NCBI RefSeq assembly: GCF_024519435.1
Contig: NZ_JALJRZ010000004.1
Span: 310,001 to 374,000, forward strand
Direction of reading: 5' to 3'
Origin: Terrabacter sp. Ter38
GTDB lineage: Bacteria > Actinomycetota > Actinomycetes > Actinomycetales > Dermatophilaceae
Length of the DNA: 64,000 bases
The notes under the pieces were generated by a model. It was not told the origin of the DNA and did no database searches. It worked only from the letters and a program-made list of their open reading frames with translations. How positions within the stretch are numbered: the first letter of the stretch is position 1; each line of letters opens with the position of its first letter. A program made the translations under genes and the position numbers. Positions 1-64,000 of this stretch are shown here, one piece after another.

Positions 1-51
1 CGCTGCATCCGGGTGCGCTTCTCGCTGACGAGTCGGTGCGGCGATGCGTAG
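1..51 (+). CDS. 3' end of an upstream eCIS gene (partial)
   Basis: Frame 1 is open from the window edge to a TAG at 49-51 and encodes 16 residues ending RVRFSLTSRCGDA. Third codon positions are mostly G/C, as in the neighbouring genes. The stop overlaps the ATG of the next gene by 8 nt, the tight packing seen throughout this operon. In eCIS loci this place is usually held by a baseplate gene (gp25- or J-like), but 16 residues are too few to identify it. That this is the coding frame is an inference; frame 3 also lacks a stop here. Confidence 0.45.
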   Translation, partial: RCIRVRFSLTSRCGDA

Positions 52-964
52 CCAGAGCGCGGTGACCGCGACCCCCGCCCGCGGGCCCGACCACACCCGG
101 CTCGCGTCGCAGCTGCCTGCCGTCTACCAGGAGGACGAGCTCTCGTTCGCCCAGGTCGACGCCTACCTCGGCCTCGCCGACGAGCTGAGCCACGCCGTCG
201 TCGAGCACCTCGAGGACCTGCTCACGGCGCTCGGGCCCGACGCGACGCTGCGCTGGCCCGCAGCCCTGTCCCTCGACGCGGGGGCCGAGGCGCTCGTGGC
301 GCACCACCTCGAGACCTACGACGAGGTCGCGCGGTGGGCGAGCGTCACCTTCCCGACCAGCTGGCCGGGCACCGAGCGAGGCCTCCAGCAGCGTCGCGAG
401 CTCCTCGCTCGGTGCACGAGGCTGTGGCGCCGCCGCGGCACCCCACGCGGGTTCCTCAGCTGGTTCTGCCTGTGGTTCGACCTTCCGGCCGCCGGCCGGC
501 CCTACCTGCTCGAGCACTTCAAGGCACCGGGTGCCGGCCTCACCGCCGAGCCCTACACCGCGACCCTCTTCGTCCCGACGAGCGTGCCCGTGCCGAGCAC
601 GGGTGACCCGTCGACGGCGAAGGGCTTCGTCGACTGGGAGCGGCGCGAGGAGGCGGTCGACTTCGTGCGGCGCTACGCCCCGGCCCACGTCGACCTGCGC
701 GTCTGCTTCACCGACCCGGCCGTCTTCACCGACCTCGCGGTGCTCGCGTCCCCGCCGACGCTCCCGGCCACGCCCACGGCGGACGAGGTGACGGCATACG
801 CCCTCGCCGTCCAGCAGCAGCAGGCCGACCTCAATGCGCTCCTGTGCTCCGTCGTGTCGGTCGTGAGCCACGCGAGCGGCATCCACCTCTACGAGTGCAT
901 CGACGCCGGCCGAGGCATCGACCGCCTCGGCGTCGGCCTCCTGCCGACCGATTCGACGACGTGA
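44..964 (+). CDS. Phage tail protein I-like baseplate component of an eCIS
   Basis: 306 aa. Residues about 20-150 resemble the phage tail protein I / P2 gpI-like domain: an N-terminal LPAVYQED start, a helical stretch, then RCTRLWRRRGTPRGFLSWFC, the typical RGTPRGL-type signature of this family. Family knowledge places such proteins in the baseplate wedge of contractile tails and of eCIS particles, where they help join sheath, tube and fibres. The C-terminal third holds the FVRRYAPAHVDLRVCF segment common in these proteins. It is the first complete gene of a same-strand run that includes a CIS tape-measure protein, the eCIS ATPase and an eCIS-core protein, which supports the assignment. The ATG overlaps the upstream stop by 8 nt. 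Confidence 0.75.
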   Translation: MRSQSAVTATPARGPDHTRLASQLPAVYQEDELSFAQVDAYLGLADELSHAVVEHLEDLLTALGPDATLRWPAALSLDAGAEALVAHHLETYDEVARWASVTFPTSWPGTERGLQQRRELLARCTRLWRRRGTPRGFLSWFCLWFDLPAAGRPYLLEHFKAPGAGLTAEPYTATLFVPTSVPVPSTGDPSTAKGFVDWERREEAVDFVRRYAPAHVDLRVCFTDPAVFTDLAVLASPPTLPATPTADEVTAYALAVQQQQADLNALLCSVVSVVSHASGIHLYECIDAGRGIDRLGVGLLPTDSTT

Positions 965-984
965 GTCCCGAAGGGAATCCAGCG

Positions 985-3201
985 ATGGCAGACAACCAGT
1001 ACCCCGTCTTCGTGGACGGCCAGACTCTCACCGAGGCCGAGCTCAACGACCTCCGGGACTTCCTCCACCAGCGCGACCGTCTCGTCGGGCGGCTCGTGGG
1101 CTTCGGCGTCAACGCCGGGCTGGGCGGCACGGTCTCGACGCCGACGACCTTGACGGTCGGGCCCGGCCTGGCAATCGACCAGCGCGGTGAGCCGCTGCTC
1201 CTCGGGGTGGAGCAGACACTGCCCCTGCCGCCCGTCGCCGAGTCGGTGACCTATGACTTCGTCGATGCCACGGCCGAAGGGTTCAGCCTCGTCCTCGAGT
1301 CCACCGACGCGATCGAGCCCACCCCGGACTGCGGCGAGTCGGGCTGCGCCGGGCACGCCGAGCTGCACACGCGTGGGGTCGCGCTGCGCATCGTCGCCGG
1401 TCGGGTGACCGGCACGCGGATGGACTTCGCGGCCGAGCCGCTGCTCAGCGTCGAGCCGATCCGGCTCGCCCTCGACTCGTCGCCGATCAACTCCTACCCG
1501 ACCCTGCGCAACGCCATCGCCGCCCGACTGACGAACGGCACCGCGCCCCTCGTCGACCCCACCCTCATCGCCAGGCTCCAGGCCACGTCGATCGCAAGCA
1601 CCGACACGGCGGGCATCCGCGGCTACAAGTGCGGTTGGCTCAACATGGTGCTCTTCGCGACCCTCGACCTGCTGCGCGTCCGCGCCCTGCTGGCGCTCAC
1701 CTGGGACCGCGACACGACGCGGCCGGGTGTCGTCCTCGGCTCGGTGCACCAGGTGGCGGGCGTGTGGGTCTTCGACTGCACCTACCGACACGCGTGGGAG
1801 CCGCCGCGGGGGTTCACCGAGGCCTTCCTCGGCGGGTCGTGCACCGACCCGGCGGGTGCCTTCCGCGACGAGGTCGAGGCGCTCCTGACCGGCTACGCGC
1901 CACCCGACCCGGCACCGGTCGGCGACCCCAAGCCGCCCGTCGCCTGTCCCGTCGGGTCCATCCGCGTCGGCGACCGGTGCGTCAAGATCGTCTTCCCGCC
2001 CAAGGAGATCCCCGACAAGTGGCGGCACACGTGGGTCTTCGACCCGCGCGAGCCGGTCTGGAACCCGCCGATCAAGACGTGGGAGCGGCCCGACGTCGTC
2101 TACGAGCGGCAGCCCATCGACGTGCTCGGCGAGCAGGAGTTCCCGCTCACCGACTTCCTCGGCCACGACGCGAACGACGTCAGGACCGTGCTCGGCGGCT
2201 TCATCACGGGGCAGGGAGCCATCGCCGACGTCCGCGTCATGTCGGCCGGTGACGTCATGACCCTCGACGGCTACGCGCCCGCCGGAGGCTTCGCGGCCTC
2301 GGACTCCGTCGTGCTCGGCACCGACGCGAACGGCGTCGTCGTATCGACGGGCCGCGTCCCGACGGTGCAGAACGTCCGGACCGTGGGGTCGGCGCTCCCG
2401 GCGGCTGTGGGCGCCGCGACCGAGGCGATGGCGGCGGCCACCGAGCTGCGCGGCCTGTCGACCGGCTTCGAGACCCACCTCGGCCAGCTCGACCAGTCGG
2501 TCGCCGGGCTCGGCGGCTCCTTCTCGACGCTCCAGACCGACTTCACGTCGTTCCGCGGCAGCTTCGACGCGGTGACCATCACGAACCGCCTCGGCGAGCT
2601 CGAGTCCGGCATCAAGCGCATCGACACGGTGCAGAACCAGATCGACGTCCTCGCCGGCAAGGTCGAGGTCATCTCGAAGTTCGGCGACGGCATCAAGCTC
2701 GACCCGAAGGCCGGCGGCGGCGGCGTCATCGCCATCGACCCGAACATCGGCACGCACGTCGGGGGCGGCGTCATCGGCGGAGGTGTCATCAGCGGGCCGG
2801 GGGGTGGGGGCGTCATCAGCGGTCCGGGCGTCGGCGGCATCGGCGGTATCGGCGGCATCGTCAAGCCGTCCGGGCAGGTCGACCGCGACCTGGCTCAGGG
2901 AGTTGCCGACTTCGCACGCACGACTGTGGACGCGCTGCGGTCGCTGCCCAACCCGCGCAACCGCAGCTTCAGCAGGTATGCCGCCGCGGCCGACCGCGCC
3001 CACGCCGCGCTCGCGCAGGCGGTGGCGCCGCCGGACACGCCGGAGGAGGCGGTCGAGACGCTCGAACCCGCCGCCCTGACGGCAGCGACGCTCGAGGTCC
3101 TCGGCACGCTCCGGACCCTCGTCAAGGCCGCGGGCGTCCCGAAGGACGTCGGTCGGCAGCTCGACGCGCAGCTGCGTGACCTCGGGGGCCTGGTGCCGTG
3201 A
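985..3201 (+). CDS. Large eCIS accessory/fibre-like protein with Gly-rich repeats
   Basis: 738 aa. I chose ATG 985, preceded by GAAGGG about 10 nt upstream; longer in-frame extensions overlap the previous gene. The N-terminus (FVDGQTLTEAELNDLRDFLH, then GFGVNAGLG and PGLAIDQRGEPLLLG) resembles a group of proteins often found next to eCIS baseplate genes and thought to be baseplate- or fibre-associated. Four cysteines near residues 113-123 and more near 325-335 could bind metal or form disulfides. Residues about 490-560 look like helical coiled coil. Residues about 575-630 are a Gly/Ile/Val repeat (GGGVISGP-type), and the last 100 residues are helical. The role is inferred from context; no catalytic motif was seen. 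Confidence 0.6.
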   Translation: MADNQYPVFVDGQTLTEAELNDLRDFLHQRDRLVGRLVGFGVNAGLGGTVSTPTTLTVGPGLAIDQRGEPLLLGVEQTLPLPPVAESVTYDFVDATAEGFSLVLESTDAIEPTPDCGESGCAGHAELHTRGVALRIVAGRVTGTRMDFAAEPLLSVEPIRLALDSSPINSYPTLRNAIAARLTNGTAPLVDPTLIARLQATSIASTDTAGIRGYKCGWLNMVLFATLDLLRVRALLALTWDRDTTRPGVVLGSVHQVAGVWVFDCTYRHAWEPPRGFTEAFLGGSCTDPAGAFRDEVEALLTGYAPPDPAPVGDPKPPVACPVGSIRVGDRCVKIVFPPKEIPDKWRHTWVFDPREPVWNPPIKTWERPDVVYERQPIDVLGEQEFPLTDFLGHDANDVRTVLGGFITGQGAIADVRVMSAGDVMTLDGYAPAGGFAASDSVVLGTDANGVVVSTGRVPTVQNVRTVGSALPAAVGAATEAMAAATELRGLSTGFETHLGQLDQSVAGLGGSFSTLQTDFTSFRGSFDAVTITNRLGELESGIKRIDTVQNQIDVLAGKVEVISKFGDGIKLDPKAGGGGVIAIDPNIGTHVGGGVIGGGVISGPGGGGVISGPGVGGIGGIGGIVKPSGQVDRDLAQGVADFARTTVDALRSLPNPRNRSFSRYAAAADRAHAALAQAVAPPDTPEEAVETLEPAALTAATLEVLGTLRTLVKAAGVPKDVGRQLDAQLRDLGGLVP

Positions 3202-4409
3202 CCGACGTGGCCGTCGACGTGCTGCGCCTGCGCGGGCCGGGCGCACGACGACTCGCGCGCGTCGCGGCCACGACGCTGCCTGCGGCCCTGGACCGGGCCC
3301 TGGCCGGTGTCGGCGACGTCCGTCTCGAGCACGTGGCCGTGACGCTCGACCTGTCCGTCGACGACTACGACGACGAGACGCTCGCAGTGCTGTGGGCCGA
3401 GGCGATCCGCACGCAGCTGCTCGCCGATGGAGGCGGGCGTCGCGACGTCGTCGCGCCGGGTGGGGATCCGGACGCGTCCCGGGGGCAGGGCTCCAGGCTG
3501 TCGCCGGTCGACGTCGCCACCGCGGCGAGGCTCTGGAGGGCAACGGCCGGTCCGCGTCCCGCAGCGCTTCCCTCCGCCGTGCTCGCCCTGGCCGACCCCC
3601 AGGTGGCGGCGTCGGCCCGCCCGCGGCTCGGCGACGCCGAGTGGAAAGCCCTCGTCGACACGATCGAGAGGGCCCTTGCCCCGCAGGCACGTTCAGGCCC
3701 TGCAGCCGCGGCGGACACGACGCCGTCACGGTCCCTGTCGGACCCGCCCCAGCTGCCTGACGCACCAGCGCCGGACGACGTGTCGACCGGGGACGCACCC
3801 GAGCCGGAGGACGTGGCGCCCACCACCGTTCCGCGCCCGGTCCGTGAGGCCGAGGTGCTCGCCCGGCTCGCGGCCGTCGCCCAGGTCGCGCCGGAGAGCG
3901 GCGCGCCCGTCGTGCTCGCCGACCTCACTCGCGCCGCCGGCATCGTGCTGCTCTATCCGTGGCTCGCCGACCACTGCCGTCGTGCCGAGGCGCTGCACCC
4001 GCGGCTCGACCCGGTCGACGTGCGCGAGGCGGCGCTCGCCGCGGTCGTCGATCCCGATGACCCGTCGCTGGCCGACGACCCACTGGTCCGCCTCCTCGCC
4101 GGGCGGGCACCCGACGTCGGCGTCGAGCCCCGAGCACGTATGCCGCTCAGCGGAGCCCGCGAGATCGCCGAGTCGGCGCACGGCGTGCTCGCCGGCTTCG
4201 CGGGACTGCTGCCGGGCTTCGAGCGGTCGAGCGAGGCCTTCGTGCGGGCGTCCTGGGTCGTGCGTGCCGGACTGCTCGACACCGGCCGCGACCCGGTGCT
4301 GCTCACGGCCGCGACCCACCCGCTCGACGTGCTCCTGCCGCGACTGCCCTACCCCATCGGCCTGCTCAAGCTGCCATGGTCACCGCCCGTCACCGTGAGG
4401 TTCCGGTGA
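3198..4409 (+). CDS. Contractile injection system tape measure-type protein
   Basis: 403 aa; GTG start in a GTGA overlap with the previous stop. The C-terminal half (about residues 230-403) follows the CIS tape-measure family pattern: an AGIVLLYPWLADH segment (family: AGLVLLhPfL), a middle part with SAHGVLAGFAGLLPGFERSSE and FVRASWVVRAGLLDTG (family: LReTFLqReG-L), a DVLLPRLPYPIGL segment, and the closing IKLPWM-like block LLKLPWSPPVTVRFR. The N-terminal part has the VxVLRLRGPGARRLAR start and a Pro/Ala-rich linker near residues 160-215. In eCIS such proteins are tied to tube length or to assembly of the particle interior. It is followed at once by the ATPase gene, the usual order. Confidence 0.8.
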   Translation: MTDVAVDVLRLRGPGARRLARVAATTLPAALDRALAGVGDVRLEHVAVTLDLSVDDYDDETLAVLWAEAIRTQLLADGGGRRDVVAPGGDPDASRGQGSRLSPVDVATAARLWRATAGPRPAALPSAVLALADPQVAASARPRLGDAEWKALVDTIERALAPQARSGPAAAADTTPSRSLSDPPQLPDAPAPDDVSTGDAPEPEDVAPTTVPRPVREAEVLARLAAVAQVAPESGAPVVLADLTRAAGIVLLYPWLADHCRRAEALHPRLDPVDVREAALAAVVDPDDPSLADDPLVRLLAGRAPDVGVEPRARMPLSGAREIAESAHGVLAGFAGLLPGFERSSEAFVRASWVVRAGLLDTGRDPVLLTAATHPLDVLLPRLPYPIGLLKLPWSPPVTVRFR

Positions 4410-5755
4410 GAGCCGGGCCGGAGTCGGTGTCCGGGACCTCCCGGGCCGCAACCGGCGCGCGGGAGGTCGCCGAGCTGCGGGCGGCGTTCGAGATGCTCGA
4501 TGCGCTCGTGGCCGTGCGCATCGAGGAGCGGCGGGGTGGACCCGCCGGCCGACCGCTCGGCATCGAGGGGGACGGTGAAGGCCTGCCGTCGCTCGAACGC
4601 CTTGCGGGAGTCGGCCCGCTCGCCGAGCTCGTCACGCTCACCGGACTGTCCGCCGCCGAGGCGGTCATCCTCGTGGCCGCGGTCGCACCTCACGCCGACG
4701 AGCGCTTCGCCGTGCGCTACGGCGCCCTCACGGATCGCCCCTCCGTCGTCGGCCTGACCGGCGAGGTGGCCCGCACCCTCGTCGCCCGGTCGTTCCGCGG
4801 GCGGCTCGACGCCACCGTCCTGCTCTCGTCGCAGGGCCGGCTGCGCGCGCAGGGGCTGCTGTCCCTCGACCCGCCCGGCGACCTGTCCGGGGTGCTGCGT
4901 CCCGACCCCGCCCTCGTGGCCTGGCTGCTCGGGCTGCCCGTCGAGGTGCCCGTCGCGTCGTCGGACTTCCCGGCGCGCCCGCTCACGACCGTCCACACGC
5001 TGGTTGACGTCGTCCTGCCCGCCACCGCGCGCAGCCGCATCGACGACCTCGCCGCCCGGATCACCCAGCGTGACACCGTCGTCGACGACTGGGGCTTCGG
5101 CGCCCACCACGACAATGCCAGCGGTCTCATCGCACTCTTCCACGGGCCGCCGGGGACCGGGAAGACGATGACGGCCGCGGCGCTGGCAGCGTCGGCGGGC
5201 CTCCCGGCATACCTCGTCGACCTCTCGGCGCTCGTGTCGAAGTACATCGGGGAGACGGAGAAGGCTCTCGCCAAGGTCTTCGAGCGAGCGGCGCGCGAGC
5301 GCTGTGTCCTCGTCTTCGACGAGGCGGATGCGGTCTTCGGGGCGCGCACCGAGGTCGGCGACGCACACGATCGCTACGCCAACCAGGAGGTGTCCTACCT
5401 GCTGTCCCGGGTCGAGCAGCACCCCGGCATCGTCGTCCTCACCTCCAACCTGCTCGCCAACATCGACACGGCCTTCCAGCGGCGCATCCACGTCATGGTC
5501 GAGTTCCCCGAGCCCGGGCCGGGTGAGCGCGAGCGGCTCTGGGCCGCTGTGGCCCCCGCGTCGCTGCCCATGGATCCGGCGATCGACCTGCGCGAGCTCG
5601 CGCGCCGCTTCCCCCTGACCGGCGCGCAGATCCGCGACGCGACGCTCGATGCGGCCTACCTCGCCGCGTCGAACGGTCGGGTCGTCACGACCGCGCACCT
5701 GCTCGACGGCATCCGTCGCCAGTTCGAGAAGGCGGGGCGGACGGTGCCACGGTGA
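4406..5755 (+). CDS. eCIS AAA+ ATPase (Afp15-like)
   Basis: 449 aa from GTG 4406, which overlaps the previous stop as GTGA and has GAGG 6 nt upstream; an ATG at 4376 would add 10 residues but lies inside the previous gene. Central AAA+ module: Walker A GPPGTGKT (about residue 247), Walker B CVLVFDEADAVFG (about 300), sensor 1 VVLTSNLLANID (about 345) and an Arg pair in FQRRIH (about 355), followed by the small helical lid. The pore-loop region YLVDLSALVSKYIGETEKAL is typical of classic-clade AAA proteins. The N-terminal 200 residues are a divergent helical domain. In eCIS loci this ATPase is needed for particle assembly and cargo loading; it sits directly before the eCIS-core gene here. Confidence 0.85.
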   Translation: MRAGPESVSGTSRAATGAREVAELRAAFEMLDALVAVRIEERRGGPAGRPLGIEGDGEGLPSLERLAGVGPLAELVTLTGLSAAEAVILVAAVAPHADERFAVRYGALTDRPSVVGLTGEVARTLVARSFRGRLDATVLLSSQGRLRAQGLLSLDPPGDLSGVLRPDPALVAWLLGLPVEVPVASSDFPARPLTTVHTLVDVVLPATARSRIDDLAARITQRDTVVDDWGFGAHHDNASGLIALFHGPPGTGKTMTAAALAASAGLPAYLVDLSALVSKYIGETEKALAKVFERAARERCVLVFDEADAVFGARTEVGDAHDRYANQEVSYLLSRVEQHPGIVVLTSNLLANIDTAFQRRIHVMVEFPEPGPGERERLWAAVAPASLPMDPAIDLRELARRFPLTGAQIRDATLDAAYLAASNGRVVTTAHLLDGIRRQFEKAGRTVPR

Positions 5756-8700
5756 GCACGCCGGTCACGACCCGCGCGGGACCGGGTCCCGGCCCGAACG
5801 CCGAGCGGGCCGGTTCGACGCGGTCGCCGCGGGATGCCGTCGCGCCGAGGTCACCGGTCGGCGAGGGACCGCCCGTGCTGGGGAGCGTGCCGCGCCCGGT
5901 GGGCGATGCCGCCGTCGTCGCGCTCGACCCGGCCACGACCGCCGGCGGGCTGTCGGCCGTGCAGGCCGAGTGGGGCGTCGACGGTGGCGCCGTCGTGCTC
6001 AGCGGACGGGGGCCCTTCACCGAGCTGACGGGCCGCGCCGGATTCCGGTCCGACGGGTCGCTCGACGGCAGCGTCGAGATGCGAGCTCGCGTCGGCCTGC
6101 TCGGCCTGCACCTCGGCGAGGCGACCTGGCGGGTCGAGGGCTGGGCGCCCGAGCAGCCCGTGGCGGCCCCGGCCGTGACGCTCCGCGGCACGACGCTCGG
6201 CGTCGACCTGCGACCCATCCCGGCGGAGGCCGGCTGGTCGGCGCCCGAGGGCGTCGACGCGCCCCGGAGCGGTGCGCAGGCGACGATCCACCTGCCGGGC
6301 GACGCCACACCGCCGGGACTTCCACTCACGCCACGCGTGGCCGAGGTCTACCGGGGACTGCTCGGCGTCGACGTCAGCGGCATCCGTGTCCACCCGGACT
6401 CCCCCGTCGCAGGCGCGCCCGCCTTCGTCACCGACGCCGACCTCTTCCTCGCGCCCGGCGTCTACGGCGTCGACAGCCCCGAGATGCTCGCCGTGCTCGA
6501 CGCCGCGATCAGGGCCGCGCTGGGCGGCCTCTTCGGCGCCGTCACCGGGGAGCCCGCACCGCTCGTGCCACCCGCCCCGCGCGCCCCGGCGGCACCCCCG
6601 GCCGACACGACCGTGGTGCCGGCCACCGTGCCGGAGCCCGCCTCGACGAGCACGGTCGCCGAAGAGGCGGCCGCACGCACGGGTGAGGCACCGGCGACCG
6701 GTGAGACCGCGGAGCAGGCCACCGCGGCGGTGGCCGCGACGGACGCGGTGGGGGCAGACGCGGTGGGCGCCGACGCGGGGACCGCGGCGGGCGGCATACC
6801 CGGCGGTGACGCGGGCGAGCCGACGGCGGAGGGGGAGTCGGCCCCGCCGGTGGTCGAGCTGATCATGCCTGAGCCGCCCACGACGCTGACCCCCGCGGCC
6901 ACGGCTCGCGGAGGGTCGGTCGCCGGGGCGGTGCGGAGCGCAGCCGGTGCGGCGCGGGACCTGCCGACGGCCGACGCCAACGTCGCCGACTCCCGGGGCG
7001 CCGTCACCGAGCCGCCCGCGGAGACGGCGGCTCGAGCCAGGGAGGAGCTGGCCGCCGAGCTCGGCGAACGGCCCGCGCCGAGCCCCGAGATCGTCGCCTT
7101 GTGCGACCGCATCCGGACGGCGATCCGCGAGAACCGGCCCGAGGACGAGGACCAGCTCCTCGAGACCGATCCCACCCACGAGGCCCAGGCGGCCGGCGCC
7201 ACGATCACGGGGTCCGTGGAGACGCAGACCGCGGAGGTGGGCAGCAGCTACGACGCGATGGGCTCCCCCCCGGCGGGGACACCCGCGCTGAACCCGACCC
7301 CGATCGCCGCCCCGTCACCCACCTCACCGGGGATGGGCGTGGACGCCGCGGGTGCCGCGCCTGACCCGATCCCGCCGGAGAACACCTCACTCGACGCCGA
7401 CGTCGCGGCCACCGACCAGCGGATCGCCGACTCTGGCATCGACACCCGGGTCACGCAGGAGATCCCGGACGGGCCGTTCGCCGAGGCGCGCGCCGCTCGG
7501 GGGGAGCTCGGTGAGGCGGCCCAGCGGACGCCACAGCAGATCCAGGCAGAGCAGCAGCAGGCCATCGACACCGCCCAGGGCGACATGGCCGCACTGCAGC
7601 AGCAGGCGGTCGCGGCCATGCGGGCCTCGCGGTCCGGCACCGTCGGCGCCGTCGCGGGCGGCCAGGGCGGCATGGTCACCTCGGAGGAGCAGACCCGCGA
7701 GTCGGTGTCGACCCGGGCCCAGGGCATCTACGACCAGGCGCAGACGCAGGTCAACGCGCTGCTCGAGCCACTGAGCCGCACCGCGATCGCCCGCTGGGAC
7801 GCCGGCCTCGCTCACCTCTCGCAGGACTTCCACGACACGCTCGACCGGGTCAAGCGCTGGATCGACGAGCGGCACTCCGGCGTCGGCGGCGCGATCCTCG
7901 CCGTCGGCGACTACATCGGGGGCCTGCCCGACTGGGTGACGGACGAGTACAACCGCGCCGAGCGTGAGTTCGGCGACGGCGTCTGCGCCCTGCTCACCGA
8001 CATCTCGAGCGACGTCAACGGTGTCGTCGCCGCAGCGCAGGCCGTCATCAACCATGCCCGTGACGACATCGACACGGCCTTCCGGGCCATGGAGGCGGAG
8101 TTCCCCGAGTGGGCGGCGCAGGAGCGGGCGCGGTTCTCCGGGATGCTCGACGGCCTCAGCCAGCACGTCACCGACGCCCAGACGAGCTTCGTGCGCGACG
8201 TGTCGCAGCGCGCCGTCCAGGCGGTCAACGAGGTGCATGCCGAGGCGCAGGCCCGCCGGGACGAGGCCGGCGGGCTCATCGGTCGGGTCGTCGCGGCCAT
8301 CGAGGAGTTCATCGACGACCCCGTGCGCGCCATCATCAACGGCCTGCTCCGACTCGTCGGGATCCCCCCGGCGGCCTTCTGGGCGTTGATCGCCCGCATC
8401 GAGCAGGTCATCTCCGACATCGCCGACGACCCCGAGAACTTCATCAACAACCTCGTCGCCGGGGTCAAGCAGGGCTTCGAGCAGTTCTTCGACCACTTCG
8501 GCACCCATGTGCTGCACGGCTTCTGGGACTGGCTCTTCTCCGGGCTCGAGACCCCGATCCCGATGCCACGCGACTTTTCGGCGCGCTCCCTCTTCTCCTT
8601 CGCGCTCCAGCTCATGGGCGTCACGTGGCCGCGCGTCCGCGAGATCCTCGTGCGGCACATCGGACCCACCGCGGTCGACGTCATCGAGGCCGCCTGGCAG

Positions 8701-10875
8701 CTCGTCTCGGTCCTCATCGAACGCGGACCCGAGGGGCTCGTCGAGCTCGTCAAGGAGCAGCTGACCCCCGAGAACATCGTGAACATGATCCTCGAGGCCG
8801 CGGTGCAGTATCTCGTGGAGACCCTCATCCAGCAGGTCGTCGTCCGCGTCATCGGGATGCTCAACCCGGTCGGTGCCATCGCCCAGGCCATCGACCTCAT
8901 CTACCAGGTGTGCTCGTGGATCTTCCGCAACGCGGCGCGGATCTTCCGCTTCGTCGAGGCCATCGTCAACGGCATGGCCGACGTCATCGCCGGCAACATC
9001 GGCGGCCTGGCCGCCGCCGTCGAGCGCTCCCTCGCCTCTCTCATCCCGCCGGTCATCGACTTCCTCGCCGGCCTCTGTCACCTCGGTGGACTGCCCGGCG
9101 AGATCGCCGACGTCATCACCCGCATGCAGGCGGTCGTGTATGCCGCGATGGATCGGGTCATCGGCTTCCTCGCCGAGCGCGGGCGGGCGCTGTTGGCGCG
9201 CATGGGAATCGGTGGTGATCCCGCGCAGGCCGGCCACAACGGCGACACCGAGCTCGGCACGACAGTGCGCTTCAGCGCCGCCCACGAGGCCCACCGCACC
9301 TGGATCGACCGAGCCGGCAACGACGCGACGCTCATGGTGGCCTCGACCCCGACCGCGATCCGTGACAAGGCCGCCGAGTGGCGGGGACGTCTTTCCGCCA
9401 TCGAGAACGCCGAGGACCGCTCGGCCGCCGACGCCAAGCTGACCGAGCTCGACGGGCTGCTCACGTCGATGGACGCCGAGGCCGACGCCCTGGCCCAGGC
9501 CTTCGAGGCGGCGAACCGCGACCCGCGGGGCGAGCAGGAGCCGCCGTCCGACAACGCTCTCGAGTCCCGGCAGCGAGGGCTCGCCACCGTCCTGCGCGAG
9601 TGCTTCGAGCTGTTCGAGGAGAAGAACCCGGACGACTACCTCCGCGACATCGCCTCGCACCTCCAGGGCCACGGCACGGAGTACGCGGCGACCGTAGCTT
9701 CCCAGTGGGAGCCGACCATCGCGCGGCCCAAGCTCGCGCCGGACGGCACGACGCCGATCTGGGAGCCGAGCGTGGTCTCGACCGACGGCGCTCGTAGCTA
9801 CCTGGGGCAGCCGTCGACGCACCGACAGCTGCTGCCGTGGTTCCTCGTCGGCAGCCAGCGCAACCCACGCTCCGCCTCGTCCGGCACCTTCAAGAACCAC
9901 GCCTTCGAGACCGACTCGCCCGACCCGGCCCACACGGTGCGCACCGACTTCCTGCGGGTGCTGGGCAGCGACACGGTGACGCGGATGATCCGAGTCGCGA
10001 ACCGCTCGATCACGACCGAGGACAACTCGGCGCTGCTGCGGCAGATCCAGACGATGACCTTCACGGCGTCCGGTGGCCGCTGGGGGTCGTTCGTCGGGCT
10101 CCCGGCCGACGTTGTCAACCCGCTCATCAAGACGGCGATCACCCGGGCCGGCGACGTCATCGCCTTCCTGCGCGCCATGGTCTCGCCCGGCAGCTCGAAC
10201 GGTGTCACGTGGGCCCAGTTCATCGCCGTCTGGAACGCGAGCGCTGAGACGAAGAACTACGTCAAGCGGCTCTTCCGCAAGGTCGAGCCCGCGAGCCACG
10301 AGTGGATCACGACGGGGTTCATCCCGCGGGTCATCGAGACCGCCGTCGAGACCGCCAACACCGGCAACATCCGCGACGGCCTCCGGTGGGTCGTCGCGCA
10401 CAACACGCTGCGGTCGCCCACGCGCTACGTGCTGCACCCGCCCGTCGTCACGAGCTCGCGCGCCCCACGAGGCATGCGCGCGGCGGACAGCACAGTGGCT
10501 ACGGTGCGCATGTCGGGCCACGTCGGTGCGTTCCGAGACCCGGCGGACCCGACCTCGATGACCGGCACGATGGGCACGGAGGAGTTCCATGACTGGCTTC
10601 GCAACGAGTTCAACGCGCAGAACGGGCTCGGGCCACTGGCGTACATCCAGCACCTGCAGTCCCAGCTGCCCGGGCGTGTCTGGGACGGCGGTGTCGGCAT
10701 GATTCCCGAGAGCGCCCTGAGCCAGCCCGTCGGAATGCTCTTCCGGCTCGAGAGCGGTGAGGACGCGGCCCTCACGGTGGCGCAGCTCGCCTTCCGGCAG
10801 CGCCTCAACTGGCAACGGATCCAGGCCAACTTCGCGGCGTCGTCCGCTGCCGTCGCGGCGGAGACGGGCGCATGA
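5752..10875 (+). CDS. Giant eCIS-core (DUF4157-like) protein, HExxH-less
   Basis: 1707 aa, GTG start in GTGA overlap. Order of parts: beta-rich N-terminus (about 40-180); a DUF4157/eCIS-core-like block (about 186-260) with LPLTPRVAEVYRGLLGVDVS, GIRVHPDS and FVTDADLFLAPGVYG; a Pro/Ala/Thr-rich linker (260-560); a Gln/Ala-rich helical stretch (580-680); a long amphipathic helical region (690-1150) with the WLFSGLETPIPMPRDF (about 926) and MLNPVGAIAQAI (about 1036) segments common downstream of the core domain in eCIS loci; then HEAHRTW-MVASTPTAI (about 1180) and a C-terminal region (1250-1707) of unknown fold containing SHEWITTGFIPRVIE. The normal HELxHxxQ zinc motif of DUF4157 is replaced by AVLDAAIRAAL. 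Likely a cargo or inner-particle protein; the C-terminus may be an effector, but no catalytic motif was recognised. Confidence 0.8.
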   Translation: MSTPVTTRAGPGPGPNAERAGSTRSPRDAVAPRSPVGEGPPVLGSVPRPVGDAAVVALDPATTAGGLSAVQAEWGVDGGAVVLSGRGPFTELTGRAGFRSDGSLDGSVEMRARVGLLGLHLGEATWRVEGWAPEQPVAAPAVTLRGTTLGVDLRPIPAEAGWSAPEGVDAPRSGAQATIHLPGDATPPGLPLTPRVAEVYRGLLGVDVSGIRVHPDSPVAGAPAFVTDADLFLAPGVYGVDSPEMLAVLDAAIRAALGGLFGAVTGEPAPLVPPAPRAPAAPPADTTVVPATVPEPASTSTVAEEAAARTGEAPATGETAEQATAAVAATDAVGADAVGADAGTAAGGIPGGDAGEPTAEGESAPPVVELIMPEPPTTLTPAATARGGSVAGAVRSAAGAARDLPTADANVADSRGAVTEPPAETAARAREELAAELGERPAPSPEIVALCDRIRTAIRENRPEDEDQLLETDPTHEAQAAGATITGSVETQTAEVGSSYDAMGSPPAGTPALNPTPIAAPSPTSPGMGVDAAGAAPDPIPPENTSLDADVAATDQRIADSGIDTRVTQEIPDGPFAEARAARGELGEAAQRTPQQIQAEQQQAIDTAQGDMAALQQQAVAAMRASRSGTVGAVAGGQGGMVTSEEQTRESVSTRAQGIYDQAQTQVNALLEPLSRTAIARWDAGLAHLSQDFHDTLDRVKRWIDERHSGVGGAILAVGDYIGGLPDWVTDEYNRAEREFGDGVCALLTDISSDVNGVVAAAQAVINHARDDIDTAFRAMEAEFPEWAAQERARFSGMLDGLSQHVTDAQTSFVRDVSQRAVQAVNEVHAEAQARRDEAGGLIGRVVAAIEEFIDDPVRAIINGLLRLVGIPPAAFWALIARIEQVISDIADDPENFINNLVAGVKQGFEQFFDHFGTHVLHGFWDWLFSGLETPIPMPRDFSARSLFSFALQLMGVTWPRVREILVRHIGPTAVDVIEAAWQLVSVLIERGPEGLVELVKEQLTPENIVNMILEAAVQYLVETLIQQVVVRVIGMLNPVGAIAQAIDLIYQVCSWIFRNAARIFRFVEAIVNGMADVIAGNIGGLAAAVERSLASLIPPVIDFLAGLCHLGGLPGEIADVITRMQAVVYAAMDRVIGFLAERGRALLARMGIGGDPAQAGHNGDTELGTTVRFSAAHEAHRTWIDRAGNDATLMVASTPTAIRDKAAEWRGRLSAIENAEDRSAADAKLTELDGLLTSMDAEADALAQAFEAANRDPRGEQEPPSDNALESRQRGLATVLRECFELFEEKNPDDYLRDIASHLQGHGTEYAATVASQWEPTIARPKLAPDGTTPIWEPSVVSTDGARSYLGQPSTHRQLLPWFLVGSQRNPRSASSGTFKNHAFETDSPDPAHTVRTDFLRVLGSDTVTRMIRVANRSITTEDNSALLRQIQTMTFTASGGRWGSFVGLPADVVNPLIKTAITRAGDVIAFLRAMVSPGSSNGVTWAQFIAVWNASAETKNYVKRLFRKVEPASHEWITTGFIPRVIETAVETANTGNIRDGLRWVVAHNTLRSPTRYVLHPPVVTSSRAPRGMRAADSTVATVRMSGHVGAFRDPADPTSMTGTMGTEEFHDWLRNEFNAQNGLGPLAYIQHLQSQLPGRVWDGGVGMIPESALSQPVGMLFRLESGEDAALTVAQLAFRQRLNWQRIQANFAASSAAVAAETGA

Positions 10876-11528
10876 CGACCGACGTGGACCGGGCCCTCGC
10901 CGAGCTCGTCGAGGCCGGTGCGGTCGCCGCGGGAACCACGCCGGGAGAGGTCGTCGACCTCATCGTGTCGCACGCTCGCTCCCTCGACGGGCTCGAGCGC
11001 TTCACCGGTCTCGAGACCCTGTCGCTCATCGCCTGCGACGTCGGCGACTACTCCGTGCTGTCTCTCCTGAGCGGGCTCCACGTGCTCGCCGTCGAGAACA
11101 GTGACCTCGCCGACGTCTCGCCCGTCGCCGGCCTGCCCCTGCAGGTCCTGTCATTGCGCCGCAACAGGATCCGCGACGCCTCAGCCATCATCGCACTGGA
11201 CGGGCTCCAGGTGCTGGACCTGACCGGCAACCCCCTCGACCCACCGAGTCGTTCAGCGGCGGGGGCGCTCGAGGGAGTGCTGGTGACCCTCGACGACCCG
11301 GCCCTCGCCGACGTGAACGTCGACCTGGCCGATGCCGGCGTGCCCCTCGTCGGCTACCGCGTCGGCGACGAGGTCTGGGGCTGTTCCACCGGCCTGGGTC
11401 TCACCGCCCACCCCGAGGCCGGCCACGTCGTCACCTCGCTCGAAGACCTCGAAGCCGTGGCCCGGGGTGACCGCGACGCGGGCGACCTCCTCGGGGTGCG
11501 TACCGACGACGCGCAGGAGGACACATGA
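10872..11528 (+). CDS. Leucine-rich-repeat protein of the eCIS operon
   Basis: 218 aa; ATG overlaps the preceding stop (ATGA). Residues about 35-130 contain four to five leucine-rich repeats of the type GLETLSLIACDVGDYSVL, GLHVLAVENSDLADVSPV, PLQVLSLRRNRIRDASAI and GLQVLDLTGNPLDPP. The remaining C-terminal part is acidic and not recognised. LRR folds are protein-binding surfaces; translational coupling to the giant core protein suggests it binds that protein or another particle component, or acts as a partner/immunity-like factor. This is inference. No signal peptide or membrane helix is visible, so it is probably cytoplasmic. Confidence 0.7.
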   Translation: MTTDVDRALAELVEAGAVAAGTTPGEVVDLIVSHARSLDGLERFTGLETLSLIACDVGDYSVLSLLSGLHVLAVENSDLADVSPVAGLPLQVLSLRRNRIRDASAIIALDGLQVLDLTGNPLDPPSRSAAGALEGVLVTLDDPALADVNVDLADAGVPLVGYRVGDEVWGCSTGLGLTAHPEAGHVVTSLEDLEAVARGDRDAGDLLGVRTDDAQEDT

Positions 11529-11842
11529 GCACCGAACCGGAAGAGACGGCATACGGGCCCGGGACGCGGTGGGTGGCCCGGCAGACCGGGCGCACGCCCC
11601 AGGAGCTGACGGCGTCACCCGCTGCGGCGGTGGCCGCGGTCGGGGACGCGGTGCGTCAGGTGGCGGCGCTCGCCGAGCGCCTCGAGTCCGAGGACCCCGA
11701 GGTCAGGGCCGCGGCGCAGGCCGAGGCCGAGGCGCTGCGCAAGCAGGTCGAGACCGATCCCACGCCGGGGGCGCGGTTCGGCTCACGCGTCGCCCAGGTG
11801 CTCCGGGACGCCGCCGAGCGGCTCGACCGCCCGCAAGACTGA
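11525..11842 (+). CDS. Small helical protein, last gene of the eCIS operon
   Basis: 105 aa; ATG in ATGA overlap with the LRR gene, so it is almost certainly translated with it. The sequence is Ala/Glu/Arg-rich and predicted helical from about residue 20 to 80 (AAAVAAVGDAVRQVAALAER and EVRAAAQAEAEALRKQVETD), with coiled-coil character. No cysteine, signal peptide or known motif. It could be an assembly chaperone or adaptor for the larger proteins of the operon, but the sequence alone does not show this. Confidence 0.65.
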   Translation: MSTEPEETAYGPGTRWVARQTGRTPQELTASPAAAVAAVGDAVRQVAALAERLESEDPEVRAAAQAEAEALRKQVETDPTPGARFGSRVAQVLRDAAERLDRPQD

Positions 11843-11851
11843 CGCTGGGCC

Positions 11852-11945
11852 GCCGACGGACGACCGTTGGTCGCCGCCGATGCCCGGGCCCGGCGTGTCG
11901 TTCGGCGTGTCGCGAGGGCTCGGCGAGCAACGGTCGTCGGTCGGC
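11852..11945. terminator. Long hairpin between convergent eCIS operon and purB
   Basis: Arms 11852-11876 and 11921-11945 are inverted repeats with 23 of 25 positions matching (core ACGACCGTTG), separated by 44 nt. It lies between the 3' ends of two convergent transcripts, 10 nt after one stop and 30 nt before the other, so a two-way terminator is the simplest reading. There is no U-tract, as is common in high-GC actinobacteria. Confidence 0.6.
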
Positions 11946-11974
11946 GCGTGGCCGCCAGCCCGAGGGGTATGCCG

Positions 11975-13387
11975 TCAGGCGAGGTAGTCGTCGACGAGCC
12001 GGCTCGCGAGGGCGGTGTAGGTCTGCGGCGTCAGGGCCACGAAGCGGGCCTCGACGTCGGCGGGCAGCCCCAGCCCGCGGACGAACTCGCGCAGGTCGTC
12101 ACCATCGATGCGGCGACCGCGGGTCAGCTCCTTGAGTCGCTCGTAGGGCTCCTCCATCCCCGGAACGCCTTGCGCCCCAAGGGCCCTCATCGCCGACTGA
12201 ATCGGTTCGCCGAGCACCTCCCAGTTGCCCTCGAGGTCGGCTGCCATGCGCTCCGGCACGGCGTCGAGACCGGCGAGGCCGCGGGCGACGTTGTCGAGCG
12301 CGAGCATCGAGTGCCCGAAGGCCGTGCCGATGTTGCGCTGCATGCTCGAGTCGGTGAGGTCGCGCTGGAGGCGGCTCTGCACGAGCGTGCCGCCGAGCAC
12401 GTCGAGCAGCGCGTTGCTCACCTCGAGGTTGGCCTCGGCGTTCTCGAAGCGGATCGGGTTGACCTTGTGCGGCATCGTGCTCGACCCGACCGTGCCGTGG
12501 CCGCGGACCTGGGCGAAGTAGCCCATCGAGATGTAGGTCCACACGTCGGTGCAGAGGTTGTGCAGGATGCGGTTGAAACGCGCGACGTCGGCGTAGAGCT
12601 CGGCCTGCCAGTCGTGGCTCTCGATCTGCGTCGTCAGCGGGTTCCACGTGAGGCCGAGGCCCTCGACGAACGCGCGCGACACGGCGGGCCAGTCGACGTC
12701 GGGCAGGGCGAGCGCGTGCGCCCCGAAGGTGCCGGTCGCGCCGTTGAACTTGCCGAGGTACTCCTGCTCCTCGATGCGGCGCAGCTGTCGGCCGAGGCGG
12801 TGCGCGAGGACGGCGAGCTCCTTGCCCATCGTCGTCGGCGTCGCGGGCTGCCCGTGGGTGTGCGCGAGCAGTGGCACGTCCTTGAGCTCGCGCGCCAGAT
12901 CTGACACCTGCGCGACGAGTGCCTGCGCCCTGGGCAGCCACACCTGCTGGACGGCGCCCTTGACCATGAGGGCGTAGGAGAGGTTGTTGATGTCCTCGCT
13001 CGTGCAGCCGAAGTGGATCAGCTCGGCGAGTCCCTGGTCCTCGTGCGCCGGGGCGATCGCCGTGAGGCGCTTCTTGAGGAAGTACTCGACGGCCTTGACG
13101 TCGTGGACGGTGACCCGCTCGATCTCGCCGAGCTCGGCAACCTCGGCGGTGCCGAAGTCCTCGACAACGGCTCGCAGCGCTGCGATCTCGTCGTCGGTGA
13201 GCTGCCGTACGCCCGGCACGACGCCGTGGCTCGTCTGGTGGATGAGCCACTCGATCTCGACGTGCACGCGCTGCCGGTTGAGCGCTGCCTCCGACAGGTG
13301 GTCGACGAGCGGCGCGACGGCGCCGCGGTAGCGACCGTCGAGCGCCCCGAGCGCGATGGGCGGGGTTGCGTCAGCGAGCGTTGCCAT
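11975..13387 (-). CDS. purB: Adenylosuccinate lyase
   Basis: 470 aa, the usual length. Catalyses two fumarate-releasing steps: SAICAR to AICAR in purine synthesis and adenylosuccinate to AMP. The fumarase/aspartase superfamily signature GSSTMPHKVNP is present about residue 305, with the CTSEDINNL segment and the HTHGQPATPTTMGKEL segment carrying the catalytic His. ATG start with GGGAGGA 6 nt upstream. It stands alone, convergent with the eCIS operon, and has no link to it in function. Confidence 0.97.
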   Translation of the reverse strand: MATLADATPPIALGALDGRYRGAVAPLVDHLSEAALNRQRVHVEIEWLIHQTSHGVVPGVRQLTDDEIAALRAVVEDFGTAEVAELGEIERVTVHDVKAVEYFLKKRLTAIAPAHEDQGLAELIHFGCTSEDINNLSYALMVKGAVQQVWLPRAQALVAQVSDLARELKDVPLLAHTHGQPATPTTMGKELAVLAHRLGRQLRRIEEQEYLGKFNGATGTFGAHALALPDVDWPAVSRAFVEGLGLTWNPLTTQIESHDWQAELYADVARFNRILHNLCTDVWTYISMGYFAQVRGHGTVGSSTMPHKVNPIRFENAEANLEVSNALLDVLGGTLVQSRLQRDLTDSSMQRNIGTAFGHSMLALDNVARGLAGLDAVPERMAADLEGNWEVLGEPIQSAMRALGAQGVPGMEEPYERLKELTRGRRIDGDDLREFVRGLGLPADVEARFVALTPQTYTALASRLVDDYLA

Positions 13388-13494
13388 GCCGACATCCTCC
13401 CAGAGCGCGAGACGTGGTTCGTATGCCGTCCGGCGCGGTCCGCGGGTGCAGCGCGGTCCGGGCCCGGCGGCATCCGCCCGCCGTCCGCGGGGTC

Positions 13495-14289
13495 TCAGTC
13501 GGCGGCGGGCTGCGCGGGGAGCTGCATGACCGAGAACGTCTCGCCCTGGGGGCCGGCGACGAGTGCCATCCGGCCGTAGGGGGTGTCGAAGGGCGGCTGC
13601 ATGACGGTGCCGCCGAGCGCAGTGACCCGGTCGGCCGCCGCGTCGGCGTCGGCCACGGCGAAGTAGGTCATCCAGTGCGAGGGCACGTCGGCGGGCGCCG
13701 CGGCAGGGATGGCGCCGATGCCGCCGATGGGCGTGTCACCCTCGAGCGTCGCGACGGAGTACTGGAAGCCGCCCTCGCCGATCTCCTGCAGGCGGTAGCC
13801 GAAGACATCGGCGTAGAAGGTCTTGCTCGCCTCGTAGCTGCGACTCATCGACTCGGCCCAGCAGAGGGACCCGGGCTCGTCGACGAGGTCGGTGCCTGTG
13901 TGCTCCTTGGCCTGCCACAGGCCGTAGGCGGCCCCGGCCGGGTCGGCGCCGACGGCGATGCGACCGACCTGCAGGACGTCCATCGGCCCGAGGAAGAAGA
14001 CGCCGCCCGCCTCGCGGGCACGCTCGACCGTGGCCTCGACGTCGTCGGTCGCGAGGTAGACCGTCCACGCGCTGACCTGCCCGGGGTCGTCCGGGTTCTT
14101 GGCCATGGCGCCCGCGACGACGTGGCCGTCCTTGCGGGCCATGACGTACCCGCCCGCCTCGGGTGGGAGGTCCTGGAAGGTCCAGCCGAAGAGGCTGCCG
14201 TAGAAGGCGCGGGCGCGGTCGAGGTCGTCGACCATGACGTCGGCCCAGCACGGCGTTCCGGGTGCGAAGGACTCCTCGTGGACGGGCAC
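13495..14289 (-). CDS. Two-domain VOC (glyoxalase-fold) protein
   Basis: 264 aa with two VOC (vicinal oxygen chelate) modules, about residues 8-125 and 138-258, each starting with GxxCWAD/E-type and FY-LFGW/VFGY patterns (DDLDRARAFYGSLFGW; SYEASKTFYADVFGY). Such tandem VOC proteins bind small molecules or act as dioxygenase/lyase-like enzymes; the substrate cannot be told. GTG start with AGGAG 7 nt upstream. It is the last gene of a same-strand set with a second double-VOC protein and a phosphatase, and is probably a paralogue of that neighbour. Confidence 0.85.
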   Translation of the reverse strand: MPVHEESFAPGTPCWADVMVDDLDRARAFYGSLFGWTFQDLPPEAGGYVMARKDGHVVAGAMAKNPDDPGQVSAWTVYLATDDVEATVERAREAGGVFFLGPMDVLQVGRIAVGADPAGAAYGLWQAKEHTGTDLVDEPGSLCWAESMSRSYEASKTFYADVFGYRLQEIGEGGFQYSVATLEGDTPIGGIGAIPAAAPADVPSHWMTYFAVADADAAADRVTALGGTVMQPPFDTPYGRMALVAGPQGETFSVMQLPAQPAAD

Positions 14290-14349
14290 GGGTGGCTCCT
14301 GACGTCGATGGGTCGGCGGGTGAGTGGGTCGTGGACGCTCGGGTGGTGG

Positions 14350-15141
14350 TCAGTCGAGGTCGGGGACGAGGAGCGAGAACACTTCTCCCTCAGGGCCGCT
14401 CAGCACCGCACCCATGCCGTAGGGGCCGTCGAACGGTCCCTGGAGCAGCGTCGCGCCGAGGTCGAGCGCACGCGCCAGGCCGGGCACGACGTTGCGGGTC
14501 GCGAAGGACGCCACCCAGTGCGGCGGGATCTCGGCGGGCCACTCGCCGTCGATCTCCGCGAGACCGTAGGCCGGGTTGCCGTCGCCGGTGTGCGCCGTCG
14601 CCCAGCGTGGGCCGCCGGGTTCGGTCTCGTCGGTGAACTCGTGGCCGAAGACGCCGAACTGGAAGTTCTGCACCATCTCGTAGTCGCGGGTGAGCAGCTC
14701 GTTCCACGTGAGCGACCCGGGCTCGTCGAGGATGCCGCTGCCCGGCAGGTCGCCGGGCTCCCAGACCCCGAAGTAGGAGCCGCCGGGATCGACGGCGATG
14801 AGGGTGCGGGACAGGGCACCGATGGAGACGGGGCGTCCGAGGGTGCGTCCGCCGTAGGCGTGGATGGCGCGAGCCGCGACGTCGATGTCGCCGACGCGGA
14901 GGTAGGTCGTCCACTGGCTGGGGATCGGCGCCGTCTCGGGCTTGCGGCTGATGCCGGCGACGGGGTGGCCGTCGAGGAGCGCCATCGTGTAGCCGCCGGT
15001 CGCGGGGTCGCCGGCCAGCCAGCGCCAGCCGAAGAGCTCGCTGTAGAACGTCTGGGCGCGGGGGACGTCGCTGACGAGCAGGTCGACCCAGCACGGGGAA
15101 CCATAGGGATAGTCGGGCACAGTCAGATTCAGGTCTCGCAT
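14350..15141 (-). CDS. Two-domain VOC (glyoxalase-fold) protein, paralogue of neighbour
   Basis: 263 aa from ATG 15141, which gives the typical MRDLNLTVPDYPYGSPCWVD start and begins 5 nt after the phosphatase stop; a longer frame would overlap that gene. Two VOC modules with SPCWVDLLVSDVPRAQTFYS (N-terminal) and GSLTWNELLTRDYEMVQNF (C-terminal). Same architecture as the downstream gene at 13495-14289, so likely a tandem duplication. The ligand or reaction is unknown. Confidence 0.85.
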   Translation of the reverse strand: MRDLNLTVPDYPYGSPCWVDLLVSDVPRAQTFYSELFGWRWLAGDPATGGYTMALLDGHPVAGISRKPETAPIPSQWTTYLRVGDIDVAARAIHAYGGRTLGRPVSIGALSRTLIAVDPGGSYFGVWEPGDLPGSGILDEPGSLTWNELLTRDYEMVQNFQFGVFGHEFTDETEPGGPRWATAHTGDGNPAYGLAEIDGEWPAEIPPHWVASFATRNVVPGLARALDLGATLLQGPFDGPYGMGAVLSGPEGEVFSLLVPDLD

Positions 15142-15145
15142 CGGG

Positions 15146-15700
15146 TCAGGGCTGCTCCGGGTCGTGCTGGGAGTGTGCGCGTCCGGCCAGCCGGCCGTCC
15201 AGCTGGTCCCTGACGTGGTGAAGGATGCCATGACAAGCCGCCTCGACCTCTGCGAAACACCGGGCGAAGTGCTCGGGGCCGCCGTACCACGGGTCCCCGG
15301 TCTCGAGGGTGCCCGCGGCGACGGCCTCGGGATCGAACTCGCGCACGAGCCGGATCTTGCTGCGGTTGCGCGGGGTGCGGGCCAGTCGCTGCAGCGTGCG
15401 CACGTGTCCCTCGTCGGAGGCGAGGACGAGGTCGAGGTCGTCGAACTCGTCGGGGTCGAACTCGCGGGCCCGGTGCCGGGACCCGTCGTAGCCGTGCTCG
15501 GCGAGGACCTGGACGGTGCGCGGGTCGGCGTGCTCGCCGACGTGCCAGTCGCCGGTGCCGCTCGAGCTGACCCGGACGTGGTCGGCGATGCCCGCGTCGT
15601 CGACGAGGCGCTGGAGGATCACGTGACCCATGGGCGACCTGCAGATGTTGCCGCTGCACACGAAGGTGACGTGGAGTGGGCGAGACGACATGGTGCCCAT
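15146..15700 (-). CDS. Low-molecular-weight protein-tyrosine phosphatase
   Basis: 184 aa. The active-site P-loop C-x5-R-S is VCSGNICRSP near residue 14, and the general-acid Asp lies in DPWYGG near residue 137, both classic for LMW-PTP. These enzymes remove phosphate from tyrosine on proteins and in actinobacteria may be secreted or act on capsule/kinase systems. Start ATG 15700 (MGTMSSR) or the second ATG at 15691; neither has a strong ribosome site. It heads the small operon with the two double-VOC genes. Confidence 0.92.
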   Translation of the reverse strand: MGTMSSRPLHVTFVCSGNICRSPMGHVILQRLVDDAGIADHVRVSSSGTGDWHVGEHADPRTVQVLAEHGYDGSRHRAREFDPDEFDDLDLVLASDEGHVRTLQRLARTPRNRSKIRLVREFDPEAVAAGTLETGDPWYGGPEHFARCFAEVEAACHGILHHVRDQLDGRLAGRAHSQHDPEQP

Positions 15701-15844
15701 TGAACACCGCGGATCGGGCCGCGAGGCCCGAAGCGCGATCCCACCTCGTCACGGTGGCGCCGAGCGGGTCGAGGCGGCGTTCGGTGCGCCGGTGCTGGGG
15801 TTGGCCGTGAGGCAGGTGGGGCTGTCGGTGGCCGGTGGGACGGT

Positions 15845-16279
15845 GTGACCATGACGACGACCGCGCACCCGTCCGCCGTGGGGGCCAGTGCCCCCGAGGC
15901 CCTCGAGTCCCGCTTCGCCGCCTGCGTCGCGTCCGGCGACCTGGACGGCATCGTGGGGTTGTATGCCGCCGACGCGGTCGTGAGCCTTCCGCGCGGTCGC
16001 GAGGCGGCGGGCTCCACCGCCATCCGCACGGCGTTCGCTGCCGCATTGGCCGCGGGAGTCCTCGGTCCGGTCGGTGGGCCGGCGCCGGCGGTGTCGGCCC
16101 GCGCCGTGGTGACCGGCGGGCTCGCGATGACGACGTCGACCGCCCCGGACGGCACGGTGCGCACCCAGGTGGCTCGTCGCACCGTCGACGGACGCTGGGT
16201 GTGGGTGCGCGACGGCTCGCGACTGCGCGACGCCGAGGCCTGCCTCCCCGCGCCGCCGGGCGACCTGGCGGTGGCGTAG
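15845..16279 (+). CDS. SnoaL/NTF2-like small protein
   Basis: 144 aa. The start region (FAACVASGDLDGIVGLYAADAVVSLPRG...GSTAIRTAF) is the usual opening of SnoaL-like/NTF2-fold proteins, which form a cone-shaped pocket and act as small-molecule isomerases or binders. The end (TVDGRWVWVRDGSRLRD) also fits. GTG 15845 or ATG 15851 are both possible; a GACGGT hexamer lies 6 nt before the ATG and may be a -10 box. Ligand unknown. Its TAG stop forms part of the presumed promoter of the next gene. Confidence 0.75.
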   Translation: MTMTTTAHPSAVGASAPEALESRFAACVASGDLDGIVGLYAADAVVSLPRGREAAGSTAIRTAFAAALAAGVLGPVGGPAPAVSARAVVTGGLAMTTSTAPDGTVRTQVARRTVDGRWVWVRDGSRLRDAEACLPAPPGDLAVA

Positions 16280-16282
16280 TTT
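16277..16282 (+). promoter_or_regulatory. -10 box (TAGTTT) for leaderless MFS mRNA
   Basis: TANNNT hexamer followed by exactly 6 nt and the GTG start; its first three bases are the TAG stop of the upstream gene. Confidence 0.55.
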
Positions 16283-16288
16283 CACTCT

Positions 16289-17632
16289 GTGACCGATGCA
16301 CCCCCAGGCCCTGAGGCTCCCGCCCCGGCCGCACGTCGGTCGCACTTCGTCGACCTGACGCCGCTGCGGGTCAGCCCGCCCTTCGCCCGGCTCTGGTTCG
16401 GCAACACGCTCGCCGGGGTCGGCACCTTCGTCACCAACACCGCGGTCGGGCTGCACATCTACGACCTGACGCGCTCGACCTTCATGGTCTCGCTCGTCGC
16501 GTGGTTCTCCCTGCTGCCGATGGTCATCGCCGGGCTCTACGGCGGTGCCATCGCCGACCGCTTCGACCGGCGCACGGTGGCCCTGTCCGCCTCGACGGTG
16601 GCATGGGCCTCGACCCTGCTCCTCGCGACGATCGTCTGGCTCGGGGCCGAGCGGGTCTGGATGTTCTACGTCATCACCACGGTCAACGCCGTGGCGGCGA
16701 CGATCGCCTCGGCCACGCGACAGGCGATCACGCCACGCCTGCTGCCCAAGGAGCAGCTGCCCAAGGCCGCGGCGCTGCTCGGCATCTCGGCCGGGATCAT
16801 GGTGACGGTCGGGCCGGGCATCGCCGGCGTCCTCGTCGCACGGGCCGGCTACGCGTGGACCTACACCGTCGACGTCGTCCTCTTCTTCGCCGGCTTCTTC
16901 GGGCTCTGGACCCTCCCGCGCATCCGGCCCGAGGGTGAGCGGCCGACCACCGGTGGCTTCCGCTCGGTCGTCGACGGGCTCGCGCACCTGCGGCGCTCGC
17001 CCAACGTCCGGATGAGCTTCATCGTCGACATCATCGCGATGACGTTCGGCCAGCCGATGGTGCTCTTCCCCGCCGTCGGCGCGATCGTCATCGGCGGCGG
17101 GTCGGTCACGGCCGGCATCCTGCTCGCGTCGTTCGCGGTCGGCGGCATCGTCTCGAGCCTCGGGTCCGGTCGGGTGACCGGCCTGCGCTGGCAGGGCCTC
17201 GCGATCCGCAACGCGATCGTCTCCTACGGCCTCGCGATCCTCGGCTTCGGCATCGTCCTCGCCGTCACCGAGCTGGGCGGGCACGCGGTGGCGTCGATGG
17301 ACTTCGGTGACGCCAACCGCTGGGCGCTCGCGCTCGCGGCCCTGTGCCTCGCCGTGGCCGGAGGGTCCGACAACATCAGCGCGATCTTCCGGCAGTCGAT
17401 CCTCCAGGCCGCCGTGCCCGACCACCTGCGCGGCCGCACGCAGGGCGTCTTCACGGTGGTCGTCACGGGTGGACCGCGCCTCGGTCAGATGTTCGCCGGG
17501 ACGCTCGCGACCCTGACGGCGACGTGGGTGCCGTCCGTCGTCGGCGGCGTCCTCGTCGTCGTGCTCGTCATCGCCTCCGTCGCGAGGGTGTCGTCCTTCC
17601 GCCACTACGACGCCCTGGACCCCCAGCCCTGA
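16289..17632 (+). CDS. MFS exporter (EntS-like)
   Basis: 447 aa, about 12 membrane segments. The MFS loop 2-3 motif appears as GGAIADRFDRRTV (about residue 87), and the overall sequence resembles the enterobactin-exporter (EntS/MFS_3) group of drug or siderophore exporters. Substrate unknown. GTG start 10 nt after the preceding stop; TAGTTT ends 6 nt before the GTG, so a leaderless mRNA of its own is likely. Convergent with galE. Confidence 0.85.
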   Translation: MTDAPPGPEAPAPAARRSHFVDLTPLRVSPPFARLWFGNTLAGVGTFVTNTAVGLHIYDLTRSTFMVSLVAWFSLLPMVIAGLYGGAIADRFDRRTVALSASTVAWASTLLLATIVWLGAERVWMFYVITTVNAVAATIASATRQAITPRLLPKEQLPKAAALLGISAGIMVTVGPGIAGVLVARAGYAWTYTVDVVLFFAGFFGLWTLPRIRPEGERPTTGGFRSVVDGLAHLRRSPNVRMSFIVDIIAMTFGQPMVLFPAVGAIVIGGGSVTAGILLASFAVGGIVSSLGSGRVTGLRWQGLAIRNAIVSYGLAILGFGIVLAVTELGGHAVASMDFGDANRWALALAALCLAVAGGSDNISAIFRQSILQAAVPDHLRGRTQGVFTVVVTGGPRLGQMFAGTLATLTATWVPSVVGGVLVVVLVIASVARVSSFRHYDALDPQP

Positions 17633-17694
17633 CCCCAGTCTGACCCCAGGCCTGCCCCTCGCGTGGCTGCCGCGGGTGGCGTCTCGGGGCCGGG

Positions 17695-17711
17695 ACGGAC
17701 GTCGCGTCCGT
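17695..17711. terminator. Short stem-loop between convergent MFS and galE
   Basis: Perfect 7-bp stem ACGGACG / CGTCCGT with a 3-nt loop, 63 nt after the MFS stop and just before the galE stop. A weak two-way terminator is possible; there is no U-tract. Confidence 0.35.
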
Positions 17712-17718
17712 GGACGAG

Positions 17719-18735
17719 TCAGGCGTCGGGGTAGCCGGTGGGATTGGCGCTCTGCCAGCGCCACTGGTCGACGCACATGTCCTCGATGGTGCGCTCCGCA
17801 CGCCAGCCGAGCTCGGCGTGCGCGCGGGACGGGTCGGCGAACGACTCGGGCAGGTCACCAGCCCGGCGGCCGACGACCTCGTAGGGCAGCTCGCGCCCGA
17901 CGGCCTGCTCGAAGGCGTGCAGCACCTCGAGGACGCTCGTGCCGTGCCCGGTGCCGAGGTTCCACGTCGAGACCGGGTCGTCGACCTGGCCCAGCTTGGT
18001 CAGCGCCGCGAGGTGGCCGGCGGCGAGGTCCTCGACGTGGATGTAGTCGCGCAACGGCGTGCCGTCGGGGGTCGGGTAGTCGTCACCGAAGACGAGCAGC
18101 TTCTCGCGTCGGCCGACCGCGACCTGGGCGATGAACGGCATGAGGTTGTTGGGGATGCCCTGGGGGTCCTCGCCGATGGTGCCGCTCGCGTGCGCGCCGA
18201 CCGGGTTGAAGTAGCGCAGCAGCGCGATCCGCAGCTCCGGGTCGGCGGCGGCGACGTCGCGCAGGACCTGCTCGATCATCACCTTGGTCCAGCCGTAGGG
18301 GTTGGTCGCCGCGGTCGACATCTCCTCGGTGAGCGGCGGGCTGTTGTGGCCGTAGACCGTGGCCGAGCTGCTGAAGACGAGCTTCGTCACGCCGTGTCGC
18401 CGCATCGCGCGCACGAGCGAGAAGGTCGAGACGAGGTTGTTCTCGTAGTACTCGAGCGGCAGCTCGACGCTCTCGCCGACGGCCTTGAGCCCGGCGAAGT
18501 GGATGACCGCGTCGATCTTCTCGTTGGCGAAGAGGTGCTCGGTCTTGTCGTGGTCGCGCAGGTCGAACGACCGCACGTCGAGGTGGGTGCCGGTCAGGGC
18601 CTCGAGACGGTTGACGACCGTCGGCTTGCTGTTGCCGAAGTTGTCGACGATGAGCACCTCGTGCCCCGCCGCGACGAGCTGGACCACCGTGTGCGAGCCG
18701 ATGTAGCCGGCTCCGCCGCTGACGAGTACGCGCAT
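17719..18735 (-). CDS. galE: UDP-glucose 4-epimerase
   Basis: 338 aa, normal length. Interconverts UDP-glucose and UDP-galactose for galactose use and cell-surface glycan synthesis. N-terminal NAD-binding GGAGYIGSH, the catalytic Tyr/Lys pair in NPYGWTKVM (about residues 150-154), Ser in FSSSATVYG (about residue 126), and the GTGHGTSVLE segment near the end. ATG with TAGGGT exactly 6 nt upstream, so probably a leaderless single-gene transcript. Confidence 0.96.
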   Translation of the reverse strand: MRVLVSGGAGYIGSHTVVQLVAAGHEVLIVDNFGNSKPTVVNRLEALTGTHLDVRSFDLRDHDKTEHLFANEKIDAVIHFAGLKAVGESVELPLEYYENNLVSTFSLVRAMRRHGVTKLVFSSSATVYGHNSPPLTEEMSTAATNPYGWTKVMIEQVLRDVAAADPELRIALLRYFNPVGAHASGTIGEDPQGIPNNLMPFIAQVAVGRREKLLVFGDDYPTPDGTPLRDYIHVEDLAAGHLAALTKLGQVDDPVSTWNLGTGHGTSVLEVLHAFEQAVGRELPYEVVGRRAGDLPESFADPSRAHAELGWRAERTIEDMCVDQWRWQSANPTGYPDA

Positions 18736-18741
18736 GGCGCC

Positions 18742-18747
18742 ACCCTA
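18742..18747 (-). promoter_or_regulatory. -10 box (TAGGGT) for leaderless galE mRNA
   Basis: Reads TAGGGT on the minus strand, followed by ggcgcc and the ATG at 18735. Confidence 0.6.
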
Positions 18748-18777
18748 TCGAGGGCGGGCCCGCGCGTCGGCAGGCCC

Positions 18778-19674
18778 TCAGACGAGCGTGAGCTCGGCGA
18801 TCGCGCCGAGGTAGAGCGCGAGCGGCGTGGCGATGAGAACGGCCGACACGGCATACATCATCGCCGCGACGACGGGGATCGGCAGCCCGGCGATCCGCTC
18901 GGCGTCGAGGAGCCCGATGCGCGCGGTCGCGACGCGCGTGCTGTCGGCCATCGCCATGGCGCCGGCCGGCTTGGGTCCGCCGGCCATGGCGACGATGGCG
19001 CGCCCGGTGCTGACAGCCCCGGCGTGACGGACCGCGGCCCGGTCGGCGAGCACCTCGATGAGCAGGTGCACCTCGCGCAGGGCGTCGTCGCAGCGCAGGA
19101 AGCCGGGCATCGCTTCGTGGACGACGGTGAAGAACTCCATGACGAGGTCGTGGCGGGCACCGAGGTGGGCCCGCTCGTGTGCGAGGACCGCCGACAGCTC
19201 GTCGGGGCCGAGCCGGTCGAGGGTGCCCTGGGTCAGGACGACGCGCCGGCGGACGCCCGGGACGCAGTAGGCGGTGGGGGTCGTGTGCTCGAGGACGCGC
19301 ATGTGCCGGTCGGCGCCCTCGCCGGGCACGCCGAGCAGGTCGACGAGATCCCGGTGGCGCCGGCGAGCCGTCCGCAGGTTGCGCCCGACCCGGTCGCCCG
19401 AGAGCAGCAGCCGCACGGCGACGACCCCGCTGAGCGCGGCGGCCACGGCGAGCGTCACCCAGTGCTCCGAGAGGCGCACCTGCCTCCCGACGAGGAGCGG
19501 GATCGCGGCCGGTGCCGCGAGCAGCGCGGCGAGCACGGCGGTGGCGGCGGTGGACTGCCACAGCACGAGCGCGGCCCGGGGCGCGCGGCGCAGGGACGTC
19601 GCGCGGGCGAGGGCGCGCGGCACCGGCCACGCGAGCAGGACCGCGAGGACGACGAGGGCCGCGACGACGAGCAC
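18778..19674 (-). CDS. M56-family membrane metallopeptidase (BlaR1-like sensor)
   Basis: 298 aa with about four membrane segments (N-terminal pair near residues 1-20 and 38-60, one near 75-95, and a C-terminal one). Zinc motif HExxH is present as AHERAHLGARHD near residue 160, the M56 signature. Related to BlaR1/MecR1 proteases that cleave a cognate BlaI repressor, but the extracytoplasmic penicillin-sensor domain is absent, which is common in actinobacteria. GTG start. It lies 42 nt behind its partner repressor gene. Confidence 0.88.
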   Translation of the reverse strand: MLVVAALVVLAVLLAWPVPRALARATSLRRAPRAALVLWQSTAATAVLAALLAAPAAIPLLVGRQVRLSEHWVTLAVAAALSGVVAVRLLLSGDRVGRNLRTARRRHRDLVDLLGVPGEGADRHMRVLEHTTPTAYCVPGVRRRVVLTQGTLDRLGPDELSAVLAHERAHLGARHDLVMEFFTVVHEAMPGFLRCDDALREVHLLIEVLADRAAVRHAGAVSTGRAIVAMAGGPKPAGAMAMADSTRVATARIGLLDAERIAGLPIPVVAAMMYAVSAVLIATPLALYLGAIAELTLV

Positions 19675-19716
19675 GGTCAGGTGGCGCGGCGGGCCGCAGA
19701 GGGGGTCATCGGTCGG

Positions 19717-20130
19717 TCAGCGCTTCGCCTCGTCCGGGCGCCGGGCCTCGAGCTCGGCGAGCGCGGCCCTGAGCTCGTCGAGCTCCTCCGGGGTGGACTC
19801 GTCCAGGAAGTGCAGCAGCGCGGTGCGTCGCGTGTCGCCGGCGAGCTCGCCGAGGGTGTGGTGCAGCGACTCCGACGTCAGCTCGGCACGGGTCGACGCC
19901 GCGGTGTAGCGCCAGGCGCGCCCGTCGCGCTCGCGGCGGACGAGGTCCTTCTTCGCGATCCGGTCGAGGACCGTCATGAGCGTCGTGTAGGCGAGCCCGC
20001 GCTCGACGCCGATCGCGTCGTGGACCTCGCGGACGGTGCGACCCTCGGGATGGGCGTCCGCCGTGGTCCAGAGCTCTTCGATGACGACACGCTCGAGGTC
20101 GCCGAGACGGTTGCGGGGGGTGCTGGGCAT
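19717..20130 (-). CDS. BlaI/MecI/CopY-family transcriptional repressor
   Basis: 137 aa from ATG 20130. The N-terminal winged helix (LGDLERVVIEELW, then TVREVHDAI and AYTTLMTVLDRIAKKDLVRR) matches the BlaI/MecI/CopY family; the C-terminal part is the dimer region, with an acidic end. Family members are dimeric repressors inactivated by proteolysis by the M56 partner encoded next. Starts 11 nt after cydC, so it may be co-transcribed with the cyd operon, but a TAGATT 8 nt before the ATG could give a separate start. Targets unknown; possibly its own pair and cell-wall or respiratory genes. Confidence 0.9.
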   Translation of the reverse strand: MPSTPRNRLGDLERVVIEELWTTADAHPEGRTVREVHDAIGVERGLAYTTLMTVLDRIAKKDLVRRERDGRAWRYTAASTRAELTSESLHHTLGELAGDTRRTALLHFLDESTPEELDELRAALAELEARRPDEAKR

Positions 20131-20141
20131 GGCGTTCCAAT

Positions 20142-22007
20142 CTACCGACGGGGTGGGTCGGCTTCGTGCGTGCGGTCGCCCGAGCGGGGGACCGGGTCTG
20201 CGGTGGGCGGGGACAACGTCCCCGATGACGGGCGGCGCACCTCGAGGACACGTTCGAACAGGTCGGCCCCGTCGTCGCGGTGGGTCACCATGATGATCGT
20301 CTGCGCGGGCGCGGCACCCGCCACCCCTGTCGTACCCGGTGCGCTGCCGAGGCGCGTCAGGTCCTCGACGACGGCTCGGGCCGTGGGCGGGTCGAGGTGG
20401 GCGACCGGCTCGTCGAGGAGGACGACGGGGCGGCCGCTGACGTGGGCGCGGGCGATGCCGAGGCGGGCCCGCTCGCCGCCGGAGAGCCCGCGGCCGGCGG
20501 ACCCGAGCGTCGTCTCGAGGCCGTCCGGCAGGCTCTCGAGGAGGAGGGTGAGGCCGGCGGCGCGGAGGGCGCGCTCGACGTCGGCGTCGTCGGCGTCGGG
20601 CCGGGCCAGCGTCAGGTTGTTGCGCAGACTCGTGGCGAACACGTGGGTCTCGTCGTCGACGACGGCGATGCGAGCCCGGGTCTCCTCGAGCGGCTGACCG
20701 AGCACGTCGGTCGCGCCGAGGCGGTAGGTCCCGCCCGACGGGTCGAGGTGGCGGGCCAGCACGGCCAGCAGGGTCGACTTGCCGCTGCCGTTGGGCCCCG
20801 TGACGGCGATGCGACTGCCCGCGGGCACGTCGAGGTCGGTCGACGCGAGGTCGGTGCGCTCGCCCGTCCACGAGGCGGTGAGTGCCCGCGCCGTGACGTC
20901 ACTGCGTGCGTATGCCGTGTGCTCGGGCCGGACGCCCGACGTGTCGTCGGGCGCGTGGCCGGCCTCGGCGGCGGCTGCGTGGTGGGGCTCGTCGGCGACG
21001 GCCGGGGTGAGGTCGAGCAGTGCGTCGATGCGGTGCTCGCTGCCGCGGGCTCGGGCCAGGGCCCGCATGGCGTCGACGAGCGGGGTGATGGCCTCGGAGA
21101 CGGCGACCGGGGTGAGCACGAGCAGCGCCTTGACCGGGGTCGAGACGGCGAGGTCCTGCGCGATGACGGCGGTTGCGGCCACCGCCGCCCCGACGACGAC
21201 GAGGAAGAGCGAGGCCGCCGCGGCCCGGCCGAGACTGATGCGTCGGGTGGCCCGGTCGAGCGAGGTGTGGGCCTCGTCGAGCCAACCGAGTGCCGTCGCC
21301 CAACCCCCGACGGCGCGGAGCTCGCCCGACTGGCTCGCCATGAGCTCGCTGACGCGGGTCACCTCGGCGCGGGCCGCGAGCAGCTCTGGCAGGGAGCGGG
21401 ACTCGAGGTGCGCCGCCAGGGCGCTGATGAGGCACACGGCGACGCCGAGCCCGAGCATGACGAGGCCGACGGGCCGGGACAGCACGAGGGTGAGCGCGAT
21501 GGCGATGCCGCCCGCGACGGCCGTCGAGATGACCGGCACGGTGACTCGCACCTGCGCGTCGACGACGTCGGTGAGGTCGTCGACGACCCCGGTCAGCACG
21601 TCGGAGCGGCGGCGGCGCCCGAGCCGGGCGGGTGTGAGCGGTACGAGCGCCTCGTAGGCGGAGGTCCGCCGCTCGGCGAGCATCTCGAGCGCGGCGTCGT
21701 GGCTCGTCAGCCGCTCCCAGTAGCGGAAGACGGGTCGCGCCATGCCGAAGGCGCGCACGGCGACGATCGCGGTGAGCAGGGTGAGGATGACGGGCTGCTG
21801 GGACGCCCGGACGATGAGCCATCCCGATGTCGCGGTGAGGGCCATGCCCGACGCCGTGGCGATGCCGCCGAGCAGGCCGCCGCGCACGGTGCCGGCCGAG
21901 GGCCACCAGACGCGCCGCCGCGAACCGGCGGTTCGAGGTGCTGCCGTCACCGGCGTGGGGTGCGCGATCACCTCGACGCGGGGGTCGGGGGTGGAGGCGG
22001 TGCTCAT
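20142..22007 (-). CDS. cydC: ABC exporter subunit CydC (cytochrome bd assembly)
   Basis: 621 aa, fused membrane and nucleotide-binding domains. With CydD it forms the thiol (glutathione/cysteine) exporter or haem-linked transporter needed to assemble cytochrome bd. Membrane part about residues 35-330; Walker A GPNGSGKST (about residue 415), signature LSGGERARLGIARA, Walker B VVLLDEPVAHLD. ATG overlaps the cydD stop as ATGA. Last cyd gene of the operon. Confidence 0.93.
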   Translation of the reverse strand: MSTASTPDPRVEVIAHPTPVTAAPRTAGSRRRVWWPSAGTVRGGLLGGIATASGMALTATSGWLIVRASQQPVILTLLTAIVAVRAFGMARPVFRYWERLTSHDAALEMLAERRTSAYEALVPLTPARLGRRRRSDVLTGVVDDLTDVVDAQVRVTVPVISTAVAGGIAIALTLVLSRPVGLVMLGLGVAVCLISALAAHLESRSLPELLAARAEVTRVSELMASQSGELRAVGGWATALGWLDEAHTSLDRATRRISLGRAAAASLFLVVVGAAVAATAVIAQDLAVSTPVKALLVLTPVAVSEAITPLVDAMRALARARGSEHRIDALLDLTPAVADEPHHAAAAEAGHAPDDTSGVRPEHTAYARSDVTARALTASWTGERTDLASTDLDVPAGSRIAVTGPNGSGKSTLLAVLARHLDPSGGTYRLGATDVLGQPLEETRARIAVVDDETHVFATSLRNNLTLARPDADDADVERALRAAGLTLLLESLPDGLETTLGSAGRGLSGGERARLGIARAHVSGRPVVLLDEPVAHLDPPTARAVVEDLTRLGSAPGTTGVAGAAPAQTIIMVTHRDDGADLFERVLEVRRPSSGTLSPPTADPVPRSGDRTHEADPPRR

Positions 22008-23695
22008 CGGTCGTCCTCCTCTCCGGCGGTTCGAGGTGATGTCGACAGCGCCGTCGCCTCCGGGATCACCTCGACGGAGGTTGCGTCTGCGGCGGCGAGG
22101 ACGAGGTGGTGGTCGGCGTGCGCGAGCAGCTCGTCGCGGTGCGTGACAGCGACGACGACACGACGCTCGGCGAGCTCGGCGACGAGGGCCGCGACGTGCT
22201 CGGCGCCCTCTGGGTCGAGGTGCGCGGTCGGTTCGTCGAGGAGCAGCAGCGTCTCGGGGGCGAGCCAGGCGCGGGCCAGGGCCAGCCGTTGGCGCTGTCC
22301 GGCGGACAGGCCGAAGCCGTCGTCGCCGAGGTCGGCGGACAGCCCGCCGGGGAGCGCCGCGACGACGCCGTCGACGCCGACGACGCGCAGGGCCTCCCAG
22401 AGCTGCTCGTCGGTGGCGGGATGCCCGATCGTCAGCGCCTGGCGCACCGACCCGGTCGAGAGGAAGGGCCGCTGCGTCACGTAGTGCGACGGGGGAGCCT
22501 CGACGGTCCCGGCGCCGGCCCGGCGCAGCCCGGCGATGAGGTCGAGCAGCGTCGACTTGCCGACTCCGGACGGCCCGGTCACGACGGTGAGCCCGGGACC
22601 CGCCACGAGGTCGAGGCCACGGACCACGGGAGCCGGCGACCCGGCATACGCGTAGGTGAGGCCAGCGACCCGCACCTCCCCGACCCGCCCACTCCCCGGC
22701 GCCCTCCCACCGAACGCAGCGTTCGGTGCGGGCGTCGAGAGGGACCCGGGCACGGCCGCGGGGGGGTCGAGCTGGGCGAGGATCGCGTCGAGGGCGACGG
22801 CACCGTCGGCGGCGGCGTGGTACTCCGCGCCGACCCGGCGCACCGGCCAGTAGGCCTCAGGCGCGAGGAGGATCGCGACGAGTCCCGCCCCGAGAGCCAT
22901 CGAGCCGTGCGAGAGGCGCAGGCCCACGGTGACGGCGACGATGGCGACGGAGATCGTCGCGAGCAGCTCGAGGGCGGCGGACGACAGGAACGCGATGCGC
23001 AGGGTCTCCATGGTGGCGCGCCGGTGTCGGTCGCTGACCTCGCGCACCGTCGTGGCCTGGCGCCGGGCGCGTCCGTACGTGACGAGGGTCGGGAGGCCGC
23101 GCACGACGTCGAGGAAGTGGCCCGAGAGCGAAGCGAGGGCGGCCCAGCGGCGTTCCGTCGACTCGGCGGTGGCCTTGCCGATGAGTGCCGCGAAGACGGG
23201 CAGGAGCGGCAGCGTCAGCGCGACGACGACCGCACTCGGCCAGTCGACGACGACGAGCGTCGCGATGGCGAGGACCGGCACGACGGCCGCGGTGACGAGC
23301 GTCGGGAGGAATCGGGCGGCGTACGGCTCCACGGCGGACGTGCCCGCGGTCGCGAGCGAGATGGCCGCGCCCGGCTCGAGCCGCGCGTCGGCGTCGACGG
23401 TGCCCCACCGGCGCAGCAGCGCTGCCCGCAGCGCCGACGAGACGGAGACCCCGGCCCACGCGGCCACCCGCTCCGTCGACGCGGCGAGGCCGGCCCGCAC
23501 GACGAAGAGCCCGAGCAGCCAGGTGAGGGGCGACGCGAGGTCGGTCCCCTCGACGACCGCGACGACGACCGCCGACAGCGCGAAGGCCGTGGCGATCGTC
23601 GTGACACCGCTCGCGATGCCGGTCACGGCCAGGACGGCCACGGGCCTCCGGGCGGCAGGGACCGCCCGGAGGAGTCGTGGGTCGAAGGGCTTCAC
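22004..23695 (-). CDS. cydD: ABC exporter subunit CydD (cytochrome bd assembly)
   Basis: 563 aa from GTG 23695 (MKPFDPRLLRAVPAAR, the usual CydD start); a longer open frame upstream runs into cydB and is not used. Membrane part about residues 15-310 with the motif YGRARRQ; Walker A GPSGVGKST, signature LSAGQRQRLALARA (Ala in place of the usual second Gly), Walker B LLLLDEPTAHLD. Works with CydC in bd oxidase assembly. Starts 53 nt after the cydB stop. Confidence 0.93.
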   Translation of the reverse strand: MKPFDPRLLRAVPAARRPVAVLAVTGIASGVTTIATAFALSAVVVAVVEGTDLASPLTWLLGLFVVRAGLAASTERVAAWAGVSVSSALRAALLRRWGTVDADARLEPGAAISLATAGTSAVEPYAARFLPTLVTAAVVPVLAIATLVVVDWPSAVVVALTLPLLPVFAALIGKATAESTERRWAALASLSGHFLDVVRGLPTLVTYGRARRQATTVREVSDRHRRATMETLRIAFLSSAALELLATISVAIVAVTVGLRLSHGSMALGAGLVAILLAPEAYWPVRRVGAEYHAAADGAVALDAILAQLDPPAAVPGSLSTPAPNAAFGGRAPGSGRVGEVRVAGLTYAYAGSPAPVVRGLDLVAGPGLTVVTGPSGVGKSTLLDLIAGLRRAGAGTVEAPPSHYVTQRPFLSTGSVRQALTIGHPATDEQLWEALRVVGVDGVVAALPGGLSADLGDDGFGLSAGQRQRLALARAWLAPETLLLLDEPTAHLDPEGAEHVAALVAELAERRVVVAVTHRDELLAHADHHLVLAAADATSVEVIPEATALSTSPRTAGEEDDR

Positions 23696-23748
23696 GGAGT
23701 CTGTGCTCTCTGGTCGGTTCGGACGGGTGGGTCGTGGAGGTCGGTCGG

Positions 23749-24798
23749 TCAGCGGGAGACGGGCTCGCGCGGTGCGTCCTCGGGAATGTGCTTGACCGTC
23801 AAGCGCTTCCGGAAGACCCAGTACGTCCAGCCCTGGTACATCACCACGATCGGGGTGAAGATCAGCGCGACGATCGTCATGACCTTGAGCGTGTAGTCGG
23901 TGCTCGAGGCGTTGGCGATGGTGAGGTTCCAGTCCGGGTTGGTCGAGCTGGGCATGACGTTCGGGAAGAGCACGAGGAAGTACGTCGCGACCGCCATGCC
24001 GATGGTGACGGCCGTGCCGATGAAGGCCCAACCCTCGCGCCCGGCCCGGTTGGCCGCGAGGCCGCCGAGGAGGGCGGCCGCCGCGACCACCGTGGTGACC
24101 CACGAGGCGAGCTTGCCGTCGGTGATGCCGATCCAGAGGAGCAGGGCGACGGCGAGCACCGCGGCGACGACGCCGACGCGCTCGGCGATCTGGCGCGCCT
24201 CGTGACGGATCTTCCCGTCGGTCTTGAGCGCCACGAAGATCGCGCCGTGCGTGAGGAAGAGCGCGACGAAGACGAGCCCACCGAGGAGACCGGCCGGGTT
24301 GAGCAGCGTGAAGAGGTTGCCGGTGAACTCCTTGTTCGCGTCGATCGGCACGCCGCGCACGATGTTCGTCAGCGCGACACCCCAGAGCAGCGCCGGCACG
24401 AGCGAGCCCCAGAAGATCGCCAGGTCCCAGCGGGCCTTCCACCGTGCCTCGGGACGCTTGTGGCGGTACTCGAAGCCGAGGTTGCGCAGGATGAGCGCGA
24501 CGAGGATGAGCAGCAGCGGCAGGTAGAAGCCGCTGAACAGCGTTGCGTACCAGTGCGGGAAGGCCGCGAAGGTCGCGCCACCGGCGGTGAGCACCCAGAC
24601 CTCGTTGCCGTCCCACACGGGGCCGATGGTGTTGAGCAGGACGCGGCGGCGCTTCTCGGCGTCGGCGGCGTCGGACGCGTAGCGCGTGCCGCCGAGGACG
24701 GGCAGCAGCATGCCGACGCCGAAGTCGAAGCCCTCGAGGACGAGGTAGCCCGTCCAGAGGACGCCGATGACGATGAACCAGAAGGTGGCGAGATCCAT
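23749..24798 (-). CDS. cydB: Cytochrome bd ubiquinol/menaquinol oxidase subunit II
   Basis: 349 aa, about 8-9 membrane helices. Begins MDLATFWFIVIGVLWTGYLV with the LEGFDFGVGML segment conserved in CydB, then the WDGNEVWVLTAGGATFAAFP segment. Partner of CydA in the membrane oxidase that reduces oxygen with high affinity at low oxygen. ATG lies 16 nt after the cydA stop. Confidence 0.96.
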   Translation of the reverse strand: MDLATFWFIVIGVLWTGYLVLEGFDFGVGMLLPVLGGTRYASDAADAEKRRRVLLNTIGPVWDGNEVWVLTAGGATFAAFPHWYATLFSGFYLPLLLILVALILRNLGFEYRHKRPEARWKARWDLAIFWGSLVPALLWGVALTNIVRGVPIDANKEFTGNLFTLLNPAGLLGGLVFVALFLTHGAIFVALKTDGKIRHEARQIAERVGVVAAVLAVALLLWIGITDGKLASWVTTVVAAAALLGGLAANRAGREGWAFIGTAVTIGMAVATYFLVLFPNVMPSSTNPDWNLTIANASSTDYTLKVMTIVALIFTPIVVMYQGWTYWVFRKRLTVKHIPEDAPREPVSR

Positions 24799-24814
24799 GG
24801 CAGCTCAGCCCTTC

Positions 24815-26293
24815 TCAGTAGGCGAAGACGAGGGGTGCGTCCTCGTCCCGGTCGGCGGGGTCCTGCGGCTCCTCGAAGGGTTCGGCTCCCTTGCGGACGT
24901 AGTGCAGGAAGAGCTTGATCTCGACGACGGCGAGGGCGCCGTAGAGGAGCGTGAACACGACCATCGACGTGATGACCTCACCCATCGAGACGCTCGGCGA
25001 GACGCCGTTGGCGGTCGTCATGAGGCCGAAGACGAGCCAGGGCTGGCGTCCGACCTCGGTGAAGATCCAGCCGAAGCTGTTGGCGAAGACGGGGAGGAGC
25101 GGAGCGGCCACGGCGGCATACGCGAGCCACCGCGCGGTCGGGGTGCGTCCCTTGCGCGTCAGCCACAGCACGGCGATCGCGATCAGCGCCGTGGCGATCC
25201 CGAGACCGATCATGAGACGGAACGTCCAGTACGTGGTCGGGATGTTGGGGACGAAGGCCGTCGCGACGTCGGCCACCCGGGGGTTGCCGCTCGCGCCGTA
25301 GGTCTTGGCGTACTCGGCCTTGAGGTCGTTGATCCCCCGCACCGCGCCCTGGACGTTGCCCGTCGCCAGGAAGCTGAGCAGGCCGGGGATCTCGATGAGG
25401 GCGTTGGCGTGCGAGCCGTCGAGCGAGCCGACCGTCAGCACCGAGAAGGGTGCCCCCTCGCCGGCGGGGACGGACACGTAGAGCGCCTCGGCGGCCGCCA
25501 TCTTCATCGGCTGCACCTCGGTCATGATCTTGCCCTGCACGTCGCCCGTGACGGAGACGCCGACGGCGGCGACGAGCGTCAGGACCGCGCCGATGCGCGT
25601 CGCCCTGCGATACATCGGGGCGTCGGTGCGGGCCACGTCCTGCGCGTCGTCGGCAGCGGCCTTGGCCTCACGGCGCATGAGCCAGAGCGAGACGCCCATG
25701 ACGACGCCGGCTCCGGCCATGTAGGCGGCGAAGATGACGTGCGGGAAGGTGACGAGCTGGACCTTGTTGGTCAGAACCGCGAAGAAGTCGGTCAGCTCCG
25801 CGCGGCCGCTGGCGGCGTTGTAGGTGTAGCCGACCGGGTGCTGCATGAAGGAGTTGGCGGCGAGGATGAAGTACGCCGACAGCACCGTGCCGATGTGCAC
25901 GAGCCACATGGTCGTGGCGTGCAGCTTCTCGGGGAGCCGGCCCCAGCCGAAGATCCACAGGCCGAGGAAGGTCGACTCGAGGAAGAAGGCGAGGAGGGCC
26001 TCGATGGCGAGCGGGGCGCCGAAGATGTCACCGACGAAGCGCGAGTAGTCGCTCCAGTTCATCCCGAACTGGAACTCCTGCACGATGCCGGTGACGAGTC
26101 CGAGCGCGAAGTTGATGAGGAAGAGCTTGCCGAAGAACTTCGCCAGCCTCATCCACTGCGGGTTGTGCGTGCGCACCCAGGCGGTGTGGAAGACGGCGAC
26201 GATGAGAGACATGCCGATCGTGATCGGCACGAAGAGGAAGTGGTACACGGTGGTGATGGCGAACTGCCACCGTGCCAGGTCCGTTGCATCCAT
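24815..26293 (-). CDS. cydA: Cytochrome bd ubiquinol/menaquinol oxidase subunit I
   Basis: 492 aa, about 9 membrane helices. Haem ligands and proton-path residues are visible: His18 in TVYHFLFVPITIG, Glu pair in IEALLAFFLEST, His in VTFPHVIFAAYMAG, and the conserved GRQPW segment. First gene of cydABDC. ATG with GGAG 5 nt before the start region. Expression is probably induced at low oxygen or under stress; a 15-nt palindrome sits just upstream (see 26320-26334). Confidence 0.97.
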   Translation of the reverse strand: MDATDLARWQFAITTVYHFLFVPITIGMSLIVAVFHTAWVRTHNPQWMRLAKFFGKLFLINFALGLVTGIVQEFQFGMNWSDYSRFVGDIFGAPLAIEALLAFFLESTFLGLWIFGWGRLPEKLHATTMWLVHIGTVLSAYFILAANSFMQHPVGYTYNAASGRAELTDFFAVLTNKVQLVTFPHVIFAAYMAGAGVVMGVSLWLMRREAKAAADDAQDVARTDAPMYRRATRIGAVLTLVAAVGVSVTGDVQGKIMTEVQPMKMAAAEALYVSVPAGEGAPFSVLTVGSLDGSHANALIEIPGLLSFLATGNVQGAVRGINDLKAEYAKTYGASGNPRVADVATAFVPNIPTTYWTFRLMIGLGIATALIAIAVLWLTRKGRTPTARWLAYAAVAAPLLPVFANSFGWIFTEVGRQPWLVFGLMTTANGVSPSVSMGEVITSMVVFTLLYGALAVVEIKLFLHYVRKGAEPFEEPQDPADRDEDAPLVFAY

Positions 26294-26319
26294 GGGGGCT
26301 CCGCGAGGGTCGCGCCAGA

Positions 26320-26334
26320 ACTACATGACGTAGT
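26320..26334 (-). promoter_or_regulatory. Palindrome in cydA leader/promoter (ACTAC-N5-GTAGT)
   Basis: Perfect 5-bp arms around 5 nt, 27 nt before the cydA ATG. On the minus strand TAGCAT (26337-26342) lies directly upstream and fits a -10 box, so the palindrome would fall at or just after the start of transcription, a typical repressor place. Confidence 0.4.
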
Positions 26335-26415
26335 AGATGCTAGCGGGTGCGATCGCGGACGGCGGCCGGGCTGTCGAGGGATCGGCGTGACCCCGCTCAC
26401 CCCGGTCCCGGTCGC

Positions 26416-26444
26416 TTGACCTGCTTTGTATCAATGCGTTAAAT
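26416..26444 (+). promoter_or_regulatory. Sigma-70-type promoter of the membrane protein/GntR operon
   Basis: TTGACC at 26416-26421 and TTAAAT at 26439-26444 with a 17-nt spacer: 5/6 and 4/6 matches to consensus, unusual in this GC-rich window. Predicted start about 26451, 26 nt before the ATG, leaving room for the GAAGGGG ribosome site. Confidence 0.75.
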
Positions 26445-26457
26445 GATTGCGACAAAG
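26424..26457 (+). promoter_or_regulatory. 34-bp operator palindrome over the -10 box
   Basis: Symmetric about 26440/26441: CTTTGT (26424-26429) pairs ACAAAG (26452-26457), CAAT (26432-26435) pairs ATTG (26446-26449), and the centre is TTAA. It covers the -10 box and start of transcription, so binding should block RNA polymerase. The obvious ligand is the GntR/YtrA protein of the same operon (autorepression). Confidence 0.7.
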
Positions 26458-26476
26458 ACCGACGAAGGGGAACGGC

Positions 26477-27433
26477 ATGGATGCGCGCGTGGTCACGTGG
26501 TACCTCGGCCCGGTGGTGCTGCTGGCGCTGGTCGTCAACCTTGCGCGCTGGCTCGGCGCACGCCGGCTCGATGCCTTCGCCGCGCGAGCCCGCCGCCGGG
26601 CCGCGCTGGGCTCCGTCGTCGGCGCACTGCTCGCGTATGCCGTCGCCCGCGCGGGCGTCGACGGGGGCGCCGCGTCGTCGTCGGGGGAGGGCGCCACAGC
26701 CCACCCGGCCGTGCCGGCGCTCGCGGGCATCGCCGGCATCCTCGTGGCGGCACTGGCCGAGCGCTGGGCGCCCCGCCGGTCGACGCCAGGCCCTCGCCGC
26801 GAGGCCGCCCTGGACATCCGCCGGGGCACCGAGTCGGTGCGCCTGACGGGCTACTACGTCGCAGGGCTGGTGCTCTGCGCCGTGGGGCTGCTCGTCGGGT
26901 GGCTCACGTCCGCGCCCGGGGGTCGGATGGGCATGCGCGAGTGGGAGGGCGTCGTCGTCACGACGACGAGCGCCTACCCCGGCCGCGACTACACGCTGGG
27001 GACGGTCGGTGCCCTCGCGCTGCTCGCGGTCGCCACGTGGCTCGCCCTGCGCGTCGCCGATGCCCGTCCGGCGTACGCCGACGACCGCGCCCTCGACCGC
27101 GCCCTGCGGCTCGGGGCGCGGGTGCGGGTCCTGCGGTGGTCGGCCGCCGGGTCCCTCGTCACGGCCGCCGGGCTCTGCCTCACCATCGGCCCGCAGCTCA
27201 ACGACGTGACCCAACGGCTGCGCGGCGCCGTGAGCGGCTCGCAGCTCCCGCCCGCGCCCGTCGCGCCCACCGACTGGACGCAGAACGTCGCCTTCTCGTT
27301 GACGCTTCTCGGCTTCGTCTGCCTGGTCGTCGCCCTCTTCTGCCTGCTCTGGGACGCGCCTGCAGTGCCGAGTTCGCGTACAGCCAATCAGCCTGCGGCA
27401 GTGGCCTCGTCGTCGGGTGCGGGGTCCCGATGA
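26477..27433 (+). CDS. Membrane protein of unknown function, GntR operon
   Basis: 318 aa from ATG 26477 with GAAGGGG 6 nt upstream. About six membrane segments: near residues 8-25, 38-55, 68-85, 115-135, 165-185 and 275-300. It has Arg-rich cytoplasmic loops and a Ser/Ala-rich C-terminal tail. I do not recognise a family. YtrA-type GntR regulators usually control an ABC or membrane protein operon that they belong to, so this is probably the regulated target and may be part of a cell-envelope stress response (inference). Confidence 0.7.
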   Translation: MDARVVTWYLGPVVLLALVVNLARWLGARRLDAFAARARRRAALGSVVGALLAYAVARAGVDGGAASSSGEGATAHPAVPALAGIAGILVAALAERWAPRRSTPGPRREAALDIRRGTESVRLTGYYVAGLVLCAVGLLVGWLTSAPGGRMGMREWEGVVVTTTSAYPGRDYTLGTVGALALLAVATWLALRVADARPAYADDRALDRALRLGARVRVLRWSAAGSLVTAAGLCLTIGPQLNDVTQRLRGAVSGSQLPPAPVAPTDWTQNVAFSLTLLGFVCLVVALFCLLWDAPAVPSSRTANQPAAVASSSGAGSR

Positions 27434-27807
27434 GCGAGGACCTCCGCATCGTCGTCGACCTCGAGGTCGCCGAGCCCCCCTTCGAGCAGGTCCGTGCCCA
27501 GCTGGCCGGCCTCATCGCGACGGGCCGCCTGCTGCCGGGCGACCGCCTCCCGACCGTGCGGGCCCTCGCCGCGGACCTCGGCCTGGCCGCCAACACCGTG
27601 GCGCGCGCCTTCAAGGAGCTCGAGGCGGCCGGACTCGTCGAGACGCGGCGTCGGGCCGGGACCGTCGTGGCGTCCGGAGAGCACACGGCCGACGTCGCGG
27701 TCATGGCGCTCGCGGCGAAGTTCGCGGCAGCAGCCCGCGACGCGGGGCTCGACGCCGCAGCAGCGGTCGACATCGTCCGGGCCGCGCTCAAGGCGCAGAC
27801 GGGCTGA
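27430..27807 (+). CDS. GntR-family regulator, YtrA subfamily
   Basis: 125 aa; ATG overlaps the preceding stop (ATGA). N-terminal winged helix with PPFEQVRAQLAGLIATGRLL, PGDRLPTVRALAADLGLAAN and TVARAFKELEAAGLVETRR, the standard GntR pattern. The C-terminal part is only about 45 residues, the size that marks the YtrA subfamily (two helices for dimerisation, no large ligand domain). Likely represses its own operon at the palindrome at 26424-26457. Confidence 0.92.
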   Translation: MSEDLRIVVDLEVAEPPFEQVRAQLAGLIATGRLLPGDRLPTVRALAADLGLAANTVARAFKELEAAGLVETRRRAGTVVASGEHTADVAVMALAAKFAAAARDAGLDAAAAVDIVRAALKAQTG

Positions 27808-28202
27808 GTGGTCGTGTGCCGGGTCGCCCGGTCAGGCGTGCCGGGCGGGCTGGGTGCCGAGTGGGCTCTGGGCCTCGTTGCGCGACCGCGCGATCGGTCG
27901 GCGCAGCGGGTGCAGGAGGCGGGCTGTCGTGATCCGGCGTGACCGGTCGCGTCGGCTCTGACCGACTCCTGCCGGTGCCGGACCAGGAGCCGGTCGGGTC
28001 GTCTGGACGGCCCAGGCTCCGGCCAGGCGTGCGGCGTGTGGAGGGATTCCCATGACGTGCTCCTCGTGACCTCTGGCGGCGCGAGGCCGTCGAGGCCTCG
28101 ACGGTCAGAGAGACGCCGCACGTCGGTGATACGTCAGACCGCGCACGGACTCGAGAGGTAGCGTTCAGGCGTCCGCTTCAGCGAGATGGGCAGGGGATGT
28201 CG
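27808..28202. other. Roughly 390-bp region with a small minus-strand ORF and a palindrome
   Basis: Between the GntR gene and the secreted-protein gene. It holds the small ORF at 27832-28053, a perfect 18-bp palindrome (CCGTCGAGG/CCTCGACGG) at 28087-28104, and TAGCGT at 28159-28164, a possible -10 box for the rightward gene. Nothing else was seen. Confidence 0.5.
27832..28053 (-). CDS. Small Arg/Pro-rich ORF
   Basis: 73 aa. A strong ribosome site, GAGGAGC, lies 7 nt before the ATG, which is better than most genes here and argues for translation. The product is basic, with MGIPPHAARLAGAWAVQTTR at the start and Arg/His/Pro-rich remainder, no membrane helix or motif. Third-position GC is less biased than in the large genes. 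It could be a regulatory leader peptide or a small DNA/RNA-binding protein; it may also be chance. An 18-bp palindrome lies upstream. Confidence 0.4.
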   Translation of the reverse strand: MGIPPHAARLAGAWAVQTTRPAPGPAPAGVGQSRRDRSRRITTARLLHPLRRPIARSRNEAQSPLGTQPARHA

Positions 28203-28772
28203 ATGCGTGAACCGCGACGGGCCGTGACCCGGAGCTCCGTCCGGCACGTGGGCGTGGCAGCCGTTGCGGCCCTGGTGGCAGCGGTCCCCTCGGCGTGCAC
28301 CGCTGCGAAGGTGCCCACCCCGCAGCCCACGGTCGAGGGTCCGTCGTTCACCTCGATCCCCCAGGCCGAGACGGTCGACCGGCTCGAGCCGCCCGTGCAG
28401 TCGGCCTCCGACGTGGCGCGCCTGCTCGTCAGGGATGCCGACGGCATCTTCTGGAGCGGTTCGGGCGAGCCGGGTCGGGCCGCGCCGGTGCGGGCCGGCC
28501 AGGCCTACCGGTTGACCGGACGGTGCCTGCCGGCCACGGCCGGTGGCACGCTCGTCGTCGACGTGCTCGGGCCGCCGGGTAAGGGCGCCGTCGACGGGGC
28601 GCCCTCCGTGGCGGTCCCGGGAGACGCCGTGGCCAGCATCACCGTCCCGTGCGACGGCACGGAGACCCGCCAGGACCTCCGCGAGCTCCCGGCGGGATCG
28701 GGGCCGCTGTCGGTCGCCGAGAGGACGAGCCAGGTCGCGACCGGCTGGGTCGTGCTGTCCCGCACCTCCTGA
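28203..28772 (+). CDS. Secreted or lipid-anchored protein of unknown function
   Basis: 189 aa from ATG 28203 (AGGGG 6 nt upstream; ATG 28197 also possible). Basic N-terminus, hydrophobic stretch VGVAAVAALVAAVP, then SAC: a lipobox-like end but with Pro at -3, so either lipoprotein or cleaved signal peptide. The mature part contains two more cysteines (in GRCLPAT and TVPCDGTET), which may form a disulfide, and a beta-rich domain. No family recognised. Convergent with paaK. Confidence 0.6.
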   Translation: MREPRRAVTRSSVRHVGVAAVAALVAAVPSACTAAKVPTPQPTVEGPSFTSIPQAETVDRLEPPVQSASDVARLLVRDADGIFWSGSGEPGRAAPVRAGQAYRLTGRCLPATAGGTLVVDVLGPPGKGAVDGAPSVAVPGDAVASITVPCDGTETRQDLRELPAGSGPLSVAERTSQVATGWVVLSRTS

Positions 28773-28850
28773 CCCGCCTTCTCCCGGCCGCGCCGCGAGC
28801 TGTCGCCGGTCGCCGGCAGGGCAGGTGGCTCGGGTCCGTGTCGCGCGCGG

Positions 28851-30170
28851 TCAGGCCTTGGGCCGATCGTCGACGATGCGGCGGGCCTTGCCGATCGAGC
28901 GCTCGATCGACCCGGGGTCGCGCATCTCGACGCGGCACGTCGTGCCGATGCGGGCCTTGATCGTGGCGTAGAGCGTCCGGGCGATCTGGTCGGCGGCATC
29001 CGGCTCGAGCCGCGAGAGCGGCTCGACGAGCACGGTCAGCTCGACCATCCTGCCGGGCTGCGTCAGGACGCACTGGAAGTACGGCGACAGCCGCGGCTCC
29101 GCGAGCACGTGCTCCTCGATCTGCGTCGGGAAGACGTTGACGCCACGGACGATCATCATGTCGTCGGTGCGGCCGGTGACCTTCTCCATCCTCCGCATCG
29201 ACGGGACCGCGGTGCCCGGCAGCAGCCGCGTCAGGTCGCGGGTGCGGTAGCGGATGACGGGCATCGCCTGCTTCGTCAGCGACGTGAGGACGAGCTCGCC
29301 CAGCTCGCCGTCGGGCAGCACCTCCTCGGTGATCGGGTCGATGACCTCTGGGTAGAAGTGGTCCTCCCAGATGTGGAGGCCGTCCTTCGTCGTCGCGGCC
29401 TCCTGGGCGACCCCGGGCCCCATGACCTCCGAGAGGCCGTAGATGTCGACGGCGTCCATGCCGGTGCGTCGCTCGATCTCCCGGCGCATCGACTCGGTCC
29501 ACGGCTCGGCGCCGAAGATCCCGACCTGCAGGCTCGTCGTCGCCGGGTCGACACCCTCGCGCTCCATCTCGTCGAGCAGGCTGAGGAAGTAGCTGGGCGT
29601 CACCATGATGACACGGGGTTGGAAGTCGCGGATCAGCTGCACCTGCCGCTCGGTCATCCCGCCACTCACGGGCACGACTGTCGCGCCGAGCCGCTCGACG
29701 CCGTAGTGCGCGCCGAGACCGCCGGTGAAGAGGCCGTAGCCGTACGCGACGTGGATGACGTCGCCCGGGTGGCCGCCGGCGAGCCGGATCGAGCGGGCCA
29801 TGAGGTCGGCCCACGTGTCGATGTCGGCCTTCGTGTACCCCACCACCGTCGGGCGGCCGGTGGTCCCTGAGCTCGCGTGCACGCGGACGACCTGCTCCCG
29901 TGGCACGGCGAACATCCCGAAGGGATAGTTGGCGCGCAGGTCCGCCTTCGTCGTGAACGGCATACGGCTCAGGTCGTCGAGCGAGCGCAGGTCGTCGGGA
30001 CGGAAATCCTTGGCGTCAAAGGCCGCTCGGTAGTGCGGGACGTTGTCGTATGCCGTCCGCGCGGTCCGCCGGAGACGGTCCAGCTGGGTGCCCCGCAGCT
30101 CGTCGATCGCGATCGTGGGGATCTCGTGGTCCGGCAGGCCGGGTCGGCTCTCGGGTGACTCCGTCGTCAT
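28851..30170 (-). CDS. paaK: Phenylacetate-CoA ligase
   Basis: 439 aa, normal length. Activates phenylacetate with ATP and CoA, the entry step of the phenylacetate pathway. ANL-superfamily motifs: SSGTTGRPTVVGYT (P-loop), YGLSEVMGPGV (A5-like), RTRDLTRLLPG and RTDDMMIVRGVNVFPTQIE (hinge/C-terminal domain). ATG with CACAAT exactly 6 nt upstream, so probably leaderless. The other paa-type genes lie about 6 kb away (36448-39946). Confidence 0.96.
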   Translation of the reverse strand: MTTESPESRPGLPDHEIPTIAIDELRGTQLDRLRRTARTAYDNVPHYRAAFDAKDFRPDDLRSLDDLSRMPFTTKADLRANYPFGMFAVPREQVVRVHASSGTTGRPTVVGYTKADIDTWADLMARSIRLAGGHPGDVIHVAYGYGLFTGGLGAHYGVERLGATVVPVSGGMTERQVQLIRDFQPRVIMVTPSYFLSLLDEMEREGVDPATTSLQVGIFGAEPWTESMRREIERRTGMDAVDIYGLSEVMGPGVAQEAATTKDGLHIWEDHFYPEVIDPITEEVLPDGELGELVLTSLTKQAMPVIRYRTRDLTRLLPGTAVPSMRRMEKVTGRTDDMMIVRGVNVFPTQIEEHVLAEPRLSPYFQCVLTQPGRMVELTVLVEPLSRLEPDAADQIARTLYATIKARIGTTCRVEMRDPGSIERSIGKARRIVDDRPKA

Positions 30171-30176
30171 GAGCCC

Positions 30177-30182
30177 ATTGTG
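30177..30182 (-). promoter_or_regulatory. -10-like box (CACAAT) for leaderless paaK mRNA
   Basis: CACAAT on the minus strand, 6 nt (gggctc), then the ATG at 30170. Confidence 0.4.
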
Positions 30183-30244
30183 CCCACACCTTCCGGTCCG
30201 GGCTCCTCGGCCCCCACTCGGGCTGGACGCGGATCGTCAGACCG

Positions 30245-31135
30245 TCAGGGTTTCGGCGTCTCCAGGGACTCGGCGTCGGCGGCTGCCTCGTCGTGCTCGC
30301 TGCGCATGCGCTTGAGGAACGCCTTCGTCCGCTCGTGCTGCGGGTTGCTGATGACGTCCTTCGGCTTGCCCTCCTCGACGACGACGCCCCCGTCCATGAA
30401 GACGACGTGGTCGGCGACGTCACGGGCGAAGCCCATCTCGTGCGTCACGACGATCATCGTCATCCCCTGGTCGGCGAGCTCGCGCATGACGCGGAGCACC
30501 TCGCCCACGAGCTCGGGGTCGAGCGCGGACGTCGGCTCGTCGAAGAGCATGAGCTTGGGGTCCATCGCGAGCGCCCGGGCGATGGCGACCCGCTGCTGCT
30601 GGCCACCGGAGAGCTGCGCCGGGTAGGCGTTCGGCTTGTCGCCGAGGCCGACCTGTTCGAGCAGCTCGAGGGCTCGCGCCTTCGCCTGCTTCTTGCCCGT
30701 ACCGCGCACCTGGACGGGTGCCTCCATGACGTTCTCGAGCGCCGTCATGTGCGGGAAGAGGTTGAAGCGCTGGAAGACCATGCCGATGTCGCGACGCTGA
30801 GCTGCGACCTGCTTGTCGGTGAGGTGGTAGAGCTGTCCGCCGTCGTCGCGGAAGCCGACCAGGTCGCCGTCGACCCAGATGCGGCCTCCGTCGATCTGCT
30901 CGAGCTGGTTGATGCAGCGCAGGAACGTCGTCTTGCCGGAGCCCGAGGGGCCGAGGAGGCAGACCACCTCGCCGCGGTGCACGTCGAGGTCGATGCCCTT
31001 GAGCACCTCGTTGCCGTGGAAGCTCTTGAGCACGTTGAGCGCGCGGACGAGCGGCCGGTCCTCGCCGGTGCGCGAACGGGCGTCGGGGCCGGTGGTGGGC
31101 TCGCTGGTGGGCTCGCTGGTGGTGGTGTCGGACAT
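30245..31135 (-). CDS. Polar amino-acid ABC importer, ATP-binding subunit
   Basis: 296 aa from ATG 31135 (ATGA overlap with the permease stop). GlnQ/HisP-type ATPase: Walker [14 protein letters not shown], signature [14 protein letters not shown], Walker [14 protein letters not shown]-loop [15 protein letters not shown] Ser/Thr/Glu-rich 25-residue N-terminal tail is extra. Last gene of a binding protein-permease-ATPase operon; powers uptake of a polar amino acid, exact substrate unknown. Confidence 0.94.
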
Positions 31136-32094
31136 CAGGCGCCTCCTGCCCCGGCCGGGCGCGCGAAGCGCTTGTTGGGTGCCCCCGTGCCGAAGCCTCG
31201 GCCGAAGCGCTTCTCGAGGAAGTACTGCCCGACCATGAGCACCGACCCGACGAGGAGGTACCACGCGGTGACGGCGACGAACGACGGCATGATCTGCAGC
31301 GTGCGGGTGCCGATGGCGCGGGTCTGGTAGAAGAGCTCCGTGATGATCGGGATGGCCGAGAGCAGCGAGGTGTCCTTGACCATGGCGATGGTCTCGTTGC
31401 CCGTGGGCGGCACGATGACGCGCATCGCCTGGGGCAGCACGATGCGGCGCATGGCCTGGCCACGGTTCATGCCGAGGGCTGCCGCGGCCTCGTTCTGGCC
31501 CTTGTCGACCGACAGGATGCCGGCACGTGCGATCTCGGCCATGTACGCCGCCTCCGAGAGCCCGAGGCCGATGATGCCGGCCAGCAGGCTGCTCGAGAAC
31601 TGGTTGACGTCGAGCGTGAAGAACGTGAAGTCGCTCGAGAGTCCCATGAGGGAGGCGAGCTGCTTGCCGAACGGGATGCCGAAGTCGAGGTTGGCGTAGA
31701 GGAAGCCGATGCCGCTGCCGATCATCGCGAGGAGCACGAGTCGCGGGATGCCGCGGAAGAACCACGTGTAGACGAAGGAGACGCCGCGCAGGACGGGGTT
31801 GTGCGACAGGCGCAGGATCGCGACGATGACACCGCCGACGACACCGATGAGCATCGCGCCGATCGTGCCGACGATCGTGCCCTTCCAGAGCCCCTCGAGC
31901 ACCGGCGTCTGGTTCATGATCTCCGCGGCCGTGGAGAAGCCCCACCGGTCGTTCGTGATGAACGAGCTGATCAGCATCGCGACGAGCACGATGATGACGG
32001 CGAGGGCCACCCAGCGCCCGGGGTGCCGGACCGGCCGGGCCTCGATGAGGCCCGGCCGGTCGTCGGTGGTCGGCATGGTCACCCGATCACTCAC
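31135..32094 (-). CDS. Polar amino-acid ABC importer, permease
   Basis: 319 aa from GTG 32094, which overlaps the binding-protein stop (GTGA); ATG 32076 is an alternative start. About five to six membrane helices of the HisMQ type and the EAA loop [20 protein letters not shown] (about residue 225) that contacts the ATPase. A single permease gene suggests a homodimer. Middle gene of the importer operon. Confidence 0.92.
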
Positions 32095-32993
32095 GGGTTG
32101 AGGGCGAAGTCGCTGATCGCGCCGGCCTCGACGGAGTACTTCTTGAGGGCCGCCTCGTAGCTGCCGTCCTTCTGCGTGGCCTTGAGCGCCTCGACGAGGA
32201 GGTTGGCGAAGTCGGTCTGGTCCTTGGGCACCACGTAGCCGTAGGGAGCCGAGTCGTAGATGTCGCCGAGCGCGTCGAGCTGACCGGTCTGCTTGACTGC
32301 GTAGAGACCCACGGGGGAGTCGGCGAGCATCGCGTCGGTCTTGCCGCTGACGACGTCGGCCGTGACCTGGTCCTGGCCCTCCTGGACGATCTGGTTGATG
32401 GCCGGCTTGCCGGCGTCGGTGCACTTCTTGCTGCGGGCGGTCAGGTCGTCGAGCTGGACCGTGCCCTTCTGGGCGCCGATGTTCTTGCCGCAGGCGTCGT
32501 CGATGTTGATGCCCTTGGGGTTGCCCTTGGCGACGACCCACTGGGTGCCCGCCTTGTAGTAGCTCACCATGTTGACCTGCTTCTTGCGGTCGGGGTTGAT
32601 GGTGAAGCTCGAGACGCCGACGTCGTACTTGCCGCCCGTGACGCCGAGGATGATCGAGTCGAAGCCGGCGGGGACCCACTCGGTCTTGAGGCCGAGCTTG
32701 GCCGCCACGGCGTTGAAGACGTCGACGTCGAAGCCCTCGACGGTCTTGCCGTCCCCCGCGAGCATCTCGTTGGGGGCGTAGGTCGGGTCGGTGCCGATGA
32801 CGATCTTGCCCGCGGACTTGATCTTGGCGGGGACCTTGGCCGCGAGGGCCTGGTCGACGCCACCCCCGGCGGACGTCCCGGCGGGGGTGTTGCCCGCGCC
32901 CGGTGAGCCGGACAGCGAGTTCGACCCACAGGCGGAGAGCGTGAGGCCGGCGGCGACGAAGCCGGTGACGGCGATGAGGGACATGCGACGCAT
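32091..32993 (-). CDS. Polar amino-acid ABC importer, lipid-anchored binding protein
   Basis: 300 aa from ATG 32993 with GGAAGGA 8 nt upstream. Signal peptide with lipobox LSAC (Cys about residue 21), then a Gly/Ser/Ala linker and a type-2 periplasmic-binding fold: KIVIGTDPTYAPNEML, EGFDVDVFNAVAAKLGL, GVSSFTINPDRKKQVNMV and the Asp/Ser pair in ADSPVGLYAV. This is the SBP_bac_3 family for amino acids such as glutamate, glutamine or arginine. First gene of the operon. Confidence 0.93.
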   Translation of the reverse strand: MRRMSLIAVTGFVAAGLTLSACGSNSLSGSPGAGNTPAGTSAGGGVDQALAAKVPAKIKSAGKIVIGTDPTYAPNEMLAGDGKTVEGFDVDVFNAVAAKLGLKTEWVPAGFDSIILGVTGGKYDVGVSSFTINPDRKKQVNMVSYYKAGTQWVVAKGNPKGINIDDACGKNIGAQKGTVQLDDLTARSKKCTDAGKPAINQIVQEGQDQVTADVVSGKTDAMLADSPVGLYAVKQTGQLDALGDIYDSAPYGYVVPKDQTDFANLLVEALKATQKDGSYEAALKKYSVEAGAISDFALNP

Positions 32994-33123
32994 CAAGATG
33001 GTCCTTCCGGGGCGAACACGGTCATTCAGGTGCGGGCGCAACGGTGCGCCGGCTGATTGGCCGATCCTGCCATCTTTCGGTGCGGGTGCCCACGGATGCG
33101 GCCGAACCGTTAGCGGTCCCACA

Positions 33124-33157
33124 GGAACGCCCCGGGCACGTCGGCCCGGGGCGTTCC
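33124..33157 (-). terminator. Terminator hairpin after the ScyD-like gene
   Basis: Perfect 14-bp stem (33124-33137 with 33144-33157) and 6-nt loop, 6 nt past the stop of the minus-strand gene at 33164. Very stable; no U-tract. Confidence 0.75.
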
Positions 33158-33163
33158 CCGGTC

Positions 33164-34294
33164 TCAGAGTCGGTAGCGGGTGATGCTGCCAGGAGCGTTG
33201 ACCACCGGACCGGTTGGCCCGAACGTGATGTCGGCGAGGGTGCCGACGTAGAGAGAGCCTCCCTTGACCTCGACCGAGAGTGGGCGGTCGGTCGAGACGA
33301 CGGTCGACGTCCGACCGTGCTTGAGCTTCGTGACCTTGCCGGCGAAGAGCTCGGCGACGTAGACGGCGCCGTCGTGCCCCAGCGCGAGGTTCGTCGCCCC
33401 GAGGAAGCCGGTCGCCACGCGCTTGGACGAGTGCTTCCAGGGGTTGACGGTGTACACGGAACCCCGGGCTCCCAGGCTCGGGTCCTCGGGACCGCCGGGC
33501 AGCGTCGTCACCCAGAGCCTGCCGTCCGTGCCTCGTTCGACGTCGGTCGGGACCGGCTCGAAGTTGTACGTCGCCCCGGCGAGGCAGGACGGGGCGCCCA
33601 GCGTGGCGACCTGCGATGCGGACAGCGTGACAGGCTGCGGTGGCAGGACCGCGATCGTCGACACGTGACCGTGACGGTCGACCCGGAGGATGTCGTTGCC
33701 GCCCGCGTCTGCGACGGCCCACGACCCGTCACCCAGGTAGGTGACGGCATACGGGTGCGAATCGACCTGTCCCGTATAGGTCGCGGGGAGCTGGAAGGCG
33801 TTCTGGAAGAACGTGTCGAGCTCCCCCGGCGCGCAGTAGGTCCCGCCCGAGACGACCCCGTAGGTCGCGTGGGCGTCCGGGTTCGCGCTCGCCTCGTACC
33901 CGCTGAGGTCGGCCACGACATCGGGGCGGCCCTCGCTGCGGATCGTCAGGGTGGTGGCGCTGTGGTCGTCGTTCGACGACGTGAAGGCATAGGTCCTGCC
34001 CCCACGGATGACGTCGATGCCGGCGACCTCGGACTGCGGTCCGCGCGTGACGACCTGACTGGTCCCCCTCGAGATCTTGTTGACGGTGCCGACGAATCCG
34101 TCGGTGTACCAGACGTCCTGCCCTGATACCGCCATGCCGAAGGGCGCGATGACGGTGCTGTTGAGCACGCGTGGTGCGTGGCCATGGTCGTCTGACTGAT
34201 GGGCAGAGGCGCTGGACGCCGTGGCGGCGGCGAGCGCGGTGGCTGTCGTGCACGCGGCGACGGCAGCAGTGATGGCACGGATGGTGATCGTCAT
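33164..34294 (-). CDS. Secreted ScyD/ScyE-family beta-propeller protein
   Basis: 376 aa. N-terminal signal peptide (RAITAAVAACTTATALAAAT, cleavage near SASA-HQ). The mature part has repeated YTDGFVGTVNKIS / VADAGGNDILRVD / YVAELFAGKVTKL blades typical of SMP-30/NHL-like propellers; the combination with QVDSHPYAVTYLGDGSW matches the actinobacterial ScyD/ScyE group. Function outside cyanobacteria is unknown; probably an extracellular binding protein. ATG with AGGGGA 8 nt upstream. Single gene closed by a strong terminator. Confidence 0.8.
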   Translation of the reverse strand: MTITIRAITAAVAACTTATALAAATASSASAHQSDDHGHAPRVLNSTVIAPFGMAVSGQDVWYTDGFVGTVNKISRGTSQVVTRGPQSEVAGIDVIRGGRTYAFTSSNDDHSATTLTIRSEGRPDVVADLSGYEASANPDAHATYGVVSGGTYCAPGELDTFFQNAFQLPATYTGQVDSHPYAVTYLGDGSWAVADAGGNDILRVDRHGHVSTIAVLPPQPVTLSASQVATLGAPSCLAGATYNFEPVPTDVERGTDGRLWVTTLPGGPEDPSLGARGSVYTVNPWKHSSKRVATGFLGATNLALGHDGAVYVAELFAGKVTKLKHGRTSTVVSTDRPLSVEVKGGSLYVGTLADITFGPTGPVVNAPGSITRYRL

Positions 34295-34685
34295 GTGGTG
34301 TTTCCCCTATCAGTCCTTGAGAGCGCGAGTGGTGGTGCGCTCTCGCGGCGTCCCAACGACGTCGTGGTTCCGACGGTAGAAAAAGACGGCGTCGCCCGTC
34401 ACAGGTTTCGACTCTTTGCCGCGGCCGTTTGGGGCAACTGTCCGGAAGGCGTAGAAGATTCTGCGGTCCCGGGTGGGTCGGCCCCGGGGCAGCCCCGTCC
34501 AGGCACCCACCGTGAGTCGGGTAGCATGGGTAAGAGTGGCCCGCCCAGTTCTGCCTCGGGCCGCTTCTTCTTGGCCTGGCGGAGTGTCGCCGGCCCCGTC
34601 GATTCGCTCTTGCGCCGCGACACCTCACCGTTGAGGCCTTCGCGCCGGGCAGAACGACCGTTTCCACTTTTTGGAGTGCCCACCT
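34295..34685 (+). promoter_or_regulatory. Long divergent intergenic region and helicase 5' leader
   Basis: 391 nt. TAGCAT at 34522-34527 fits a -10 box and would give a leader of about 150 nt for the DEAD-box helicase. Within that leader, 34536-34543 and 34557-34564 form an 8-bp stem (one G-U) directly followed by ttcttctt, like an attenuator. A stronger GC hairpin (arms 34472-34478 and 34505-34511, inner GGGGC/GCCCC) lies just upstream. Long structured leaders are known for cold-shock DEAD-box helicases; regulation here is inference. Confidence 0.45.
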
Positions 34686-36314
34686 GTGTCCACTGACACG
34701 AACTTCGCCGTTCTCGGCGTGCCCGCCGACCTCGTCACGATCCTCGACGGTCTCGGCATCACCACCCCTACGCCCATCCAGGCTGCGACGCTGCCCGACT
34801 CCCTCGCCGGACGCGACGTCCTCGGCCGTGGCCGCACTGGGTCCGGCAAGACGTACGCCTTCCTGCTGCCGCTGCTGACCCGGCTTTCGCAGTCGCGCCG
34901 GAGCCGCCTGGCCCGCCGCCCCCGCGCCCTGATCCTCGCCCCGACCCGCGAGCTCGTCACGCAGATCGACACGGCCATGGCCCCGCTCGCCAAGGCGCTC
35001 GGACTCACCTCGCAGACGATCTTCGGCGGCGTCGGCCAGAACCCCCAGGTCCAGGGCCTGCGCAACGGCGTCGACGTCATCGTCGCCTGCCCGGGTCGCC
35101 TCGAGGACCTCATGCAGCAGGGTCACGTCATCCTCGACAGCGTCGAGGTGACGATCCTCGACGAGGCCGACCACATGGCCGACCTCGGGTTCCTGCCCGG
35201 CGTGCGCCGGATCATGGAGAAGACGCCCCGCGACGGCCAGCGTCTCCTCTTCTCGGCGACGCTCGACGGCGCGATCAACGTCATCGTCAACAAGTTCCTC
35301 CACCAGCCGGTGACGCACGAGGCCGACTCGGCCCAGTCGCCCGTCTCGACGATGAGCCATCACGTGCTCCACGTCGACAACGGCTCGCACCTGCCGGTCA
35401 TCCTCGACCTGACGGCCGCCCCCGGCCGCAAGGTCGTCTTCACGCGCACCAAGCACCGGGCCAAGAAGCTCGCCAAGCAGCTCAACGCCTCGGGAGTTCC
35501 GGCCGTCGAGCTGCACGGCAACCTCAGCCAGGGTGCCCGCACGCGCAACATGGACGACTTCCACTCGGGCCGGGCGCAGACGCTCGTCGCGACCGACATC
35601 GCTGCTCGCGGCATCCACGTCGACGACGTCGCGCTCGTCATCCACGCCGACCCGCCGGTCGAGCACAAGGCCTACCTGCACCGCTCGGGCCGCACCGCCC
35701 GCGCCGGCAACGACGGCATCGTCGTCACGATGATGCTCGACGAGCAGGTGCGCGACGTGCGCGACCTGACCCGCAAGGCCGGCATCAAGCCGACGACGAC
35801 GCGCGTCCAGCTCGGCCACCCGCTCCTGACCGAGCTCGCCCCCGGCGACCGGTCGTATGCCGGCGGTCTCGTCCGCGAGGACGCCCCGGTCCGCTCGGGC
35901 TCGAGCTCGAACTCGGCGTCCGGCGGCTCCGGCCGCGGACGTGGTCGCGCTCGCGGCACCGGCGGTGCCCCGGCCGGTGGCCGTGGGGCCGGTTCCGGCC
36001 GCCCTGCAGCCGAGCGTCCGAGTGAGGGTGGACGTGGCCGTGGTCGCGGCGACCAGGGCTCCGACGCGCAGGGTGGCGGCGCCCGCGGTGCCGGTCGCTC
36101 CGGCGGTCGTGGTGCCGGCGCCGGTCGTGGCCGCGGTGGCCAGGGCGAGGGCCAGGCCGGAGGTCGCCGTCAGGGCGGCGCCGGCAACGGCGCCGGCTCC
36201 GGTGCCGGCTCCGGCCGTCGCGGTGGCTCCTCGACCGTCTACTCGACGAGCAGCGGCGGCAGCGCCGCGGCGTTCTCGGCCGGCACCCGTGCCGGTGGCC
36301 GCCGCTCCCGCTGA
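34686..36314 (+). CDS. DEAD-box RNA helicase with RGG-rich tail
   Basis: 542 aa from GTG 34686 with GGAG 10 nt upstream. RNA-dependent ATPase that unwinds short RNA duplexes, for ribosome assembly and RNA decay. Motifs: Q motif TPTPIQ, I GRTGSGKT (about 50), Ia PTRELV, II DEAD (about 158), III SAT (about 190), IV VVFTRTKHRAKKL, VI HRSGRTARAG (about 331). From about residue 405 to 542 a Gly/Arg/Ala-rich low-complexity tail (RGRGR, GGRGAG and similar) should bind RNA and may drive condensate formation. Ends just before palindromic repeat copy A. Confidence 0.95.
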   Translation: MSTDTNFAVLGVPADLVTILDGLGITTPTPIQAATLPDSLAGRDVLGRGRTGSGKTYAFLLPLLTRLSQSRRSRLARRPRALILAPTRELVTQIDTAMAPLAKALGLTSQTIFGGVGQNPQVQGLRNGVDVIVACPGRLEDLMQQGHVILDSVEVTILDEADHMADLGFLPGVRRIMEKTPRDGQRLLFSATLDGAINVIVNKFLHQPVTHEADSAQSPVSTMSHHVLHVDNGSHLPVILDLTAAPGRKVVFTRTKHRAKKLAKQLNASGVPAVELHGNLSQGARTRNMDDFHSGRAQTLVATDIAARGIHVDDVALVIHADPPVEHKAYLHRSGRTARAGNDGIVVTMMLDEQVRDVRDLTRKAGIKPTTTRVQLGHPLLTELAPGDRSYAGGLVREDAPVRSGSSSNSASGGSGRGRGRARGTGGAPAGGRGAGSGRPAAERPSEGGRGRGRGDQGSDAQGGGARGAGRSGGRGAGAGRGRGGQGEGQAGGRRQGGAGNGAGSGAGSGRRGGSSTVYSTSSGGSAAAFSAGTRAGGRRSR

Positions 36315-36329
36315 CCTGCCCACCCTTCA

Positions 36330-36441
36330 ACCGTCGAGAGGCCACTTCTGGCCGCCCCTCCACCATCGACAGGCCACATCTGGCCGGGCCCTCGTGGCCT
36401 CTCGATGGTGAGGACCAGGCCAGAAGTGGCCTTTCGACGGT
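36330..36441. repeat. Nested palindromic repeat, copy A
   Basis: Outer arms 36330-36353 and 36418-36441 match at 23 of 24 positions (core CGTCGAGAGGCCACTTCTGG). Inner arms about 36361-36377 and 36394-36410 match at most positions and carry the same core with changes. It lies between two convergent genes and is related to copies B (57998) and C (59028). Confidence 0.85.
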
Positions 36442-36447
36442 GGGGGT

Positions 36448-36900
36448 TCAGGCGCGACCGAGGGTGCGGCTGCGCCCGCGGAACTCGGCGATGATCTGAC
36501 CGTCCGACTCCCGTTTGACCGTCACGTCCGTGATGCCGCTGCGCCCGAACGCCGAGCGCACGTGACCCTCGGCGGCGAGCACGTCACCGAGCCGACCGGG
36601 CGCGGTGAAGGAGATGTCGGCACCGGCTGCCACCGTGAGGCGCCCCCGCGAGTTGCAGGCGAGCGCGAAGCACGAGTCGGCCAGGGTGAAGATGTAGCCG
36701 CCGTGGCAGATGGCGTGGCCGTTGACCATGTCGTCGCGGATCGCCATCCGCACGACGGCGTGGTCCTGCTCGACGACGACGGCCTCCATGCCGAGGCGTC
36801 GCGAGGCTTCATCGTCGTCCCACATCTGCCGGGCGAAGGCGACCCCGGCCTCGAGGTCGTGACCGTCCCCGCCACCTGGGGGCAGCTGGGTCTCGCTCAC
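36448..36900 (-). CDS. PaaI-type hotdog thioesterase
   Basis: 150 aa from GTG 36900 (GTGA overlap with the dehydrogenase stop). Hotdog-fold motif NGHAICHGGYIFTLADSCFA (about residues 60-80) with the Asp/Asn-His-Gly pattern of PaaI. In phenylacetate breakdown PaaI rescues CoA from dead-end thioesters. Paired with a 3-hydroxyacyl-CoA dehydrogenase and divergent from paaN, consistent with that pathway. Confidence 0.9.
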   Translation of the reverse strand: MSETQLPPGGGDGHDLEAGVAFARQMWDDDEASRRLGMEAVVVEQDHAVVRMAIRDDMVNGHAICHGGYIFTLADSCFALACNSRGRLTVAAGADISFTAPGRLGDVLAAEGHVRSAFGRSGITDVTVKRESDGQIIAEFRGRSRTLGRA

Positions 36901-38117
36901 GTCATGCTCCCGTCGGTCAGGGCCGGGCTCGGCCGGTAGCGACCACCCGGAAAGGCCTGATCGAGCTCGGTGATCTGCCGGGCGACGACGTCGAAGCCGA
37001 TCTCGCGGCCCCACGCGATGGGCCCCTTCGGGTAGCGCGTGCCGAGCTGCATCGCCGTGTCGACGTCGTCGACGCTCGCCTCCCCGCGGGCGACGAGGTC
37101 GACGGCCTCGTTGACGAGCATCGCGAGCGTCCGAGCGAGCGGGTCGGTCGCGACCGGTCCACCGACGAGGCGCTCGGCGAGCTCGACGTCGGGCTCGGCG
37201 TCGGTGATCGAGCCGTCGGCGGCATACGCGTACACCCCCGAGCCCGTCTTGCGGCCGAGCCGGCCGGCCTCGACGAGACCCTGCTGGTAGGCCGTCGGTG
37301 CGTAGCGCTCGTCACGTGCCGTCTGCTCCCACACCGACGTGCCCACGGCGAGGTTGACGTCCTGCCCGATGAAGTCGGTGAGCTCGAGCGGCCCCATCGG
37401 GAAGCCGCCCCTCTCGCGGAGCGCCCAGTCGACCGTGGCCGCGTCGGCGACGCCGCTCTCGACGATGCGCTGCGCCTCGCCGTAGAAGGGGCGCGCGACG
37501 CGGTTGACGATGAAGCCCGGGGTCGAGCTGCACCGCACCGGCGTCTTGCCCCAGGCGTCCATGAGCGCGACGGCGTGCTCGACGAAGGCCCGCGCGGTGC
37601 GCTCGCCGTGCACGACCTCGACGAGCCGCATGACGGGGGGCGGGTTGAAGAAGTGCAGTCCGAGCACACGCTCCGGATCGGCCACCTCGGCGGCGATGTC
37701 GTCGATGTCGATGCTCGACGTGTTCGTCGCGAGCACCGTGGTCGACGGCTGGACGTCGGCGAGGTCGGCGAAGATCCGGCGCTTGAGGTCGAGGTCCTCG
37801 GGCACGGCCTCGATGACGAGCCCGCACTCGGGCAGCTCCTCGACCGACGCGGCTGGAGTGATGCGTGCCAGCACCGCAGAGGCGTCGTCGTCGGACAGGC
37901 GGCCCTTGTCCACGAGCCGCCTGAGGGCAACGCCGATCCTGTCGACGGCGGCCGCCGCGGCGCCAGGCATCGAGTCGACGAGGGTGACCGCGTGTCCCGC
38001 GGTGGCCGCGACCTGGGCGATGCCGGCTCCCATGGCCCCCGCCCCGATGACGCCGACGGGTCCGAAGGCGGACTGGTCGGGATGGTCCGTGCTGGCCTCG
38101 GTCGTGTCCGTGTCCAT
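36897..38117 (-). CDS. 3-Hydroxyacyl-CoA dehydrogenase (PaaH/HbdA-like)
   Basis: 406 aa from ATG 38117 (AGGA about 9 nt upstream). NAD-binding GVIGAGAMGAGIAQVAATAG (N-terminal), catalytic His in LGLHFFNPPPVMRLVE, and the C-terminal dimer domain present nearly twice (KTPVRCSSTPGFIVNRVARP; then a second copy with LARTLAMLVNEAVDLV). Oxidises a 3-hydroxyacyl-CoA such as 3-hydroxyadipyl-CoA or 3-hydroxybutyryl-CoA. Operon with paaI-like gene. Confidence 0.92.
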   Translation of the reverse strand: MDTDTTEASTDHPDQSAFGPVGVIGAGAMGAGIAQVAATAGHAVTLVDSMPGAAAAAVDRIGVALRRLVDKGRLSDDDASAVLARITPAASVEELPECGLVIEAVPEDLDLKRRIFADLADVQPSTTVLATNTSSIDIDDIAAEVADPERVLGLHFFNPPPVMRLVEVVHGERTARAFVEHAVALMDAWGKTPVRCSSTPGFIVNRVARPFYGEAQRIVESGVADAATVDWALRERGGFPMGPLELTDFIGQDVNLAVGTSVWEQTARDERYAPTAYQQGLVEAGRLGRKTGSGVYAYAADGSITDAEPDVELAERLVGGPVATDPLARTLAMLVNEAVDLVARGEASVDDVDTAMQLGTRYPKGPIAWGREIGFDVVARQITELDQAFPGGRYRPSPALTDGSMT

Positions 38118-38209
38118 GGCCGCCATCCTGCCGCGTGGGCCACCCCGGGTGCGCGGCGGGCGGCCGCGGACCGTCCGTGACGGCATACGGGCGAGGCCCG
38201 GAGCGGGAC

Positions 38210-38215
38210 TAGCAT
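38210..38215 (+). promoter_or_regulatory. -10 box (TAGCAT) for leaderless paaN mRNA
   Basis: TAGCAT, 6 nt (cgaccc), then the GTG at 38222. Confidence 0.6.
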
Positions 38216-38221
38216 CGACCC

Positions 38222-39946
38222 GTGACTGCACCGGCAACGACGCCCACCCACCCCCTGCTCGACGCCCACGCGGGAGTCCTCGACGAGATCCGTCAGGCCC
38301 TGGCGAGCCGCAGCTGGTACTCCCGCTACCCCGAGTCGCCCAGCCCTCGCGTCTACGGCGAGACCGCCGCGGCCGACGGGCTCGCCGCGCACGAGGCCCA
38401 CCTGGACGGGCCGTATGCCGCCCTGTCGAGCCAGCCGACCGACGGCACCCTCGTGGGGAGCGAGGTCTCTCCCTACGGGCCGACGCTCGGGGTCACCTAC
38501 CCGGCGCTCGACGTCGACGCCGGGCTCGCGGCGGCACGCGCGGCCATGCCGGCCTGGCGCGATGCGGGACCGCAGGCCCGCGCCGCGGTGTGCGTCGAGA
38601 TCGTCGACCGCATCAACAAGCGCAGCTTCGAGATCGCGAACGCCGTCATGCACACGTCGGGGCAACCCTTCGTCATGTCGTTCCAGGCCGGCGGCCCGCA
38701 CGCCCAGGACCGGGCGATCGAGGCGATCGCGGCCGGGCTCGTCGAGCAGGAGCGGGTGCCCGCGTCCGTCGTCTGGGAGAAGCCGGGCCGCGACCGTCAG
38801 GGCAACCCGGCGCCGACGCGGATGCAGAAGGACTACCGCCTCGTGCCCCGCGGGGTCGCTCTCGTCATCGGCTGCAACACCTTCCCGACGTGGAACGCCT
38901 ACCCCGGCATCTTCGCCTCCCTCGTCACGGGCAACGCCGTCGTCGTCAAGCCGCACCCCCGGGCGGTGCTGCCGCTCGCGATCTCGGTCGAGATCGCGCG
39001 GTCGGTGCTCGCGGAGGCCGGCTTCGACCCGGCCCTCGTGCAGCTGGCCGCCGAGGCCGACGGGCAGGGACTGGCCAAGACGCTCGCCGAGCGCGACGAG
39101 GTCGCGATCATCGACTACACCGGCGGACCGACGTTCGGGGCGTGGCTCGAGGAGTCGGCGGCCGCGCACGGCAAGCTCGTCTACACCGAGAAGGCCGGCC
39201 TCAACTCGATCGTCGTGGACTCCACCGACGACCTGCGCGGGATGCTCGGCAACCTCGCCTTCAGCCTCACGCTCTACTCGGGACAGATGTGCACGGCGCC
39301 GCAGAACCTCTACGTGCCGGAGGGCGGCGTCGACACCGACGAGGGGCACCTGTCCTTCGACGAGTTCGGTGAGCGCCTCGCCGGGGCCGTCGGTCGCCTC
39401 ACCGGTGACGACGCCAAGGCCGTCGAGCTGCTCGGGGCCACGGTCAACGACCAGGTCCGCTCCAACGCCGACTCGCTCACCGCGATCGCCGAGGACGCCG
39501 GCGGCCGCGTCGTGCTCGACTCGCGTCGCGTCACGCACCCGACGTGGGCCGACGCCGTCGTGCGCGCCCCGGGCCTCGTCGCCGTCGACGTCACCCGAGA
39601 GGACGTCTACACGCAGGAGTGCTTCGGGCCGGTCGGCTACCTCATCCGGACGGCGTCGACGGAGCAGTCGCTCGCGCAGCTCGCGGACACGGTGCGCGAG
39701 CACGGCGCGATGACGGCCGCGGTCTACTCGACGAGCGACACGGTGCTGGACGCGGCGCGCGAAGCGGCGGCCGAGGGCGGGGTCGCCCTGTCCGAGAACC
39801 TGACCGGGCAGATCTTCGTCAACCAGACGGCGGCCTTCTCCGACTTCCACGGCACCGGGGCCAACCCGGCCGCGAACTCCGCCTACACCGACGCCGCCTT
39901 CGTCGCGAACCGCTTCCGCGTCATCACGTCGCGCCGACACGTCTGA
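38222..39946 (+). CDS. paaN: Phenylacetate degradation protein PaaN (aldehyde dehydrogenase-like)
   Basis: 574 aa, the length of the PaaN_2-type proteins. Aldehyde dehydrogenase fold: NAD-site stretch VIGCNTFPTWNAYPG and AVVVKPHPRAVLP, the catalytic Cys in LYSGQMCTAPQNLYVPEGGV, and the end motif FSDFHGTGANPAANSAYTD. It oxidises the ring-opened aldehyde of the phenylacetate pathway in related systems, but lacks the hydratase half of PaaZ. GTG start. Divergent from the paaI/dehydrogenase pair. Confidence 0.93.
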   Translation: MTAPATTPTHPLLDAHAGVLDEIRQALASRSWYSRYPESPSPRVYGETAAADGLAAHEAHLDGPYAALSSQPTDGTLVGSEVSPYGPTLGVTYPALDVDAGLAAARAAMPAWRDAGPQARAAVCVEIVDRINKRSFEIANAVMHTSGQPFVMSFQAGGPHAQDRAIEAIAAGLVEQERVPASVVWEKPGRDRQGNPAPTRMQKDYRLVPRGVALVIGCNTFPTWNAYPGIFASLVTGNAVVVKPHPRAVLPLAISVEIARSVLAEAGFDPALVQLAAEADGQGLAKTLAERDEVAIIDYTGGPTFGAWLEESAAAHGKLVYTEKAGLNSIVVDSTDDLRGMLGNLAFSLTLYSGQMCTAPQNLYVPEGGVDTDEGHLSFDEFGERLAGAVGRLTGDDAKAVELLGATVNDQVRSNADSLTAIAEDAGGRVVLDSRRVTHPTWADAVVRAPGLVAVDVTREDVYTQECFGPVGYLIRTASTEQSLAQLADTVREHGAMTAAVYSTSDTVLDAAREAAAEGGVALSENLTGQIFVNQTAAFSDFHGTGANPAANSAYTDAAFVANRFRVITSRRHV

Positions 39947-39953
39947 GCTCCCC

Positions 39954-41279
39954 GTGGTTCTCGCGCCAGCTCAGCTCGACCGGGCGACCTTGCAGCGCAA
40001 GGTGGTCCGGACACTCGTCGGGTCGCAGATCCTCGGCGGCGTCGGCATGGCCTGCGGCATCGCCGTCGGCGCGCTGATCGCCGAGGACCTCAGCGGCACC
40101 GAGGCGCTCGCCGGTGTCGGCACGACAGCCCAGGTGCTCGGCACGGCGCTGCTGACGATCCCCGTCGCCCGTGCGACGGCCGCTCGGGGGCGCCGCGTCG
40201 GACTGCGCTGGGGTCTGGCCGTGGCCTTCGTCGGGGCCGCGGTCGTGCTCGTGGCCGCCGTGCTGCGCTCGTTCCCCCTCTTCGTCGTCGGCATGTTCCT
40301 CTTCGGCGGCGGCACGACCGCCAACAACCAGGCGAGGTATGCCGCCGCCGACCTCGCGGAGCCGGCGCGCCGCGGGCGCGACCTGTCGATCGTCGTGTGG
40401 GCCACGACGATCGGCTCGGTGGTCGGACCGAACCTCGTCGGACCGGGCCAGGCGCTCGCGCACCGCCTCGGGTTGCCCGAGCTGGCCGGGACGTTCGTCT
40501 TCTCCCTCGTCGGCTTCGTGGGCGCCTGGCTCGTCGTCGACCGGCTGCTGCGACCCGACCCGCTCCTCACCGCCCGTGCCCTCGACGCCGCCCACCGCGA
40601 GGAGGGGCGCCGGGCTGCCGCGTCCGATGTCGTCGCCGACCCGGCGTCCGGCCGCATCGCCGACGTGCCGAACCACGACGGTTCGATGCGTCGCGGTCTC
40701 GCCGTGGTGCGGTCGAAACCGAGGGCTCTCCAGGCGATCCTCGTCATGGCGCTCGGCCACCTCGTCATGGTCAGCGTCATGGTCATGACGCCGATCCACA
40801 TGAAGCACGGGCACGCCGAGCTCGAGGTCATCGGCTTCGTCATCTCGGTGCACATCCTCGGGATGTTCGCCCTGTCGCCGCTCGTGGGGGCGGCCGTGGA
40901 CCGCTGGGGCGCGCCGCCGGTCGCCATGACAGGGGGCGTCGTGCTCACGGTCGCGTCGCTGCTCGCGTCGCGCTCACAGGCCGGCTGGTCCGGCCTGCTG
41001 CTCGTGGCCCTCTTCCTGCTCGGAGTGGGGTGGTCCTGCACGCTGGTGTCGGGCTCGACCCTGCTCACGTCGGTGGTGACGACGGACGAGCGTCCAGCCA
41101 CCCAGGGACTCGCCGACGTGATCATGGGTCTCGCGGGTGCCGGGGGAGGCGTGGCGGCCGGCATCGTCGTCGGATCGCTCGGCTACTCGGCGCTCGCGTC
41201 CGGCTCGGCGGCGGTCGGTGTCGTCATCCTCGTCGTCGGCGCGGCCCGCGTGCGGCCAACCGCCGCCGAGGTCAGGTGA
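39954..41279 (+). CDS. MFS transporter
   Basis: 441 aa, about 12 membrane helices with a central cytoplasmic loop near residues 195-245. MFS-like repeats, GTTAQVLGTALLTIPVARAT and TTANNQARYAAADLA, fit the general sugar/drug MFS group; substrate unknown. GTG starts 7 nt after paaN, so it is probably co-transcribed and may move an aromatic acid or related product (inference). Its 3' end overlaps the convergent DUF1304 gene by 8 nt. Confidence 0.85.
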   Translation: MVLAPAQLDRATLQRKVVRTLVGSQILGGVGMACGIAVGALIAEDLSGTEALAGVGTTAQVLGTALLTIPVARATAARGRRVGLRWGLAVAFVGAAVVLVAAVLRSFPLFVVGMFLFGGGTTANNQARYAAADLAEPARRGRDLSIVVWATTIGSVVGPNLVGPGQALAHRLGLPELAGTFVFSLVGFVGAWLVVDRLLRPDPLLTARALDAAHREEGRRAAASDVVADPASGRIADVPNHDGSMRRGLAVVRSKPRALQAILVMALGHLVMVSVMVMTPIHMKHGHAELEVIGFVISVHILGMFALSPLVGAAVDRWGAPPVAMTGGVVLTVASLLASRSQAGWSGLLLVALFLLGVGWSCTLVSGSTLLTSVVTTDERPATQGLADVIMGLAGAGGGVAAGIVVGSLGYSALASGSAAVGVVILVVGAARVRPTAAEVR

Positions 41280-41652
41280 GCAGGGTCAGCACGAAGCCGA
41301 TGAGCGGCAGCGTGCCCTGGGTCAGGGCGGCGCGCAGGTAGCTGCTGCCGGTGGTGACGAGCACGGCCGCGGCGGCGACCATCGAGCCCGTGCAGAAGAG
41401 GGCGAGGGTTCGGCCGGCAGTGTCGTGGTCGGTCCACCCGAGCACGAGCCCCAGCGCGGCGCCGATGCCGAGGAAGAGGTTGTAGAAGCCCTGGTTGTAG
41501 GCCATCGGCCGGGTCACGTCGGCAGCGGCCTGGTCGGCGACGCCGAAGCGCTTCCACACCTCGGGGCGGGTCCAGCCGACGCTCTCCATCCAGAAGATGA
41601 AGAAGTGCAGCAGTGCGGCCAACCCGACGAACACGTTCGCGGCGATCCTCAT
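41272..41652 (-). CDS. DUF1304 small membrane protein
   Basis: 126 aa, four membrane helices. The NQGFYNLFLGIGAALGL and HFFIFWMESVGW segments are typical of the DUF1304 family, whose function is unknown. ATG with TACGAT exactly 6 nt upstream on the minus strand, so probably leaderless. The stop lies within the end of the convergent MFS gene. Confidence 0.85.
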   Translation of the reverse strand: MRIAANVFVGLAALLHFFIFWMESVGWTRPEVWKRFGVADQAAADVTRPMAYNQGFYNLFLGIGAALGLVLGWTDHDTAGRTLALFCTGSMVAAAAVLVTTGSSYLRAALTQGTLPLIGFVLTLLT

Positions 41653-41658
41653 GCTCGG

Positions 41659-41664
41659 ATCGTA
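41659..41664 (-). promoter_or_regulatory. -10 box (TACGAT) for leaderless DUF1304 mRNA
   Basis: TACGAT on the minus strand, 6 nt, then the ATG at 41652. Confidence 0.6.
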
Positions 41665-41742
41665 GGGCCCGGCCAGTAGTCCCGCCGCCCCATCAGCCCC
41701 ACGGCGACACTCGACGAGGGGTGGGCGGCTGGCGGGCTCTGG

Positions 41743-44736
41743 TCAGGCGGTGATGCGCAGGGTGCTCGTGCGGTCGGGCTTGACGAGCACCTCGATGCGG
41801 TCGGCGACCCGCGACTTCAGCTCGGTGACGTGGCTGACGATGCCGACGGTGCGGCCTCCCTCGCGCAGACCCTCGAGGGTGTGCATGACGTCGTCGAGCA
41901 CGTCGGGGTCGAGGGTGCCGAAGCCTTCATCGACGAAGAGCGTGCCGAGGTCGACGCCGCCCGACTCGGCGCGCACGACCTCTGCCAGGGCGAGGGCGAG
42001 CGACAGCGAGACGTAGAAGGTCTCTCCTCCGGAGAGAGTGCCGACCTCGCGGACCTGGTTGGTGTGCATGTCGTGGACGCGCACCCCGAGCCCCGACTTG
42101 GCGTTGCCCTTCTTGGCGTCGGTGTGCTCGAGCGTGTAGCGCCCGCCGGAGAAGCGGCCGAGCTCGGTGTTGGCCGCCGACAGCACCTCGGTGAAGCGGC
42201 GGATGAGGACGTACTTCGCGAGGTCGAGGTTCAGCTGGTTGTCGCCGCTGCCCGCGACGAGCTGGCCGACCCGCACGGCGTCGGCGGTCGAGGCGATGAC
42301 CGCGGCGTTGCGGGCCATGGCTTCTCGGATGTCGGTGACCCGTCGCTTCGTGCGCGTCACCTGGTCACGGAGGCTCCCGTGCTCGTTGCTCGCGGCCTCC
42401 ATGTCCTTCTTCGCGGCCGCCGCCAGGGCCTCGAGCTGCTCGATGTCGTCGAAGAGGGCGTCGAGCTGGACGTCGGCGAGCTCGGGCCCGGTCAGGCCGG
42501 CGCGCACCTGGGTGCAGGCCCGCTCGAACTCCGCGATCTCCTGCGTCTTGGCATTGATCCACTCGGCCCCCCGGTCGGCCGCCATCCACTCGGTGACGTC
42601 GGCGAAGCCGAACTGTGCCAGGTCGGCGTCGCGCGCCGCGGTGTCCTCGGCGACGGACGAGGCGGCGACGTCACGCTGCCCGAGAGCGTCGACGAGGGTG
42701 TCGATGCGGCCGGCGCCGGCGACGAGGGCGTCACGTCGCGCGGCGACGCTGGGGTGGCCGTCGCGGGCCTGCTCGACGACGGCGGTCTCCTCGGCGATGC
42801 GACCGTCGAGGTCGACGACGGACTGTTCGCCGCGCGCGAACTCCGCACCGAGCCGCGCCGCCTGCGCCGTGAGGGTGTCGACGCGGTCGCGGAGCTCGGC
42901 GAGCCTGGCCGCTCCCGCCTCGACGTCGGCGCTGGCCTGCACCGAGGCCGCGAGCTCGCGCGCCGCCGCCTCGGCCCGGGCGCGGGCCTCGGTCACGTCG
43001 AACCCGTCGCACCGGGCCGCGAGCTCGCGGACCTCGGACCGGAGGGCCCCGAGCGCCTCCGTTGCGGTGGCGGCCTGCTCGCGCAGCCGGACGACCCGGG
43101 ACTCCTCGGCGTCGATCTGCTCGGGAGTGACCGCGTCGAGGGTCGGGTGGGCTGGAGAGGGGTGCTCGACGGACCCGCACACCGGGCACGCGTCGCCGTC
43201 GACGAGCGAGAGCCCGAGCTCGCCGGCGATGCCGTCGATGCGAGCCCGGCGCAGCCCTGCGAGCGACGACTCGGCTGCCGCCACAGTGCCCAGCGCCTCG
43301 GTGGCGGCGGACTCGGCTCGCGGCATGCGGGCCACCGCAGCCCTGTGGGCCACGGACGCCTCGAGCCGGGCCTTGGCCCGCTCGCCCTCGGCGACGCGCC
43401 CGTCGAGCAGCGCGGCCAGCCGGCGCGCCTCGGTGAGCGTCGCCTCGTGCGTGGCGATGGTGCCGGGGAGGGCCTCGAGCTCGGTCGCCACCGACGCCAC
43501 CGACCGGCGCGTGCCGTCGAGCCCCTCGCGCAGCCGCGACAGCTCTGCGATGCGGCCGGCGAGTGCGCCCTCGAGCCCGATCGCACCGGTGAGGGAGCCG
43601 ACGACCTCACGGGCCCGGGCGGCGGCCTCGCGCAGGGCGGCCGGTCCGCTGTCGCGTAGTGCCGGGTCGACGCGGGCGCGGGCCTGCGTCAGAGCTGCCT
43701 CTGCGCGCTTGAGCGTCGCCTCGGACTGAGCCAGGGTGCGCACGGCACCGGCCACCGGGCGGGCCTGGCGTGCTCGGGCCACCTCCTCGCCGAGCTGCTG
43801 GAAGACCACCGCCTGCTTGCCGAGGTCGTGCTCCTGCTGCTGGAGCTGGATGAGTCGCTCACGGCGCTGCATGCGCAGACGGGCGTCGCTGACCATGTCG
43901 GCCATCTGCTTGTGCGTCTCGATGGCCTCGCGGCTCGCCTTGCCCGCGTGCCGCTCGCGCGTCGTCAGCTCGTCGACGACCTGGGCCAGCTCGGCGTCGA
44001 GGGCCTCCGGTGTCGTGCGGCTCAGGTCCTCGAGCTCGTCGCGGCGCTCGGTCTCGAGCCCGGCCGACACCGCCAGGGCGTGCACGGCGAGCCGGATCTC
44101 GTCGACCGCGGACTGGCGAACGGCCTGCGCGGCCCGCCCGGCCTCGACGATCTCGTCCTGGACCCGGCGGAAGAAGGCGGTGCCGAAGACCTTCTCGAGG
44201 AGCTTGCCCTTGTCCTCGGACCGGGCGCGGAGGAACGTCGCGAACTCGCCCTGGGGCAGGATCACGGTCTGCACGAACTGGTCGCGGGTGAGCCCGACGG
44301 CCCGGGTGATCTCGTCGTCGCAGTCCCCGATGGTGGTCGACAGCAGCTCGCCGCCCTCGAGGTCGTCGGGTGTCTGGAGGCGCCAGAGCTTGATCGTCGG
44401 CTGCTGCACCGTCGTGCCGTCGCCGCGCGACTTGGGGCGCTCGAAGCGAGGCGTGCGCTGGACGCGGTAGAGCCCCGACTGCGTCTCGAAGACGAGCACG
44501 ACGACCGGCACGGTGCGCGGGTCGGCGTGGTGGGAGTGGATGCGCTCCACGTCGGCCGAGGCCTGGGCGACCTTGCCGTAGAGCGCGAACGTGATGGCGT
44601 CGATGATCGTGGACTTGCCCGACCCGGTGGGCCCCTCGAGCAGGAAGAGCCCGGCGCGCCCGACGGTGGTGAAGTCGATGACCTCGGTGCCGGCATACGG
44701 CCCGATGGCCGTCATCGACAGGTGGTGCAGCTGCAC
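41743..44736 (-). CDS. sbcC: SbcC, ATPase of the SbcCD hairpin nuclease
   Basis: 997 aa from GTG 44736, 1 nt after the sbcD stop. Rad50-like: Walker A GPTGSGKSTIIDAITFALYG (about residue 34), long coiled coils, zinc hook CPVCGSVEHP (about residue 517), signature LSGGETFYVSLSLALALAEV and Walker B LGTLFVDEGFGTLD near the end. With SbcD it cuts DNA hairpins and protein-blocked ends. Long intergenic palindromes in this window would be natural substrates. Confidence 0.96.
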   Translation of the reverse strand: MQLHHLSMTAIGPYAGTEVIDFTTVGRAGLFLLEGPTGSGKSTIIDAITFALYGKVAQASADVERIHSHHADPRTVPVVVLVFETQSGLYRVQRTPRFERPKSRGDGTTVQQPTIKLWRLQTPDDLEGGELLSTTIGDCDDEITRAVGLTRDQFVQTVILPQGEFATFLRARSEDKGKLLEKVFGTAFFRRVQDEIVEAGRAAQAVRQSAVDEIRLAVHALAVSAGLETERRDELEDLSRTTPEALDAELAQVVDELTTRERHAGKASREAIETHKQMADMVSDARLRMQRRERLIQLQQQEHDLGKQAVVFQQLGEEVARARQARPVAGAVRTLAQSEATLKRAEAALTQARARVDPALRDSGPAALREAAARAREVVGSLTGAIGLEGALAGRIAELSRLREGLDGTRRSVASVATELEALPGTIATHEATLTEARRLAALLDGRVAEGERAKARLEASVAHRAAVARMPRAESAATEALGTVAAAESSLAGLRRARIDGIAGELGLSLVDGDACPVCGSVEHPSPAHPTLDAVTPEQIDAEESRVVRLREQAATATEALGALRSEVRELAARCDGFDVTEARARAEAAARELAASVQASADVEAGAARLAELRDRVDTLTAQAARLGAEFARGEQSVVDLDGRIAEETAVVEQARDGHPSVAARRDALVAGAGRIDTLVDALGQRDVAASSVAEDTAARDADLAQFGFADVTEWMAADRGAEWINAKTQEIAEFERACTQVRAGLTGPELADVQLDALFDDIEQLEALAAAAKKDMEAASNEHGSLRDQVTRTKRRVTDIREAMARNAAVIASTADAVRVGQLVAGSGDNQLNLDLAKYVLIRRFTEVLSAANTELGRFSGGRYTLEHTDAKKGNAKSGLGVRVHDMHTNQVREVGTLSGGETFYVSLSLALALAEVVRAESGGVDLGTLFVDEGFGTLDPDVLDDVMHTLEGLREGGRTVGIVSHVTELKSRVADRIEVLVKPDRTSTLRITA

Positions 44737-44737
44737 G

Positions 44738-45934
44738 TCACGCCACCTCCTGCGCCTCGGCCCGGTGCTGGGCCCGGACCGCGGCCTCGAAGCCGGCCTC
44801 GAAGACGTCGACCTCGCCGCCGCTCGCCTCGGTCTTGGTGACGTAGGCGATGAAGTCGGAGCCGAGCTCGCGGGCATCGCGCTCACTGACGACGGTCGTG
44901 CCGGCGCGGCCCCGGTCGATCGCGCCCTCGGGCTCGTGGAAGACCTGCAGCGCGTGCGGGAAGCGGGACTTGAGGCGGTCCATGAGCGAGTCGGGGCGCA
45001 CCCGGTCGGTGACGGTGACGCGCACCCACGCGTGCTCGGCGCCGGCGTGCGACGGCGACTCGAGCAGCTCGTCGAGGCGACCGCGCAGCGTCGCCATGGC
45101 TCGCGGCTGCACGACCTCGACCGGGGTGACCCGGGCCGGACCGGAGGCGTCGAGGTCGACGAGGAGCACGACCTTCTCGTGGTCCTGCTCGGAGAAGGAG
45201 TAGCGCAGCGGCGACCCCGAGTAGCGCACGACCGAGCCGGCTGCGGACTCCGGCGCCTGGGGCCCGTGGAGGTGCCCGAGCGCGGCGTAGTCGATGCCGG
45301 CGAAGACGGTGCCGGCCACCCGGTCGACGCCGCCGACCATGATCGAGCGCTCCGAGTCGCTCGGCTCGGCCCCCGCCACGAACGCGTGGGCCAGCACGAC
45401 CGACCGCACCCCGGGTCGGTCGGCGAGATCGGCGCGGATGCGGTCGCACGCGGCCCCCACGACGGCCTGGTGCGACCGGGGGAGCGGCTCGCCACCTCCT
45501 GCCAGCGCCACGCGCGCGTGGTCGGGGTCGAGGTAGGGGATGCCGTAGACCACGGCCTGCACGCCGTCGCTGCCCTCGAGCCGGACCGGCAGGTCGAGCT
45601 GGCCGAGGTCGGTGACCATGCGGATGCTGTCGCGGAAGAGACCAGCCCCGTAGCCGAGGCGGATCGCCGAGTCGTGGTTGCCCGACGTGACGACGACCGT
45701 CGTGACGGCCGAGAGCCGGGACAGCGTCCACTCGAACAGCTGGACCGACTCGACGGGCGGCACCCCACGGTCGTAGACGTCGCCCGCGACGAGCACCGCG
45801 TCGATCGGGATGCCGTCGGGCGGGTCCTCGACGAGCTCGCAGATGCGCTCGAGCACGGCCGACTGCGCCTCGTGGAGGTTCACGCCGTGGAGCGTGCGCC
45901 CGAGGTGCCAGTCGGAGGTGTGGAGCAACCGCAT
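44738..45934 (-). CDS. sbcD: SbcD, nuclease of the SbcCD complex
   Basis: 398 aa. Mre11-like phosphoesterase: metal-binding DWHLG (residues 7-11), AGDVYDRGVPP (about 55), TSGNHDS (about 90), and later LAHAFVAG and GHLHGPQ (about 215). Mn-dependent exo- and hairpin endonuclease. ATG with TACCGT exactly 6 nt upstream, so the sbcDC transcript is probably leaderless. Confidence 0.96.
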   Translation of the reverse strand: MRLLHTSDWHLGRTLHGVNLHEAQSAVLERICELVEDPPDGIPIDAVLVAGDVYDRGVPPVESVQLFEWTLSRLSAVTTVVVTSGNHDSAIRLGYGAGLFRDSIRMVTDLGQLDLPVRLEGSDGVQAVVYGIPYLDPDHARVALAGGGEPLPRSHQAVVGAACDRIRADLADRPGVRSVVLAHAFVAGAEPSDSERSIMVGGVDRVAGTVFAGIDYAALGHLHGPQAPESAAGSVVRYSGSPLRYSFSEQDHEKVVLLVDLDASGPARVTPVEVVQPRAMATLRGRLDELLESPSHAGAEHAWVRVTVTDRVRPDSLMDRLKSRFPHALQVFHEPEGAIDRGRAGTTVVSERDARELGSDFIAYVTKTEASGGEVDVFEAGFEAAVRAQHRAEAQEVA

Positions 45935-45940
45935 GCCACG

Positions 45941-45946
45941 ACGGTA
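45941..45946 (-). promoter_or_regulatory. -10 box (TACCGT) for leaderless sbcDC mRNA
   Basis: TACCGT on the minus strand, 6 nt (cgtggc), then the ATG at 45934. Confidence 0.6.
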
Positions 45947-46030
45947 GGTCCCCGCGCCGACACCCTCCCAGCCGACACCCCGGTGCCGCGCTCGGCCCTC
46001 GGCGAACGGTCGCGCCGCCCGCGGGAATGC

Positions 46031-46064
46031 GTGAGCCCGCCCTCCACGTGGAGGGCGGGCTCAC
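46031..46064 (-). terminator. Perfect 34-bp palindrome, terminator of pfkA/holin-like operon
   Basis: Two 17-nt halves (GTGAGCCCGCCCTCCAC and its exact complement) with no spacer, 26 nt past the stop of the minus-strand gene at 46091. In RNA it forms a very stable stem whose loop must come from the central bases. It also lies upstream of sbcD. Confidence 0.7.
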
Positions 46065-46090
46065 GGGGTCGTGCTCTCGGCCGTGCCGCC

Positions 46091-46468
46091 TCAGTCGGTC
46101 TTGATGAAGCTGAGCAGCATCGACACGAAGGTGATGATGAGGCCGCCCAGGACCGCGTCCCAGAAGAAGTGGTCCACGTGGAAGGGCAGGTCGAGCTTGC
46201 CGGCCAGCCACGACGTCAGCTCGAGCATCAGGGCGTTGACGATGAAGACGAAGAGCCCCAGCGTCAGGATGATGAGCGGCAGCGAGATCAGCTTGAGGAT
46301 GGGCTTGATGAAGGTGTTGAGGATGCCGAAGATCAGGGCCACGAGAACGACGGTCCAGACGACCTGACCCGTCGTCCCGCCGCCGAAGGTGATGCCGGGG
46401 ATGGCCCACGCGGCGATCCACAGGGCGATGGCGTTGATCACCGTCTGCAGCGCGAAGTTGAGGAGCAT
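46091..46468 (-). CDS. Phage holin-family (YvlD-like) membrane protein
   Basis: 125 aa from ATG 46468, four membrane helices, with the family pattern MLLNFALQTVINAIALWIAA, the GITFGGG segment and IFGILNTFIKPILKLISLP. Common in actinobacterial chromosomes and not evidence of prophage. Starts 5 nt after the pfkA stop, so co-transcribed with it. Cell role unknown. Confidence 0.88.
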   Translation of the reverse strand: MLLNFALQTVINAIALWIAAWAIPGITFGGGTTGQVVWTVVLVALIFGILNTFIKPILKLISLPLIILTLGLFVFIVNALMLELTSWLAGKLDLPFHVDHFFWDAVLGGLIITFVSMLLSFIKTD

Positions 46469-46473
46469 GCGGC

Positions 46474-47562
46474 TCAGTGTTCCACGGGCGCAGGCGCATC
46501 GGCGGGAAGCCCGGGGTGCTCGTCGCCGGGGATGCGCGGCTGGAACATCGCATTGAGGCGCAGCAGGTCCGGCTCGACCATCTTCAGCGAGCCGACGGCG
46601 TCGGCGAGCGGCACGCGCTCGATGCGGCCCTTCTGCAGGGCGACCATCTGGCCCCACGCGCCGTCGAGCGCGGCCTCCACCGCAGCCACGCCGAAGCGGG
46701 TGCCCAGGACGCGGTCGAACGCGACGGGCGAGCCGCCGCGCTGGATGTGGCCGAGCGCGGTCATCCGGCTCTCGATGCCGGTGCGGCCCTGGATCTCGCG
46801 GGCGAGGATCGAGCCGATGCCGCCGAGGATCTGGTGGCCGTACTTGTCGACCTCGGGCGCCGGGATGTCCATCGTGCCGGCCTTGGGCAGCGCGCCCTCG
46901 GCGACGACGACGATCGTCGCGAAGCGACCCTTCTTATGTCGGTGGACGATCCGCTCGCACACCTCGTCGACGTCGAAGGGCTCCTCGGGCACGAGCGTGA
47001 TCGCGGCGCCGCCGGCGAGGCCCGACCAGATCGCGATGTGGCCGACGTGCCGCCCCATGACCTCGACGACGAGGACGCGGTGGTGGCTCTCGGCGGTCGT
47101 GTGCAGCCGGTCGATGGCGTCGGTGCAGATCTGGACGGCGGTCTGGAAGCCGAACGTCATCTCCGTGAGGGAGATGTCGTTGTCGATCGTCTTGGGCACG
47201 CCGATGACGGGAAAACCGTTCTCGTGCAAGCGGTTGACGACACCCATGGAGCCCTCGCCGCCGATGCCGATGATGGCGTCGAGCCCGTGCCGGTCGTAGG
47301 CCTTGCGCACGCGCTTGAGGCCGTCCTCGTGGGCGAACGGCTGGTCGCGGCTCGTGCCGAGGATCGTGCCACCGAGGGGCAGGATGCCGCGGCACCGGTC
47401 GACGTCGAGGATCTCGTAGTCGTTGTCCATCACCCCGCGCCACGCGTTGCGGAAGCCGATGACGGTGCTGTCGTACGTGACCTCGGCGGCGCGGGTAGCG
47501 CCCCGGATGACGGCGTTGAGGCCGGGACAGTCCCCGCCCCCGGTGAGGATGCCGATGCGCAT
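46474..47562 (-). CDS. pfkA: 6-Phosphofructokinase, ATP-type with Lys124
   Basis: 362 aa. Phosphorylates fructose 6-phosphate in glycolysis. N-terminal GILTGGGDCPGLNAVIRG; IGGEGSMG with Gly104 (ATP-type; PPi enzymes have Asp); PKTIDNDI with Lys124 (PPi enzymes and some actinobacterial ATP enzymes share Lys). This Gly104/Lys124 pairing is known from ATP-dependent actinobacterial PFKs. Further EVMGRHVGHIAIWSGL and GHIQRGGSPVAFDR. Operon with the holin-like gene. Confidence 0.94.
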   Translation of the reverse strand: MRIGILTGGGDCPGLNAVIRGATRAAEVTYDSTVIGFRNAWRGVMDNDYEILDVDRCRGILPLGGTILGTSRDQPFAHEDGLKRVRKAYDRHGLDAIIGIGGEGSMGVVNRLHENGFPVIGVPKTIDNDISLTEMTFGFQTAVQICTDAIDRLHTTAESHHRVLVVEVMGRHVGHIAIWSGLAGGAAITLVPEEPFDVDEVCERIVHRHKKGRFATIVVVAEGALPKAGTMDIPAPEVDKYGHQILGGIGSILAREIQGRTGIESRMTALGHIQRGGSPVAFDRVLGTRFGVAAVEAALDGAWGQMVALQKGRIERVPLADAVGSLKMVEPDLLRLNAMFQPRIPGDEHPGLPADAPAPVEH

Positions 47563-47696
47563 GATCTGACTTTCGTGAGGCTGGGCATGAAGAAGATGTC
47601 GAGGCGGCGGTGGCGCGACGATGTGAGCCTAGCCACAGACCGGTGTCGCCGTCAGGAGAGCGTCCATGGGCCGGTCGCCCCCGTGGACACTGGCTC

Positions 47697-47702
47697 TACA
47701 GT
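47697..47702 (+). promoter_or_regulatory. -10 box (TACAGT) for leaderless aminotransferase mRNA
   Basis: TACAGT, 6 nt, then the ATG at 47709. Confidence 0.6.
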
Positions 47703-47708
47703 TCGGGT

Positions 47709-48866
47709 ATGAGCGACAGCCCTGAGACCGTCAGCGAGAGCGTGACCGAGAGCGCCACCCCCGACGAGGCGTATGCCGCCCCGCAGGCGTCGGGCGCCAC
47801 CGTGCGGCTCCGCGACGTGCTGGCCCAGATGCCCGACTACAAGCCCGGGAAGCCCGCGTCGGCTCCCGCCGGCGTGACGGCATACAAGCTGTCGTCCAAC
47901 GAGAACCCCTACGGTCCGCTCCCGTCGGTGCTCGCGGCGATCGACGACGCGGCGGCGACGGTGAACCGGTATCCCGACATGGCCGTCACGGCGCTGACCG
48001 AGCGGCTCGCGAAGGCGCTCGACGTCCCGGCCGAGTGCATCGCGACGGGCACCGGCTCGGTCGCGGTCCTCGCCCAGATCGTCAACGCCGCGTGCGACGC
48101 CGGTGACGAGGTCGTCTTCGCCTGGCGCTCCTTCGAGGCCTACCCGATCGTCACGCAGCTGGCCGGCGCGAAGCCCGTCATGGTCGGCCTGGACGAGCAG
48201 GCCCGCCACCGCCTCGACGCGATGTTCGCCGCGATCACCGACCGCACCCGCGTCGTCCTCGTCTGCACTCCCAACAACCCGACCGGGCCGTGCGTCCACG
48301 AGGCGGAGCTCGAGGCCTTCCTCGACAAGGTCCCGAGCGACGTCATCGTCGTCGTCGACGAGGCCTACGTCGAGTTCGTCCGCGACCCCGACGCCGTGCG
48401 CGGGCTCGAGACGTGGCGCGCCCGACCCAACGTCGTCGTCCTGCGGACCTTCTCCAAGGCGTACGGCCTCGCCGGCCTCCGTGTGGGGTATGCCGTCGCG
48501 CACCCGCCCGTCGCCGCCGCCCTCCGCAAGACGGCCACGCCCTTCGGCGTCAACTCGGTCGCGCAGGTGGCCGCCATCGCCTCGCTCGACGCGTTCGACG
48601 AGCTCAACGCCCGCGTCGAGTCGCTCGTCGCCGAGCGCGACCGTGTCGTCCAGGCCCTCGGCGACCAGGGCTGGAAGCTCCCGCAGTCCGATGCGAACTT
48701 CGTGTGGTTCCCGCTCGGCGCCGACTCGACGGCCTTCTCGCAGGCGTGTGCGGAGGCCGGCCTCACGGTGCGGCAGTACGGCGACGACGGCGTGCGTGTC
48801 ACGATCGGCGAGGTCGACGCGAACTCGCGGCTCATCGAGGTCGCCGAACGCTTCGGGGCCCGCTGA
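47709..48866 (+). CDS. HisC-like (histidinol-phosphate/aromatic) aminotransferase
   Basis: 385 aa from ATG 47709; no ribosome site but TACAGT 6 nt upstream, so leaderless. PLP fold type [45 protein letters not shown], and the PLP Lys in [17 protein letters not shown] (about residue 249). It may be the aromatic aminotransferase (Pat) or a second HisC; the motifs do not separate them. A long acidic N-terminal tail (about 30 residues) is extra. Confidence 0.88.
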
Positions 48867-48895
48867 CCGAGCCGATCGGGGCGACAATGGGCTGA

Positions 48896-48915
48896 GCCGC
48901 GCGGTGTCGCGCGGC
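48896..48915 (+). terminator. Terminator hairpin after the HisC-like gene
   Basis: Perfect 8-bp stem GCCGCGCG / CGCGCGGC with a 4-nt loop, 29 nt after the stop. Confidence 0.5.
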
Positions 48916-48948
48916 CGTCGGTGCAGGTCGTGGCGTGGGAGGTCGCGG

Positions 48949-49662
48949 ATGGGCACGGTGCGGGAGCGGCTCGCCGGTCGCGCGCTCAGCGGCAGCCTCG
49001 CGCTGCTCGGTGTCCTGCTCGTCGTGCCCTCGCTGTTCTCGCCGACCTGGGAGATGGTCACCGCCGACCGTGAGCACGGCTCGCTCCTGTCGCGCCAGTG
49101 GGAGTGGAGCTGGGGGCGCGTCCGGGAGGCCGGTCTCGAAGGGGTCGAGCTGCGGGACCAGTGGAACCTGCTCGGCCTCGGCGTCCTCGTGGTGCTCCTC
49201 GCCGCGGCCCTCGTCGGCGTCGCCGTCTGGCTGCCGCGACGTGTCGCGTGGGGTCGCGTGACCGGGCTCGTGACGATCGCCCTGCTCACCGGTCGAGTGC
49301 TCACCACCGTGTCCGACCGCGTGGGTCGGTCCCTCGGCGAGGTCGACCAGGGCGCGTCCGGTCTCACGGTGCGCACCGAGATGACGCCGGCGGGGTCGCT
49401 CGAGACGGCTTCGGCGGTGCTGCTCGTCATCGCGCTGGCGCTCCTGGTGAGCACGGCGATCCGTTCTGCCCGGCGCCCCGTCAACGGCGGAGCGGCATCC
49501 GACCCGGTCACCGGCGGCCGGGTTCGTGGCGGACCGCCCGTTCCCGTGGGCGAGCCTGTCGGCCTGCGGTCGGTCGGCGAGCCTGTCGGTCTGCGGCCGG
49601 TGGGCGAGCACCTGACCGGCAGGGCGGTGGGCCTGACGGACACCGACCAGGAGAGACGATGA
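48949..49662 (+). CDS. Four-helix membrane protein, array paralogue 1
   Basis: 237 aa from ATG 48949 with GGGAGG 7 nt upstream. About four membrane helices (near 13-30, 72-93, 98-115, 153-175). After the first helix comes SPTW (about 31; WPT in the other three) and then WSWG (53-56). The tail carries a 9-residue repeat (VGEPVGLRS, VGEPVGLRP, then a divergent unit), encoded by 27-bp repeats at 49546-49626. I recognise no named family. First of a coupled set of three. Confidence 0.65.
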   Translation: MGTVRERLAGRALSGSLALLGVLLVVPSLFSPTWEMVTADREHGSLLSRQWEWSWGRVREAGLEGVELRDQWNLLGLGVLVVLLAAALVGVAVWLPRRVAWGRVTGLVTIALLTGRVLTTVSDRVGRSLGEVDQGASGLTVRTEMTPAGSLETASAVLLVIALALLVSTAIRSARRPVNGGAASDPVTGGRVRGGPPVPVGEPVGLRSVGEPVGLRPVGEHLTGRAVGLTDTDQERR

Positions 49663-50504
49663 GCCTGCCGGAGAGCCCCGCTCCGAGGGCCGCAGGTCCG
49701 GCGCTGACGGCGCCGGTCGCCCCGGCGTGGCGCCGTTCGTCGAAGGTGGGTCCGATCCTCAGGGGTCGCCGCGTGGGTGCGGTGCTCGTCCTCGGCGGGG
49801 TGCTCGCGGCCGCGCCGACGGCGATCTGGCCCACCGACGTCATCACCTACCTCGCCCCCGGTTCCGTCGCACCGTTCCAGCAGCTCGCCCTGTGGTCCTG
49901 GGGGCAGGTCGCCGACGTGGTGCCGGGGCTGCTGGCGGAGGGCATCCACTTCGGCAACCCGACGAGCCTCGTGCTGCTCGTCGTCGCGCTTCTCGCCGGA
50001 CTGGCTGCGGCCGTCTGCCTCGCTCTGCGCCCCGGCGTCGACGGGCTGGTGCTGGGCGTCGCGGGGACCGCCTGGCTGGCGGCGACCGTGACGGCCAACC
50101 TCGGGCAGACGGCGGGTCGCGTCTCCAGCGGCCTCTACGGAGACAGCAACCGGATCGTCCCGACCCAGACCTGGGCCGGGGTCCTGCAGTACGTGGCCGC
50201 CGGTCTGCTCCTGGCTGCCCTCGGCCTCATGACGGGGAGCACGGCCGCCCGCGTCGCGGTGTCGGGCGCCGTGTCAGCAGGCCGCTGGGCTCGTGACCTG
50301 GTGCACCGACCGCGAGGTCCGGCCGACGACGACGCTGCCGCCCCACCAGCGTCGGCTCCCCCCAGCGGCATCGCCACCATGCGTGATCCCGCACCCGGCT
50401 CGCGGCCGGGTTCGGGCGCCTGGCCCGGCGACGGCGCGCGCTCGGGAGTCGGATTCTCGGACGACCCCGGCGCCGACCCGGACCACGTCCGGCCGCCCCG
50501 ATGA
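49659..50504 (+). CDS. Four-helix membrane protein, array paralogue 2
   Basis: 281 aa; ATG overlaps the preceding stop (ATGA) with AGGAGA just upstream. Membrane helices near 38-58, 100-122, 127-145 and 185-205. WPTD at 57-60 after helix 1 and WSWG at 79-82. The Pro/Ser/Ala-rich cytoplasmic tail ends with VGFSDDPGA, a peptide nearly repeated in paralogue 3. No catalytic motif. Likely forms a complex with its neighbours (inference). Confidence 0.65.
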   Translation: MSLPESPAPRAAGPALTAPVAPAWRRSSKVGPILRGRRVGAVLVLGGVLAAAPTAIWPTDVITYLAPGSVAPFQQLALWSWGQVADVVPGLLAEGIHFGNPTSLVLLVVALLAGLAAAVCLALRPGVDGLVLGVAGTAWLAATVTANLGQTAGRVSSGLYGDSNRIVPTQTWAGVLQYVAAGLLLAALGLMTGSTAARVAVSGAVSAGRWARDLVHRPRGPADDDAAAPPASAPPSGIATMRDPAPGSRPGSGAWPGDGARSGVGFSDDPGADPDHVRPPR

Positions 50505-51229
50505 CCGAGCGGCGTACGCGGTTGGCAGGCGTGGCCCTCGGAGGTGCCGGCATCCTGCTGGCCGCGTCCACGGTGGTGTGGCCGACGAAGATCGTCGCGG
50601 TCCGCGTCCCGGAGGTCGGTGACTTCACGAAGGGCTACGAGCAGCTCATCTGGGCGTGGGGACGCGAGGTCGTCTACTCCTCGGACGGCGTGCTCCTCGA
50701 CGCGTTCTCCGGTCCAGACCCGGTGCCGCGAGCGGTGCTCCTCGTCGTCGTCCTGCTCCTCGCCACGGCTGGGCTGACCGCCCGGCTCGTCCGTGGCGGG
50801 CGGCCCGGTGAGCTCGCGTCGGGGGTCGGTCTGGCGCTGGCTCTCGCGACGGTCGCGGCGTCCGTGGTGCAGCGGTTGTCGGTCGACGACCGGACGATCG
50901 GCCTGCAGCCCGGGCTCGTCGTCGTGACGACGACGGTCGGCTGGCTCGAGGTCACGTCGGTCGTCGTGCTCACGGCGGCGCTCGCCGTCCTCGTCGTGCC
51001 CGTGCTGCTGCCGCGGGTGGCGGACTCGGTCACCGGCACGGTGGACGCCGTCGCCGGGCGGCTGCGGCAGCGGCGGGCCCTGGTGGAGGCCACCCCGCCG
51101 CTCGTCGCGACGCTGATGGAGCCGGGACCGATCGGCTCGGGTCGGGCGCCCACGGTCGGCTTCACCGACGATCCCTCCGCGGCGGGCGCGGACGGCGCCG
51201 GTTCGCCCCCGACCGAACCCGAGCGCTGA
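50501..51229 (+). CDS. Four-helix membrane protein, array paralogue 3
   Basis: 242 aa; ATG overlaps the preceding stop (ATGA). WPTK at 27-30 after helix 1, WAWG at 51-54, three further helices (near 75-95, 103-120, 148-168), and a tail with VGFTDDPSA that matches the VGFSDDPGA of paralogue 2. The shared tail peptide suggests recognition by a common partner. No family recognised. Confidence 0.65.
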   Translation: MTERRTRLAGVALGGAGILLAASTVVWPTKIVAVRVPEVGDFTKGYEQLIWAWGREVVYSSDGVLLDAFSGPDPVPRAVLLVVVLLLATAGLTARLVRGGRPGELASGVGLALALATVAASVVQRLSVDDRTIGLQPGLVVVTTTVGWLEVTSVVVLTAALAVLVVPVLLPRVADSVTGTVDAVAGRLRQRRALVEATPPLVATLMEPGPIGSGRAPTVGFTDDPSAAGADGAGSPPTEPER

Positions 51230-51294
51230 GGCGTCGGATCGGTCCGCCCGGGAAATGGCCGCGGCTGGGCTCCCGCACTGTGGGTGGACGGCCC

Positions 51295-51300
51295 TACCGT
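51295..51300 (+). promoter_or_regulatory. -10 box (TACCGT) for leaderless VOC mRNA
   Basis: TACCGT, 6 nt, then the ATG at 51307. Confidence 0.6.
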
Positions 51301-51306
51301 CGGGGC

Positions 51307-51714
51307 ATGGACATGAAGCTCGAGCTGGTGGCTGTGCCCGTGACCGACGTCGACCGGGCCAAGGAGTTCTACGTCGAGAGGGTCGGGTTCGTCCTCGACC
51401 ACGACCACACGGTCAGTGACGAGATCCGTTTCGTGCAGCTGACCCCGCCAGGGTCGGCCTGCTCCATCGCGATGGGCAAGGGTCTGACCGAGATCGTCCC
51501 CGGCGGCCTCGACAACCTCCAGATGGTCGTCGCCGACGCCGACGCGATCCGGGCCGAGCTCGTCGGTCGCGGCGTCGAGGCGTCCGAGGTCGACGAGCAG
51601 CCCTGGGGACGCTTCGTCCACTTCAGCGACCCCGACGGCAACCGCTGGTCGCTGCAGGAGCTGCCCGCCTGGTCCGCCGGGGCCGGCGGAGACGGCGTCG
51701 ATCCCGGGGCCTGA
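51307..51714 (+). CDS. Single-domain VOC (glyoxalase-fold) protein
   Basis: 135 aa from ATG 51307 (leaderless, TACCGT 6 nt upstream). VOC pattern VAVPVTDVDRAKEFYVERVG near the N-terminus and HFSDPDGNRWSLQELP at the end. Similar to small glyoxalase/bleomycin-resistance-like proteins; ligand unknown. Sits between array paralogues 3 and 4, 1 nt before the latter, so the two are co-transcribed. Confidence 0.85.
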   Translation: MDMKLELVAVPVTDVDRAKEFYVERVGFVLDHDHTVSDEIRFVQLTPPGSACSIAMGKGLTEIVPGGLDNLQMVVADADAIRAELVGRGVEASEVDEQPWGRFVHFSDPDGNRWSLQELPAWSAGAGGDGVDPGA

Positions 51715-51715
51715 C

Positions 51716-52249
51716 GTGCGCCGCCTGGTGCCACCCCTGCTCGTCGTCGGCGCAGCCCTGTTCGTCGCGGTGATGATCTGGCCGACCGACCGGATGACCG
51801 TGCAGTCTTCTGCAGGTGCGGTCGTGCCGCTTCTCGACATCTGGCTGTGGGGCCGGGTCCGCTCGCTGAGCGAGCTGTCGGTCACCGACGTCGACGGCTC
51901 GGTCGCCGTGCTCACCGCGCTGGGCGTCGCCGCAGCGCTCGCCATCGCGGCCAGTGTCCTCTGGCTTCGCCTGCCTCCGGGGCGAGGCGGCCGTCGGCGC
52001 AGGGGGACGATCGCCGTGGTCGGGGTCTTCGCCGCGATCGCGACGGCTGCGGTGGCCGTCAACGCCGACACGGGTGCCTTCGGGTGGGTCTCCCCCGGCG
52101 GCGCGCCGACCTTCACACGCACACCCGTCGCAGTGTTGCCTGCGGTGGCTGTCGCGTTCTGGGCCGTGGCGCTCGTCGTCATGGTCCTCGTCCTGCTCCG
52201 CCGTAGAGGCGGCCAGGACGAGCCCTCATCCGGACCTTCGCAGACCTGA
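51716..52249 (+). CDS. Four-helix membrane protein, array paralogue 4
   Basis: 177 aa, the shortest of the four. GTG starts 1 nt after the VOC stop. WPTD at 22-25 after helix 1, WLWG at 43-46, then helices near 65-82, 98-115 and 140-160 and a short tail lacking the GF[ST]DDP peptide. Same topology as paralogues 1-3, so a diverged duplicate. No family recognised. Confidence 0.62.
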   Translation: MRRLVPPLLVVGAALFVAVMIWPTDRMTVQSSAGAVVPLLDIWLWGRVRSLSELSVTDVDGSVAVLTALGVAAALAIAASVLWLRLPPGRGGRRRRGTIAVVGVFAAIATAAVAVNADTGAFGWVSPGGAPTFTRTPVAVLPAVAVAFWAVALVVMVLVLLRRRGGQDEPSSGPSQT

Positions 52250-52289
52250 CCGGAGGGACCGCCACTGGGCCGGTGTCGCACCTGCCGCC

Positions 52290-52295
52290 TACGTT
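52290..52295 (+). promoter_or_regulatory. -10 box (TACGTT) for leaderless AAA ATPase mRNA
   Basis: TACGTT, 6 nt (cggggc), then the ATG at 52302. Confidence 0.6.
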
Positions 52296-52301
52296 CGGGG
52301 C

Positions 52302-53684
52302 ATGCTCACCGCCGTCGCCGTGTCCGGCTACCGCTCGCTGCGCGACGTCGTCGTGCCCCTGCACGGGCTCGACGTCGTCACGGGAGCGAACGGCAGCGGC
52401 AAGTCGAGCCTCTACCGGTCGCTCAGGCTCCTCGCCGGCTGCGGGCGGGGCGACGTCATCGCCACCCTGGCCCGCGAGGGTGGCCTCCAGTCAGCGCTCT
52501 GGGCCGGCCCGGCGACCCTCGGCGGCGCCCGCGACCGGGGTCACGCCGTGCAGGGCACCCGACGCAAGGGCCCGATCAGCCTTCGACTCGGCTTCGCGTC
52601 CGACGACTTCGGCTACCTCGTCGACCTCGGCCTGCCGCAGCAGTCGACCGGCGGCGAGGCCGGCACCCCGTCGGCCTTCCTGCGTGACCCCGAGATCAAG
52701 CGCGAGATCGTCTGGGCCGGACCCGTCATGCGGCCCGGCTCGGTGCTCGTGCGCCGCCGCTGGGGTGTCGTCGAGACGAGGGCCGTCGGTGGGAGCGACG
52801 ACGGCTGGGCGTCGGAGTGGGGGCCTGACGACGACGACGCGACGGAGTGGGAGTCCGATCCGGTCGAGGTGCCCGGCTCGCGAGCCGGGTCACGCTCGCC
52901 CGCCTACCGCTCGCCGGCAGGCGCCGCGGGGGCTGCCGCCCGCCGCACCGAGAGGCCGGGCTGGACCGAGCTGACCCGCTCGCTGCGCCCGTGGGAGAGC
53001 ATGCTGACCGAGCTGGCCGACCCCGATCGGGCGCCCGAGCTGCTGCGGGTGCGCCGGATGATCCGCGGCTGGCGCTTCTACGACGGCTTCCGCGCCGACG
53101 CCGAGGCCCCGGCGCGGACGCCCCAGGTCGGCACCCGCACACCGGTGCTCGCCGACGACGGACGCGACCTCGCCGCCGCGCTCCAGACGATCCGCGAGAA
53201 CGGCCAGTCCGAGCTCGACCACGCCGTCGCCGACGCCTTCGACGGGGCGATCCTCGAGGTCACCGTCGACGGCGGCCGCTTCGACGTGGAGCTGCACCAG
53301 CCCGGCATGCTGCGGCCGCTCGCGGGCGCTGAGCTGTCCGACGGCACACTGCGCTACCTGCTCCTCGTCGCGGCGCTGCTGACGCCCGACGCGCCGCCCC
53401 TCATGGTCCTCAACGAGCCCGAGACGTCCCTGCACCCCGACCTGCTGCCGCCGCTCGCACGGCTCGTCCGGTCCGCGGCCGAACGAAGCCAGGTCATGGT
53501 CGTCTCCCACTCCGACGCGCTGATCCGCGCGCTCGGGGTCGTCGACCCCGACGACGACGAGGCGCCGGTGGGCCTCGGCTCACCGGCCCGAGGCATCACC
53601 CTCGTCAAGGACCTCGGCGAGACCTTCGTGCACGGTCAAGGCCTGCTCACGACCCCGGCCTGGACGTGGGGCACCCGGCGCTGA
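52302..53684 (+). CDS. SMC/RecF-like AAA ATPase (AAA_21 type)
   Basis: 460 aa from ATG 52302, leaderless. ABC-type ATPase of the OLD/RecF-like group: Walker A TGANGSGKSSLYRSL (about 29), signature-like LSDGTLRYLLLVAALL (about 345), Walker B PLMVLNEPETSLHPDLLPPL (about 367), H-loop MVVSHSDALIRAL. There is a low-complexity acidic insert near residues 160-215 and no nuclease (Toprim) domain. Members act alone or with a partner in DNA metabolism or phage defence; the role here is unknown. Confidence 0.8.
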   Translation: MLTAVAVSGYRSLRDVVVPLHGLDVVTGANGSGKSSLYRSLRLLAGCGRGDVIATLAREGGLQSALWAGPATLGGARDRGHAVQGTRRKGPISLRLGFASDDFGYLVDLGLPQQSTGGEAGTPSAFLRDPEIKREIVWAGPVMRPGSVLVRRRWGVVETRAVGGSDDGWASEWGPDDDDATEWESDPVEVPGSRAGSRSPAYRSPAGAAGAAARRTERPGWTELTRSLRPWESMLTELADPDRAPELLRVRRMIRGWRFYDGFRADAEAPARTPQVGTRTPVLADDGRDLAAALQTIRENGQSELDHAVADAFDGAILEVTVDGGRFDVELHQPGMLRPLAGAELSDGTLRYLLLVAALLTPDAPPLMVLNEPETSLHPDLLPPLARLVRSAAERSQVMVVSHSDALIRALGVVDPDDDEAPVGLGSPARGITLVKDLGETFVHGQGLLTTPAWTWGTRR

Positions 53685-53738
53685 CCGCTCCGGCGAGCGC
53701 GCCCCGGGCACACGGCATACGCCATCGGCCGTCACGGC

Positions 53739-54089
53739 TCAGGAGGTGGCGTTGTCGACCCGAGGGTCCGCCGGCCGCATGACGTCCAGGGGGCCGGGGC
53801 TGCGCCGGATCCGGGCGGTCGCGAAGGTCGTCCACGCGGCCGTGACCAGCAGGTAGCAGGCAAACGCGCCGACGAGCCAGCCGAACTGGTCGTAGATCCC
53901 GCGGGCGGCCTGGTAGGAGAAGCAGGCGGCCATCAGGACCTGCGGGACGGCCAGGGCGGGGTAGCGCTCGGCCCAGTCGAGTGCCGTGCGCCACGTCGCA
54001 CGATCCGTCCGGGGTCGCTGTCCCTTCACGACCGCGAGCACGAGATCGTGCCGGGTCCGTCGCGGCAGCGACCGCCAGGCCTTGCTCAC
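53739..54089 (-). CDS. Small membrane protein, unknown
   Basis: 116 aa from GTG 54089. Basic N-terminus and two membrane helices (near residues 46-62 and 68-90), with the C-terminal tail cytoplasmic. Contains WRTALDWAERYPALAVPQVL between them. No recognised family. Convergent with the AAA ATPase gene and divergent from the bkd operon. Confidence 0.55.
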   Translation of the reverse strand: MSKAWRSLPRRTRHDLVLAVVKGQRPRTDRATWRTALDWAERYPALAVPQVLMAACFSYQAARGIYDQFGWLVGAFACYLLVTAAWTTFATARIRRSPGPLDVMRPADPRVDNATS

Positions 54090-54198
54090 GGCTCACGCGC
54101 TGGCACGGTCCGGTGTTCCCATGCTTCCCCCCGGTGGTCAGTGTCGGGCCCATCGTCGCACGGTGGCGCGGCTCGGGTGGGGGCCTCGTCGTCCCGCA

Positions 54199-54229
54199 TT
54201 GTGAGATTCGCAGGGCTCTCCGGTAAGTT
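54199..54229 (+). promoter_or_regulatory. Possible promoter of the bkd operon
   Basis: TTGTGA at 54199-54204 and TAAGTT at 54224-54229 with a 19-nt spacer, which is longer than ideal. The start would lie about 120 nt before the GTG. The region between shows no other gene. Confidence 0.4.
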
Positions 54230-54356
54230 CCGGGTCGAGGACCAAGCACGTGTCCGTCGTCACGAACGGCGGCCTGCCCCCCCAGAAGCCGACGAGCGGG
54301 TGACCCCCGCTCGCGGGCCGAACGAGTAGGCCGGTCTCACCGGCGAAGGAGCCCCA

Positions 54357-55511
54357 GTGAGCGACAAGGTTGTCGCCGAGCTGCAGGAGCCGACCCCCGC
54401 GGTCGGCGACGGTGGCCCGGACATGATCCAGCTGCTGACCCCCGAAGGTCAGCGCGTGTCCCATCCCGACTACGACAAGTACGTCGCGGACCTGACGCCC
54501 GAGGACCTGCGGAGCTTCTACCGCGACCTCGTCCTCATCCGCCGGCTCGACGCCGAGGGCTACGCCCTCCAGCGTCAGGGTGAGCTCGGCCTGTGGCCCA
54601 GCCTGCTCGGCCAGGAGGCGGCCCAGGTCGGCTCCGGTCGTGCGCTGCGGCCCCACGACTTCGTCTTCCCGACCTACCGCGAGCACGGCGTCGGCTTCGT
54701 GCGCGGCATGGACCCGCAGAGCTCGCTGCAGCTCTTCCGCGGCGTCAGCCAGGGCGGCTGGGACCCGCAGGAGAACAACTTCCACCTCTACACCATCGTC
54801 ATCGGGGCCCAGGCGCTGCACGCCACGGGCTACGCGATGGGCGTGCGGATGGACGGCAACGTCGGCACCGGCGACCCCGACCGCGACACCGCGGTCATCT
54901 GCTACTTCGGCGACGGCGCCTCCTCGCAGGGCGACGTCAACGAGGCCTTCGTCTACGCGGCGAGCTTCGACGCGCCGGTCGTCTTCTTCTGCCAGAACAA
55001 CCAGTGGGCCATCTCCGAGCCCGTCGAGAAGCAGACCCGCATCCCTCTCTTCCAGCGAGCCCGCGGCTTCGGCTTCCCCGGCGTCCGCGTCGACGGCAAC
55101 GACATCCTTGCCACGTATGCCGTGACGCAGCACTGCCTCGACGAGGCCCGCAACGGCAACGGCCCGCTCCTCATCGAGGCCTACACGTACCGCATGGGTG
55201 CGCACACGACGGCCGACGACCCGACGAAGTACCGCGTCTCGGCCGAGGTCGAGGAGTGGAAGTTCCGCGACCCGATCCTGCGCCTCAAGACCCTCCTCGC
55301 CCACGAGGGGATGGCCGACGAGGCCTTCTTCGCCCGGGTCGACGAGGAGGCCGACCAGTTCGCCGCCGAGCTGCGCGAGGGCTGCGTCACGATGGAGACG
55401 ATGGCCGGCGAGACGATGTGGGACCACGTCTACGCCGAGGACCACCCCGTCATGGAGGCGGAGCGTGCCGCCTACCTCGCCTACAAGGCGAGCTTCGAGG
55501 AGGCGAACTGA
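54357..55511 (+). CDS. bkdA: 2-Oxoacid dehydrogenase E1 alpha (branched-chain/pyruvate)
   Basis: 384 aa from GTG 54357 with GAAGGAG just upstream. Thiamine-diphosphate motif GDGASSQGDVNEAFVYAASF then CQNNQW (about residues 184-220), and the E1alpha segment YRMGAHTTADDPTKYR. Decarboxylates a branched-chain 2-oxoacid (or pyruvate) and passes the acyl group to the lipoyl E2. The set of separate E1alpha, E1beta and E2 fits actinobacterial Bkd; a PDH role cannot be excluded from sequence alone. Operon bkdABC. Confidence 0.9.
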   Translation: MSDKVVAELQEPTPAVGDGGPDMIQLLTPEGQRVSHPDYDKYVADLTPEDLRSFYRDLVLIRRLDAEGYALQRQGELGLWPSLLGQEAAQVGSGRALRPHDFVFPTYREHGVGFVRGMDPQSSLQLFRGVSQGGWDPQENNFHLYTIVIGAQALHATGYAMGVRMDGNVGTGDPDRDTAVICYFGDGASSQGDVNEAFVYAASFDAPVVFFCQNNQWAISEPVEKQTRIPLFQRARGFGFPGVRVDGNDILATYAVTQHCLDEARNGNGPLLIEAYTYRMGAHTTADDPTKYRVSAEVEEWKFRDPILRLKTLLAHEGMADEAFFARVDEEADQFAAELREGCVTMETMAGETMWDHVYAEDHPVMEAERAAYLAYKASFEEAN

Positions 55512-56503
55512 TGGCCGGCCAGCTCGAGAAGGTCACGCTCGGCAAGAGCATCACCAACGGCCTGCGCAAGGCCATGGAGGCCGACCCCAAGGTCGTGCTC
55601 ATCGGTGAGGACATCGGCAAGCTCGGTGGCGTCTTCCGCATCACCGAGGGCCTGCAGAAGGACTTCGGCGAGGACCGCGTCATCGACAGCCCGCTCGCCG
55701 AGTCCGGCATCGTCGGCACCGCGGTCGGCATGGCGCTGCGCGGCTACCGTCCCGTCTGCGAGATCCAGTTCGACGGTTTCGTCTACCCGGCCTTCGACCA
55801 GATCGTCAGCCAGGTCGCCAAGATGCACGCCCGCGCCCTCGGCGCCGTCAAGATCCCGATGGTCATCCGCATCCCGTTCGGCGGCGGCATCGGCAGCCCG
55901 GAGCACCACTCCGAGAGCCCCGAGGCGTACTTCGCCCACACCGCGGGCCTGCGGGTCGTGGCGTGCAGCAACCCCGAGGACGCCCACTGGATGATCCAGC
56001 AGGCCGTCGCCTGCGACGACCCGGTGATCTTCTTCGAGCCGAAGCGCCGCTACCACGACCGGGCCGAGTACGACACGACGGCGACCACGGCGCCGCGCGG
56101 CCTCTTCGAGGCCAACGTGCTCCGTGAGGGCACCGACGTGACGCTGCTCGGCTACGGCCCCGTCGTCAAGACGATGCTCGAGTCGGCCGCCGCCGCGGAG
56201 GCCGAGGGCACGAGCATCGAGGTCATCGACCTCCGCTCGCTCTCGCCGCTCCCGATCGACACCATCGTCACGTCGGTGCGCAAGACGGGTCGTCTCGTCG
56301 TGGTCCAGGAGGCGAGCAGCTTCCTCGGCATGGCGTCGGAGATCTCGGCGCAGGTCACGGAGCAGTGCTTCTACGAGCTCGAGGCCCCGGTCGTGCGCGT
56401 CGCCGGCGCGAACATCCCCTACCCGCCGAGCCGGATGGAGGAGGAGTTCCTCCCCGACCTCGACCGCATCCTCGACGGCGTCGACCGCGCGCTCGCGTAC
56501 TGA
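55511..56503 (+). CDS. bkdB: 2-Oxoacid dehydrogenase E1 beta
   Basis: 330 aa from ATG 55511, which shares one base with the E1alpha stop (TGATG). Transketolase-like E1beta fold: VLIGEDIGKLGGVFRITEGL, DSPLAESGIVGTAVGMALRG, the PEHHSESPEAYFAHTAGL segment at the active site, and VIDLRSLSPLPIDTI. Pairs with E1alpha as a heterotetramer. Confidence 0.93.
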   Translation: MAGQLEKVTLGKSITNGLRKAMEADPKVVLIGEDIGKLGGVFRITEGLQKDFGEDRVIDSPLAESGIVGTAVGMALRGYRPVCEIQFDGFVYPAFDQIVSQVAKMHARALGAVKIPMVIRIPFGGGIGSPEHHSESPEAYFAHTAGLRVVACSNPEDAHWMIQQAVACDDPVIFFEPKRRYHDRAEYDTTATTAPRGLFEANVLREGTDVTLLGYGPVVKTMLESAAAAEAEGTSIEVIDLRSLSPLPIDTIVTSVRKTGRLVVVQEASSFLGMASEISAQVTEQCFYELEAPVVRVAGANIPYPPSRMEEEFLPDLDRILDGVDRALAY

Positions 56504-56518
56504 GAAGGGTTGCGACAC

Positions 56519-57979
56519 ATGGCAATCAAGACGTTCAACCTGCCCGACCCCGGCGAGGGGCTCGTCGAGGCCGAGATCGTGGAGTGGAAGGTGTCGCCCG
56601 GCGACACCGTCAAGGTCAACGACATGGTCCTCGAGATCGAGACCGCCAAGTCGCTCGTCGAGCTGCCGATCCCGTGGGCCGGCACCGTCAAGGAGCTGCT
56701 CGTCGAGGTCGGCCAGACCATCGACGTCGGCACGCCGATCATCTCGATCGACGACGGCAAGGGTGGGGACGACGCACCCGCCGCCGCGCCGTCGATCCCG
56801 GGCGAGAAAGCCGCCGCGGCCGAGGGCACCGCCGGAGCCGGTTCCGAGGCGATCCTCGTCGGCTACGGCGCCAAGGCGGGTGCCACGGCCCGTCGTGCCC
56901 GCAAGGGCATGCCCGCCGCCCCGGTCGCAGCCGCGCCGACCGAGACCGAGCAGGTCGCGGCTGCCGCACCCGTCGCCGAACCGACCGCGCCGGCTCCACG
57001 GGTCGAGTCGCCGGCTCCTGCCGTCCAGGTCGCGGCTGCTGTCGGTGGCCGTCCCAAGGCGAAGCCGCCGGTCCGCAAGCTCGCCAAGGACCTCGGCATC
57101 GACCTCGCGTCCGTCACGCCGACGGGCGCCGATGGCATCATCACCCGCGACGACGTGACGAACCATGTGAGCGGCGCCGCCGTGAACGGCGTTGCAGCAC
57201 AAGCTGACTCCGCCGTCGGCGTGGCCGCGCCGGCCATCCCGCGTATGCCGTTCGGCGCGGGTGAGCGCGAGGAGCGCACACCGATCAAGGGCGTCCGCAA
57301 GATGACGGCGCAGGCGATGGTCGGCTCGGCCTTCACCGCCCCGCACGTCACCGAGTGGATCACCATCGACGTGACGAAGACGATGGAGCTCGTCGACCGC
57401 CTCAAGGGCAACCGCGAGTTCACGGACGTCAAGGTCACGCCGCTGCTCGTGCTCGCCAAGGCGCTCGTCCTCGCGGTCAAGCGCAACCCGGGCATGAACG
57501 CGACGTGGGACGAGGCGGCCCAGGAGATCGTCCAGAAGAACTACGTCAACCTCGGCATCGCCGCGGCGACCCCGCGGGGCCTCATCGTCCCGAACATCAA
57601 GGACGCCCACGCCATGACGATGCTCGAGCTGGCACAGGCCATCGGCCGCCTGACGGCGACGGCCCGTGAGGGACGGACCCAGCCCGCCGAGATGTCGGGC
57701 GGCACGATGACGATCACCAACGTCGGCGTCTTCGGCGTCGACAGCGGAACCCCGATCATCAACCCGGGGGAGTCGGCCATCGTGTGCTTCGGCGCGATCC
57801 GCAAGCAGCCGTGGGTCGTCACCGACGCCGACGGCAACGACGAGATCGCGATCCGCCACGTCACGCAGCTCGCGGTGAGCTTCGACCACCGTCTCATCGA
57901 CGGCGAGCTCGGCAGCCGCTTCCTCTCCGACCTGGCAGCCATCCTCGCCGACCCGGCCCAGGCCCTCGTCTGGGGCTGA
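56519..57979 (+). CDS. bkdC: 2-Oxoacid dehydrogenase E2 (dihydrolipoyl acyltransferase)
   Basis: 486 aa from ATG 56519. One lipoyl domain (residues 1-80) with the lipoylated Lys44 in EIETAKSLVELP, a Pro/Ala linker, a subunit-binding domain near 180-216 (KLAKDLGIDLASVTPTGADG), and the acyltransferase domain with catalytic His/Asp in VSFDHRLIDGELGSRF (about residue 458). Accepts acyl from E1 and forms acyl-CoA. An E3 gene is not in this window. Followed by palindromic repeat copy B. Confidence 0.93.
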   Translation: MAIKTFNLPDPGEGLVEAEIVEWKVSPGDTVKVNDMVLEIETAKSLVELPIPWAGTVKELLVEVGQTIDVGTPIISIDDGKGGDDAPAAAPSIPGEKAAAAEGTAGAGSEAILVGYGAKAGATARRARKGMPAAPVAAAPTETEQVAAAAPVAEPTAPAPRVESPAPAVQVAAAVGGRPKAKPPVRKLAKDLGIDLASVTPTGADGIITRDDVTNHVSGAAVNGVAAQADSAVGVAAPAIPRMPFGAGEREERTPIKGVRKMTAQAMVGSAFTAPHVTEWITIDVTKTMELVDRLKGNREFTDVKVTPLLVLAKALVLAVKRNPGMNATWDEAAQEIVQKNYVNLGIAAATPRGLIVPNIKDAHAMTMLELAQAIGRLTATAREGRTQPAEMSGGTMTITNVGVFGVDSGTPIINPGESAIVCFGAIRKQPWVVTDADGNDEIAIRHVTQLAVSFDHRLIDGELGSRFLSDLAAILADPAQALVWG

Positions 57980-57997
57980 CCCGCCACCCCCGGACCA

Positions 57998-58107
57998 CCC
58001 GTCGAGAGGCCACGTCTGGCCCACGATGACCAGTCGAAAGGCCAGCTCTCGTCCCGAGAGCTGGCCTTTCGACATGCACGGGGGGCCACACGTGGCCTCT
58101 CGACGGG
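57998..58107. repeat. Nested palindromic repeat, copy B
   Basis: Outer arms 57998-58021 and 58084-58107 match at 23 of 24 positions. Inner arms 58033-58051 (GTCGAAAGGCCAGCTCTCG) and 58055-58073 are a perfect 19-bp inverted repeat around 3 nt. It lies between the convergent bkd operon and the SDR gene. Confidence 0.9.
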
Positions 58108-58121
58108 CTCCGCCGCCTCGG

Positions 58122-58943
58122 TCAGCCCTTCAGGGCCTGACGGATGAACAGGTCCATGGCCCGGTCGGGCAGGAGCCTGCGCGCCGTGACGATGGCCCGG
58201 GCCCCCTTGCCGGCGGGGTAGCGGGCCGCCGGGTTCGTCGCCTCGAGGGCCTTGAGCACCTTCTCGGCGACCGCCTCGGGCCCTGAGCTCATCCGCGAGG
58301 TGTCGACGCGCTCGAACATCACGGCCATCCGGCGGGCGAGGTCCTCGTAGACGGTGCCGATCGACCGCTCGACCATGCTCTCGCGGGCGATGGTGTTCCA
58401 CTCCGAGATGATCGGGCCCGGCTCGACGATGACGACGTCGATGCCGAAGGGGGCGAGCTCGATGCGCAGGCTGTCACTGAAGCCCTCGACCGCGAACTTC
58501 GTGGCATGGTACCACGCCCCGAGTGGCTCGTAGATCTTGCCGCCGATGCTGGAGATGTTGACGATCCGGCCGCGACGCCGCGTGCGCATGTGCGGTGTGA
58601 CGAGCTGGGCGAGGCGGGCGAGCCCGAAGACGTTGACCTCGAACTGCCGCCGCGCCTCGTCGATCGGCACGTGCTCGACCGGCCCGTACGAGCCGTAGCC
58701 GGCGTTGTTGACGAGGGCGTCGATCTGCCCCTGCTCGGTGATGATGCGGTCGACGCCCGCGACCATCGACGCGTCGTCGGTGACGTCCATGGCGAAGGGG
58801 ATGATGCCGCGGGACTCGAGCGCGGCCATGCGCTCGACGCGGCGGGCGACGGCATACACCGTCCACCCGGACTCGACGAGGTGGATGGCGATGGACTCGC
58901 CGATGCCGGAGGACGCACCGGTGACGAGGGCTACCTTGCTCAT
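58122..58943 (-). CDS. Short-chain dehydrogenase/reductase
   Basis: 273 aa from ATG 58943, which has TACGGT exactly 6 nt upstream and so a leaderless start; a longer frame starting at 58988 is less likely. NAD(P)-binding TGASSGIG (about residue 8), NNAGYGSYGP (about 83), catalytic Ser in NISSIGG and Tyr/Lys in YHATK (about 149-153). The classical SDR fold with a longer C-terminus. Substrate unknown. Flanked by palindromic repeat copies B and C. Confidence 0.9.
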   Translation of the reverse strand: MSKVALVTGASSGIGESIAIHLVESGWTVYAVARRVERMAALESRGIIPFAMDVTDDASMVAGVDRIITEQGQIDALVNNAGYGSYGPVEHVPIDEARRQFEVNVFGLARLAQLVTPHMRTRRRGRIVNISSIGGKIYEPLGAWYHATKFAVEGFSDSLRIELAPFGIDVVIVEPGPIISEWNTIARESMVERSIGTVYEDLARRMAVMFERVDTSRMSSGPEAVAEKVLKALEATNPAARYPAGKGARAIVTARRLLPDRAMDLFIRQALKG

Positions 58944-58949
58944 CCCGCC

Positions 58950-58955
58950 ACCGTA
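58950..58955 (-). promoter_or_regulatory. -10 box (TACGGT) for leaderless SDR mRNA
   Basis: TACGGT on the minus strand, 6 nt (ggcggg), then the ATG at 58943. Confidence 0.6.
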
Positions 58956-59027
58956 TGCGGCCCCGCCGGGACACGAGCGTGCGGCCACCTTTCAGCGCGC
59001 CCCGGCCCGACCGCATACGCCCTCGTC

Positions 59028-59140
59028 AACCGTCGAGAGGCCACGTCCGGCCCCTTGAACGCAGTCGAGAGGCCAGCTCTCGTCCTGAGAACTGGCCTCT
59101 CGATGTGTCGGAAGCGGCCAGAGGTGGCCTCTCGACGGTT
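59028..59140. repeat. Nested palindromic repeat, copy C
   Basis: Outer arms 59028-59052 and 59116-59140 match at 23 of 25 positions. Inner arms 59064-59082 and 59086-59104 are 16/19 complementary, the differences being G-U compatible on one strand. It lies between the SDR gene's 5' end and the MFS gene's 3' end. Confidence 0.9.
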
Positions 59141-59162
59141 CAGGTCGCGGAGTGGGGCGCGG

Positions 59163-61340
<2,178 letters not shown>

Positions 61341-61357
61341 CCATGCAGTGAACGTGT

Positions 61358-61363
61358 CACGAT
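61358..61363 (+). promoter_or_regulatory. -10-like box (CACGAT) for leaderless TetR mRNA
   Basis: CACGAT, 6 nt (gaggcc), then the ATG at 61370. Confidence 0.4.
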
Positions 61364-61369
61364 GAGGCC

Positions 61370-61978
61370 ATGAGCACGGACCTGCTGACCGACGACTCGT
61401 GCGGCCTGCGTGAGCGCAAGAAGCGCGAGACCCGCCGCGCGCTCAACCTCGCCGCCCTCGACCTCGTCGAGGAGCGGGGCTTCGCGGCCGTCACGACCGA
61501 GGAGATCGCGGCCCGGGCGGGCGTCAGCACCCGCACGTTCTTCAACTACTTCCCGTCCAAGGAGGCCGCCGTCATCGGCACGACGGCCGAGGAGCTCGAG
61601 TCGTATGCCGCCGCGCTGGAGCAGGACGTCGACGGGGAGACACCGCTCGAGTCCCTCCGCCGGATCCTCGCGGGCATGCTCGCGCCAGCGTCGATCGACC
61701 GCGAGCTGCGCGCCCGCCGTCGTCGCATCCTGCTCGGTGAGCCCTCCCTCGCCCCGGCGCTCGTCGGCAACAACATCCGCATCGAGAACGCCCTGACCGC
61801 CGCCCTCGAGCGTCGCCTCGCCGTGCAGCCGGGCGCCTCGCTCGAGGCGCGCCTGACGGTGGCCGTGGCCATCGCGGCCGTGCGCGCCTGCATCGAGCAC
61901 CAGCAGAACGGTGGCTCCGGCCGCCTCGAGCGCAACATCGACCAGGCCTTCGAGCGCATCGCTGCCGGCCTGCGTTGA
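61370..61978 (+). CDS. TetR-family transcriptional repressor
   Basis: 202 aa. N-terminal helix-turn-helix: RRALNLAALDLVEERGFAAV then TTEEIAARAGVSTRTFFNYF, the hallmark of TetR proteins; the C-terminal domain is a variable ligand/dimer part. Divergent from the DHA2 pump with the TGCAGT operator between them, so it most likely represses the pump and itself and is released by a drug-like ligand. Confidence 0.93.
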   Translation: MSTDLLTDDSCGLRERKKRETRRALNLAALDLVEERGFAAVTTEEIAARAGVSTRTFFNYFPSKEAAVIGTTAEELESYAAALEQDVDGETPLESLRRILAGMLAPASIDRELRARRRRILLGEPSLAPALVGNNIRIENALTAALERRLAVQPGASLEARLTVAVAIAAVRACIEHQQNGGSGRLERNIDQAFERIAAGLR

Positions 61979-62045
61979 GGAGGGCCGTGGTGCAGCCGGG
62001 CCGCCGGGACGGACCGGCACCGGCGAGTGCGTCCGGCACCGTCGG

Positions 62046-62414
62046 TCAGCGCGGAGCGGTTCCCGCGTGGCTCATGCAGGTTCGGGCCGTGGGCCGGGCT
62101 CGCAGCCGCTCGTCGGGGATCGCCTCGCCGCACACCTCGCACCGGCCGTAGCGGCCGTCGGTGATCCGCTGCAGCGCGGCGTCGATCTCGACGAGGTGCC
62201 GCTCGGCCTGTTCGATGAGGGCGCCGATCTGGGTGCGCTCGTAGGCGATCGTCGAGCCCTCGGGGTCGTGCTCGTCGTCGGCGATGTTGGCCCTCGACGC
62301 CTCGACGACCTCGGCGAACTCCCGGCGCAGCCCGGTGATGCGCTCGACCTCGGTGGCCCGGTTCACCGTCAGCTCCGCCGCGTGGGCGGCCGTCTTCGTG
62401 CTCATGTCCCCCAT
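62046..62414 (-). CDS. DksA/TraR-type zinc-finger protein
   Basis: 122 aa from ATG 62414 (GGGAGGA upstream; ATG 62405 also possible). A coiled-coil region (TEVERITGLRREFAEVVEAS... QAERHLVEIDAALQRITDG) is followed by the zinc finger GRYGRCEVCGEAIPDERLRA. The fourth ligand is in CMSHAG, so the last Cys of CxxC is replaced by His. Family proteins bind RNA polymerase's secondary channel. Convergent with TetR. Confidence 0.88.
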   Translation of the reverse strand: MGDMSTKTAAHAAELTVNRATEVERITGLRREFAEVVEASRANIADDEHDPEGSTIAYERTQIGALIEQAERHLVEIDAALQRITDGRYGRCEVCGEAIPDERLRARPTARTCMSHAGTAPR

Positions 62415-62609
62415 CGTCCTCCCGTTTCGGTCGAGTCGGCCGGAACGAGTGGTCCACGGCGCCCTCCGAGGTGCCTGAACGGCCGTCGATCCGGGCGTCC
62501 CGTCCCGCACCTTCGCCACCGATCTGCGGTGCGTCGTATCAGGGGACGGCTCACGGCCTTCCGACCTGTGACGGGTGTCGACGGGGCACCCCGGGCGAGG
62601 GAGGCGGCC

Positions 62610-63242
62610 GTGACAAGCGGACGAGTGCGCGACGCGGTCCACGGCATCGCCTGGGCCGCCGGGCTAGCGTCCTTCGCGTGGGCAGGACTCGGCCTGACGG
62701 AGGTGCAGGGGGCGCCGCGCAGCGGCCACGGAACCGTCGCGGCATCCCCCGTCGTCACGACGGCGCCGCCGAGCGGGCTCCGTGTCGAGGGCGGCCCGAA
62801 CGCCGACGGCTGGTATGCCGCCCCGGCTCGCTACCACTGGGTGGCGCAGGACCTCGGGGGCGGGATCACCTCGTGCCAGGGCGGATCCGTCGTCGCCGTC
62901 GACTCGGCGGTGCCGCGCACCGTGTACGGCACGTGTGTCGACGATGCGGGCAGGCCGGCGTCCTACGTCGGCTTCTCCTACCGCTACGACGGGACGCCGC
63001 CGACACTCGACCCGGTCGCCGTCCCAGCGGTCGTCCCGCGTCATGGGGTCGTCGTCGCCCAGCCACGCGCGACCGACGCGCTCTCGGGCGTCGCTCGCCA
63101 GGGCTGCAACGGCGGCCGCGCGCCGAACACCCGACGGCTCGGGCTCCACACCGTCACGTGCTTCGTGCTGGACCGCGCCGGCAACGTGGCCACGGCCAGC
63201 GCGTCCTACCTCGTCGTGGACCGGCGGCTCCGCCAGGGCTGA
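62610..63242 (+). CDS. Secreted protein with Ig/HYR-like module
   Basis: 210 aa from GTG 62610 with GGGAGG 6 nt upstream. N-terminal signal sequence (GIAWAAGLASFAWAGLGLTE). Mature part contains paired cysteines (ITSCQGGSVVAVDSAVP; TVYGTCVDDAGRPASY) and a RQGCNGGRAPNTRRLGLHTV ... TCFVLDRAGNVATASASYLV segment like HYR/Ig-like domains of cell-surface proteins. Function unknown; probably binds outside the cell. Confidence 0.65.
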   Translation: MTSGRVRDAVHGIAWAAGLASFAWAGLGLTEVQGAPRSGHGTVAASPVVTTAPPSGLRVEGGPNADGWYAAPARYHWVAQDLGGGITSCQGGSVVAVDSAVPRTVYGTCVDDAGRPASYVGFSYRYDGTPPTLDPVAVPAVVPRHGVVVAQPRATDALSGVARQGCNGGRAPNTRRLGLHTVTCFVLDRAGNVATASASYLVVDRRLRQG

Positions 63243-63255
63243 GCCACGGCGGGCA

Positions 63256-63368
63256 GCGGCGGACGACGGCTGGGCGGCCGAGCACGTCCGCCCAGGCGCC
63301 CCCGACCGGCCGGCGGCGGACGACGGCTGGGCGGCCGAGCACGGCCGCCGGTCGCACCCGACCGGCCG
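63256..63368. repeat. Tandem direct repeat, about 57 bp x 2
   Basis: A 31-bp exact core (start GCGGCGGACGACGGCTGGGC) occurs at 63256 and again at 63313; the rest of each unit is nearly the same. It lies just after the secreted-protein stop and holds GGCCGGC-type palindromic parts. Confidence 0.7.
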
Positions 63369-63396
63369 GCGGCCACGGCGCGTCCTGCCCACCCGG

Positions 63397-63402
63397 CAGG
63401 AT
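63397..63402 (+). promoter_or_regulatory. -10-like box (CAGGAT) for leaderless terminal gene
   Basis: CAGGAT, 6 nt (ggaccc), then the ATG at 63409. Confidence 0.4.
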
Positions 63403-63408
63403 GGACCC

Positions 63409-64000
63409 ATGAGCGACCCCAGAGGAGTGGTCTTCCCACTCGACCCGACGTCCGGACGCCGCAGCACGACTGCCACCGGACGTGCCGTGGTCGCCGACGC
63501 CCTGCGCGGGGTCGACCCGGTGGGCGCCGCGTCCGCCGAGCGGGAGACGAACTGGCGCCAGGGCTACCTGCCGCACTTCCGGCGTCTCGTCGAGGCGGGC
63601 GTCGCGGTCCCCGGCGCGGCCCAGGTCATCGCCACGAGCGGGCTCGACTCCCTGCACGCGCGCATGCGCTGGGCGACCGACGAGGGCGACCGACCGCTCG
63701 ACACGGCGGTCGCCGCCGACGAGAGCGTGGTCGCCCTCGGCTCCGAGACCGTGCGCGGCGAGGGTGCGCCCGACCGCACGCTCTCGGTGCCGTATGCCGG
63801 TGAGCGCCTCTCCGGGGACGCCCTGCGACGACGGCTCGACCGGTGGGTCGAGGCCGGGACCGTCGAGCCCACCTGCGCCGAGGCGGTCGGCCTCGTCATC
63901 GACAACCCCGACTGGCTCGACCTCTCCGACCGCACCGTCGTGGTGCTCGGCGCAGCCGCTGAGATGGGCCCGCTGCGCTCGCTGCTGCGCTGGGGCGCCG
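63409..64000 (+). CDS. Unknown protein with possible Rossmann fold (3' truncated)
   Basis: Open from ATG 63409 to the window edge, 197 codons with no stop and strong G/C third positions. The protein starts MSDPRGVVFPLDPTSGRRST and shows VVVLGAAAEMGPLRSLLRWG near residue 180, a nucleotide-binding-like beta-strand and Gly/Ala-rich turn. I do not recognise the family. Leaderless start (CAGGAT 6 nt upstream). Confidence 0.65.
   Translation, partial: MSDPRGVVFPLDPTSGRRSTTATGRAVVADALRGVDPVGAASAERETNWRQGYLPHFRRLVEAGVAVPGAAQVIATSGLDSLHARMRWATDEGDRPLDTAVAADESVVALGSETVRGEGAPDRTLSVPYAGERLSGDALRRRLDRWVEAGTVEPTCAEAVGLVIDNPDWLDLSDRTVVVLGAAAEMGPLRSLLRWGA

Follow-up and report, generated by a model that had tools for sequence, protein, structure and literature searches.

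Tme, from the contractile injection system (CIS) of Streptomyces davawensis, is described as the largest ORF of its cluster, with an N-terminal extracellular CIS (eCIS) core, a tape-measure-like hydrophobic helical middle and a C-terminal effector domain (Nagakubo, 2024; PMC11126660). Sle1/Sle2 of the S. lividans SLP and RS14790/RS14785 of M. eburnea are described as pairs whose tape-measure-related effector has diverse C-terminal domains, and one of their kin has a downstream antidote gene (Nagakubo, 2026; PMC13277306). The PVC-metallopeptidase polymorphic toxins join a constant N-terminal eCIS domain to a variable C-terminal toxin, sometimes with an adjacent immunity gene, and Imm-LRR is a named immunity class in the same account (Zhang, 2012; PMC3482391), which adds that immunity proteins of the leucine-rich-repeat (LRR) type are not widely used and that many PVC-system toxins have no immunity gene. 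The role of DUF4157, the eCIS core domain, is given as unknown (PMC8213781; PMC11297309), and the missing immunity genes beside antibacterial eCIS toxins have been called an intriguing mystery (Geller, 2021; PMC8213781). The words 'immunity' and 'antitoxin' do not occur in the main text of the Tme paper (PMC11126660), nor 'leucine-rich' and 'LRR' in that of the Sle1/Sle2 paper (PMC13277306). Literature searches with most subscription journals outside their scope returned no account of a Terrabacter contractile injection system (the match concerned 'Terrabacteria') and none combining an eCIS 'immunity gene' with 'leucine-rich repeat'. The putative effector described here resembles these proteins in being the largest ORF of its cluster, in its tape-measure-like hydrophobic helical middle, in joining a constant N part to a variable C-terminal domain and, by profile-profile comparison, in a putative N-terminal eCIS core, the LRR gene beside it being a candidate counterpart of their immunity genes.

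We analysed a 64,000-nt stretch of Terrabacter sp. Ter38 (contig NZ_JALJRZ010000004.1, positions 310,001 to 374,000; hereafter the window; GC content 72%, host genome 4.83 Mb). Positions 1–11842 are the 3' part of a complete Terrabacter eCIS operon (Table 1). An open-reading-frame check gave seven complete genes on one strand. Neighbouring genes overlap by exactly 4 nt (GTGA/ATGA) at five junctions (3198, 4406, 5752, 10872 and 11525), and the sixth (964 to 985) is a 20-nt gap. The overlap requires that the ATPase start at GTG 4406 (449 aa) and not at ATG 4376, and with that start the run is exactly as originally predicted. The gene that enters from the left, in the Afp12/gp7 position, has its stop codon at 49–51; it encodes 584 aa if it starts at the GTG at L003:12297 (frame end L003:14051, window 51) and has no Pfam or NCBIfam match.

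Table 1. Features of the Terrabacter eCIS locus. Negative positions lie left of the window (L003 coordinate minus 14000); the ATPase domain scan was run on the frame from 4376.
Feature	Position	Strand	Evidence
BTAD regulator, left end of island	-13983 to -13078		1.2e-20
Pvc16_N/DUF4255 tail terminator	upstream		PF14065 3.9e-22
Sheath, single gene, 871 aa	-11344 to -8729		PF04984 2.4e-22, PF17482 5.6e-13
Two gp19 tube genes	upstream		PF06841 1.9e-42 and 1.1e-31
CIS_tube/LysM hub	upstream		PF19266 6.7e-42; LysM part weak, 0.019
Phage_base_V spike	upstream		PF04717 1.8e-23
PAAR	upstream		PF05488 2.3e-21
GPW_gp25	upstream		PF04965 1.5e-15
Baseplate_J	upstream		PF04865 1.8e-11
3' end of Afp12/gp7-position baseplate gene	1..51	+	position only
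Tail protein I-like gene, 306 aa	44..964	+	NCBIfam TIGR02242 6.4e-5, CIS12 0.0016, both below cut-off
738-aa protein, Afp13 position	985..3201	+	position; kept in actinobacterial relatives of the operon
CIS tape-measure protein	3198..4409	+	CIS_TMP PF19268 1e-13, over cut-off
Pvc15-type AAA ATPase, winged-helix N domain	4406..5755	+	PF00004 4.5e-26, PF22977 2.8e-12
Giant tape-measure-like putative effector, 1707 aa	5752..10875	+	PHROGs tail tape measure; constant N part, variable C part
Putative degenerate eCIS core (DUF4157), HExxH lost, giant residues 187–264	6310..6543	+	hhalign
Tape-measure-like helical scaffold, giant residues 601–1165	7552..9246	+	51–98% identity to the window's in 12 other aligned loci
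Pre-tip module, motif ELGTTVRFSAAxExHRxW...LMVAS	9247..9480	+	present in 13 aligned loci
Exchangeable C-terminal tip, giant residues 1475–1707	10174..10872	+	family with invariant HEW, H, FHxxLR
LRR gene, candidate immunity protein, 218 aa	10872..11528	+	LRR_4 5.7e-8
105-aa accessory protein, last island gene	11525..11842	+	position after cassette

The original prediction had placed the sheath, tube, spike and LysM genes left of the window, and extending the contig leftwards with an HMM search recovered all of them, together with the PAAR, gp25, Baseplate_J and terminator genes, within 13 kb and on the same contig. With the tape measure and AAA+ ATPase of the window, both assigned as predicted, every core eCIS part that we sought is present. 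Neither condition set for rejecting the prediction applies: sheath, tube and gp25 homologues lie inside the 20-kb limit, and the 3198–4409 product fits the CIS tape-measure model. BTAD is an eCIS shell domain already described (PMC8213781). No tail-fibre family was recognised in the locus. The designation 'tail protein I-like' holds weakly, through the TIGR02242 match below cut-off, as the Pfam scan of this gene was negative; the protein is 88–97% identical in four congeners. The 738-aa protein matches nothing in Pfam, PHROGs or NCBIfam and is 43–50% identical in five other genera. The 105-aa protein, with no family over cut-off in Pfam or NCBIfam, is encoded after the cassette at all five Terrabacter loci and at five of six other actinobacterial loci, the contig of the sixth stopping ~370 bases past the giant gene. 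Every one of the seven genes has a counterpart in one congener or more, six of them in all four, and in the four genes compared most of the divergence between the window and Root181 is synonymous, which puts the gene run far beyond chance. The eCIS machine as such is ordinary for actinobacteria, and the new features lie at its cargo end: a core without HExxH, and a tip that is exchanged and in some loci linked to an LRR gene.

A profile search found CIS_TMP in five of nine genomes of the genus and in none of 89 other relatives. Three complete congeners without the eCIS (G004, G005 and G006) have an uninterrupted site; G002, 74% complete, was left out of this comparison. In all three, homology to the left flank ends at window position about -14055 to -14083 and resumes at the 3' end of purB, at about +11960 to +11975, with 69–172 unmatched bases between the matched blocks. 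These junctions make the locus a clean presence/absence unit of ~26 kb beside purB.

The giant has no Pfam match at all. In PHROGs, residues 752–914 match phrog_4200 (2.7e-7) and residues 896–1091 match phrog_1535 (5.6e-6), both tail tape measure families, and a simple Kyte-Doolittle scan (threshold 1.5) gave hydrophobic windows at 865–883, 1029–1047 and 1093–1112. In sequence the giant resembles tape measures, a trait described for the Tme and Sle1 effectors too. The motif that precedes its tip recurs (23.8 bits, 8.5e-10) in a Tme-type effector of Streptomyces, a protein of genome G222 that we took as Tme-type since its N-terminus is a near match to the published Tme-N antigen; the similarity of the giant's middle to this protein is marginal (BLASTP E 0.36, HMM 4.5 bits).

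The giant had also been called DUF4157-like. Pfam gave no support for this, but profile-profile comparison did: over residues 187–264, a profile of 10 relatives matched one of 14 intact eCIS cores, with hhalign giving 97.6% (E 2.7e-12) against 0.1% for the reversed control. In this putative degenerate core the HExxH helix is replaced by VLDAAIRAAL. HExxH is absent from all 11 actinobacterial giants (the window's and those of L022–L031) and kept in both non-actinobacterial giants of the set (Nitrosospira and Bacteroidetes MAGs). PF13699 had no match across the Terrabacter genome at E 0.001 and is present in 36 of 296 genomes of the phylum. Retention of the domain with loss of HExxH argues for docking over proteolysis. 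A wider class sample lacks HExxH in 15 of 16 giant frames; for seven of the 15, a separate frame in the same stretch has an intact core, an arrangement that resembles Sle1/Sle2. Marker screens built on the DUF4157 model would miss the window's effector, as the giant has no Pfam match and the genome none to PF13699. The loss of HExxH, the tape-measure relation of the giant and the tie between the LRR gene and the tip were not part of the original prediction.

The original prediction had the cargo end varying from species to species, and this variation takes the form of a constant scaffold, an exchanged tip and a small gene found with some tips. Over residues 1–1165 of the giant, identity to the window is 96, 88, 96 and 95% in Root181 (G007), MAHUQ-38 (G001), Root85 (G008; all Terrabacter sp.) and Terracoccus sp. 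273MFTsu3.1 (G003; 273MFTsu below), respectively, whereas for residues 1166–1707 the values are 97, 59, 36 and 31%. In a 13-locus alignment, the Root85 and 273MFTsu scaffolds match the window's at 98% identity, and their last 207 residues match it at 30% and 26%; the corresponding values are 84% and 71% for Actinoplanes and 68% and 57% for Microbacterium. The tips of three of the four congeners are farther from the window's than those of Actinoplanes and Microbacterium. Between the window and Root85, dN is 0.77 in the C-terminal part vs 0.013 in the scaffold.

Trees of nine loci were built for scaffold and tip separately. The scaffold tree groups Terrabacter (89/92, not starred) and rejects a group of the LRR-tip loci (p-AU 6e-4); a grouping of MAHUQ-38 with Streptomyces spongiae is not rejected by it (p-AU 0.18). 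The tip tree joins the window, Root181, Actinoplanes and Microbacterium (99/99), and pairs MAHUQ-38 with S. spongiae (98/99). It also rejects Terrabacter as a clade (p-AU 9e-61). The MAHUQ-38 scaffold is 90–91% identical to Terrabacter and 82% to S. spongiae, and its giant is nearest type A to about residue 1500 and nearest type B thereafter (67% to S. spongiae); it looks like a chimera. Fast vertical divergence of the tips, with no exchange at all, might be read from tip types A, B and C, which align from end to end and have 18 invariant residues in common. The gap between scaffold and tip identities, the rejected Terrabacter clade, the MAHUQ-38 mosaic and the nearer tips of Actinoplanes and Microbacterium all speak against it, and we give it almost no credence. 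On these comparisons, the C-terminal 540 aa is a module exchanged between species on a constant scaffold.

Pfam, PHROGs, PADLOC and PDB recognised no catalytic family or fold in the window's tip. On the same scaffold, the Demequina tip is of nuclease family PF13930 (1.3e-6) and the Cellulomonas tip is 70% identical to it; by motif alone, other tips on the giant scaffold look deaminase-like and HNH-like. It seems improbable that the tip is not a toxin but a target-recognition domain, variable through receptor arms races: the empty search for a catalytic family and the strong divergence of the tip between species, beside a conserved core and scaffold, would suit such a role, but it sits poorly with the nuclease-like tips on the same scaffold, with the endonuclease tip of Tme, the best-studied relative (PMC11126660), and with the assignment of eCIS receptor binding to tail fibres (PMC12923769).

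The LRR gene lies directly 3' of the giant gene in the window, Root181, Actinoplanes, Microbacterium and G802, and was not found at the MAHUQ-38, Root85, 273MFTsu and Nocardioides loci, nor at that of S. spongiae, which is readable only ~370 bases past the giant. Among the 29 scaffold loci read, it adjoins five of the 10 that have the window's tip family vs none of the 19 others; Fisher tests gave p = 0.002 (29 rows), 0.007 (17 class-sample rows) and 0.18 (13 named loci, not significant), the rows not being phylogenetically independent. Profiles of the tip and the LRR protein, built without genome G802, were run on draws of 394 class genomes that agree as far as compared. The tip profile matches two of the 394, G000 (1.9e-105) and G802 (1.7e-56); strong LRR matches occur only in the same two (1.5e-112 and 2.4e-24), with the pair adjacent in both, and three weaker ones (1e-7 to 1e-9) fall in genomes without the tip. 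Within the genus, two of nine genomes encode the LRR protein. The G802 tip is no nearer to type A than to the other types. Identity to the window in Root181, Actinoplanes, Microbacterium and G802 is 99, 71, 57 and 31% for the tip and 93, 59, 38 and 35% for the LRR protein, the two declining in step. For the LRR gene, dN/dS is 0.13 between the window and Root181 and 0.49 between the window and Actinoplanes, against 0.37 for the 105-aa protein, 0.065 for the giant scaffold and 0.044 for the tip, indicating that the LRR gene is maintained, though less strictly than the giant.

The same slot is occupied differently elsewhere. After the nuclease tip, Demequina and Cellulomonas have a 186-aa gene (43% identical between them), and a Bacteroidetes MAG tip is followed by a gene with two stretches of SUKH-1, a known immunity superfamily. 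The LRR is a generic binding fold, and the LRR protein might be an adaptor, chaperone or co-delivered partner for the loading or targeting of some tips. That it is not obligatory, being unseen at half of the loci with this tip family, would fit, as would the proposal that DUF4157 proteins chaperone eCIS toxins in cis or in trans (PMC11297309); we nonetheless consider such a role unlikely, given that the slot elsewhere holds a SUKH-1 gene or an unrelated gene beside a nuclease tip and that the LRR protein accompanies none of the 19 other tips on this scaffold.

We favour, as probable though well short of certain, a reading of the giant as a polymorphic CIS effector loaded like a tape measure, with the LRR protein conferring immunity in some alleles. 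The giant would be loaded into the tube in the manner of a phage tape-measure protein, probably with help from its overlapping neighbour, the AAA ATPase, a role supported by the loading of signal-peptide cargo by the Pvc15 ATPase (PMC11495950). The HExxH-less core would probably dock the giant to the spike or baseplate, with no peptidase action. Contraction would eject the giant; its hydrophobic helical part would insert into or pass through a membrane, leaving the C-terminal tip to act inside the target compartment. Recombination swaps tips between otherwise near-identical operons, and in tip-linked alleles the next gene product, here the LRR protein, may bind and neutralise the tip in the producer.

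Conflict with other cells is the more usual setting for tips exchanged between genera and for immunity-like genes tied to them, and Terrabacter is not a sporulating mycelial genus; both weigh against a cytoplasmic particle directed at the cell or mycelium that made it, under stress or during development, the tip tuning physiology and the LRR protein setting a threshold. We regard this as somewhat unlikely, while noting that the site of action of Tme and Sle1 is the producer itself (PMC11126660; PMC13277306), that a BTAD regulator lies at the left end of the island and that no fibre family was recognised. Because Streptomyces CISs, where studied, work inside the cells that make them, 'immunity' may be a misnomer. 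For the polymorphic-effector reading we can offer a fuller version, tentative and short of even confidence, in which the peptidase-dead core is a docking module, the tip a toxin of new fold, and the LRR protein an antidote that moves with the tip and underlies strain-level kin discrimination. If true, phage-tail kin discrimination can differ between near-identical strains. One scaffold that bears tips with and without a linked gene makes the eCIS immunity question testable in close species, and the retained HExxH-less core does the same for the role of DUF4157.

Compared with Afp/PVC, the Terrabacter locus has the same sheath, tubes, LysM hub, spike, PAAR, gp25, J, tape measure, ATPase and terminator. 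It differs in its single sheath gene, in having no recognised Afp13 fibre family and in its tape-measure-like effector; its terminator gene is at the left end, unlike in Afp. The PVC-metallopeptidase toxins are defined by an HExxHxxQ-E signature (PMC3482391) that is lost in the Terrabacter giant. The Tme-type protein of G222 shares the pre-tip motif but has an intact HELLH core (PF13699 1.2e-27), whereas the window's core is without HExxH, and the tips differ. Sle2 is a separate small eCIS core protein (PMC13277306), whereas the Terrabacter core is fused to the giant and degenerate, in a genome without a PF13699 match. By these sequence features the window's lineage represents a third arrangement, in which the core is fused yet degenerate.

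A 105-aa protein closes the island. It follows the cassette (the giant putative effector and, with some tips, a linked gene) in all five Terrabacter operons and at five of the six other actinobacterial loci (the contig of the sixth ends about 370 bases after the giant), and across these loci its presence is independent of tip type. Gene names to the right of the island were read by eye from translations; purB was additionally used as a query.

Features in and around the island (L003, a stretch of the same contig reaching left of the window)
Feature	Coordinates	Strand	Remarks
Sheath gene, single, 871 aa	L003:2656-5271		Pfam sheath domains
738-aa protein	window 985-3201	+	between tail protein I and tape measure; Afp13 (fibre) position
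105-aa protein	window 11525-11842	+	downstream of cassette
Adenylosuccinate lyase (purB), VOC-like genes, small phosphatase-like gene	window 11975-17776		right of island

The Pfam sheath domains are confined to the last third of the sheath protein, which suggests a large N-terminal part or an insertion.

Two genomes (G802, loci L085 and L088; G796, loci L089 and L098) each encode two different giant tape-measure-like effectors with differing tips. The same scaffold, at about 50% identity, occurs in MAGs labelled Nitrosospira (L032) and Bacteroidetes (L033), reflecting either wide transfer or misbinning; the core of both giants carries HExxH.

The protein at the Afp13 position contains a glycine-rich stretch and matched no known family in Pfam, PHROGs or NCBIfam. 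The Nitrosospira locus gives a weak match to its N-terminal 80 residues (32%, 2.4e-5).
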